Made by a program: the position numbers and the translations under genes. From a virus, in the IMG/VR virus record IMGVR_UViG_3300034198_013853, positions 1-37,146 of that record: DNA of 37,146 nt. One strand, 5' to 3'. This document shows positions 1 to 37,146 of this stretch, in pieces; position 1 is the stretch's first letter, and each line of letters starts with the position of its first letter. The notes under the pieces are model-generated. The model was given only the letters and a program-made list of their open reading frames with translations. It was not told where the DNA came from and ran no database searches.

Positions 1-90
1 GTCCTCCCCGGTCCTGCTGTCCTCCCCGGTCCTGCTGTCCTCCCCGGTCCTGCTGTCCTCCCCGGTCCTGCTGTCCTCCCCGGTCCTCCC
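1..90. repeat. 18-bp tandem repeat array at the left edge
   Basis: Four exact copies of GTCCTCCCCGGTCCTGCT plus most of a fifth, which diverges after GTCCTCCCCGGTCCT. The unit is GC-rich in an otherwise AT-rich phage sequence. The period is a multiple of three, so it could be the end of a repetitive coding region entering from the left: the forward frame would read Val-Leu-Pro-Gly-Pro-Ala repeats and stop near 129. It could equally be non-coding or a repeat-induced contig end. There are no unique spacers, so it is not a CRISPR array. Confidence 0.85.
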
Positions 91-663
91 CGGCAGTCGC
101 CCAGACGTTGCCAAAATGGTTCTTTTTGACCACCTCCCACGTTAACGTTAAAATCCGCGTCCTGATTGTCGGGCAGGGTGACTACAGCGGGCGATTTTGG
201 ACCTCTCGAAAAACAGCGTTTTTGCTGGGGTTTTTGCTGTTTTTGCGGAAGTCAACACAAAAACACAGGCACCTCCTAGGGCATCCTAGCGCGTTCCCGG
301 CTCTGAAACTGGCGTTTCCGGTGAGATCGTCAAACGGCACTTCGCGCAAGGAAAATCGCAACGCTAGTTTCATGCCAACCCCCTTTTTGGAATCAACTTT
401 TTTTCAGATTTTTTTTTCGCGCGGGGGGGCCTTTTTTTCATTCTCCCCTAATACATTATATTCTTCTAATAAGTCAAAATAAAAAATTCACGGGCCTTTA
501 TCTTCAATATATCTCTTTTAATAAACAAAACAAAAACAACAAATATCCACCCCCTTTTTTATTCTTTTCTATCTATTCTTATGTAGGTAAAAAAATCAAA
601 ACAAAAATTTACCCGGCCATTTTTTTATTTATAGGTCTTTTAAGATATGCGGGGCAAAAAAAA
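91..663. other. Non-coding stretch of mixed composition
   Basis: No convincing gene is visible over this stretch. The first half (to about 440) is markedly richer in G+C than the rest of the window and holds long homopolymers: T runs near 400-417, a run of G near 423-430, then T again. From about 480 the sequence becomes AT-rich. Open frames on both strands here (108-482 forward, 182-373 reverse) lack phage-like codon use, ribosome sites and recognisable motifs. It may be a regulatory or replication-associated region, or foreign or chimeric sequence at the contig end; I cannot tell which. Confidence 0.5.
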
Positions 664-693
664 CTTGACTTTTGCTTTTTTGGAGCATAATAT
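664..693 (+). promoter_or_regulatory. Sigma70-like promoter of the outer-membrane protein gene
   Basis: TTGACT at 664-669 is followed 18 bases later by TAATAT at 688-693. The ATG at 702 lies 8 bases beyond the -10, so transcription would start at or almost at the start codon, giving a leaderless or nearly leaderless mRNA. No Shine-Dalgarno sequence sits at normal distance from the ATG. Confidence 0.55.
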
Positions 694-701
694 ATTATAC
701 C

Positions 702-1400
702 ATGAATAAATTCTTGAGTATTGTAACACTAATTGCATCACTAAACATTGCGGCTTTTGCCGAAACACCCAACATCACAGCCTCTGTTGACGCTGGATAT
801 GATACTAGTTATCTAGTAAACAACGTTTCTCAGGCTGAGGACGCAGTAACTACTGGAGTTAAGGTTGGAGCAACTTATTTTGGGGTAGACTTCTTCGCTA
901 GAGGTTTATTTTTGGCAGATACCTCTCAGGGCAATGGCTCTCGCTGGGGAGTTGGTCTTGGAAAGTCTTTTGGAATCATTGATGGCCTTAGCTTAAAGGT
1001 AGATGGCGCGGTCGATCGCGCTCAAACTGGTCAGGCCAACATTGCAGACTATACCGAGGCTGATTTGAAGCTGTCTTTGCGAAATAACTTCTTTATTCCT
1101 TATATCAAGGGAGCTTATCAAGTAGAGCTTGATCAGTATGGGTACACTGTTGGCGTAGAAAAGCCATTTGAGCTATTTAAGTTCATTACAGTAAATCCTG
1201 CTCTTGAGTACACCAAGATGACTGATTATGAGGCTTATGCCGCAAAGATTACGGTGTCCAAGACGGTATGGAAGAATCTATCAGTGTTTGCCCAAGGAGC
1301 ATACATTGATAACAACTTCTTTGGCAACAACATTAACTTTGCAGTAAAGCAGTTAAACGGATCAATGGTTGGATCTGGCGGCATTAAGTGGTCATTCTAA
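702..1400 (+). CDS. Outer-membrane beta-barrel (porin-like) protein
   Basis: A 232-residue protein starting at the ATG at 702; the longer frame from a TTG at 672 would ruin the signal peptide. The N-terminus is a textbook signal peptide: Lys at position 3, a hydrophobic core, and Ala-Phe-Ala just before the mature sequence starting Glu-Thr-Pro. The remainder is alternating hydrophobic/polar beta-strand sequence rich in Gly, Tyr and Phe, ending in Lys-Trp-Ser-Phe. A terminal Phe is the usual BAM-recognition signature of outer-membrane barrels. The length would fit about 8-12 strands. It is a single-gene unit with its own promoter and a strong terminator. Phages seldom encode such proteins; those that do (for example lambda Lom, or porin genes on lambdoid prophages) alter the host surface. 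A role in superinfection exclusion or surface remodelling is inference. Confidence 0.75.
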   Translation: MNKFLSIVTLIASLNIAAFAETPNITASVDAGYDTSYLVNNVSQAEDAVTTGVKVGATYFGVDFFARGLFLADTSQGNGSRWGVGLGKSFGIIDGLSLKVDGAVDRAQTGQANIADYTEADLKLSLRNNFFIPYIKGAYQVELDQYGYTVGVEKPFELFKFITVNPALEYTKMTDYEAYAAKITVSKTVWKNLSVFAQGAYIDNNFFGNNINFAVKQLNGSMVGSGGIKWSF

Positions 1401-1422
1401 AAATTTCCCTTAAGTAGTTCCA

Positions 1423-1455
1423 AATCCTCAAGTTGAAAAACTTGGGGATTTTTTG
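1423..1455 (+). terminator. Rho-independent terminator after the outer-membrane protein gene
   Basis: A 12-bp stem (AATCCTCAAGTT at 1423-1434 with AACTTGGGGATT at 1439-1450, one G-T pair) closed by a GAAA tetraloop and followed by a T tract. It separates the outer-membrane gene from the PhoH-type gene. Confidence 0.9.
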
Positions 1456-1465
1456 TTTTTATATA

Positions 1466-1471
1466 TATAAT
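1466..1471 (+). promoter_or_regulatory. TATAAT -10 element directly before the PhoH-type gene
   Basis: TATAAT lies at 1466-1471 with only 5 bases (AGGTA) to the ATG at 1477. The best -35 at suitable distance (TTGGGG at 1442-1447) is poor and overlaps the preceding terminator. If used, the transcript would start at about the ATG. Confidence 0.4.
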
Positions 1472-1476
1472 AGGTA

Positions 1477-2205
1477 ATGTCAAAACAGGATAAATCATTA
1501 AAAATACCACAAAGAGATAAGTTCAAAGATGAGCTTAAAATAAGAGATCTCAACTGGACCGAAAAGCAAAAAGAATTTATAAAGCTGGCCCTTGATAAAA
1601 ATGTAAAAATGTTATTTATTAGCGGCCCCGCCGGTTCTTCTAAAACTTTATTGAGTATATATTGCTCTCTTCAACTAATAAAAGAAAAGAAAGTGAGCGA
1701 TATTATGTATATTCGTTCTCCAGTAGAAAGCAGCGACAGCAAGATTGGTTTCTTGCCCGGAGATGCTGACGAAAAACTTAAATATTACAATCTTCCTTTT
1801 GCTGATAAATTAGAAGAATTGCTATCTAGAGCCCAAATTGAATCTTTAAATAACCAGCAGAGAATAACAAGTCATCCCTTGTCATTCGTGAGAGGAATGA
1901 GTTGGAATTGTAAAGCTATTATTCTAGATGAGGCTCAAAATTGTACGCAAAAAGAAATTGTCACTTTGATGACAAGATTAGGCGAATTTAGCAAATGCTT
2001 TATCCTCGCTGACCCAGATCAGTCAGATTTAGCTAATGGCAAAGCTGGCGGATTTGAAAAACTACAATCAATTTTTGGAGACGAAGAAAGTAAAGAGAAA
2101 GGGGTTTATTCCTTTCACTTCACTGAAGAAGATATTAAAAGAAGTGATCTTGTCAAATTTATAGTTACAAAGCTAAAAAACTTTTCTCCATCCTTGCGAG
2201 TATAA
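1477..2205 (+). CDS. phoH: PhoH-like ATPase
   Basis: A 242-residue P-loop ATPase of the PhoH family. The Walker A motif GPAGSSKT is at residues 50-57, the Walker B with the family signature IILDEAQN at 148-155, and a downstream sensor-like ADPDQSDL near 180. The length fits the isolated PhoH core without N-terminal PIN or C-terminal KH domains. PhoH homologues are common in large lytic phages; host relatives are linked to phosphate stress and RNA metabolism, and the phage role is not settled. The gene follows a terminator, has a TATAAT immediately upstream of its ATG, and its 3' end overlaps the end of the reverse-strand gene by 33 bases. Confidence 0.9.
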   Translation: MSKQDKSLKIPQRDKFKDELKIRDLNWTEKQKEFIKLALDKNVKMLFISGPAGSSKTLLSIYCSLQLIKEKKVSDIMYIRSPVESSDSKIGFLPGDADEKLKYYNLPFADKLEELLSRAQIESLNNQQRITSHPLSFVRGMSWNCKAIILDEAQNCTQKEIVTLMTRLGEFSKCFILADPDQSDLANGKAGGFEKLQSIFGDEESKEKGVYSFHFTEEDIKRSDLVKFIVTKLKNFSPSLRV

Positions 2206-2457
2206 GTATTTAGTCAATGTAGCAGAGAATTTGCGAACTTTTTTTTCTGTTTTATCCCAAAAGAAAGCATGAGCTATCTCCTCTATCGAAACGGACATTT
2301 CTCGCCTTGGCAAGAGAGATGGAGATATAACTATCTGAGGGTTTTTGGATTCAGGGTCGTCGCAAAGACCCTCAGCATTTAATTTGGAAGGAATTTTGAA
2401 TTTATTTATTTTATATTCGTATCCTTCATCAGTTTTGAATTTGAAACCCTTGTCCAT
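2173..2457 (-). CDS. Small metallopeptidase-like protein with altered active site
   Basis: A 94-residue protein, starting at the ATG at 2457; the longer frame from 2544 would run back through the divergent promoter and the neighbouring gene. It resembles a small phage family I know by its pattern: Gly-x-Cys-Asp-x-Pro near the start, an Ile-rich strand, then an HExxH-like helix ending in HA(F/C)(F/W)W and a final leucine-rich helix with Tyr-x-x-Gly-Trp. Here Gly-Leu-Cys-Asp-Asp-Pro, IEEIAHAFFWD and YLYSQGW are all present. The first His of HExxH is replaced by Glu (EEIAH), so zinc hydrolase activity is doubtful. It converges on the PhoH-type gene, overlapping its end by 33 bases, and diverges from the zinc-ribbon gene with 18 bases between start codons. 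The family assignment comes from recalled pattern, not a search. Confidence 0.6.
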   Translation of the reverse strand: MDKGFKFKTDEGYEYKINKFKIPSKLNAEGLCDDPESKNPQIVISPSLLPRREMSVSIEEIAHAFFWDKTEKKVRKFSATLTKYLYSQGWRKVF

Positions 2458-2469
2458 ATCTAATATAAT
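2441..2469 (+). promoter_or_regulatory. Sigma70 promoter, forward strand, sharing its -10 with the reverse promoter
   Basis: TTGAAA at 2441-2446, a 17-base spacer, and a perfect TATAAT at 2464-2469, with the ATG of the zinc-ribbon gene 6 bases on. Its -35 lies inside the divergent gene, and its -10 overlaps the reverse-strand -10 by five of six positions. It probably drives the zinc-ribbon, sigma factor, small terminase, nuclease and terminase genes. Confidence 0.75.
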
Positions 2470-2493
2470 AAGTTTATGAAAATGTATTGTCAA
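2465..2493 (-). promoter_or_regulatory. Sigma70 promoter, reverse strand, leaderless start
   Basis: On the reverse strand a perfect TTGACA (2493-2488) is followed after 17 bases by TATTAT (2470-2465). The ATG of the metallopeptidase-like gene lies 7 bases further, exactly where transcription should begin. The -35 lies inside the first codons of the divergent zinc-ribbon gene. Confidence 0.75.
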
Positions 2494-2874
2494 AAATGTG
2501 GTTATGGAAACGACTACGTTATAGAAAAACCAAACTTCTGTCAAAAATGTGGCAATAGTTTTAAACTAATTAAGCCTACAACTTTGAAAGCAGCCGTTAA
2601 CAAACCACCAATTATTACACGTCAGGAAGAAGAAGATGAAGATCATATTTCTTTAGAGTCTATTCAATCAATGTCTTCTTTGGATGTGGAAATTGCCCCT
2701 CCACAAGATAGACGAGTGAAAATAGAAAATCTTTTGGGAACAAAATCAAGTGCTAGTTCTTTTGTTCCTTTAGAAAATGCTTCTCAAGTAGATAAAAAAG
2801 AATTCATGGAGTCTTTTAAGAGAGAAGCTGGTTTTTATCCGACTAGCAGAAATAATATAAATGAAGAGGAATAA
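2476..2874 (+). CDS. Zinc-ribbon protein of unknown role
   Basis: A 132-residue protein. The N-terminus is a compact four-cysteine zinc ribbon: CQKC at residues 5-8 and CQKC at 22-25, each followed by Gly. The rest is low-complexity and acidic: a Glu/Asp run near 50-57, Ser-rich stretches around 60-100, and a charged helical tail ending in three Glu. It is the first gene of the forward operon and overlaps the sigma-factor gene by 14 bases, so the two are probably co-translated. A short zinc ribbon with an acidic tail next to a sigma factor would fit a transcription co-factor, but nothing in the sequence proves this. Start choice: ATG at 2476, 6 bases past the -10; an in-frame ATG two codons later is possible. 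Confidence 0.75.
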   Translation: MKMYCQKCGYGNDYVIEKPNFCQKCGNSFKLIKPTTLKAAVNKPPIITRQEEEDEDHISLESIQSMSSLDVEIAPPQDRRVKIENLLGTKSSASSFVPLENASQVDKKEFMESFKREAGFYPTSRNNINEEE

Positions 2875-3541
2875 AATAAAATTTGAAAAACATTTAGATT
2901 TAATTAATTCAGAGATTAGCAAAAGAAAAAATAAGTGGACTCTTTCTGCTTTAAACTGGATAGACTTTGAAGATGTTTCGCAAATCATTAGATTTCACCT
3001 TTATAAAAAGTGGAATTTATATGATGATTCAAAACCTATTTTACCTTGGATAAATAGAATAATATCTAATCAAATTAAAAATATAATCAGAAATAATTAC
3101 GGTAATTACGCTAGACCATGTCTTAAATGTGCTGCCGCCATAGGGGAAGGCGGCTGCCGCATATATGGAGAACAAACCTCAACCTGCCCTTTATTTAAAA
3201 ATTGGTATAACACCAAAAAGAACGCTTATGATATTAAAATGGCAGTATCAATAGAAGACCATAGTAGCGAAGTCAATAATAAAAGCCAAAATCAATTAGA
3301 CATACAGAAAGCAGTTAAAAATTTAAACATAATAATGCAAAAGGTTCTTAAACCTGTGGAGTGGCAAGTGTATGACTTATTATATATGCAGCAAAAGTCA
3401 GAAGAGCAAGTTTGTAAAATATTAAAGCTTAAATTTGATAAAAATTCAAAGACTGGATACAACAAACAATTGAGAAATATACAAAAATCAATAATAAAAA
3501 AAGCTAGAACTTTAATAGCAAATGGAGAGATAGATATATGA
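2861..3541 (+). CDS. ECF-like sigma factor with cysteine insert
   Basis: A 226-residue protein with the layout of a small sigma70-family factor. Residues 35-80 resemble region 2: an FEDVSQ helix start, then aromatic/basic KKW, then PWINRIISNQIKNIIR, the usual R-I-x-x-N-x-x-x-N/D-x-x-R core-binding and -10-reading helix. Residues about 150-220 resemble region 4, a helix-turn-helix with a basic C-terminus. Between them is an insert with four cysteines (87, 90, 99, 109) that could bind zinc. Typical ECF factors have only a short linker here. Its stop overlaps the next start (ATGA). Phage sigma factors usually direct late transcription (T4 gp55 is the classic case), and the AGTGTAAW motif before virion genes is a candidate target. 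The assignment is by motif pattern and was not searched. Confidence 0.72.
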   Translation: MKRNKIKFEKHLDLINSEISKRKNKWTLSALNWIDFEDVSQIIRFHLYKKWNLYDDSKPILPWINRIISNQIKNIIRNNYGNYARPCLKCAAAIGEGGCRIYGEQTSTCPLFKNWYNTKKNAYDIKMAVSIEDHSSEVNNKSQNQLDIQKAVKNLNIIMQKVLKPVEWQVYDLLYMQQKSEEQVCKILKLKFDKNSKTGYNKQLRNIQKSIIKKARTLIANGEIDI

Positions 3542-4626
3542 ATCAAATTACTCTTAACCAAGACCAGCAAGATTTAATTATTAAAATATGGAATGACAAT
3601 AAAGAAAATCCTCCAAGCCTGCAAGATTTAACTCAAAAGATTTTTCCAGAAATTCCAAATTTAGACGGAAGAAGTATATACGGCAAAGCTGTAAAAAATT
3701 TTCTAGCTTCAAGATCACTTAAAATTAAAACGAAAAGCGAATATACGCCAAAAAATCGCATAGATTTTACTCAAGATCAGAAAGACTATATATCAAACAA
3801 TGCTTCTTTGATGTCTCCAGTAGAAATTGCTAGAGAGTTATTTAGTAATTACTCTCTTAATAATTTGTCTATCGAAGCTAGAAGCGTACAAGAATATTTA
3901 GATACGCTACCAAAGCAAGTTCAGGCTGTAGATCAGGATGACCAAGGTAGTCAAGAAGACTATAAGCCACCCAAAAATTTAGAGAGGGCAATGGTTAGGG
4001 TAAATAAATACGTTTTGAATGGAATAGATAAAGATAAAATAACCACAAAACAAAAGAAAGAATTAACTTCTCTCATTTCTTATTTACATACTTATAGATT
4101 CCTTCATCAAATATCAACTTACCTATGCGCTGATGATCGGGAATTATTTGAGAGTAGTTTTATTAGATATACTTTTGATAAATCAGATTTAACTCAAGAA
4201 GAGGTCGATCAGTATATTGTTTTATCTACAGAAGTCGTTATTTCCTCAAATATCCAAGCGACCATCCAAACAATTCAAGAGCAAATCGATAATGAAGTAA
4301 GTGCTGGTAATAGACTTCCAATGCCGCTTGTTGAAGCTGTAAATTCGGCAAGAACAGAATACAATCAATGTGTTGGCCGTCAACAAAAACTTTTAAATGA
4401 CTTAAAAGTAAAAAGAAGCGAAAGACTTTCTAATCAAGTAAAAGATAACGCTTCTATTCTTAATTTAGTGCAGATGTGGAAAGACGAGGAGACTAGAAAA
4501 GAAATGATAAAAATGGCAGACATGAGAAGAGAAGTTCTAAAAACAGAGATAGGAAGACTATCATCTATGGATGACGTTAAAGCTAGAATTTTTGGTCTTA
4601 CCGAAGAGGAGGTTTTAGATGGTTAA
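3538..4626 (+). CDS. Candidate small terminase subunit / DNA-binding protein
   Basis: A 362-residue protein with no family I recognise with certainty. The N-terminal ~125 residues contain two related units, each beginning with Gln-Asp-Gln-x-Asp and ending with an Arg-Ser-(I/V)-x-x-x-x-x-x-(F/Y)-L helix (about residues 6-56 and 76-124). They look like two winged-helix or helix-turn-helix DNA-binding domains. After an acidic linker the rest (about 145-362) is almost wholly alpha-helical with coiled-coil character, including Glu/Lys/Arg-rich helices at 285-350. It starts inside the sigma-factor stop and overlaps the nuclease gene by 8 bases, two genes before the large terminase. Its position, the DNA-binding N-terminus and an oligomerising helical C-terminus suggest the small terminase subunit; a transcription regulator is the alternative. 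Confidence 0.5.
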   Translation: MNQITLNQDQQDLIIKIWNDNKENPPSLQDLTQKIFPEIPNLDGRSIYGKAVKNFLASRSLKIKTKSEYTPKNRIDFTQDQKDYISNNASLMSPVEIARELFSNYSLNNLSIEARSVQEYLDTLPKQVQAVDQDDQGSQEDYKPPKNLERAMVRVNKYVLNGIDKDKITTKQKKELTSLISYLHTYRFLHQISTYLCADDRELFESSFIRYTFDKSDLTQEEVDQYIVLSTEVVISSNIQATIQTIQEQIDNEVSAGNRLPMPLVEAVNSARTEYNQCVGRQQKLLNDLKVKRSERLSNQVKDNASILNLVQMWKDEETRKEMIKMADMRREVLKTEIGRLSSMDDVKARIFGLTEEEVLDG

Positions 4627-5539
4627 ATGTAAAATTTGTAATTCAGAGTTTGATAGCGAAAAATCTTTTCATAGCCATCTCAAATCTCATAAATTAAGGA
4701 TGGTAGAGTATTATCAAACTTATGAACCAAGGCGCGATTTGCTAACTGGAGAATTAATAAACTTTAAAAACAAAGACTATTATTTCTCAAATGATTTTAA
4801 TAATAAAAACTCTATGAAGAAATGGCTGGGCCAACAAACCCCAGAAGTTCAAAAAGAGTATTTAAAAAAACTACTACTTCAAAGGAAGGAAAAACACAAA
4901 TTAATTTATGCGCCTACTGAAGTTGAGCTTCGCTCTATTACTAGCCCCCCTATTCCTTATTATCATAAGCTTTTCTTGGATTACTATAAGCTTTGTAGCG
5001 AAATTGGCCTCAAAATTAAATACGAATACCCAAGACAAGAGTTAAAATCTTCTATTGTTGAAGGTTTTAAAATATTTATTGATACTAGAGAGCAGATGCC
5101 TCTTATTATTGATTATGAGACGGAAATTAAGGGGTTAAAATTTGGAGACTATGCAATAAATGATTTAGAAAATAAATGCTATATAGAAAGAAAGTCAATT
5201 TCTGATTTTATTGGTACAATGAGCGGAGGGTTCGAAAGATTTTGTCGTGAAATAGAACGTTCTGTGGCGGCTGAGGCTAATCTTATTGTACTTGTGGAGC
5301 GACCACTGCAAGAGTGTTTGAGTTTTCAATATCTTAATTATGTTTCTAAGAAAATAAAAGTTACTCCAGAGTTTGTTTTCTTTAATGTAAGAGAGTTAAT
5401 TCAAAAGTATTCTAATGTGCAATTTTTATTTGTAGATGGCAGAGAAGAATGCGTTAGAGTAATGAAAAAAATATTTTTCAGTAAAGGAGACTATAAAAAA
5501 TATGATTTACAATTAATGTACGATTTAAAACTACTATAA
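4619..5539 (+). CDS. C2H2 zinc finger-ERCC4 (XPF/Mus81-type) nuclease
   Basis: A 306-residue protein with two recognisable parts. Residues 4-24 form a classical C2H2 finger (Cys4, Cys7, His20, His24). Residues about 150-230 form an ERCC4 nuclease core: IDTREQ (Asp155, Arg157, Glu158), LKFGDYAI (GDY 176-178), and the metal-binding IERKS (Glu190-Arg191-Lys192), then SDF and a conserved helix. All expected catalytic residues are present. ERCC4 nucleases cut branched or flap DNA. It sits directly before the large terminase (1 base apart) and overlaps the candidate small terminase, so resolving branched DNA before or during packaging, analogous to phage T4 endonuclease VII or other resolvases, is a plausible but unproven job. 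The fusion of an N-terminal C2H2 finger to an ERCC4 domain is uncommon in bacteria. Confidence 0.85.
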   Translation: MVKCKICNSEFDSEKSFHSHLKSHKLRMVEYYQTYEPRRDLLTGELINFKNKDYYFSNDFNNKNSMKKWLGQQTPEVQKEYLKKLLLQRKEKHKLIYAPTEVELRSITSPPIPYYHKLFLDYYKLCSEIGLKIKYEYPRQELKSSIVEGFKIFIDTREQMPLIIDYETEIKGLKFGDYAINDLENKCYIERKSISDFIGTMSGGFERFCREIERSVAAEANLIVLVERPLQECLSFQYLNYVSKKIKVTPEFVFFNVRELIQKYSNVQFLFVDGREECVRVMKKIFFSKGDYKKYDLQLMYDLKLL

Positions 5540-5540
5540 T

Positions 5541-7379
5541 ATGTGGTACGAAACAACAAAATATAAAAAGAAAACCGAAAACTACAATGAGATTTTTAAA
5601 CAGCTTCAGGGAGAGCTAGAAGATAAGGAAGCTAAAATCACATTAGCAAAATTTTTGCGTCAAAATTTATATTTTACCACTTATTTGCTAACAGGAGTTA
5701 AACTTGCCCCATATCAAGAGATTACTCTTAAAGGAATGTTCAATAGAAACTTTAATATGTGCGTTTGGGGCCGTGGTTGCGCTAAATCGTTTATTGCTAG
5801 TGTTTATTGCGTTCTGCAAACCATATTTGAACCTAATACAAAAATTTTAATAGCTGGACCTACTTTTCGTACTGCTAGAGCTATATTTAATAATATAGAA
5901 AAAATGAGTGAAACAAAAGGTGCTGAATTATTAATGCAAGCTTTTGGTTCAAAGAGTAAAAGAAACGATCTTTACGAATGGGATATTAATGGCGGATCAA
6001 TAAGAGCAATACCTCTTAGCGGTGAAAAAATTCGTGGTTTTCGCGCTAACATTCTTGTGCTTGACGAGTTCTTGCTACTCCCAGAGGAAATTATCAAAAA
6101 TGTATTGATGCCGTTCCTTGTCGCCCCGCAAGACATGACGAGGCGTATTAATATTCGTGAAATGGAAGACTTACTTATCAAAGAAGGCAAAATGAAAGAA
6201 GAAGATAGAATGGTTTTCACTAACAATTCAAAAATGATTGCGCTTTCTTCAGCTAGTTATACTTTTGAAAATTTATATAAAACATATCAAGAATGGATAA
6301 ATCAAATCACCTCCCCAGAGAAAGGAGAGTCTTCTTATTTTGTATCTCAACTTGGTTTTGAAGCCTTACCGCAAGAAATGATAGATAAAACAATTATTGA
6401 GGAAGCTCAAAGCGGAGGAACTTCTCATTCTGCATTCTTAAGAGAGTATTGCGCTCAATTTACAGATGGTTCAGATAGTTATTTTAGCGCGAAGAAAATG
6501 GAAGAATGTACTCTTAAAGATGAATTACCCCATACTTTAATAAAAGGAAATCCAGATAAGAGATATGTGATAGGAATAGATCCAAATATGAGCGATAGTC
6601 CAAATGCTGACTATTTTGCGATGGCTGTGATGGAAATAGACGATGAAACTGGAATAGGAATCTTAGTTCATACTTATGCTGGTCTAGGAAATTTAAATAA
6701 TCATGTTAGATATTTTAATTATTTAATGACACATTTTAATGTAGTAATGATTATTTGTGACAACGCTGGTGGGGATATATTTTTTGATACTTGTAATCAG
6801 TCAGAAGTATTTAAAAATAATAAAATAAATATTAAACTTTTAGATTTTATAACTGAAGCTGAGGGTTCAGAATATGAACAGCAAACAAGAAATGCTAGAG
6901 CGCAGTATAATTTATCTGAACATAAAATAGCTTTTAATCAAGTATTTTCGTCTGCATTTATTAGAAAAGGCAATGAATATCTCCAAGCGTGTATTGATTA
7001 TAAAAAAGTTTTATTTGCTTCTAGGACTTGTTCTAATGATAAGTTTTTTTCGCAAGCTATCGAAACAAAATTACCAAGAGAATTAATATTTAATGAAGAC
7101 AAGCATGATTGGACAACTTTAGATTTCTTGGAAAATCAAGACGATTTTATTTATCAGACAAAAAAACAATGCTCTATGGTCGAGTATACTACAACTTCTA
7201 GAGGAATGCAAAGCTTTGATTTGCCGCAGCATTTAAAAAGAGGATCTTCTGCTACGAGAGCTAGGAAAGATAATTATTCGGCTTTTATGTTAGCTAATTG
7301 GGGAGTCAAATGTTATAACGATATAATGAAACAAAATATCGAATCTAACACATTTACATTTACTCCAGTAATGTTTTAG
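5541..7379 (+). CDS. terL: Terminase large subunit
   Basis: A 612-residue DNA-packaging motor protein. The N-terminal ATPase has a Walker A variant WGRGCAKS at residues 76-83 and a Walker B ILVLDEF around 171-177. The C-terminal RNase H-like nuclease begins near 342 with VIGIDPNMSDS, whose Asp is the first metal ligand, followed by ICDNAGGD around 410. The overall length matches large terminases. It cuts concatemeric DNA and pumps it through the portal, whose gene lies one gene downstream. It is translated one base after the nuclease gene. The motifs are complete and no truncation is seen. Confidence 0.95.
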   Translation: MWYETTKYKKKTENYNEIFKQLQGELEDKEAKITLAKFLRQNLYFTTYLLTGVKLAPYQEITLKGMFNRNFNMCVWGRGCAKSFIASVYCVLQTIFEPNTKILIAGPTFRTARAIFNNIEKMSETKGAELLMQAFGSKSKRNDLYEWDINGGSIRAIPLSGEKIRGFRANILVLDEFLLLPEEIIKNVLMPFLVAPQDMTRRINIREMEDLLIKEGKMKEEDRMVFTNNSKMIALSSASYTFENLYKTYQEWINQITSPEKGESSYFVSQLGFEALPQEMIDKTIIEEAQSGGTSHSAFLREYCAQFTDGSDSYFSAKKMEECTLKDELPHTLIKGNPDKRYVIGIDPNMSDSPNADYFAMAVMEIDDETGIGILVHTYAGLGNLNNHVRYFNYLMTHFNVVMIICDNAGGDIFFDTCNQSEVFKNNKINIKLLDFITEAEGSEYEQQTRNARAQYNLSEHKIAFNQVFSSAFIRKGNEYLQACIDYKKVLFASRTCSNDKFFSQAIETKLPRELIFNEDKHDWTTLDFLENQDDFIYQTKKQCSMVEYTTTSRGMQSFDLPQHLKRGSSATRARKDNYSAFMLANWGVKCYNDIMKQNIESNTFTFTPVMF

Positions 7380-7385
7380 TGTAAT
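7379..7385 (+). promoter_or_regulatory. AGTGTAAT motif before the first fibre gene
   Basis: GTGTAAT, preceded by A, overlaps the terminase stop codon and lies 12 bases before the fibre ATG, with AAAGG as ribosome site between. It is one of seven similar sites before virion genes; see the finding on the candidate late promoter. Confidence 0.45.
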
Positions 7386-7397
7386 TTCTTTAAAGGT

Positions 7398-8291
7398 ATG
7401 GCTAATTTAATTAGAAGGAAGCAGGTAGATCAGGTAGAGTTCTCTGGCTTTTTTGTAGAAGTCGGAGATGTAAATTACTACCCGATTGATGCTAATCCAT
7501 CTGGTTATCAAACTAGTTCTGATTTGGCGGCAGTTACTGGACAAATTAATGTAAATTTAATTTCAACATCTGGAGTTTTAAATGCTCAAAGCATTCAATA
7601 TAAGCAAGATGCTCTTAATTATACTGACTTAGCAAGCGGAACTCTGTCTACTAGACTTATATCTACTGGGTCTACTTTAAGTGGTTCAATTGTTTCTTTG
7701 AGTGGATACACTCAATCTGTTAGTGGTAATTTAAATACTAAAATAAGTACAACAAGTGGAGATTTAAATACAAAAATAAATACTACTAGCGGAGATTTAA
7801 AAACCTATACAAACAATGTATCGGGAGCTTTAAGTTCTCAAATTAATATTTTAAGTTTAATTTCTGGAGATGTAAATAAAATTGCTAGTGGAGAAAACTT
7901 TCAATTTACTGGAGTTAAAAAATTTGGTTCTCCAGTTTACGCCCAAAGAGTTAATCTTAGCGGAGCATCAGCGCCAAGCGCAATAGCATTAGTAGCTTCA
8001 TCAGGGCAAGTATCTATAGTAGGTAGCGGTGGGACTTTCATGTCATTTGTAGAGTCTGGAGTTGGTTCTTCAGTTAATTCTTTATGGGCAGCTACTGATG
8101 TTGCTGGAATACCAGTTATAGAAATATTTGATGATTTTACGTTGGTATTAGGAAGACCTCTTAGTAGAGCTATAGTAATTAGTGGTATTGCTGGTTATAT
8201 TCTTATGCCTAATTTACCAAATGAAACTCAAATTGCAGCTTTACCTACTTCAACAATATATAAAAGTGGTGGTTATATAAGAATAAAATAG
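7398..8291 (+). CDS. Fibre-like virion protein with 11-residue repeats
   Basis: A 297-residue protein. The first ~40 residues match the start of the protein at 14282: (A/P)NLIRxKQxD, SG, GDxxYY and NPSGY are shared. This suggests a common virion-anchoring domain. Residues about 85-165 are Ser/Thr/Gly-rich with at least four 11-residue repeats of the type Ser-Gly-x-Leu-Asn-x-x-Ile, as in trimeric right-handed coiled coils of phage fibres. The C-terminus (about 175-297) is beta-rich and could be a knob or tip. There is no catalytic motif. It lies between terminase and portal genes, an unusual place for a fibre gene, so a head fibre or neck whisker is possible. An AAAGG ribosome site precedes the ATG. 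Confidence 0.65.
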   Translation: MANLIRRKQVDQVEFSGFFVEVGDVNYYPIDANPSGYQTSSDLAAVTGQINVNLISTSGVLNAQSIQYKQDALNYTDLASGTLSTRLISTGSTLSGSIVSLSGYTQSVSGNLNTKISTTSGDLNTKINTTSGDLKTYTNNVSGALSSQINILSLISGDVNKIASGENFQFTGVKKFGSPVYAQRVNLSGASAPSAIALVASSGQVSIVGSGGTFMSFVESGVGSSVNSLWAATDVAGIPVIEIFDDFTLVLGRPLSRAIVISGIAGYILMPNLPNETQIAALPTSTIYKSGGYIRIK

Positions 8292-8299
8292 GATTTAAA

Positions 8300-10216
8300 A
8301 TGAGAAAGAAAAAAATAGAACAAATAATGCCTTTAATGACCGCTCAAGCGGCGACACCAAACGACTCTACCCCAATTCAGGCTCGTAGAAATTTGGCTGG
8401 GGTTATTGAGCGCACTGACCGCTTTCATAATATTGATTATGGGCTTGTTCCATTTAAGTATTCACACAATATTCAAAATAAGAGTTCTTTAAATGTCAGA
8501 GATGCTGTAATTTTATGCCAAAAAGCTTATTACAATTTCTCTTCATTTAGAAATGTTATCGATTTGATGACAGAATTTTCTTGTAGTAAATTGTATTTTA
8601 CTGGAGGAAATAAAAAGTCAAGAGATTTTCTAGAGGCACTATTTAAAAAAATAAATATAACAAATTTTATAGATAAGTTTTTTAGAGAATATTATCGTTC
8701 TGGAAATGTATTTATTTATAGATTTGATTATAAAGTAACTGAAGATGATATAAATAAAATAACCCAAGTATTTGGAAATGAAATTTCAGAGGCTGCATCT
8801 AAAATTGAATTGCCATCCAAATACATGATATTGAATCCAGCGGATATTCAGTATGGCGGAAATATATCATTCGTAGGAGGAAACTATTATAAAATATTAA
8901 CAGATTATGAGTTTCAAAGATTAAAGAATCCTACGACAGATGAAGATAGAGAGGTTTTAAAGAGTCTAAGCGACGAGAATAAGCTAAAGCTACAAAAAAA
9001 GACTTATTCTGGCGCTGGTGCTTACATAATGATTCCCTTGAGTACAGAAAAAGTTTCCGCTGTATTCTATAAAAAGCAAGACTATGAACCTTTTGCTGTA
9101 CCGATGGGATTTCCTGTTTTGGAAGATATAAACTGGAAACAGGAGATGAAAAAAATGGATATGGCTTTGACTAGAACCACTCAACAAGCCGTACTCTTAA
9201 TTACAATGGGAAGCGAGCTTAAGAATGGCACTTTAAATATAAATCAAAAAAATATAGAAGCCATGCAAACTCTTTTCCAAAACCAATCTGTAGGAAAAGT
9301 TTTGGTTTCCGACTTTACTACAAAAGCTCAATTTATTATTCCAGATATTGCTAGCATTCTTGATCCCAAAAAGTACCAAATAGTAAATGAAGATATTAGA
9401 ATGGGATTAAATAATGTATTGGTTGGCGAAGAAAAGTTTAGCAGCACTAATATTAAAGTAAGAATATTTTTTGAAAGATTAAATCAAGGCAGAGAAGCTT
9501 TCTTGAATGACTTTTTAGTCCCAGAAATAAAAAGATTATGCAAGAATTTAGGATTTAAAAATTTTCCAATGCCTCATTTTCAAGAAATAGACATAGAAGA
9601 TGCTTCAGTTTGGAATAGAGTGTCCGCTCAACTAGTTCAACTTGGAGTTTTAACTCCAGAAGAAGGAATTCAATCTATTGTTAGTGGAAGATTGCCTGAG
9701 CCAGATGAGTCTCTAGAGTCACAAAGAAAATTTAAAGATTTCAAAGATGAGGGATTGTATGCACCAGTTGCTCCGAATACTGGAGCAGCAGGAGGAGCGC
9801 CAACTGGAAGACCTCCGGGAGCTACAGCACCACAAACAACTAAAAAGTCTTCGCCAGCAGGATCTAATAAGAAAGCCCCAGCGATAGCTCAATATTCTGT
9901 AGCTGGAATATCTAACGCGTTTAAAACTTTTGAATCACTTAATTCTTTAGTAGAAGAATTTTTAAAAAAGAAACATAAGAAAAAAACATTAAATGAAGAT
10001 CAAAAGAATATTGGAGAAGCAATTGCTAAATTAATTTTTACAAATGAAGATAAAAGTAATTGGGAAAAATCAATAAAAGATTACTGCAATGGTTCAGATA
10101 AACCAAGCGATTCCAAGAGAATAGAATCCTTAAAAACTATAGCAGAAGAGCATTCTATTGATTTATTTTCGGCGGCTATATTAAATTATAGTCAAATTTC
10201 TCAACAAAAAGTGTAA
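8300..10216 (+). CDS. Portal protein
   Basis: A 638-residue protein with the features of a large-phage portal: an N-terminal region with NVRDAVILCQKAYYNFSSF leading into a helical clip/stem region, a Y-R-S-G-N-x-F-I-Y-R segment typical of the portal wing near residues 131-141, and long helical stretches around 270-330 and 370-430. A Gly/Pro/Ala-rich low-complexity linker (about 495-530) leads to a helical C-terminal domain (about 540-638). Portals form the dodecameric DNA gate at one capsid vertex. Order terminase-(fibre)-portal-protease-capsid supports the call. An AGGA ribosome site lies a few bases before the ATG. Confidence 0.85.
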   Translation: MRKKKIEQIMPLMTAQAATPNDSTPIQARRNLAGVIERTDRFHNIDYGLVPFKYSHNIQNKSSLNVRDAVILCQKAYYNFSSFRNVIDLMTEFSCSKLYFTGGNKKSRDFLEALFKKINITNFIDKFFREYYRSGNVFIYRFDYKVTEDDINKITQVFGNEISEAASKIELPSKYMILNPADIQYGGNISFVGGNYYKILTDYEFQRLKNPTTDEDREVLKSLSDENKLKLQKKTYSGAGAYIMIPLSTEKVSAVFYKKQDYEPFAVPMGFPVLEDINWKQEMKKMDMALTRTTQQAVLLITMGSELKNGTLNINQKNIEAMQTLFQNQSVGKVLVSDFTTKAQFIIPDIASILDPKKYQIVNEDIRMGLNNVLVGEEKFSSTNIKVRIFFERLNQGREAFLNDFLVPEIKRLCKNLGFKNFPMPHFQEIDIEDASVWNRVSAQLVQLGVLTPEEGIQSIVSGRLPEPDESLESQRKFKDFKDEGLYAPVAPNTGAAGGAPTGRPPGATAPQTTKKSSPAGSNKKAPAIAQYSVAGISNAFKTFESLNSLVEEFLKKKHKKKTLNEDQKNIGEAIAKLIFTNEDKSNWEKSIKDYCNGSDKPSDSKRIESLKTIAEEHSIDLFSAAILNYSQISQQKV

Positions 10217-10217
10217 T
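10211..10217 (+). promoter_or_regulatory. AGTGTAAT motif at the end of the portal gene
   Basis: GTGTAAT preceded by A; GTG-TAA forms the last codon and stop of the portal gene. The next ATG is 17 bases downstream. It may be a coding coincidence, since it overlaps the gene end. Confidence 0.3.
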
Positions 10218-10234
10218 AATTAAAGATACATAAA

Positions 10235-10621
10235 ATGAAATTCGAACTAGCGACAGGTGTTCCTAGCAAAGAATCTGAATCATCAGATTTTTATGTTGAC
10301 TTTTCTCTTAAACTCGTTTCGGCATTAAAAGAGAAAGTCCAAGAACATAATAGTGCAAGCTTAAAGAAGGTTAGTTTAAATCAAGTTATTGAAAAGTATT
10401 GCTCGGCGGCAGTTGATTACATTAAAAATGATTCCATAGACATAAATACTTATTCAATGGCTAAGGTAAATGAGTTCTTAGAGGGGCGAAAGGGAGATTT
10501 TAATGTAAATAATGCTGAAAAAGATATTAAAAAATTTGATATTCAATTTGATTTTAAAAATATTGATAATTTATATCTTTTCCATTCTAAAGAGAAGCAA
10601 AATAAGTGGTACGAAATTTAA
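10235..10621 (+). CDS. Hypothetical protein in the head module
   Basis: A 128-residue, lysine- and glutamate-rich protein, probably mostly helical, with no motif I recognise. It lies between the portal and protease-scaffold genes (18 bases after the former, 2 bases before the latter's ATG), so a role in head assembly is likely from position only. Its last residues, Lys-Trp-Tyr-Glu-Ile, overlap a GTG that could extend the next gene upstream, but the ATG at 10624 is the better start for that gene. Confidence 0.6.
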   Translation: MKFELATGVPSKESESSDFYVDFSLKLVSALKEKVQEHNSASLKKVSLNQVIEKYCSAAVDYIKNDSIDINTYSMAKVNEFLEGRKGDFNVNNAEKDIKKFDIQFDFKNIDNLYLFHSKEKQNKWYEI

Positions 10622-10623
10622 TT

Positions 10624-12075
10624 ATGAACTTTAAATATACAACTACATTTAGTTCTGTTCTGAAGCCATTGGTTTCAGAGGAGAAAGATAAATATTTAGC
10701 ACTAGCTTCCTTAGTCGAAGTAGGAAATTTTATTCCGAATGTAAATACAGAGAAAAATGTTGATTTGCTTCCAGTAGCTTTTAATGCCGCAGTAGTAAAT
10801 AGAGTAAATAAAAATGGAGATGTAATTGATACTGCTACAGCTTTGGCTGTCTATAAAGATTTTATTAATAAGCCAATTAATATCGAGCATAATAGAGAAA
10901 GAATTATTGGTGTTATTTTAACTGCTGGCTTCAGCGAATTTGGATCTGATTTGCCTCTTACTGAGGAGCAACTAAAGGAAACAACTAAGCCATTTAATAT
11001 AACTCTAGGAGGAGTTCTTTGGAAAATTGCTAATCCTAATTTAGCTACTATGATAGAAGACTCTAGCGATGTTACTAGTACGAATTACCAAAAGATAAGT
11101 GCTAGTTGGGAGCTAGGTTTTAGTGATTATAATTTGGTTGTAATTGAGGGAGAATCAAAAAATATTGAAGATGGCTTAGAAATCAATGATATCACTCAAA
11201 TTGAATCAATGAAAGCTAACCTAAGAGCTTTGGGTGGTTCTGGAAAAATAGACAAAACAAAGGCAATTTATCGTAAAGTAGTAGGAAACGTTATTCCATT
11301 AGGCATAGGTTTAACAGAGACTCCAGCGGCAGATGTTAAGGGCGTCTCTACACTAAAAAGCGAACCTTCCGAAGATGTTTCTGAAGAAAATATTTCCAAA
11401 ATTCAAAATTTAGATGTAAATAATAATACAGAAAAAGAAATTATGAAAATATCAAGTATCAAGGACATCACAGATGAGAACTTGAAGCAGGTTTCCGCAT
11501 CTCAAATTTCTGACTTAATAGAACAAGAACTTAAGTTGGCCTCTGAGAAGTTTACGGCTGAAAAAACCGCCGTAGACACCGCTTTAAAAGCTGCTCAAGA
11601 ACAATATAGCTCACTCCTAACAAATCAAGACGCTCTTCAAAATGAAGTTGCTAGTCTAAAGGCTGCATTAGAAGCTGCTCAAGCTGAAATGCAAAAGGCT
11701 GCTGCCGCTGAACTATTTAATGCTAGAATGGCTTCTTTCGACGCCGAGTATGATCTTGACAATGAGTCAAGGGAAGTTATTGCTAATGATATTTTAAATT
11801 TAAATGAAGATGCTTTTGCCGCTTACAAGAATAAGATGGCAATCTTCATGAAAAATAAAAAGAAAGGTGAAATGAAAGACTCTGGAAGTAAAGAATCTTC
11901 CAAAGAAGACTCTAAAGAAACCAAAGCTTCTGTAGCTGAAGTTGTCGAAGAGATCACCGACAAAGCAGAGAAAGAGACAGTAGGAATTCCAATGACTTCC
12001 ACAGCTTCTCAAAGCTCTCTCTTTGATAAATATAAACAAGCTTTTGATTACGACGGATTCGTAGTCACAAAATAA
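10624..12075 (+). CDS. Prohead maturation protease fused to scaffold
   Basis: A 483-residue protein from the ATG at 10624; the frame can extend to a GTG at 10606. The N-terminal ~250 residues look like a phage prohead protease: NKPINIEHNRERIIG with candidate catalytic His89, followed about 70 residues later by KISASWEL with candidate nucleophile Ser159 or Ser161. The C-terminal part (from about 274) is a long Ala/Glu/Gln-rich coiled coil (about 305-360), then an acidic helical region and a Lys/Ser/Glu-rich segment, typical of internal scaffold. The protease would cleave the scaffold and capsid delta-domains during maturation. An in-frame ATG at 11443 (residue 274) could yield free scaffold. 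The decoration and capsid genes follow directly. Confidence 0.78.
   Translation: MNFKYTTTFSSVLKPLVSEEKDKYLALASLVEVGNFIPNVNTEKNVDLLPVAFNAAVVNRVNKNGDVIDTATALAVYKDFINKPINIEHNRERIIGVILTAGFSEFGSDLPLTEEQLKETTKPFNITLGGVLWKIANPNLATMIEDSSDVTSTNYQKISASWELGFSDYNLVVIEGESKNIEDGLEINDITQIESMKANLRALGGSGKIDKTKAIYRKVVGNVIPLGIGLTETPAADVKGVSTLKSEPSEDVSEENISKIQNLDVNNNTEKEIMKISSIKDITDENLKQVSASQISDLIEQELKLASEKFTAEKTAVDTALKAAQEQYSSLLTNQDALQNEVASLKAALEAAQAEMQKAAAAELFNARMASFDAEYDLDNESREVIANDILNLNEDAFAAYKNKMAIFMKNKKKGEMKDSGSKESSKEDSKETKASVAEVVEEITDKAEKETVGIPMTSTASQSSLFDKYKQAFDYDGFVVTK
11443..12075 (+). CDS. Possible nested scaffold protein from an internal start
   Basis: An in-frame ATG at 11443 inside the protease-scaffold gene would give a 210-residue protein holding only the coiled-coil scaffold region, beginning Met-Lys-Ile-Ser-Ser-Ile. 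A purine-rich stretch (GAAAAAGAAA) precedes it. From about this point codon choice shifts towards C/G-ending codons, as in the highly expressed decoration and capsid genes. Lambda C/Nu3 is the known precedent for nested protease and scaffold. Internal initiation is inference. Confidence 0.35.
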   Translation: MKISSIKDITDENLKQVSASQISDLIEQELKLASEKFTAEKTAVDTALKAAQEQYSSLLTNQDALQNEVASLKAALEAAQAEMQKAAAAELFNARMASFDAEYDLDNESREVIANDILNLNEDAFAAYKNKMAIFMKNKKKGEMKDSGSKESSKEDSKETKASVAEVVEEITDKAEKETVGIPMTSTASQSSLFDKYKQAFDYDGFVVTK

Positions 12076-12106
12076 ACACAAATAAATAATAATTAAAGGA
12101 TAAAAT

Positions 12107-12691
12107 ATGGCATACAAATTAAGACCTTTTAGAGATTATGATGAACATGATGTACTAAATCTGTTCTCATACGACACAACGGGTTTATCAGCCGGATCAA
12201 TCAACGTCACAAAAGGCGTTCTAGTCAAGATTGCTACTGGTTGGAAAAACTACGACTCAGGAGTTGAGCTTGGCGGTGGATTAGAATACATCGGCGGAGC
12301 TGGAACTCTTCAACCAGCTAACGTTGTTTCTCAACGCTATGGAGTTACTGCTAAAGTAGTAGCTTCCACAACTGGAGAAACCCCAATCGGTATGACTCTT
12401 TATGATGTAAGAGATGCCGATGAAAATGGCGAACTCCTCAAGTATCATCCTCGTAAAGCTGCCGAAATGCAAGCTGTAATTCCCGGACAAGCTGTCCCTG
12501 TAGTTACCCGTGGTATTTTCTTGGTCCAAGGCGTTGGTGGAACTCCCGCTGTTAATGGAACCGCTTACGCTGGTATCACTGGAACAATTACTGCTTCCAC
12601 TGGAACATATCCGATCTCTAACGTAGCTATCGGTAAGTTCCTTGGGGCTGCTGATACTAATGGTGAAACACTCGTCAAATTGGCTCTATAA
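12107..12691 (+). CDS. Head decoration/stabilisation protein
   Basis: A 194-residue protein, Gly/Thr/Val-rich and all-beta in character. It is encoded directly before the major capsid gene, the usual place for a decoration or head-stabilisation protein. Features include GxxVKxATG near 40-45, a PIGMTLYDVRDADENGE segment around 98-114, and repeated small beta-turn motifs towards the end. A good ribosome site (AAAGGA) precedes the ATG. Codon use is distinctly richer in C-ending codons than flanking hypothetical genes, which fits very high expression. The role is assigned from position and composition. Confidence 0.7.
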   Translation: MAYKLRPFRDYDEHDVLNLFSYDTTGLSAGSINVTKGVLVKIATGWKNYDSGVELGGGLEYIGGAGTLQPANVVSQRYGVTAKVVASTTGETPIGMTLYDVRDADENGELLKYHPRKAAEMQAVIPGQAVPVVTRGIFLVQGVGGTPAVNGTAYAGITGTITASTGTYPISNVAIGKFLGAADTNGETLVKLAL

Positions 12692-12705
12692 TATAAAGGA
12701 TTAAC

Positions 12706-13833
12706 ATGAGAATTAAACTTAAAAACACACCCGAACAAGTAGAGCTTATCAAGGCTCTTGGTTCCAAGAATAGATTGGTTGCTGCTGAAGCTTCTGAAGC
12801 TTTTGCCGCTTTTCTTGGGCCCGTAATCCAAAGAGTCATTCTTCAAGCCGGAACAGCTTCTCAAATTTATACAGACGCTCCTTTCGACGAGAATGATTCT
12901 CCTAGCTACCCACTCGATCTATATTACAACGAACAAAATAATGGCTATGTTAGCGTTTGGTCGCAAACTCTTGCTGGAGGTCTCCCCTCTGCTCAAGATG
13001 TTTCTGCTATCCAAGAGCTTAAGATCGCTACTTATCGTTTAGACAGCGCCGTTTCAATCAACAAGAGATATGCTCGCCAAGCTCGCTTGGACGTTATCGC
13101 CAAGTTGGTTGAACGTATGTCTCAAGAGGTTCTTGTTAAGCAAGAGCGTAATGCTTGGTCAGTTATCTTGAAGGCTCTTGGAGAGGCTTCTACAACTCCT
13201 CAAGGTGGATCAGCTTTGAAGCACTATATTGAGGCTGGAACTGCTGGGCAATTCAAACTTGATGACCTCAACAAACTAATGACTCGCGTTAAGAGAGTTA
13301 ATGAGTCTTGGGCTGGTGGTACTCCCGCTGATCCATACAGCACTGGATTGACTGATCTTTATGTTTCTCCCGAAATTAAAGAACTAATCCGTGCTTTCTC
13401 TTATAACCCACTAAACACAACTAAGGGCGCTACTGGAACTACTGATACTAACGTAGGCATTGCTCTTCCCGATACAATGAGAGAAGAGATCTATCGCAAC
13501 GCTGGTATGCAAGAGATTTTCGGAGTAAATATTGTTGAGTTGATTGAGCTTGGTAGATCTAAGAAATATAATATTCTATTTGATAATTATATTACTACTA
13601 AGCCCTCTGGTGGAGCATTCAACCCATATAATGAAGAAATCCTTGTTGGCGTGGACAATAGCAGAGGCGCTTTGATTCGTCCTGTTGCTACGACTTCCGA
13701 AACAGGAAGCCAATTCAATGTCCAACCTGACGATCAATTCTTGCAAAGAACTGATAAAACTGGTTTCTATGGATCTATGGAAGAAGGGCGCATCTGTATC
13801 GATGCCCGTGCTCTTTCCGGAGTCATAGTCTAA
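12706..13833 (+). CDS. Major capsid protein
   Basis: A 375-residue protein with the size, position and composition of an HK97-fold major capsid protein. It follows protease-scaffold and decoration genes. It contains a helical N-terminus (candidate delta-region) and a long charged helix near 105-150 (the expected spine helix), followed by beta-rich P-domain-like sequence. The C-terminal third holds ILFDNYITTKPSGGAFNPY near 286-304. AAAGGA lies at proper distance before the ATG. Codon choice is biased as in the preceding gene, in agreement with heavy expression, and a strong terminator follows. Family membership is from context; no single signature motif is decisive. Confidence 0.85.
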   Translation: MRIKLKNTPEQVELIKALGSKNRLVAAEASEAFAAFLGPVIQRVILQAGTASQIYTDAPFDENDSPSYPLDLYYNEQNNGYVSVWSQTLAGGLPSAQDVSAIQELKIATYRLDSAVSINKRYARQARLDVIAKLVERMSQEVLVKQERNAWSVILKALGEASTTPQGGSALKHYIEAGTAGQFKLDDLNKLMTRVKRVNESWAGGTPADPYSTGLTDLYVSPEIKELIRAFSYNPLNTTKGATGTTDTNVGIALPDTMREEIYRNAGMQEIFGVNIVELIELGRSKKYNILFDNYITTKPSGGAFNPYNEEILVGVDNSRGALIRPVATTSETGSQFNVQPDDQFLQRTDKTGFYGSMEEGRICIDARALSGVIV

Positions 13834-13850
13834 TATAAATTAAAACAATC

Positions 13851-13881
13851 AACCCGCTGGGGAAACCCGGCGGGTTTTTTA
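13851..13881 (+). terminator. Terminator after the major capsid gene
   Basis: Outer stem AACCCGC (13851-13857) with GCGGGTT (13870-13876), an inner GGG/CCC stem with an AAA loop, and a T tract. It ends the head-gene transcription unit. Confidence 0.9.
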
Positions 13882-13882
13882 T

Positions 13883-13911
13883 TTGATTTGTTTTAATCTT
13901 TTGTTTATAAT
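13883..13911 (+). promoter_or_regulatory. Sigma70-like promoter after the capsid terminator
   Basis: TTGATT at 13883-13888, 17-base spacer, perfect TATAAT at 13906-13911. The next ATG (13916) is only 4 bases on, so the mRNA would begin at or inside the start codon. It restarts transcription behind the terminator. Confidence 0.55.
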
Positions 13912-13915
13912 TAAT

Positions 13916-14263
13916 ATGGCTAAAAAGACAAAACTTAAGGACTTAAATCAAATTGATGCAAAAGTAGAAACGGCGAGGCCAACTAGTTTGGATCAAATTT
14001 GGGGCGAAGATGGAACTTCTAAGTATGGAACAAATGACCCTCAAGAATACAAAAACTACATCAACTCTTTAAATAGAACAGACTTGCAAACTCACGCTGT
14101 TCAAATTGGAGTTTTACCTAATGATAATTTGGAAATGTTGCGGAACAGGCTAGAGAGAGAGTTCCTAAGGCATATCGCTGCTTTCCAAGCTCCTCCTAGC
14201 AAATTACAAAAGCCTAAGAAAATATCTAAAGAAGTTCAGAAGATTTTATCGGAAGGAAGATAA
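13916..14263 (+). CDS. Small head-associated protein with HeH/SAP-like segment
   Basis: A 115-residue basic protein starting Met-Ala-Lys-Lys-Thr-Lys at 13916; the longer frame from a TTG at 13883 overlaps the promoter. Residues about 49-84 (LNRTDLQTHAVQIGVLPNDN followed by a charged helix) resemble the helix-extended-loop-helix or SAP pattern of short DNA- or protein-binding motifs. The C-terminus is lysine-rich. It follows the capsid gene and precedes fibre genes, so a head-completion or minor capsid role is suggested by position only. The motif assignment is tentative. Confidence 0.65.
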   Translation: MAKKTKLKDLNQIDAKVETARPTSLDQIWGEDGTSKYGTNDPQEYKNYINSLNRTDLQTHAVQIGVLPNDNLEMLRNRLEREFLRHIAAFQAPPSKLQKPKKISKEVQKILSEGR

Positions 14264-14266
14264 TCT

Positions 14267-14273
14267 GTGTAAT
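14267..14273 (+). promoter_or_regulatory. GTGTAAT motif before the second fibre gene
   Basis: GTGTAAT, here preceded by CT, lies 8 bases before the ATG at 14282. No Shine-Dalgarno sequence separates it from the start. Confidence 0.45.
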
Positions 14274-14281
14274 TTTATTAA

Positions 14282-15070
14282 ATGCCAAATTTAATTAGGC
14301 TAAAACAAATAGATAATCCTGAGCTTTCTGGCTATGTAAGGCAGATAGGAGACGCTCAATATTACCTAAATACAAATCCATCAGGATATCTATCTTCTGT
14401 TACTCAAGACCCTGATTTCAATCAACTTGACGTTGATTTTTCTACGTTAAGTGGCAATTTAAATTCATCACTTAATTCTACTGGTAGCGCTCTTTCTAGT
14501 TCAATCGCTTCTACTGGAACAACTCTAAATACAAAAATCGATAATCTAAGTGGATATGTTAATTTAACTAATACAAATCTATCCACAGTATCTGGAAATG
14601 TAAATTATGTTCAATTTTTAGCCACGGGATTAGATTATTCCAGTAATGTGTTAATGTCTGGAAATATAATTAATACTAGTGGTTACGCAGCTAATATTAG
14701 CGGAGTTTTAAATTCTAAAATAAGTACTGTAAGTGGAAATTTGGGGGCTAGAGTTTCAGCCTTAGAAAACACCTTCGCTTATTCTGGTAGTAATTTTGTA
14801 GATTTAAATTCAAATGGTCAAACTGTAGTTGGACAAAAAACTTTTAATTCTAAGACTAGTTTTAAACAAATAAATATCATTCCAGTTTCTGGAAATTATA
14901 GTAATCCGGGTGGTTTAAGTAATTTAATGTTTACTCAGTTTATCGATAATAATGTTTTTTATGTAAGTGGGCTAGGTTATATAACTGGAGATTTTTTTGT
15001 GACTAAGTTTATGTACCCAAATAATATTGAGTGCATTGTCTCAACAATGATTTATACTGGAAGTTACTAA
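14282..15070 (+). CDS. Fibre-like virion protein, paralogue of the one at 7398
   Basis: A 262-residue protein. Its N-terminus (PNLIRLKQID, SGYVRQIGDAQYY, NPSGY) is clearly homologous to the start of the fibre-like protein at 7398. Residues about 55-100 hold 11-residue repeats with Leu and Ile at fixed positions (NSSLNSTGSALSSS, then TTLNTKID), followed by more Ser-Gly-rich sequence to about 165, again consistent with a trimeric coiled shaft. The C-terminal part (about 170-262) is beta-rich and unlike that of the paralogue, so tips differ while the anchor is shared. It is followed after one base by the large adhesin gene. It is very rich in Ser, Thr and Asn-containing segments that could accept glycans. 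Confidence 0.7.
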   Translation: MPNLIRLKQIDNPELSGYVRQIGDAQYYLNTNPSGYLSSVTQDPDFNQLDVDFSTLSGNLNSSLNSTGSALSSSIASTGTTLNTKIDNLSGYVNLTNTNLSTVSGNVNYVQFLATGLDYSSNVLMSGNIINTSGYAANISGVLNSKISTVSGNLGARVSALENTFAYSGSNFVDLNSNGQTVVGQKTFNSKTSFKQINIIPVSGNYSNPGGLSNLMFTQFIDNNVFYVSGLGYITGDFFVTKFMYPNNIECIVSTMIYTGSY

Positions 15071-15071
15071 T

Positions 15072-17657
15072 ATGGGTTTATCTTATGGTACATATGATTG
15101 CGCGGCGAAAGATTGTATTTTATTATATGATTTTTTTTCTGCTGGATCTTATCAAGGTGAACCAACATCTAATTTATTTAAACAAGTAGCGGGAGCGACG
15201 ACTGGGTCTGGTGCTTATACCACTTCAACTATTCCTTGGTCTGGTGGTGGAACTTTTCTTTTTTTAAAATCTCAAAATTCTATTCCAATACCTGCTGGAT
15301 CAACTTCTTTTTCAGGATATTTAACATTTACTCAATTAAGCGGGACTGGTCCTGCTCCTTCCAATGGCTGGAAATCTATATATGTAAGCGGTAACAATAA
15401 CGATTACTATTTGCAAGCCCCCGCTGGCGTAAATAATAGTGCTGGAGTTTTTAATTATTTTTACGATGGATTCCAAGTCTCCCCAACTTCTACTGGAAGA
15501 GTTTTTTATAAATTAGATTATTCTAATAATTTAAATAATCAAGGAACTTTTAGTCAAAATGCTACCGGAAATTATTTTTTAACAGATTCAATTTATAAAT
15601 ATAATTATACAGGATCACAAACTGATGCCACTTCAAATAAGCATGGTTTTAATATAAATATAATAAGAGGAGAAACTTATACAGCATCAACTGAAATTTT
15701 TATTTCTCCCGATCACCCAAGAACAGGAAACATTCCTGTTTTAAGTTTTGTTCCAAACCTTTCAGGAACATTCGCGACATTAACTGGTAATTATGACTGT
15801 TCTAAAAAAGGAACTTGGCAGTCTATAAGCCAAAAAATATTTGTTCCAATTGTAGCAAATTCTCTTAGTTTAAATCCTGTTTATTATGACGTAACAGTAG
15901 ACACAAAAACAGCAAGCAGTCCATATTATAATTCAGGATCTCTTTTTAATTTTAAAATAGGATCTTTTGAAGGCAAAACTTTAAATTTATACAAAGGAGC
16001 AACTTATGTTTTTGTTCAATCAAATCAAAGTAATTCGCAAGATGAATTATATCTTAGTACCACAATAGATTCGGGAGGTGGAAATAACGCTTATAATAAT
16101 GGATTTTCTTATTTTGGAAATAAAGGATTTGACGGTTATGGAGTATTTAATGTTCCTTATAATGCTCCACCAATTTTATATTATAATTCTAGACAATCAA
16201 ATACTTCTTTTGTTGGAGGAAGAATAAATATTATTGGTGGGTATAACTCCGGAAACACTGGAAACGTAGGAAATGCTGGAAACACTGGCTCGACTGGAAA
16301 TGGTGGCAATGGAGGAAATACAGGTAATACTTCAAACACTGGAACGACTTCAACTTCAGAATTTTTTGCAATTTGTTTTGATCCTACTAGAAAAGAGTTT
16401 ACAGCTAGTAATTTAAATGGCGGTTACATTCTTTATAAGAACATGCAGTTCGAAAAGAATAAGCCAATGTTTAAAGGAGTAATTCATAAAACGCAATTTA
16501 CTTCTACGTCTAGATCAGATGTTTCAACGGTTTTAGATTTAACTGGAAATGAATATCATTCAAATCTTATAAATTCAAATTACGACAATAACGCTTATCT
16601 TTTTTTCTCTAAAAGAAATAATTTATTAGATGGTGGCTTTGTGGATATAAATTTAAAAGCAAATAAAGCCGCAACATTTTTAATTGGTAGTCAAAAAACT
16701 CAAACTTACGATTTTTGGTTCAAACAAACAGCAGCTTCAAATGGCAAAGCTTATTTATTTTCAAGATCTAGTGCTTTTTCTGGGGAGTTATTTTTAGAAA
16801 ATCAAGGCTATCTTCAATCTATATACATAGAAAATAAAAGGGTCTATTTTAGTTTTACTTCTCCAGACTCTAAAATATTTTCAGGTCATACAGATCAATT
16901 AATAGAAATAGGAGCATTATATAATGTTATTATTTCTATCAATTTAAATTCAATAGCTAACGATAAAGCAAAAATATATATAAATGGACAAGAGGTAAAC
17001 GTCCTTTTGCTTTCAATTATTTCTCCACCTACCATAACATCTATTCAAAGAGTTACTTCTGATGTTTCTAGAGCTGGAAATGTAGATTCTGGATTTAAAG
17101 GAGGCCAAAATTTATTCTACTGTGTTTCTTCTTACGATGCAAATGGCGAATCCGCGAAATCTCAAATTGTAGGGTCTCCTTCAGATGATATAAAAAATGC
17201 TGTAAGATTAAACTGGAACCAAGTAAAAGAGGCTAATGGATATTATATTTATAGATCTTACTCTTCGAATTTCGGGCCGTCTTCTTTACTTGCTACAATA
17301 AATAGTTATAAAATAAATTATTTTATAGATAATAATTATCAGACCCAAGCTGGCGCACCAAAAGCAACAGCTATTTCAAATTTACAATACGAGCCTAATA
17401 CCATAAATCTCGTTGATGATGCTACTGCTAAAGTTTGTTTCGGAGATTATCCGATAACCTCTAATGTTCCTAACTATTTTGAGGGATATATTTATAGAAT
17501 TGCTATTTATAAAACTAACATATCAGCTTTACAAGCTTCCAAAAATTTTAATTCTTTTTATTATAGATACGAGATGGAGGAGCCATCTTTAATAAAAAAT
17601 GCAATTAAACCAAGAACAGTAATTTATAAAAAGGTAGAAGATGGAATAAATAATTAG
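15072..17657 (+). CDS. Large adhesin/fibre protein with LamG-like and FN3-like domains
   Basis: An 861-residue virion adhesin. The first ~380 residues are beta-rich with aromatic and Gly/Ser-rich strands. Residues about 395-425 are a Gly-Asn-Thr low-complexity stretch (units such as GNTGNVGNAGNTG). Residues about 480-645 resemble a LamG/concanavalin-like jelly roll: LDLTGNEYHSNL, YDFWFKQTA, then AKIYINGQEV. A fibronectin III-like unit follows (about 655-760: FYCVSSYDANGES, VRLNWNQVKEANGYYIYRS). The last LamG-type strand, FEGYIYRIAIYKTNISALQ, appears only after it (about 800-820), so the FN3-like unit seems inserted in the LamG fold. Such domains bind carbohydrate or host surface. It begins one base after the preceding fibre gene. 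Confidence 0.7.
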   Translation: MGLSYGTYDCAAKDCILLYDFFSAGSYQGEPTSNLFKQVAGATTGSGAYTTSTIPWSGGGTFLFLKSQNSIPIPAGSTSFSGYLTFTQLSGTGPAPSNGWKSIYVSGNNNDYYLQAPAGVNNSAGVFNYFYDGFQVSPTSTGRVFYKLDYSNNLNNQGTFSQNATGNYFLTDSIYKYNYTGSQTDATSNKHGFNINIIRGETYTASTEIFISPDHPRTGNIPVLSFVPNLSGTFATLTGNYDCSKKGTWQSISQKIFVPIVANSLSLNPVYYDVTVDTKTASSPYYNSGSLFNFKIGSFEGKTLNLYKGATYVFVQSNQSNSQDELYLSTTIDSGGGNNAYNNGFSYFGNKGFDGYGVFNVPYNAPPILYYNSRQSNTSFVGGRINIIGGYNSGNTGNVGNAGNTGSTGNGGNGGNTGNTSNTGTTSTSEFFAICFDPTRKEFTASNLNGGYILYKNMQFEKNKPMFKGVIHKTQFTSTSRSDVSTVLDLTGNEYHSNLINSNYDNNAYLFFSKRNNLLDGGFVDINLKANKAATFLIGSQKTQTYDFWFKQTAASNGKAYLFSRSSAFSGELFLENQGYLQSIYIENKRVYFSFTSPDSKIFSGHTDQLIEIGALYNVIISINLNSIANDKAKIYINGQEVNVLLLSIISPPTITSIQRVTSDVSRAGNVDSGFKGGQNLFYCVSSYDANGESAKSQIVGSPSDDIKNAVRLNWNQVKEANGYYIYRSYSSNFGPSSLLATINSYKINYFIDNNYQTQAGAPKATAISNLQYEPNTINLVDDATAKVCFGDYPITSNVPNYFEGYIYRIAIYKTNISALQASKNFNSFYYRYEMEEPSLIKNAIKPRTVIYKKVEDGINN

Positions 17658-17672
17658 TGAAAATAATTGAGA

Positions 17673-17679
17673 GTGTAAA
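17673..17679 (+). promoter_or_regulatory. AGTGTAAA motif before the small fibre gene
   Basis: GTGTAAA preceded by A, 8 bases before the ATG at 17688, in a 30-base gap with no obvious ribosome site. Confidence 0.45.
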
Positions 17680-17687
17680 TAATTTAT

Positions 17688-18194
17688 ATGGCTATAACAA
17701 GATATGTAAGTGATAGATTTGTTTGTTTAGAAATAGAAAAAAGTGGATTGCTTCCTCAAGTAATGGATGGAGCAACTTGTTTTTGTTATGATTCTAAACA
17801 GAATTATTTTAAATATAATGGCTCTTGGATAAAGCCCACTACAAATGCTAATTCTATATCTACCCAATCAGTAGGTTTATCTTCTTCTCCGGGAACTGGA
17901 GTAACTTTAAATTTAGACTATGCTTCTACGCATATTCTTACATTAACTGGAAATGTTAGTGGTATAAAAATATTAAATCCATCCCAATCTCAACTTTGCG
18001 ATTTCACGCTTCAAGTAATACAGAGTGGGGCTTATTCACTTTTATGGTCTGGAACTTCATTTAAATGGCCAAGCGGACCAGCTTCGGCCCCGACGATAAC
18101 TAATGTCGCAGGCCGAACTGATTCGTTTAAGTTTTTAAGCACTAATGGTGGGACAAGTTATTTTGGATTTATTTTAGGCCAAAATTCTTATTAA
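17688..18194 (+). CDS. Small tail/fibre-type virion protein
   Basis: A 168-residue, beta-rich protein. The N-terminal part (about 1-50) has VSDRFVCLEIEKSGLLPQ and YDSKQNYFKYNGSW. The C-terminal part follows a pattern often seen at the ends of phage tail proteins: LTLTGNVSGIKILNP, a TLQVIQSGAYSLLW strand, then a WPSG turn and a final FKFLSTNGG strand. A tip or accessory fibre role is likely. It is the last forward gene before the reverse block; its stop codon overlaps the stop of the facing gene (18191-18194), and no terminator hairpin separates them. Confidence 0.6.
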   Translation: MAITRYVSDRFVCLEIEKSGLLPQVMDGATCFCYDSKQNYFKYNGSWIKPTTNANSISTQSVGLSSSPGTGVTLNLDYASTHILTLTGNVSGIKILNPSQSQLCDFTLQVIQSGAYSLLWSGTSFKWPSGPASAPTITNVAGRTDSFKFLSTNGGTSYFGFILGQNSY

Positions 18195-20692
18195 CCAGCA
18201 TTTTCTTTTCTTTCTTCTGGCTTGTAGTGAGACATTCTATTATGATTAATTGGACTAGCTAGTAGGACTGCTGATTTGATATTCTCCTTTATGGTTTCTT
18301 GAAATACATAGCTCATCCAAGTTTGTTCATAAGGAAATTGCCATTTAACATCAAGAAATACTTTTTTATTTCCTTGTTTATTCATTATCATTGGCCAATT
18401 GCCATAATATATATTTCCTTGTATATAAGATAGTTCTTTATATGTATTAATTTTTTCAAATTTTGTTCTAGGACAATTAAAGTCTAACCCACTGGTAGGT
18501 AACTTATCATATTCCGGCCAAAATTGAGTTCTTATTGATTGAGGCACGTTATACCAACTAACTTGTAAATTGTTATCCATGAACACTTCAGTAAAAGACA
18601 GTTTGACAAAATCAAACTCTTCTCTTGCCATTATATGGTGGATTTTATCATATAATTCAGGAACATATAACCTAAATCCATTCCTACAATATCCATTTTT
18701 ATCTGGAGTGTGCAATAACATATCGTCTTCAAAAAATAAATAATATTTAGCATCACTAGCGTCAAAATGTTCTGCGGCTAATTGTCTACCGCCACATATA
18801 CCAAGATTTTTGCCGGTAATTATATGCTCAAAATTATATTGCTTGCACAAAATTTCGTATTCTTTTATAACGCTTTCATTTGTAGAGTTATTAATTAAAA
18901 TTTTCCTTGGGCGATCTAACCATTCTGGAGTTTTTTCAAAAGACTCTATCAAAGTTTTAAATTGTTCTGGAAAATTAAAACCTAGAACATAAAGATTTGT
19001 TTTGTCTGTTGATTTACTATAAAATCCAAGCGGTTCGTTATACTTTGGTTTAGCTTTTTCTAATTCAACTTTATCTTCAGCAAGAGCTTGTATAAATTTT
19101 ACAATCAAACCATTATCATCCAAAGAGTATCTTCTATATGTAGAAGGTTTTAGGTGGGCCATGATAGAAAAAATGCTTTCTTCAGTACCCATCAAACCTT
19201 GAGACAAAGAATCATTTAATAAATGCCAATAATCTGCGTTAGCTTCTGATAAACAATCTTTATGGCCTCCAAATAAACCACCTCTGCAAACATATTTTAC
19301 TCTTTGCTTTGCATATTTATTTATAGCGTCAAATTTAAATCCATGTATTTCATTGTTCGCTTCGTATGGGAAACTTAGAAAAAGCATTGTTTCTAAGTAA
19401 GGATTTATTTTATCTAAAACTCTACATTCTGTAAAATATTTTTCATAAACAGTATTAGTTATGCCAGCGTCCAACCAAATGTAATAATCTGTATTAAATG
19501 GATTCATTACTTTCGCGTCATGCAGTAGCGACATTTTCGATTGAACAATAGGATTATACCATTCGCACTTTGCTTGAGGAGAGTCTGGAATCCAACCAGA
19601 TTGATTATACCAATCTGGATCTTTGCGAATTTTTTGAGTTGGCTCCCAGAAGTTGCCATAAAATTGCTTTAAATCTTCAAGCTCTAATATTTTTACAATA
19701 GTATTAGACCTAGATCTTCTGCTCCAAACGAACTCTTCCAAAGAAGATGGTATATATAAAAATAAATAAACTGGAGTTTCCAAAAATTTTGAAAACAATT
19801 CTAAATATTGATCAAATGATCTTCCCGGCCTGCCTATATCCCAAAGTCCTGTTACAACTGTTAAATTTTTATTTTTAATCTCGCTGTTTTCATTAGGCTT
19901 CTCTTCTTGCAGGCTATTTTTTCTTATGTCTGGCGGAGTAGATTTAATTTTAACTTGTTTCTTTTCATCGCTTAAAGTATGAAAAACTATATCCCATAAA
20001 TTTTTATCTACAGCATTTACGTTTTCCCCAACAAATTCATATATATAATTATTTATTTTTAATTTATTCAAAACGCCATCTCGTTCTTCTTCCGTAAGGT
20101 TTATCCATTCTAAATGGATAGCTTTTGGCCTAAATTTTGAAAAATCAAATTGTTGGAAAACAATAAAATCATGGCCTTCAGTATCGCAAATAAATAAATC
20201 TATTTTATTTAAATTATGCTTCTCTATAAGAGAATTTAAAGTTAAAGTTGGTATTTTTGCAGTTTTGCCATATTTTTCTTTAACTTCCTTATCTCTTTGG
20301 TAGTTTGAACCAAATCCATTTCTAGCTGGCAACGCGCAAGACATTCCTCTGTAACCAACGTGTAAATCATTTTGTTCAATATCTTTTTTGCTAATATATA
20401 GCATTTCTATTTCGCCATCTGACTCTGAAATGGCGCAATTTTCAAATAAATGATTTTTATCGTTTTTGCAATTTTCTTTTAAGTCTTCAAAATAATCAGG
20501 AATAGGTTCTACAAATAGACCTCCCCATTTATACTCTCTGATATAGCCACGCATATCATCGTATGTGTAGCCGTCGTTCGCGCCAATGTGTAGAATATTT
20601 ATTTCAATTTTATTTTTACCTAAAAAATGAAGTGTTTCATCTAATAAATCCATATGCACTGATTTTTTTTCTTGCCCTGTTTGGTTAGTCAT
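18191..20692 (-). CDS. Three-domain FkbM methyltransferase-HtrL/YibB-like-GT2-like glycosyltransferase
   Basis: An 833-residue multidomain enzyme. Residues about 14-245: FkbM-type SAM-dependent methyltransferase (ILHIGANDGYTYDDM as SAM-binding loop, FVEPIPDYFEDL, then IDLFICDTEGHDF and HLEWINLTEEE). A Lys/Glu/Asn linker follows. Residues about 277-540: HtrL/YibB-type glycosyltransferase-like domain (TVVTGLWDIGRPGRS, YYIWLDAG near 403-410, RGGLFGGHKD). Residues about 566-825: GT-A glycosyltransferase of GT2 type (GICGGRQLAAEHF, then FFEDDM near 653-658 as the metal site). No signal peptide or membrane segment is seen. It is the last gene of the reverse operon, 4 bases after the preceding gene. 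It probably adds and O-methylates sugars; acceptor unknown. Domain calls are from motifs, not a search. Confidence 0.78.
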   Translation of the reverse strand: MTNQTGQEKKSVHMDLLDETLHFLGKNKIEINILHIGANDGYTYDDMRGYIREYKWGGLFVEPIPDYFEDLKENCKNDKNHLFENCAISESDGEIEMLYISKKDIEQNDLHVGYRGMSCALPARNGFGSNYQRDKEVKEKYGKTAKIPTLTLNSLIEKHNLNKIDLFICDTEGHDFIVFQQFDFSKFRPKAIHLEWINLTEEERDGVLNKLKINNYIYEFVGENVNAVDKNLWDIVFHTLSDEKKQVKIKSTPPDIRKNSLQEEKPNENSEIKNKNLTVVTGLWDIGRPGRSFDQYLELFSKFLETPVYLFLYIPSSLEEFVWSRRSRSNTIVKILELEDLKQFYGNFWEPTQKIRKDPDWYNQSGWIPDSPQAKCEWYNPIVQSKMSLLHDAKVMNPFNTDYYIWLDAGITNTVYEKYFTECRVLDKINPYLETMLFLSFPYEANNEIHGFKFDAINKYAKQRVKYVCRGGLFGGHKDCLSEANADYWHLLNDSLSQGLMGTEESIFSIMAHLKPSTYRRYSLDDNGLIVKFIQALAEDKVELEKAKPKYNEPLGFYSKSTDKTNLYVLGFNFPEQFKTLIESFEKTPEWLDRPRKILINNSTNESVIKEYEILCKQYNFEHIITGKNLGICGGRQLAAEHFDASDAKYYLFFEDDMLLHTPDKNGYCRNGFRLYVPELYDKIHHIMAREEFDFVKLSFTEVFMDNNLQVSWYNVPQSIRTQFWPEYDKLPTSGLDFNCPRTKFEKINTYKELSYIQGNIYYGNWPMIMNKQGNKKVFLDVKWQFPYEQTWMSYVFQETIKENIKSAVLLASPINHNRMSHYKPEERKENAG

Positions 20693-20696
20693 ATAT

Positions 20697-21509
20697 TTAT
20701 TTTAAATAGCCTAAATTAAAGAATGTTGTTATGCCTCCGCCAGCGTCTTCTTGCCTGAATAAATTACATCCTTCCATCGTATGGTGATGCGTATGGCCTA
20801 AAACTGGAAAAGTTTCTACTCCGCCTTTATTACTCCATTGCTCTGTAGTAATTAGTCTTTCATCAAATTCATAAAATGTAACCATTTTCTTTATATTTCT
20901 TTTAGTTAAATAAGCTCCAATTGCAACGTCATCGTTCCATGACCCTAATTTAATAAAATCTTCAAAATCATCTCCAAAATATCTTCTTCTATAGGATATT
21001 GTTTTATAATGTTGAAGATAGTTAACGTAAACATTTTGGTAAATAGACACTACAAAGCAATTTCTTTGATCTTCGAATGGTTCTTTTCCATTTTCTAATT
21101 CTGCCCTAATTCCATCATAGCCAACTGCTGTATTTTCATATCTTGATTGATTTTTTATTTGTTCTTCTAACATTTTAGGATGATAAATTAAATCATCATC
21201 ACAAACAGTTATAATTGATTCTGGATCTGTTTCTCTTCTGATGGTATATAAAATTTTAGTTATTGGCCCACAATCTTCTGGAACTTCAATTAATTTTAAT
21301 TTAGGATTTAATTCTGATAAATCTTTTAGCCATTGAGGGATTTTATATTCTTCTCCTGTTCTTTTATTTCGTGGAGGAATATTAAAATGTATTTCGTATG
21401 GCTCATTGAATTTTTGATTTACTAAAGAATTAATGCATTTTTTAATTCCATATTCCCCTTCATCTTTTAATCTAGAAGGTATTGTAGTAAGGCTTATTAT
21501 ATTTTTCAT
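20697..21509 (-). CDS. GT-A-like glycosyltransferase with DDD motif (copy A)
   Basis: A 270-residue protein, clearly paralogous to its upstream neighbour. Both start with a short strand and ISL(T/S)T(I/V)P(S/K)R, have SLVNQK, a LxxxEDxGPITK(I/L) segment, then a hydrophobic strand ending in CDDD (here ITVCDDDLIYHP near 100-112), as in the metal/nucleotide-sugar site of GT-A enzymes. A His-rich segment (GHTHHHTMEG) lies near residue 240. It appears to be a complete minimal catalytic domain. Its start overlaps the upstream stop by 4 bases (ATGA). Donor and acceptor are unknown. Confidence 0.72.
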   Translation of the reverse strand: MKNIISLTTIPSRLKDEGEYGIKKCINSLVNQKFNEPYEIHFNIPPRNKRTGEEYKIPQWLKDLSELNPKLKLIEVPEDCGPITKILYTIRRETDPESIITVCDDDLIYHPKMLEEQIKNQSRYENTAVGYDGIRAELENGKEPFEDQRNCFVVSIYQNVYVNYLQHYKTISYRRRYFGDDFEDFIKLGSWNDDVAIGAYLTKRNIKKMVTFYEFDERLITTEQWSNKGGVETFPVLGHTHHHTMEGCNLFRQEDAGGGITTFFNLGYLK

Positions 21510-22351
21510 ACTGTGTATATTTGATGCGTCTTATGTATAAAATTTTCCCACTCCGGTTTATATCTTCCAAAATGATGACCAGCCATTCTTCTGAATTCAT
21601 CGAAACCGCAACTATCATAAGATAAGTGTTTATTTATTGGGAATGTCCAAGAAGGTCTTCCGTCATGATTTACTGGTGTGTAGTCTGTTTCTTTATCCCA
21701 ATTAACACACATGATTGGGATAGCTTTCTTTTTCATATAATACGCAATAAGAAAGTCATCATTATCGCAAAGAGATAAAAAATCTTTATCAAGAAAATCT
21801 TCACCAAAAAAACTTCTCTGATAACAAACTGAATGCCAATGCCCCGGAACTACTAATCTAAAATCTTCTTTGACTGGAAAATAAGTATGATAAGATGAAA
21901 GCATATATCCTTTAGTTCCATCTTCTTTAGTAGCTTCTACTTTAATAGCGGGAATATCTCCTCTAAAGCAAGTTATATACTGTTTATTGTATTTTTCTTG
22001 CATTTTCAATTGATAATCTAGCATTCCCTCATTATAAGCCTGATCATCATCGCATATCAATAAAACGTCTTCTGGATCTTTAGATATGTTAAAAGATCCA
22101 ATTATTTTTGTTATTGGGCCGTAATCTTCTGTTCTATTTATTATTAATTTGGGATTTTGTTTTTGAAAATTAAGTAAATTTTCGTGAATAACATACTCTT
22201 CTTTAGTAATGTTATATATATATGGAATATTTAAAATAATTTTATAATCAAGATCCGTTTTTTGATTAACAAGAGAAGTTAAATTTTGCTCAAAAGAATC
22301 CCAAAGCCCCATTCTTTTAGGGACTGTAGATAAAGAAATATATAAGCTCAT
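21506..22351 (-). CDS. GT-A-like glycosyltransferase with DDD motif (copy B)
   Basis: A 281-residue paralogue of the gene downstream. It shares YISLSTVPKR, SLVNQK, EDYGPITKIIGS and VLLICDDDQAYNEGM (metal site near residues 97-104), plus a W-(H)-SVCYQRSFFGEDF block matching SYRRRYFGDDF in the other copy and a late His pair (GHHFGRY). The two copies differ much outside these blocks, so they may act on successive linkages. It lies one base after the double methyltransferase gene and overlaps the next by 4 bases; translational coupling is likely. Confidence 0.7.
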   Translation of the reverse strand: MSLYISLSTVPKRMGLWDSFEQNLTSLVNQKTDLDYKIILNIPYIYNITKEEYVIHENLLNFQKQNPKLIINRTEDYGPITKIIGSFNISKDPEDVLLICDDDQAYNEGMLDYQLKMQEKYNKQYITCFRGDIPAIKVEATKEDGTKGYMLSSYHTYFPVKEDFRLVVPGHWHSVCYQRSFFGEDFLDKDFLSLCDNDDFLIAYYMKKKAIPIMCVNWDKETDYTPVNHDGRPSWTFPINKHLSYDSCGFDEFRRMAGHHFGRYKPEWENFIHKTHQIYTV

Positions 22352-22352
22352 A

Positions 22353-23930
22353 TTAGATATTAATGTCTTTTAAAAATTCTAAATTGTACTCTCCGACCGG
22401 CGGTCCTTGATTTTTTTTATCAAGATAAGGATCAGGGAAAGGCCTTTGATCTACACTGTATTCTTTTACTAGATTTTTATTTATAAAAGTAATCTCTAAG
22501 AAATGTGGAAGTATGTACGTTTTGTCTTTTTGTTTATATTCAAAATTTCCGCCGTAGTTATTTCCATGTACATGATTTATAAGAAAATACTCGTTGATTA
22601 ATTTAATAACTGAGAAAAATTTTTCTATGTTTTCAATATGTGTTAAATAATGAAATTCTATTATCATGCCAGTGACCATTTCAGAAAACTTTTTAAAATC
22701 TGTATTCAAAAAGAATTCATACTCTGCTCCTTCAGTATCTGCTTTAAAAAATATTTTATTTTTTATATTTTTTTGTTCAGCGTGGCTAAAGAAGTGATCT
22801 GTATCCTTTTCCTTTTTACCAGATAAACCTTGCTTATTGAAAGATAAAAGCCCTTTTACATTTTCTGGTATATTAAATAATTCTTCTATAGTATGATCAA
22901 AGCAATAAGCTATCTTATCTGTACAATTTACAAAATCCCTCTCGAATGCAGTATCGGTCCCAATCCCATATGAAAATAAGCAATCGCTTTTAGCTAATAA
23001 AGACACTGGAATAACATAACCTCCGTCCCAATCATTTCCAAGTCTTACTTTTGGTTGTTTAACATCATAAATTTTTAAATTATCTATCAAATATTTATTC
23101 TCGGTAGCGATTTGGTTAATAGACACTTGGACTGGCGCAGTTTCATTGGAAGGAATGGGTGGCGAAAGATTGCTGCTAATTGAAACATTCACTTCTGTTT
23201 CTAAATATTTGGAAATTTCATTTTCTTTATCTTTTCCTATTTTTAAAAATACATTTTGTCTTCCAGTCAATAATTTTATATATCCATTTTCTAAAAGATA
23301 TGGAGTTAATAGCTTATCTTTTCCTCCTTCAGCCGAATCGAAATCAGTATCGTCTATTGCTACTATATGAGTTTGTGCTAATTTATCTTTAGCGGCCATG
23401 TACGCGGCTAAATGTTTTTCAGCGTATTCATGAGTGCCAATATCCCACCCATCTAAATATAGAAAATCTATTTCTTTAAGAAAATTTTCCAAGAAACCAA
23501 TTCCATCTTGAGGAATGTGTATATGCAAATTATCTGGTATTGGCTCTTTAACATGATACTTATATTGATTTATTAGCATTTTCAAACAATGCTCATCTAT
23601 ATCTACAGTGTATACATGGAGACCAGATTTAGCCCAAAAATAAGTGGAATGACCATCTTGACAACATGGTGGAGCATCTGCTGGTTTTAGTTTGTAGCAA
23701 TTATTGTAGTAATCTATGCAGTTTTGAGTTACTTCCATTCTAGTTGAGCCAATTTCAACCATTGTTTTTGCTCCCATTATTTTTAAAAGCTCAATCGTTT
23801 TTCTTATCCATGGGGCGGGATAATTTCTAAGAGAATTCTCTTCTGGCGAAAGTGGGCTGTGATCCCAATATAATGTGTTTACTTTAAAATCACTGCTCTT
23901 TTTAAGAAGTTGAACCTTGATGGTGTCCAT
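22353..23930 (-). CDS. Two-domain methyltransferase
   Basis: A 525-residue protein with two different SAM-methyltransferase-like halves. Residues about 45-235: class I fold with TMVEIGSTR as glycine loop (shortened), VYTVDIDEH as the acidic strand-2 end, IDFLYLDGWDIG and IVAIDDTDFD as strands 4 and 5. Residues about 270-485: FkbM-like half with KVRLGNDWDGGYVIP, LFSYGIGTDTAFERDF, IFFKADTEGAEYEFF and MIIEFHYLTH. The Asp-Thr-Glu-Gly-Ala-Glu block is typical of FkbM-type sugar O-methyltransferases. A Ser/Pro-rich linker joins the halves. No membrane segment. Likely caps or decorates glycans made by the adjoining enzymes; one half may be inactive. Confidence 0.72.
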   Translation of the reverse strand: MDTIKVQLLKKSSDFKVNTLYWDHSPLSPEENSLRNYPAPWIRKTIELLKIMGAKTMVEIGSTRMEVTQNCIDYYNNCYKLKPADAPPCCQDGHSTYFWAKSGLHVYTVDIDEHCLKMLINQYKYHVKEPIPDNLHIHIPQDGIGFLENFLKEIDFLYLDGWDIGTHEYAEKHLAAYMAAKDKLAQTHIVAIDDTDFDSAEGGKDKLLTPYLLENGYIKLLTGRQNVFLKIGKDKENEISKYLETEVNVSISSNLSPPIPSNETAPVQVSINQIATENKYLIDNLKIYDVKQPKVRLGNDWDGGYVIPVSLLAKSDCLFSYGIGTDTAFERDFVNCTDKIAYCFDHTIEELFNIPENVKGLLSFNKQGLSGKKEKDTDHFFSHAEQKNIKNKIFFKADTEGAEYEFFLNTDFKKFSEMVTGMIIEFHYLTHIENIEKFFSVIKLINEYFLINHVHGNNYGGNFEYKQKDKTYILPHFLEITFINKNLVKEYSVDQRPFPDPYLDKKNQGPPVGEYNLEFLKDINI

Positions 23931-23975
23931 ATTTTATTGTAATTTTTAGAATTTAAAATTCTATATTTTTTTAAT

Positions 23976-24905
23976 TTATTTTAGTAGTTTGTTTATATCT
24001 ACGGTTTGAAAAAGTATTTGCGCATTTTTTTCGCTAGTACCATTGTTTAAATACCATTCCCTAGCGTTTTTAGATATAAAATTTAAATATTCTTTGTCGT
24101 TTTTTATTTTATTGTATTTATCTAAAAAAGCATCTGCTAATTTTTCATAATTTGAAAAATCATCTATTTCGACGGATGAGTAATGATATTCTGGAATAAG
24201 AGGATCTTTAAATTGTACTCTATGCTTTGTGCGAAGCATTACATTCCCTAATCCTAATATTCCAATTTCTCTATAAGAAATTTCCCCTTTAGCGTTTGGA
24301 GCTATATTTATAAAATCCTCATTTAATTCTTCGCAATATTCTTTTTGATGCAGCCTTTCATATCTAGCGTCTATATAATTAAATCTTTTTTCTTTTAATA
24401 AATATTCTCTGAATACATAAGGAAAAGCTCTGATTCTTGGTTTTTCTGGAATTTTTTTTATTATTTGTTTTTGAAAATTTTCCTCTACATATTGATCCCA
24501 CGCTGGAGTTTCGTGGCAATAAGATATTGGAGTATATTTTATTGGAGGATCGCATAGGTCGTAAGTAATGTCGCTTTCACCATGTATTCCTATGCTTGTA
24601 TACAGCTCTAATAAATTTGGAACATCGAACCCAGATTCTTTTTCAAAAATATTTCTTGCTTTATCCCAATATGATATAAGCAAAAATTTTTTTGTCATTG
24701 GGTTTTCTATTCTCATGAAATGGCTTCCATAAATAGTATTTGGGCCAAGGTAGTTTTCAGGAGTTCTTAACGATCTGCTATCTATATAATTAAAATTTAT
24801 ATTTTTTCTAGCGTTTTTAATTAACTCGAAAAACCTTTCGTATATAAAAAGCGGATTGCTAAGGCATGGATTTGATTTTTCAAAATAAATATTTAATTCT
24901 ATCAT
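23976..24905 (-). CDS. GT-B-like glycosyltransferase, paralogue 1
   Basis: A 309-residue protein, the most divergent of three tandem paralogues. The shared C-terminal core holds INIAPNAKGEISYREIGILGLGNVMLR (about 197-223), then DPLIPEYHYSSVEIDDFSNYEKLADAFLDKY and a final REWYLNNGT block. This arrangement, a small-residue loop, Arg-x-x-(E/G)-I-x-x-(L/G)-G and a conserved acidic/aromatic patch, resembles the donor-binding domain of CgeB-type or group-1 GT-B glycosyltransferases. Its start overlaps the upstream stop (ATGA). It is followed by a 45-base gap with a small hairpin before the methyltransferase gene. Confidence 0.6.
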   Translation of the reverse strand: MIELNIYFEKSNPCLSNPLFIYERFFELIKNARKNINFNYIDSRSLRTPENYLGPNTIYGSHFMRIENPMTKKFLLISYWDKARNIFEKESGFDVPNLLELYTSIGIHGESDITYDLCDPPIKYTPISYCHETPAWDQYVEENFQKQIIKKIPEKPRIRAFPYVFREYLLKEKRFNYIDARYERLHQKEYCEELNEDFINIAPNAKGEISYREIGILGLGNVMLRTKHRVQFKDPLIPEYHYSSVEIDDFSNYEKLADAFLDKYNKIKNDKEYLNFISKNAREWYLNNGTSEKNAQILFQTVDINKLLK

Positions 24906-25906
24906 ATCAATTTATTTAAATCGATTAGTTCATTAACAAAGACAGAAGAGGCTTTTTCTCTAGGAACATTTTCTTCATACCATTTTCTACCATTTTCAGC
25001 AATAAAATTTAAGAAATCTGGATTTGATTTTATATATTCATATTTTTCTAAAAAAGCATCACTAATTTTATCTATGTCTGAATGGTCGTAAATGTTTATG
25101 GCTGCATAATGATAATCAGGAATCAGAGGATTGTGAAACGCTGAGCAGTTTAACAGGCATCTTAAATTAACTGATCCCAATCCCATGATTTCAAAATCTC
25201 TTCCCGATATTTCGGCAGCACTGTTTAAACTTAAATTCACTTTATATTTATCAAGTTCTCTGAGAAAGCTTTCGTTGGTGTGAAGTCCATATCCATTTTT
25301 ATCTATAATATCTAATTTACCATTATCTTTTAAAATAAGCCTAACTCCATATAAATACCCTATGAATCTTGGTTTTTCTGAAAAAATTCTTGTGTTTTTT
25401 TCTTTGTAAATTTTATCTATCAAATTCTCTTGATCAGGATAATCTAAATAACTTCCTAATGCTGGCGTTACTTTAGTATCGCATCTTTCAAATTTGAGAT
25501 ATGTATTTTTTCTTGATACTCCTCCTATAGATGTGAGTATCTCGACACAATTTTCCATATCCCAATTTGCTACATGACAGTGAAAATCTTCTATATAATC
25601 CATCATCGTAAGGGCTATATATTTTTTATTTTCTGCGTTTTCTATTACTACGCTTAAAACACCATATTTTGAATTTGATCCATAGTGTACGCCTCCATTA
25701 GTAAGGCTAGCGTATTTTTCTTTGTCTGCCACAATCATTCCGGTGTGAAATGCACAAAATTCTACGTCTGGATATTTTATTTTTAATTTTCTATAAATTC
25801 TAAACCATAAATCAGACATTCCCCAATGTCCGCCAAAGAATTCTTCGTAAGGATGTTCGTCTGGATTTTTTGCACAAGTCCAATCAAAATAAAAATTTAT
25901 TTTCAT
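24902..25906 (-). CDS. GT-B-like glycosyltransferase, paralogue 2
   Basis: A 334-residue member of the tandem trio. It starts MKINFYFDWTC, nearly identical to its upstream neighbour's start, and shares VNLSLNSAAEISGRDFEIMG followed by LGSVNLRC, then NPLIPDYHYAAINIYDH and the terminal ENGRKWYEEN block. The central part has a KYIALTMMDYIEDFH strand that aligns with KYFILAACDKLLDLQ in paralogue 3. The arrangement looks like a GT-B enzyme with donor-site signature in the C-terminal half. No membrane segment or signal peptide. Its start overlaps the stop of the gene upstream by 4 bases. Confidence 0.62.
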   Translation of the reverse strand: MKINFYFDWTCAKNPDEHPYEEFFGGHWGMSDLWFRIYRKLKIKYPDVEFCAFHTGMIVADKEKYASLTNGGVHYGSNSKYGVLSVVIENAENKKYIALTMMDYIEDFHCHVANWDMENCVEILTSIGGVSRKNTYLKFERCDTKVTPALGSYLDYPDQENLIDKIYKEKNTRIFSEKPRFIGYLYGVRLILKDNGKLDIIDKNGYGLHTNESFLRELDKYKVNLSLNSAAEISGRDFEIMGLGSVNLRCLLNCSAFHNPLIPDYHYAAINIYDHSDIDKISDAFLEKYEYIKSNPDFLNFIAENGRKWYEENVPREKASSVFVNELIDLNKLI

Positions 25907-26889
25907 ATAAGTTTAGAAAAATTCACAATTTCAATCAATGTATCAGAGGCCGATTCAGTGCTACAGTTTTTTTCGTACCAAAGTCTAGCGTTGTTTCCAA
26001 TGAATTCTACCAAGTCTGGATTTTTCTTTAAGTATTCATACTTTTCTAGAAACATCTCTTTTATTTGTGGATCTGCGTGATCCCAAAATTTTACAGCAGC
26101 ATAATGATAATCTGGTATTAAAGGATCGTGGGTTTTGCAATGCTTAAGCTCACATCTTAAAGCTACTGATCCAACCCCAAATATCTCAACATCTCTGCAA
26201 GAATATTCTCCCGCTGCGTTTAGACTTAAATTTACTTTGTATTTATTTAAATCATAAATAAAATCTTCCATGGAGTGCAGATTCCCTTGAGATTTATCTA
26301 TGGCTTCAAATCTTGGATCTTCATTAAAAATAATTCTTGGAACATAAATTGTACCAACAAATTTTAATTTATCTGGAAAAATTCTTTGCGTTTTTTGTTT
26401 GTATATTTTTTCTATGATGTCAGCTTTTGATAGATAATCTACATGAAAAAAAGTTGGGGTATATTCAAAATTCAATTTAGCAGGAGTGTATCTTAGGTCT
26501 TCAAGATGACCACCTTGGCAAGCGAAGACTTCTGCGCAATTTTCTAAATCCCAATTGTTCGCACCTGATTGTAAATCTAATAATTTATCACAAGCTGCTA
26601 GTATAAAATATTTTTTATTTTCTACATTTTCTATCAAGCATGTGCCTATAGAATATTTAGCGTTTCCACTGTCATGCCTTCCGCCTTTTGTCATAGAACT
26701 ATATAGTTCTTTATTATCCATTATTAATTGACTATCTATTGCGTTGAAAGAAATGTCTGGATATTTTTTCTGACATTTCTTATAAAATTTAAACCATACA
26801 TCAGCGTGAGCCCATTCGCTGAATCTTTGATCAACGTCAACCTCGTATGGATTTCTGCTAAGCCAACAAAAATAAAAATTAATTTTCAT
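25903..26889 (-). CDS. GT-B-like glycosyltransferase, paralogue 3
   Basis: A 328-residue paralogue, closest to the 334-residue protein next to it. Shared blocks: MKINFYFCW, VWFKFYKKCQKKYPDISF, NLSLNAAGEYSCRDVEIFG with GSVALRCE following, and DPLIPDYHYAAVKFWDH. It follows the tandem GlcNAc-transferase-like gene, overlapping its stop by 4 bases. Three adjacent copies with full-length cores suggest gene duplication followed by specialisation for different sugars or positions, instead of decay; all frames are intact. Confidence 0.62.
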   Translation of the reverse strand: MKINFYFCWLSRNPYEVDVDQRFSEWAHADVWFKFYKKCQKKYPDISFNAIDSQLIMDNKELYSSMTKGGRHDSGNAKYSIGTCLIENVENKKYFILAACDKLLDLQSGANNWDLENCAEVFACQGGHLEDLRYTPAKLNFEYTPTFFHVDYLSKADIIEKIYKQKTQRIFPDKLKFVGTIYVPRIIFNEDPRFEAIDKSQGNLHSMEDFIYDLNKYKVNLSLNAAGEYSCRDVEIFGVGSVALRCELKHCKTHDPLIPDYHYAAVKFWDHADPQIKEMFLEKYEYLKKNPDLVEFIGNNARLWYEKNCSTESASDTLIEIVNFSKLI

Positions 26890-29492
26890 AAAATTTTCTC
26901 TACACGTTCAGCCCAACCTCTGACTGGGCTATGCCCCCAAAACACCATTCTTCTTGGCTTTATTTTTGATACGAAAATTTCTTCGAAATGAATGGTTGCT
27001 TTTCCGCTTATAAAAGCTTGGAGTTCTTCGCCTTCAACATAATGATGAGATATTCCTTGACCATTTTCATCATCAAAAGCTATTAAGATTTTATCATAAT
27101 CATTAGCTGGTAAATGTTCTTTAGTTACATCTACTAAATAATAGTAAGAGGGGATCAAAGATGCTTTCCATTCAGCCTCTGTCATTATTGGGTTGGGAGG
27201 GAATTTATGATCTACAGTATATTGCTGAACAGATTTATCTTTAAAACAAACCCCAGCGTATCTTTCATATTCATGCAAAGTTCTTTCTCCTCCTAGATCA
27301 TAGCCAGTCAAATCAAAACCGTTATCTTCTGTCCTTAATAATTGTCTGATTTTAGCCCTCGCTTCATGTTGTGCTGTATACCAGTCTTCGCCTCTCTTGA
27401 ATTGATCGTCCCATAAAAGCATTCCATTTCTTTCCTCTCTCATTGTGCTATGCCAAATTACAATTTTATGAGGATGATAAATATCATAACCATGAGTAAA
27501 AGATCTAACAGTTAAGTTAAGCTCTTCTCCGCTAAAATAAATATCAGTATCATGTTTAATTATTTTACCCCAATGATTATCTCCAAAAGAAAAATGGCCA
27601 GATAAAAATCTAGCAGGTATTGGCTCAGTTAAGTCTTGCGAATTTTGAAGTCCCATTGGTCTAATAAATATAGTACCAAATGGATAAAAACAACCAAAAA
27701 TAGTTTGCCATGGATCTTTACATCTTCCTTCAGGGTCGTTGAAAGGACTATAATGAGGGCAGTATCCAGCTAGAAGTGGCTTTTTAACGCCTTTCTTTTT
27801 CAAGCCGTCGTGCATTGAAATCAATGTCTCGTCCCAATGTTTTGTAAATCTATGGTGACTATCTAGTTGTAGTACATACTCTTCTTCTTCTAGCATTGTG
27901 TTAATCTGATATCTGGCAAAAGCCAATCCCTTAGCTTTAGTATAGTCCATATCAATAATTTTAAATCTTGGATCAGATCTATATTTATCGACGTTATCAA
28001 ATTTATCTTCTGGATTAAATTGCCTACAAATTCCAAATACTAGTCTATTTGGATTTTTTGCTTGATTCATGGCGTCTTCTATGGTCGGAATAAGCTCTGG
28101 ATCTCTATAGGCTGGCAAATGAACTAGGATTTTTCTTTCATTTGGATTTTTATTAAATTTAAATTTATATTTCTTTTTGCCAAAATCTTTCCATAGGCTT
28201 TCTGGATCAGGTGTTCTTGACTTTCTGATTTTGGGTGATGGGATATCTCTTTCGATCTTATCTAACCATCCTTTAGATTTGCTGCGGGGCCAAAGTAAAT
28301 AGCTATATGGTAGATCAGTATATGCAAATTCTCTCCATATTCTGTACCATCCATCAGGGGCTAAATTAGCTTTAAATTCTTTTATTTCTTCTTCGCCTAC
28401 ATCTGCCCTACATATTTCTTCGCCTTTGGAATTCTTAAAGGCTATAACCCATAAATCATAATCTTCTTCAGGCATGATTTTGGAATCTAAATCTATACAA
28501 AATCTAAATTGTTTAAGCCAATTGGCCTCCCAATCTTCTTGAGATTTAAATGGAGGCGGACCTAACTTTAATTCGTAAGTGTGTTTTTGCACTCTTCTGT
28601 TTTTGAAGTCTATTCCAGCATATCTTTCGTATTGTTCGATAGTTCTAGCTTTACCTAAGCCATATTTAGAAAATGGATTGTCATTTTTTTCGCCGTCTAT
28701 TCCAAGCAATTTTCTATTTTTATTATGACTTAAAATATCTTTATCAAGCCAAGTGAGGTCGTCATCCCATTGTCTTTTCTTTTTTAGTCTGCCATACTCA
28801 TGCCATATAAGAACTTTATGTAAATGAAACAAATCGTATCCCCAAGTATAAGCTCTAACAGCAATAGATATTTCTTCTCCTAGAAAATAAAATTCTGGAT
28901 CGTGAGGGACTTCTTCCACAAAAGATCCATCAGCAAAAGCAAAATGTGCGCCATAGAATCTAGCTGGCACTGGTTCTTTATAATTTTCTGCATTATCTAA
29001 AGTCGAAGGTTTTAAGAAAATTGAACCTTCTGGTAAGAATCTATCAAAATCAAGCTTCCAAGGCTCCATACACCTTTCCGCTGGATCATTTTCTGGATTG
29101 TAAGATGGAATATAACCAGTTAGTAAAGGTTTTTTTACTCCCTTTTTCTTTAATCCTTCCAGCATTGAAATTAATTCTGCGTCCCAGTTTTGAACAAATC
29201 TATGATGGCTGTCTAGTTGGAGAGTATATTTTTCATTGTCATATTGTTTCTGAAGAAGATTTCTAGCCCAACAAGCCCCTTTACTGTCTTTGTAATTATA
29301 ATCAATAATTTTAAATCTTTTATCGTTAGCGAATTCTTCAAGACTATCATTTTCATCATGTTGCCAACATAAAGAAAATACCAAGTTTTCTGGATTTTTA
29401 GCTTTTGATATGCAATCTCTTAGTGTTTTTAAAAGTTCAGGATCTCGATACGCTGCAATCTGGACAAATATCTTATTACCTTTTTTACTCAT
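26886..29492 (-). CDS. Tandem-duplicated GlcNAc-transferase-like glycosyltransferase
   Basis: An 868-residue protein made of two homologous halves (about 5-415 and 452-868). Each half has a start of type KI(F/L)VxxxAYRDPEL, a (W)ARxxx core, LQLDSHHRF (DSHHRF at 94-99 and 544-549) in place of a DxD metal site, KKKGVKKPLL(T/A)GY, PARFxxxHF(A/S)F, a GEE motif (FLGEEISIAVR and FSGEELNLTVR) and HxHK(V/I)xIWH near the end of the catalytic core. These are hallmarks of the family of Skp1-type GlcNAc transferases (Pfam GlcNAc, PF11397), known from eukaryotes and some bacteria and viruses. Both halves keep the key residues, so both may be active. First gene of the reverse operon, with its own promoter. 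Confidence 0.8.
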   Translation of the reverse strand: MSKKGNKIFVQIAAYRDPELLKTLRDCISKAKNPENLVFSLCWQHDENDSLEEFANDKRFKIIDYNYKDSKGACWARNLLQKQYDNEKYTLQLDSHHRFVQNWDAELISMLEGLKKKGVKKPLLTGYIPSYNPENDPAERCMEPWKLDFDRFLPEGSIFLKPSTLDNAENYKEPVPARFYGAHFAFADGSFVEEVPHDPEFYFLGEEISIAVRAYTWGYDLFHLHKVLIWHEYGRLKKKRQWDDDLTWLDKDILSHNKNRKLLGIDGEKNDNPFSKYGLGKARTIEQYERYAGIDFKNRRVQKHTYELKLGPPPFKSQEDWEANWLKQFRFCIDLDSKIMPEEDYDLWVIAFKNSKGEEICRADVGEEEIKEFKANLAPDGWYRIWREFAYTDLPYSYLLWPRSKSKGWLDKIERDIPSPKIRKSRTPDPESLWKDFGKKKYKFKFNKNPNERKILVHLPAYRDPELIPTIEDAMNQAKNPNRLVFGICRQFNPEDKFDNVDKYRSDPRFKIIDMDYTKAKGLAFARYQINTMLEEEEYVLQLDSHHRFTKHWDETLISMHDGLKKKGVKKPLLAGYCPHYSPFNDPEGRCKDPWQTIFGCFYPFGTIFIRPMGLQNSQDLTEPIPARFLSGHFSFGDNHWGKIIKHDTDIYFSGEELNLTVRSFTHGYDIYHPHKIVIWHSTMREERNGMLLWDDQFKRGEDWYTAQHEARAKIRQLLRTEDNGFDLTGYDLGGERTLHEYERYAGVCFKDKSVQQYTVDHKFPPNPIMTEAEWKASLIPSYYYLVDVTKEHLPANDYDKILIAFDDENGQGISHHYVEGEELQAFISGKATIHFEEIFVSKIKPRRMVFWGHSPVRGWAERVEKIL

Positions 29493-29506
29493 ATAAAACT
29501 TTTTTT

Positions 29507-29535
29507 ATTATATAAAAACTTAATGGATTAGTCTA
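29507..29535 (-). promoter_or_regulatory. Promoter of the reverse-strand glycosylation block
   Basis: On the reverse strand TAGACT (29535-29530) is followed after 17 bases by a perfect TATAAT (29512-29507). The ATG at 29492 lies 14 bases beyond, giving a leader of about 8 bases without a clear ribosome site. Confidence 0.6.
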
Positions 29536-29558
29536 TTTTTAATTAGAAAATAAGAACT

Positions 29559-29577
29559 TTACACTTAAAAAGTGTAA
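29559..29577. promoter_or_regulatory. Palindrome TTACACTT-AAA-AAGTGTAA in a divergent promoter region
   Basis: A perfect 8-bp inverted repeat with a 3-base centre presents the AAGTGTAA motif on both strands between the divergent glycosylation and connector operons. There is no T tract on either side, so it is not a terminator. It is either two back-to-back late promoter elements or an operator. The forward copy lies 7 bases before the ATG at 29586. Confidence 0.6.
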
Positions 29578-29585
29578 TGTTCATT

Positions 29586-30029
29586 ATGGCGTCACTTATA
29601 AGTAATTCAGATAGAGAACAGTTCGAGGGGGCTATGGATAGCTTATTCGATACGTTCAAAAGAAATGTTGTTATTTATAAAGACGCTCAAATTTCAATTA
29701 TTGACATAAATCAACCTAGGATGTTTGGCTATAATGAAAGGGTTGATATCTCTAATATTAATTATACTCCAATAACTGGAGTTTTTCCGGCTTTGATTTC
29801 TTACGAAATGAATCAAAATACCCAAAGAAATGAAGACGTTGGCAATCCCATAGAAAAGGGAACCGCATTTATAAAAGTCAAATCTGACGCTAACGATTTT
29901 ATTCAAAACAATGGTAGAACTTTAAATATCTTAATAGATGATTTGATGTTTAAATTTGTAAGCACTGAATCTGTAAGAAGATTTTTAACTTCTAATTTAT
30001 ATGGATATCATTTAGAAAGGGAAAGATAA
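29586..30029 (+). CDS. Head-tail connector candidate
   Basis: A 147-residue protein. I take the ATG at 29586 (Met-Ala-Ser-Leu-Ile) as start because the ATG at 29577 lies inside the AGTGTAAT motif; the earlier one would add three residues. The sequence has a helical N-terminus (REQFEGAMDSLFDTFKRNVVIY) and a beta-rich middle (GTAFIKVKSDANDFI). It is the first gene of a module that leads to the major tail protein, so an adaptor or head-completion role is likely. It shares one base with the next gene (TAATG). No definite family is recognised. Confidence 0.6.
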   Translation: MASLISNSDREQFEGAMDSLFDTFKRNVVIYKDAQISIIDINQPRMFGYNERVDISNINYTPITGVFPALISYEMNQNTQRNEDVGNPIEKGTAFIKVKSDANDFIQNNGRTLNILIDDLMFKFVSTESVRRFLTSNLYGYHLERER

Positions 30030-30685
30030 TGGAGATCTCAAGCATAAGAATAGATGGAGATTTAATTGAGGAGGCTTTGTCTGATAGGCTCTTAAAGAAT
30101 GAAATAGAAGAATTAGTAATGGAAGCTTTTGAAGATAAAAAGCAACAACTTATAGAAAATTTTCTAGATCATCCAGTTTCTCAAGAAATATCTAATCCAG
30201 AAGAAGGTAATATATCTGGAACGCTAGGAGGTTATGGAGATCTCTTTGGCTTTATTGGTTTTTTTGAAGGATCAGAACCAATAGAAAGTGTGCAAGAAGC
30301 GTTATCGGCTTTTGTAAATTATAAATCTATATCTATAGAAAAATCTTACAATAGAGACGCAAGGGGGAGATTTACCTTTGGAAGAATAAAGAAAGTGTCT
30401 TTAGTTTACTCAATTCCTACTCTTGACGATTTTAACGCGGCTTCAGAAAATGATGTTGGATGGGATATGCCAAGAAATTGGGTAAAAGGAATTGAAAAAG
30501 GAATCTCTGGGCTTGGAAGATACGCAGATTACGAAGGCAGAGGGAGATCTGGAAGGGGTGTGCAGCTAAGAGGCACCATAAAAGAACCTTCTGTAGATAG
30601 GGGGCAATTTCTTAGATCTTTTAGACCAGTTCCTTATATGACTTCTTTGATGAAAGGATTCTCGAAATCTTTAGAAAACTTATGA
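30029..30685 (+). CDS. Neck/tail-completion candidate
   Basis: A 218-residue protein of unknown family. It has a helical acidic N-terminus (about 10-50), a Gly-rich segment SGTLGGYGDLFGFIGFFEG (about 66-84) and a basic Gly/Arg-rich region near 170-185. Minor tail or tail-completion proteins often carry a similar (L/F)FGFIGF strand after a Gly-rich turn. It overlaps both neighbours (TAATG at its start, ATGA at its end), which indicates tight co-expression with the connector and tail genes. Confidence 0.55.
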   Translation: MEISSIRIDGDLIEEALSDRLLKNEIEELVMEAFEDKKQQLIENFLDHPVSQEISNPEEGNISGTLGGYGDLFGFIGFFEGSEPIESVQEALSAFVNYKSISIEKSYNRDARGRFTFGRIKKVSLVYSIPTLDDFNAASENDVGWDMPRNWVKGIEKGISGLGRYADYEGRGRSGRGVQLRGTIKEPSVDRGQFLRSFRPVPYMTSLMKGFSKSLENL

Positions 30686-31527
30686 AAGTAAATTATCAAA
30701 ATACTCTTACTAGCAGCTTTTTATTATATATAGATAATGCAGTACTAAAAAAGGGAGATGCTTATACTAACGTAAATAGTTTGTTTTATCCTATAAGTGG
30801 TGTATATGGCAATTACTTCACATACGCCGCTCCATACAAGCAAATAGTTAGCGATGTTTCGATAAATGGAGCTACGCAAATGAGCGGAGTTTATTTGAAT
30901 GGAAATTTTATAACTCCCGGTCAATCTGGGCTTTTAGCAATAAATCATTATGATGGCCAATTAATATTTTCATCAAATAAAAATGGTCAGGCTATAAGTG
31001 GTAATTATTCTATAAAAGATTACAATGTTTATTTGACCGATAAATCTGAAGATTATATATTATTTTCAACTAAAATAGAACCTAAAAGCAGAAGAAATAT
31101 TACAGCAAGAGGGTTAGAAGTGAACGAAATCACTTACCCAGCTATATTTTTGATGATGATCAATTCTCAAAATGAACCGTTTGCTTTTGGCGGAACAGAT
31201 ATGACAAAGAGCTATTTTAGAACTGTCGTCATGGCTAATTCTGTATTTTCCTTAGATGCTGTTTGTGGTATATTAAGAGATTCTGCTCACAACTACTTTA
31301 GGTTGGTAGATAATAATGATCTAAAACTTAACGCCATGAGTGCTTATACTGGCACTCCATTTAATTATACTGGAGTAGCTACTGGTGAACCAGTCTATAT
31401 AGCTGATGTTAATGTTTCTAGGGTAAAAAAGATAACTTCTAGTGAGTATGTAAATTTAAATCCAGATGTTTATTCTGCATTTATAGATTTTGATTTGGAA
31501 TCTGTTCGCAACACTCACGCTTATTAA
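30682..31527 (+). CDS. Hypothetical tail-region structural protein
   Basis: A 281-residue protein, Tyr/Asn/Ser-rich and mostly beta-strand, with no family I recognise. Notable segments: YKQIVSDVSINGATQMSGVYLNG (residues about 53-75, split by turns) and EVNEITYPAIFLMMINSQNEPFAFGGTD (about 148-175). It overlaps the preceding gene by 4 bases and precedes the major tail protein with a 64-base gap. A neck, terminator or baseplate role is suggested by position only. Confidence 0.55.
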   Translation: MKVNYQNTLTSSFLLYIDNAVLKKGDAYTNVNSLFYPISGVYGNYFTYAAPYKQIVSDVSINGATQMSGVYLNGNFITPGQSGLLAINHYDGQLIFSSNKNGQAISGNYSIKDYNVYLTDKSEDYILFSTKIEPKSRRNITARGLEVNEITYPAIFLMMINSQNEPFAFGGTDMTKSYFRTVVMANSVFSLDAVCGILRDSAHNYFRLVDNNDLKLNAMSAYTGTPFNYTGVATGEPVYIADVNVSRVKKITSSEYVNLNPDVYSAFIDFDLESVRNTHAY

Positions 31528-31555
31528 AAAAATAATTCCAAATAAAAATTTTTGA

Positions 31556-31562
31556 GTGTAAA
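31556..31562 (+). promoter_or_regulatory. AGTGTAAA motif before the major tail protein gene
   Basis: GTGTAAA preceded by A lies 29 bases before the ATG at 31592, in a true intergenic gap. AAGGA stands at ribosome-site distance from the ATG, so this transcript would have a normal leader. Confidence 0.5.
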
Positions 31563-31591
31563 ATCAAGATAGAACTACATAAGGAATATAT

Positions 31592-32728
31592 ATGCCAAGA
31601 AATAGAGTAATTTACCAAAGTGATGCAGTATTTGCTGCTCCTACAGGAACCACACCGCTAACAGCCGCTAATAACGGCATTCGCAGAGTGCAAAGTTGCA
31701 ATTACAACTTTAGCATTCAACGTCAAGACATTAATCAATTTGGAGAATTGGCAGCTATCGATAGGCTTATTCTTCAAGAGCCAACTGTTACAGTTGATAT
31801 GTCTTATTATTTTGAACCCACAGGGTTTAATGAAGACCACCTTGGTTTGAGAACTAATGGTGTCACTGGAACTTCTGCCACAGCAGATCACATGTTAGAT
31901 TATATTATTTCTAGCGGAGATGCTTATTACCAAAAGAATATCTTTATATTGACGAGTGACCCCGGAATTGACGCTAATGATACTGGGTCGAACGCAATGG
32001 GAGCTGGTACAAGTTATGATGGTATAATTGGAATAGGAAATGCTTTCTTAACATCATGGTCTTTAGAGACTGCTGTAGGAGCTATACCAACAGTTACTTG
32101 CGCCCTAGAAGGCCAAAACATAGTATTTACAGGAGGAATAACAACCCCAAGCGTTCCAAATCCATCAATTTATAATGACGTGGACGGAGCAAATGCTTTA
32201 AATTCTACAATAGTTCTACCAAGTGGTGCGGGATTATTTGATTCAACCACTCAAATTGCTGCTGTAAGACCCGGCGACGTAACCTTACAGCTTGGATCAA
32301 GTGGCACTGATGACGTTCCTGTAGTTGGCTTATCAGAGTCTGATCTTAAGATTCAAAGCGCTACCACTGCAATGACAATTAATCGTGAGCCAATTAGAAA
32401 ATTGGGTAAACTATTTGCATTCGCTAGAGAAATTACATTCCCAATCAATTGTACTATGGCTGTTAATGCTGTAGTCGGTGATTTGGCTAGTAAGAAATTA
32501 TTCTCTCTAATTAATGGAAGTGGAGATTCAACTAAGTACACTCTTCTTTTAACTATAAATGGTTATTTGAGCGGTCAAGCTACTGCTAATGTTTCTTATA
32601 TAACATTAAAAGGAGCGAAACTTGATTCTCAAAATATCACTTCTTCTATTGGTCCAAATAAGACAGTTGCGCTAGAGTTTTCTGCTCAAATAGGTAAAAA
32701 CTCTGGATTGCACTTCCTAAAAGGATAA
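31592..32728 (+). CDS. Major tail (tube) protein
   Basis: A 378-residue, beta-rich, Thr/Gly/Ala-rich protein. It has a clear ribosome site (AAGGA), a terminator of its own and codon use leaning to abundant codons, all typical of a highly expressed tail tube protein. Segments such as VQSCNYNFSIQRQDINQFGE near the start and a repeated VGLSESDLKI/SATTAMTINREPI region in the second half suggest two tube-like beta domains. It lies upstream of the chaperone-like genes and the tape measure, the standard order. A tail sheath is an alternative but its size and lack of sheath features make this less likely. Confidence 0.75.
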   Translation: MPRNRVIYQSDAVFAAPTGTTPLTAANNGIRRVQSCNYNFSIQRQDINQFGELAAIDRLILQEPTVTVDMSYYFEPTGFNEDHLGLRTNGVTGTSATADHMLDYIISSGDAYYQKNIFILTSDPGIDANDTGSNAMGAGTSYDGIIGIGNAFLTSWSLETAVGAIPTVTCALEGQNIVFTGGITTPSVPNPSIYNDVDGANALNSTIVLPSGAGLFDSTTQIAAVRPGDVTLQLGSSGTDDVPVVGLSESDLKIQSATTAMTINREPIRKLGKLFAFAREITFPINCTMAVNAVVGDLASKKLFSLINGSGDSTKYTLLLTINGYLSGQATANVSYITLKGAKLDSQNITSSIGPNKTVALEFSAQIGKNSGLHFLKG

Positions 32729-32747
32729 TGTAAATAGTTAGTATTTC

Positions 32748-32778
32748 AATCCCCGCTAAATAGGCGGGGATTTTTTTT
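32748..32778 (+). terminator. Terminator after the major tail protein gene
   Basis: Stem AATCCCCGC (32748-32756) with GCGGGGATT (32764-32772), 7-base loop, and a run of eight T. Confidence 0.92.
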
Positions 32779-32789
32779 GCATAAAATAT

Positions 32790-32957
32790 ATGAATAAAAA
32801 TCAAATACTTGGAATAATTAGACATGTTTTGACTTTCGGTTCGGGATTTCTAATTGCAAAAGGCAAATTAGATATCGCTTCAGCAGATACTATAATAGGC
32901 TCTATTTTGGCGCTTACAGGTAGTATTTGGTCTGTTTTTTCTCCAGAAAAAAAATAA
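32790..32957 (+). CDS. Small membrane protein, Pam3-gp28-type holin candidate
   Basis: A 55-residue protein. It begins Met-Asn-Lys-Asn-Gln-Ile-Leu-Gly and has two hydrophobic stretches: one with HVLTFGSGFLIAKGKLD (about 12-28) and one with ADTIIGSILALTGSIWSVF (about 32-50), then a short charged tail. The pattern R-H-x-L-T-x-x-G-G-F-(L)-(I/V)-A-K-G and G-x-x-x-x-L-x-G-x-x-W-S-(V/I) matches the small putative holins typified by Pam3 gp28. Holins permeabilise the inner membrane for lysis. It stands alone between two terminators; TAAAAT 2 bases before the ATG could be a -10. Family assignment is by recalled pattern. Confidence 0.65.
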   Translation: MNKNQILGIIRHVLTFGSGFLIAKGKLDIASADTIIGSILALTGSIWSVFSPEKK

Positions 32958-32975
32958 AATAAATAATTTTAACAC

Positions 32976-33003
32976 CCCCGCCTGAAATGGCGGGGTTTTT
33001 TAT
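32976..33003 (+). terminator. Terminator after the holin-like gene
   Basis: Stem CCCCGCC (32976-32982) with GGCGGGG (32989-32995), 6-base loop, followed by T6 and a further T-rich stretch. Confidence 0.92.
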
Positions 33004-33025
33004 TTTATATTTTGTCTTTTATTCA

Positions 33026-33031
33026 TATAAT
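33026..33031 (+). promoter_or_regulatory. TATAAT element before the tail-assembly genes
   Basis: Perfect TATAAT, 11 bases before the ATG at 33043, with AAAAGGA as ribosome site in between. No good -35 is found at 16-18 bases upstream. It follows a terminator, so some promoter is needed here. Confidence 0.4.
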
Positions 33032-33042
33032 AGAAAAGGATT

Positions 33043-33324
33043 ATGGAAGAAGAAAAAATAAAAGAGTATGTTAAATTTCAAATAGATAGAGGAATTGTAT
33101 CTCTATATAAAAAATATTTTGAGATGATAGAAGATCTTCATAAAGATCATCTTGCTTTGTTGCAAAAAGTAAAAGACTGCACATCAGAGCAGTTCGTAAA
33201 AAATATTGATTATTTTGATTCTAATAAATATAATTACATCAGAAAAAAGATTTTAGATTCTGGCAATGATGCTATTAGAAACATTGAGTCGTCTTTGAAA
33301 TCTGTTAAAATTACTTTAAAATAA
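33043..33324 (+). CDS. Hypothetical helical protein of the tail module
   Basis: A 93-residue, charged, all-helical protein (Lys/Glu/Asp-rich with regularly spaced Leu/Ile/Tyr), with no recognised family. It has a good ribosome site and is separated by 3 bases from the next gene. Its location between the tail tube and tape measure genes suggests a tail-assembly role, for example a small chaperone; this is from position only. Confidence 0.6.
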   Translation: MEEEKIKEYVKFQIDRGIVSLYKKYFEMIEDLHKDHLALLQKVKDCTSEQFVKNIDYFDSNKYNYIRKKILDSGNDAIRNIESSLKSVKITLK

Positions 33325-33327
33325 TAT

Positions 33328-34041
33328 ATGAAAGAAAAATGGCTATCAGTTTTTGAACTAGAAAAGATTCAAAAGGTAAAAGAAACCACTACAGAAACAA
33401 ATAGTAGTGGTGAAGAAATTCAAATTACTAAAGAGGTCGAAAAGAAAATCCCTCAAAAGTTTTGTATTTTAAATCCTACTCGCAAAATGCAGGATGAAGC
33501 TGCTATTTTTTATTCAGTCAAAGTATCTGAAGGCATTAAGTTGGGCTTAATAACTAAACCTTATTTACTAAGAAAATTCCAAAAGGAAGGAGTTTTGGCT
33601 TCAGAAGCTGAAAAAGCAGAGTATTCAAAGAGTTATGCTAGGGCTGTTTCTATTGAGGTAGAGTTAGAAAAAATTAAGCAAAACAGTTCTCTTTCTGAGT
33701 CTGAAAAGACTTTGAAGACCGCTAATCTTACTGAAGAATATCAAGATTTAAGGGGCAAAATTTATGAGTATGAATCTATTCAAAACTCTTTATTTGAGAA
33801 TACGGCGGAGAAAAGAGCTACTGACCAGTTGAATCTTTGGTATATTTTAAATTTAATTTACGCTGGGGAGAATGGGGTGGATGGATGTTTGTTCGGAGAA
33901 GGCTCTTTTGAACAAAAAATGGATAGACTAAATCAAATAGATGAATCTGACGACCAATTTATGGCAGACGTTATTCAGAAGGGGGCTTTTATAATTGGTC
34001 AATTAAATGCTGGAGTTCCGAAAGAAGAGCTAGTTTCTTGA
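33328..34041 (+). CDS. Tail-assembly chaperone candidate
   Basis: A 237-residue protein. The middle has KFCILNPTRKMQDEAAIFYSVKVSEGIK (about 48-75) followed by LGLITKPYLLRKF, a pattern I associate with large-phage proteins encoded before the tape measure. The rest is helical and charged, with a LNLWYILNLIYAG helix near residue 170. Position two genes before the tape measure fits the tail-assembly chaperone slot. The next gene starts 7 bases after the stop, in a different frame, at a GTG, so coupling or recoding is conceivable. Confidence 0.55.
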   Translation: MKEKWLSVFELEKIQKVKETTTETNSSGEEIQITKEVEKKIPQKFCILNPTRKMQDEAAIFYSVKVSEGIKLGLITKPYLLRKFQKEGVLASEAEKAEYSKSYARAVSIEVELEKIKQNSSLSESEKTLKTANLTEEYQDLRGKIYEYESIQNSLFENTAEKRATDQLNLWYILNLIYAGENGVDGCLFGEGSFEQKMDRLNQIDESDDQFMADVIQKGAFIIGQLNAGVPKEELVS

Positions 34042-34048
34042 TATATTT

Positions 34049-35038
34049 GTGACTGCTGTAGAAGATAAAATTAGTTCTTGTAAAATTTTATACAGCGAAA
34101 TAATCTTAGGCTTCTCTGAGTTTGATTACTTGGGGAAGCCTATTTTTGTTAAACATTTTACAGAATTAGAAAATGGTGAAATAATTAAACACAAAACTAC
34201 TTTTGAAAAAGAAGCTGTATTAAAAGGCCTCGAATACAAACAGGATAAAATAGATTTTTTTATAAAAGAAAAACTTTGGGATAGAGAAAAAGAACTAGAA
34301 GTAGAAAAATTAAAAAAAGAAATATCTGATTTGGAATTAGTTATTAAAAATCTAATTATTAAAAGACAGATAAAAGAAACGACTGACAAAATTAAAAATA
34401 ATGAAAAAAAGATCAGGCAGATAGAAGTGGAAAAAAATTCTCTTGTTGGTTTTTGCGTTGAAGATTATATAGATAAAAAATACAACGAGCTTGTTATTTA
34501 CGATTCGTTTTTTGAAGATAGGTTTTTGACAAAAAAAGCTTTTACTAAAAATAAATTCGAAGAATTAGAAGAAGCCGCTCTTGTTGATCTTATTCACATA
34601 TTGAATAGCTTTTACGAAAGATTTAATTTAAAGCAAATTAAAAGAATATCAGCCTGTTCATTTTTAATGAATCTTTTCTTTTTATGCGAAAATAATCCAT
34701 ACTATTTTTTTGGTAAATTTGTTAAAGATTTGACAATTTTTCAATCTAATTTGTTTTCTCAGTCAAGGCATTTTAAATTTTTAATAGAAAATAAAGCGCA
34801 AACTTCACCTCCTTCAGACGTAGCCGAAGATCCAGATAAAATGATAGAATGGTATGATATGGTAGCTTCTCAAAAAGAGATTGAAGATTCTGATTCTGCT
34901 GGAGTGGGTCATTTTGGGGCTTCTATGGAAGAGCTTAAGAAAATGGCTGGCGGCAACGCTTTGACATTAAAAGAGCTTGCGGAAAAGAAAGGCGGAAAAT
35001 TAACCAAACAGGATTTTATCAATATGCAAGGTTTATAG
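34049..35038 (+). CDS. Second tail-assembly candidate, GTG start
   Basis: A 329-residue protein starting at a GTG; no ATG is available nearby and the frame is closed by a TAG at 34031. Residues about 75-130 form a strong Lys/Glu coiled coil (EKLKKEISDLELVIKNL and onward). The C-terminal ~60 residues are Gly/Glu/Lys-rich (GVGHFGASMEELKKMAGG). It lies directly before the tape measure gene, the place of the larger tail-assembly chaperone in long-tailed phages. I do not recognise a family. Expression through coupling with the preceding gene is likely given the weak start. Confidence 0.55.
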   Translation: MTAVEDKISSCKILYSEIILGFSEFDYLGKPIFVKHFTELENGEIIKHKTTFEKEAVLKGLEYKQDKIDFFIKEKLWDREKELEVEKLKKEISDLELVIKNLIIKRQIKETTDKIKNNEKKIRQIEVEKNSLVGFCVEDYIDKKYNELVIYDSFFEDRFLTKKAFTKNKFEELEEAALVDLIHILNSFYERFNLKQIKRISACSFLMNLFFLCENNPYYFFGKFVKDLTIFQSNLFSQSRHFKFLIENKAQTSPPSDVAEDPDKMIEWYDMVASQKEIEDSDSAGVGHFGASMEELKKMAGGNALTLKELAEKKGGKLTKQDFINMQGL

Positions 35039-35044
35039 TGTAAT
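35038..35044 (+). promoter_or_regulatory. AGTGTAAT motif before the tape measure gene
   Basis: GTGTAAT preceded by A overlaps the upstream stop codon and lies 22 bases before the tape measure ATG; TTAAGG provides a weak ribosome site. Confidence 0.45.
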
Positions 35045-35066
35045 ATAGCTTAGGATTAAGGTAAAT

Positions 35067-37146
35067 ATGCCTACTAATATCATAGCGAATTTAAGGATTA
35101 ATACCTCTAGTGCTTATAAAGATTTGGACGCTTTTAAGGCTAGAGTAGGTGGTAAAACGTTTTCTCAACCGTTAGGAAGAATTAGCGGAGATGCGGCAGA
35201 ATTTTCTAAATCTTTACAAGCGGCAGCCGCTCGCGTTACTGCTTTCGGAGCAACTACTGGAGCTATTTATGCTGTTTCTAAAGCTATATCTGAGACTGCA
35301 AAAGCCACAGTAGAAGTAAATAAACAATTAGTAGAATTAAATACTTTCCTTGGCGTTTCTCAAGTAACTCTAGATAAATTTGGCAAAACTCTTTTTGATA
35401 TATCTAGACAAACAGGAACTCCATTTTCGAACGTAGCTGAAGCTGCTAAAGAATTTGCCAGACAGGGTTTATCCTTAGAAGAAACGTCAAAGAGAACTAA
35501 AGACGCTTTGATTTTAGCGAGAATTGCTGGAATTAGCTATGGTCAGGCTGTTAACGGTATTACAACAGCAATAAACAGTTTCAATAAGGAAGCTTTAGAT
35601 AGCACTTCAATTATAAATAAATTAATAGCTGTAGATACAAGATTTGCAGTTAGCGCAAAAGATATAAATGAAGCATTTGTTCGTGTGGGTAGCGCCGCTG
35701 AAGAGGCTGGTATATCATCAAATAAACTAGTTGCAGCAATCACAGCCGCTCAGCAAGTAACTGGTCGTGGTGGCGCTGTAATTGGTAACGCACTAAAGAC
35801 AATTTTTACAAGAGTTCAAAGATCAGAAGTAGTAGATCAATTAAAAGATATTGGTGTAGCTGTAACTGATCAAAATGGAAAACTTTTAGATGGAATAGAA
35901 ATACTTAAAAATTATGCTTCTGCTACTAGAAATTTAAGTCAAGCTGAAAAAAGTAGAGCAGATGAACTTTTGGGTGGCGTTTATCAAATTAACCAATTGC
36001 AGGGTTTAATTAAAGATTTAACTAGTGCAAATAGCGTTTATACAAATTCTTTAAGAGCCGCGTCTAACGCCACAGATGAAGCCTCAAAGAAAAATGATGA
36101 ATTAAATAAAAGTTTAAGCGCTAAAATTACATCTCTTTCAAATACGGCCCTACAAGCTGGAGCGGAGATAGGCAAATCAGTTCTTCAACCTTTGATGGAG
36201 GCTGGTATTTCTGTTACGGATACAATTCTTAAAGCTCTTTCTCCAGAACTTTATACTGATCAAGCAGAAAAAACATCGAAAGCGATAGGAGATTCGTTAG
36301 GGAAAAACGTAGCAAAAGGATTTGGTCAGTTTTTAGTTTTAGCTGGTGGACCAGTAGCTGCGGCATTTGGAGCGTCTATATTTAGTAGATTATTATCTTT
36401 CGGAAAAGGCGCTGTGGCTAGCCAATTAAAACAAATTAACGCTCCATATGTTAGAGTATTGGAAGGAAAACCATTTTTTGAAGATGATTATAAGAAGCAA
36501 CTGAATCTTCAAAATCAAATTACTGAAGCTGTAATTAAAAGTGGGGCCGCGTCTGGAATGACTATAGGTAATGTAAGACAAGAGGCGCAAGCTAGAAGAA
36601 TTTTATTGCAATACCTTAGGCAGGAAAATCAAGAGTTAGAAAGAAAAGCTGTTTTAACGCAGCAAGCTACAAATTATTTAAGTCAGAGAGGCGTAGGTAG
36701 TGTTACTCAAGTAAGATATCAGCCAAGAAATTCTAGAACTGGTAGATTCACTACAGTTGCTTCTGGATATGTTCCAAACTTCTCCATGTCTGAAGCGGAT
36801 CAAGAAGTGATGGAAGCTAGAAGTTTTGGAGCTAAAAATCCCAAAGCAAAAATTGTACAGGCTACAATAAAAGGAAAAACTCAATCTGTTATGGTTAATA
36901 GCGAGGAAGATGTTGTTCCTAATTTCGCTGGTACAGGAGAAACGGCAATTATTCCTAGATATAGAAAAATGCAAGATATACCCAGAATGGCGCAAGGGTA
37001 TGTTCCTAATTTTGCTTTCAATTCTCTAAAAACTTGGTATACTAGAGATAGAAAAATCTTAGATCCAGAAACTTATAGTTATCTTAGATACGCATTAACT
37101 AAAGATAAAAAAGCTATTAACTTAGTCTTTTCTAAAAGCGAGCAAA
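35067..37146 (+). CDS. Tail tape measure protein (partial, runs off the right end)
   Basis: The open frame starts at ATG 35067 and stays open to the end of the window, giving at least 693 residues. The N-terminal ~340 residues contain the conserved tape-measure core: helices with KQLVELNTFLGVS, FDISRQTGTPFSNVAEAAKEFARQGL (residues about 112-137), GISYGQAVNGITTAINSF, ALKTIFTRVQ and LGGVYQINQLQGL. A Gly/Ala-rich hydrophobic stretch (about 410-455) may be membrane-interacting. The C-terminal part shown has three VPNF repeats: GYVPNF at 567-572, VVPNF at 616-620 and GYVPNF at 644-649. The protein sets tail length and is usually ejected with DNA. Confidence 0.88.
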   Translation, partial: MPTNIIANLRINTSSAYKDLDAFKARVGGKTFSQPLGRISGDAAEFSKSLQAAAARVTAFGATTGAIYAVSKAISETAKATVEVNKQLVELNTFLGVSQVTLDKFGKTLFDISRQTGTPFSNVAEAAKEFARQGLSLEETSKRTKDALILARIAGISYGQAVNGITTAINSFNKEALDSTSIINKLIAVDTRFAVSAKDINEAFVRVGSAAEEAGISSNKLVAAITAAQQVTGRGGAVIGNALKTIFTRVQRSEVVDQLKDIGVAVTDQNGKLLDGIEILKNYASATRNLSQAEKSRADELLGGVYQINQLQGLIKDLTSANSVYTNSLRAASNATDEASKKNDELNKSLSAKITSLSNTALQAGAEIGKSVLQPLMEAGISVTDTILKALSPELYTDQAEKTSKAIGDSLGKNVAKGFGQFLVLAGGPVAAAFGASIFSRLLSFGKGAVASQLKQINAPYVRVLEGKPFFEDDYKKQLNLQNQITEAVIKSGAASGMTIGNVRQEAQARRILLQYLRQENQELERKAVLTQQATNYLSQRGVGSVTQVRYQPRNSRTGRFTTVASGYVPNFSMSEADQEVMEARSFGAKNPKAKIVQATIKGKTQSVMVNSEEDVVPNFAGTGETAIIPRYRKMQDIPRMAQGYVPNFAFNSLKTWYTRDRKILDPETYSYLRYALTKDKKAINLVFSKSEQ

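Follow-up and report, generated by a model that had tools for sequence, protein, structure and literature searches.

Our analysis covered a linear 37,146-base IMG/VR record of an uncultured phage from water, taken at its full length and called the window below. The plus strand of the window carries a virion module composed of terminase, portal, protease, capsid, fibre, connector-position, tube-position and tape-measure genes, in which Pfam or PHROG matches support the terminase, the tape measure and some of the fibres, the other virion genes having been assigned by position and from relatives. This module is interrupted at positions 18191-29492 by eight intact open reading frames on the minus strand (C1 to C8), at exactly the coordinates that a first-pass annotation had given for a packed reverse-strand block. 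Neighbouring genes overlap by 4 bases at four of the seven junctions and are separated by 1, 4 and 45 bases at the others. The strand is otherwise nearly empty, as had been noted, with a single further substantial, non-nested gene at 2173-2544.

Both borders fall between fibre and connector genes, in keeping with the placement first proposed. On the left, the last gene of the cassette (C1) is convergent with fib3 and overlaps its end by 4 bases. The three plus-strand genes fib1 (14282-15070), fib2 (15072-17657) and fib3 (17688-18194) have tail-fibre PHROG matches and are candidate acceptors for a glycan. They are rich in Ser and Thr (31-35% in 80 aa), as is fib0 (7398-8291; 39%). On the right, 84 bp separate the start of C8, the first gene of the operon, from con1 (29577), which is divergent. 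The plus-strand con1-con3 and tube-position genes (29577-32728) keep their synteny in the relatives L081 and L082 and in more distant ones; the label "connector" for 29577-31527 reflects position and synteny, as these genes have no PHROG match. The 84-bp divergent gap (29493-29576) contains, at 29535-29507, a promoter-like sequence that could serve the cassette (TAGACT-17-TATAAT, 10/12), a weak match from a scan that gave no excess over shuffled sequences for either promoters or terminators.

The codon usage of the cassette genes tracks that of the virion genes of the phage (r 0.97), which gives no support to a recent import from the host. All eight proteins are soluble by hydropathy, the highest 19-residue value being 1.18 with no transmembrane-like stretch, and the earlier statement that the block lacks membrane segments holds. 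Neither the list of reading frames nor Pfam revealed flippase, polymerase, ABC export or nucleotide-sugar genes within the block. Such a block goes far past what chance would produce, all eight frames being intact and every encoded family having members in other phage contigs.

Enzyme families and a predicted GT-B fold

The largest assignments lie at the two ends of the block. C8 (26886-29492, 868 aa) consists of tandem PF11397 (GlcNAc) glycosyltransferases (GTs) with HMM spans 2-418 and 449-867. The family matches twice (4e-125), and its 418 bits against a cut-off of 21 place C8 firmly within it, with a further match to phrog_24687 (4e-257). Both halves are also matched by a family HMM built in this analysis, and the core motifs are intact in each copy, including QLDSHHRF. 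C1 (18191-20692, 833 aa) joins an FkbM domain (residues 35-212), an HtrL_YibB domain (276 to about 523) and a C-terminal GT-A-like GT (about 560-833). Membership of the first two families is supported by scores above the cut-offs (FkbM 9e-20, PF05050 71.9 bits against 22.7; HtrL_YibB 2e-9, PF09612 37.8 bits against 24.1). Residues 275-833 of C1, by HMM span, and C8 are the two halves of the conserved core pair discussed below.

The middle genes are more divergent. C2 (20697-21509, 270 aa) is GT2-like, with a CDDD motif and a match to Glycos_transf_2 (PF00535, 4e-8), and its paralogue C3 (21506-22351, 281 aa) is a divergent GT2-like protein 34% identical to it, whose Pfam match (E 0.047) lies below the cut-off. 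C4 (22353-23930, 525 aa) matches phrog_24975 (5.6e-13). Its N-terminal region (about 55-230) reads from its motifs as a putative SAM methyltransferase, and its C-terminal region (about 320-430) can be called only FkbM-like, since its PF05050 score of 17.9 bits (E 0.0035) is below the cut-off. C5 (23976-24905, 309 aa), C6 (24902-25906, 334 aa) and C7 (25903-26889, 328 aa) are three paralogues of one family that has no Pfam model, and none of them has a convincing Pfam match. C6 and C7 are 45% identical; C5 is joined to them by alignments A3 and A8, and scores 1.6e-88 against a family HMM that was built with its own sequence included. Counted in this way, the block holds about 12 catalytic GT or methyltransferase domains and not the 14 or more units estimated at first.

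Structure prediction provides some insight into the C5-C7 family. With 42 sequences gathered at related loci, AlphaFold2 returned a model of C6 at pLDDT 90.2, which supersedes a three-sequence model at pLDDT 37. The top PDB matches of this model in Foldseek are POGLUT1, POGLUT2, EXT1/2, the PBCV-1 protein A075L and SdgB, several of which are protein glycosyltransferases. Similarity to POGLUT1, a GT90/POGLUT-type comparison, is modest in TM-score (E 1.8e-6, TM 0.48, 14% identity), and that to A075L (GT114; E 2.3e-5) reaches a TM of only 0.32-0.34 to the query. A075L is a xylosyltransferase of the chlorovirus capsid glycan, and has a GT-B fold with a catalytic Asp and two Arg residues that stabilise the leaving group (PMC11571054). 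Two arginines that are invariant in the C5-C7 family, R189 and R236, have a spacing much like that of Arg158 and Arg208 of A075L, a comparison of spacing and not of superposed structures. The C6 model suggests that C5-C7 are GT-B-fold glycosyltransferases, C6 being like POGLUT1 and A075L at a modest TM of at most 0.48. At the sequence level the family has no significant match in the PDB, and searches there with alignments A4, A7 and A8 gave nothing usable; MAD2B matches at E 0.15 or worse were dismissed as chance.

An insertion at the fibre-connector site

In this lineage, the block was inserted between the fibre and connector genes. One scan of virus contigs by capsid protein yielded 440 relatives. 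The nearest relative that spans the site is a 174.5-kb contig (L003 and L081) whose major capsid protein is 91% identical; there con1 lies about 40 bp past the end of the gene at the fib3 position with no block between, and the 88.7-kb L082 has the same right side. Profiles for C8, the C1 GT, the GT-B family and C2/C3 matched nowhere in the 174.5-kb contig, nor in 97 capsid- and tail-anchored loci or 18 further tail loci, each of which covers part of its genome. The comparison of presence and absence that had been suggested therefore found no cassette at the site in any spanning relative. No second contig with the same cassette junctions was found. A chimeric assembly is unlikely in view of the clean borders, the phage-like codon usage and the derivation of the fib3 and con1 sides from one phage lineage. 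INPHARED contained no relative by capsid, and the window has no tRNA that would point to a host.

In relatives, the gene at the site is usually a long fibre, often of low complexity, inside which the contigs end: 21 of 25 site anchors are open-ended, and in 12 the Ser/Thr/Gly content of an 80-aa stretch is 70% or more. As these close relatives show no cassette, giant Ser/Thr/Gly-repeat fibres do not need one. The proposal that the glycan is placed on the Ser/Thr/Gly-rich fibres next to the block gains no support from this, since relatives with far richer fibres show no cassette. The fibres next to the block, at 31-39% Ser plus Thr in 80 aa, may still be regarded as plausible acceptors from their composition.

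The core pair in viruses and bacteria

Searches with single sequences were weak, C8 leading to two loci only and C7 to no viral relative until alignment profiles were used, and in INPHARED neither C2 nor C6 had a match. Alignment scans gave at least 585 viral stretches with relatives of C8 and at least 562 with relatives of C1. The two occur together in 135 of the 160 best viral loci. Among representatives below 80% identity, 92 of 112 hold both genes, in every one of these 92 on the same strand and 1-8 genes apart, and in 74 of them with C8 first, as in the window. The window itself has rare forms, as the FkbM fusion was seen in 8 of 100 cases and the tandem C8 in one of 148 reading frames. 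In three Myxococcales MAG contigs (L282, L330 and L333) the pair is fused as one polypeptide, a classical sign of joint function. The genes between the pair are mostly GT2, FkbM, GT25, CmcI-type methyltransferase, carbamoyltransferase and GT34 genes. One example is found in an unrelated T4-like phage (L098, with the near-identical L099), whose contig encodes a sheath, terminase, portal and capsid of T4 type together with 60% identical orthologues of the tandem C8 and of C1 276-833, the latter with HtrL_YibB at 57 bits. There the pair is flanked on one side by a mucin-like protein of (PSVTPSIT)n repeats and on the other by an FG-GAP protein. Homologues of both genes are also present in the isolated phages XacN1, RAS14 and CM1. 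A limited search of the open-access literature, which covered mucin-like phage proteins and YibB in phages, found no prior description of this core or its breadth.

Ser/Thr-rich or collagen-like reading frames make up 15% of those within two genes of a cassette against 4% farther away (Fisher 5e-10), and 36 of the 92 loci have such a neighbour against 22 expected, a count reached in none of 5000 random placements. These p-values are optimistic, since the representatives are still related and both kinds of gene may merely share structural regions. The neighbouring Ser/Thr-rich frames are mucin-like repeats (PTPTQTPT or PSVTPSIT, for example). In the annotated record of XacN1 the core cluster lies beside giant baseplate or tail genes, next to those of a 3,313-aa protein and a baseplate wedge, and the layout in RAS14 is similar. 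The flanks are partly non-structural, and include DNA polymerase and NAD synthetase families.

Bacterial homologues of C8 lead in the same direction. Of 68 bacterial loci with a PF11397 relative, 21 also encode TssF, and the T6SS loci follow the order TssF-TssG-TssA-(fimbrial-adhesin-like)-PF11397 GT. T6SS, Rhs and fimbrial families are the commonest neighbours of these homologues, and no polysaccharide-assembly family is among the commonest in the 68 loci. If the enzymes belonged to host polysaccharide clusters, their homologues should always be found there; with T6SS, Rhs and fimbrial families commonest beside them, this expectation fails, and T6SS clusters recur instead of O-antigen loci. 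This link between the PF11397 family and T6SS clusters suggests that glycosylation might extend to contractile injection machines. One cellular homologue, in Jiulongibacter (L274), was read from its sequence as lying near UDP-sugar-type genes.

These contexts bear on the strongest rival explanation, in which the cassette remodels the surface glycans of the host (LPS, capsule or S-layer glycan) and so blocks superinfection or the sticking of virions to debris. LPS and LOS loci often encode FkbM, GT2 and HtrL_YibB domains, the HtrL/YibB name reportedly turning up in a paper on the outer-core LOS locus of A. baumannii, and a few cassettes elsewhere carry GDP-mannose dehydratase (GMD), epimerase or pyruvyltransferase genes; the Jiulongibacter locus would fit this explanation as well. 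Against it stand the soluble enzymes of the block, its placement between virion genes, the T6SS and fimbrial settings of the bacterial homologues, and the composition of the 92 cassettes, as the 25 commonest families among their 150 inner proteins include no flippase, polymerase or acyltransferase. On balance we consider the remodelling of host glycans improbable.

Probable glycosylation of virion proteins and comparison with known systems

Glycosylation of virion proteins is the best-supported reading. Since the key enzyme pair recurs, linked and beside virion genes, in unrelated phages, the block most likely sugar-coats proteins of the phage's own particle. We assign a probability of about 0.72 to the view that it is a mobile phage-encoded cassette that builds a methyl-capped, branched O-glycan on at least one of the virion proteins. 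The enzymes would be made as soluble proteins in the cytoplasm from one operon during infection, and would draw nucleotide sugars from the pool of the host. C8, with the C-terminal portion of C1, would provide the core enzymes, and the variable middle genes (the GT-B proteins C5-C7 and the GT-A proteins C2 and C3) would extend or branch the glycan, built stepwise before or during assembly. The three methyltransferase domains (FkbM of C1 and the two of C4) would then methylate and so cap it. We infer the order of reactions, the O-linkage and the cap; the acceptor would most likely be a fibre or another surface protein, and the benefit could be shielding, protease stability or altered adsorption. 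The cytosolic, virion-directed system of the first-pass annotation thus survives in outline, in agreement with core genes beside structural genes, the reported glycoproteins of XacN1, the C6 fold resembling A075L and the T6SS homologues; the acceptor that it names, and a role in protection or receptor binding, are candidates.

A second rival holds that the target is hypermodified phage DNA, which the cassette would glycosylate and methylate against host nucleases. Its methyltransferases are FkbM-type, however, and known FkbM members O-methylate sugars; the predicted structure of C6 resembles GTs of proteins and glycans; and no base-modification gene (hydroxymethylase, TET/JBP or 5-hmdU kinase) was recognised in the 37-kb window of this incomplete genome. 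DNA-decorating phage GTs are well known, and are cited beside virion glycosylation in the paper on moraphages (PMC12619734), but we regard this role as very unlikely here. That the block is a passive passenger (moron) from other phages, accidentally placed and with no virion role, would agree with its absence from the spanning relatives and with a variable spot after fib3, and is given the least weight of all, as the eight frames and the motifs of both C8 copies are intact, the codon usage is phage-like and the same core adjoins virion genes in unrelated phages.

A broader form of the virion-protein reading is tentative, and we think it somewhat less probable than its opposite. It would describe a widespread, horizontally moving "phage mucin" system, in which the pair of PF11397 GT and YibB-GT, with swappable glycosyl-, methyl- and carbamoyltransferases lying between or next to the two, glycosylates Ser/Thr-rich repeat surface proteins across unrelated phages, a relative serving the phage-tail-like T6SS machines. 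Phage glycoproteins are rarely sought, since few systems with glycosylated particles have been described. With a two-gene marker shared by at least three isolated phages and hundreds of viral contigs, it can now be tested which phages carry sugar coats, on which protein, and with what effect on adsorption, stability and immune clearance.

Known systems share parts of this arrangement. Bacterial flagellin-glycosylation islands and LPS/LOS loci have FkbM, GT2 and YibB in common with the cassette, but are host loci with no linked virion genes. Among phages, virion glycosylation in the mycobacteriophages Che8, Corndog and Myrna was reportedly the subject of a study by Freeman et al. in 2023. As described in papers citing that work, phage GTs modify capsid and tail-tube proteins there (PMC12363180, PMC12619734); by this description alone, the system differs in having single essential GTs in actinobacteriophages, and the citing papers describe no core of PF11397 and YibB. 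Moraphages, a large aquatic phage lineage, have four core orthologous groups of putative GTs (PMC12619734), and so resemble the window phage, by description only, in encoding such enzymes.

The nearest parallels among isolated phages are XacN1 and the Stenotrophomonas phages RAS14 and CM1, unrelated jumbo myophages. Like the window, they have a PF11397 GT (about 37-40%) and a YibB-GT (about 40-41%) in one cluster beside tail or baseplate genes; unlike it, they have a single PF11397 domain, and a carbamoyltransferase in place of the C5-C7, C2-C3 and C4 set. Proteomics found at least two glycoproteins in XacN1 virions, and phage-encoded GTs were proposed (PMC5852040). That study named only ORF328 and ORF334 as GTs and gave no description of the cassette (PMC5852040); ORF334 is a homologue of C8, and ORF330, annotated only as hypothetical, is a homologue of C1.

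The chlorovirus PBCV-1 (A064R, A061L, A075L, A071R and A111/114R) differs as a eukaryotic virus with an N-glycan on its major capsid protein. It is like the cassette in its virus-encoded, mostly soluble cytosolic GTs, in multidomain proteins that combine GTs and methyltransferases (A064R, with two GTs and one methyltransferase; PMC9614988), and in the GT-B protein A075L, which resembles the predicted fold of C6. Its glycan has a methylated terminal sugar, a feature that we infer for the cassette as well. If the virion-protein reading is true, the cassette would be a bacterial-virus parallel to the virus-encoded, methyl-capped glycans of chloroviruses.

Virion module and left end of the window

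The contig opens (window 1-500) with 4.8 perfect copies of an 18-bp repeat, followed by GC-rich sequence that differs from the remainder; this start is possibly an assembly or contig-end artefact. A secreted, outer-membrane-protein-like gene (window 672-1400), which begins with a signal-peptide-like stretch and has no Pfam match, borders the virion module. The capsid gene (window 12706-13833) differs clearly in codon usage (GC 0.43; r 0.54 versus the virion genes taken together), which may favour strong expression. In more distant relatives (L083-L097, L366, L371 and L376), con2, con3 and tube, which lie right of the cassette in the window, are on the strand opposite to the capsid and tape-measure genes, an inversion inside the virion module.

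Repeat proteins in related phages

In the close relatives L001, L003, L013, L021, L034, L039 and L081, the fib3 anchor (a fibre gene in the window) is followed by very long (GSSGTSG)n or (STGSIG)n repeat genes. Contigs break in these genes, and the remainder of these phages is thus hidden in metagenomes. Two Thr/Pro-rich, mucin-like repeat proteins, ORF350 of phage XacN1 (L108:5932-7893) and one at L113:8316-9923, are candidate glycan acceptors; both match phrog_15511, the second commonest family among the cassette flanks.

Cassette-type glycosyltransferases in bacteria

Myxococcales MAG contigs encode a single protein of 1,080-1,210 residues in which C8-type and C1-type glycosyltransferases are fused (L282:17-3649, L330:3652-6897 and L333:2756-6019). 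Type VI secretion clusters with an embedded PF11397 glycosyltransferase occur in Yersinia, Serratia, Siccibacter, Paraburkholderia and one Neisseriaceae strain (L344:4828-14130, L306:4859-9974, L278:4632-12229 and further loci within L271-L350 that encode TssF). Their gene order is TssF-TssG-TssA-(fimbrial-adhesin-like)-glycosyltransferase, followed in L278 by the C1-type glycosyltransferase half. The enzyme may glycosylate a type VI secretion or adhesin protein, or may itself act as an effector.
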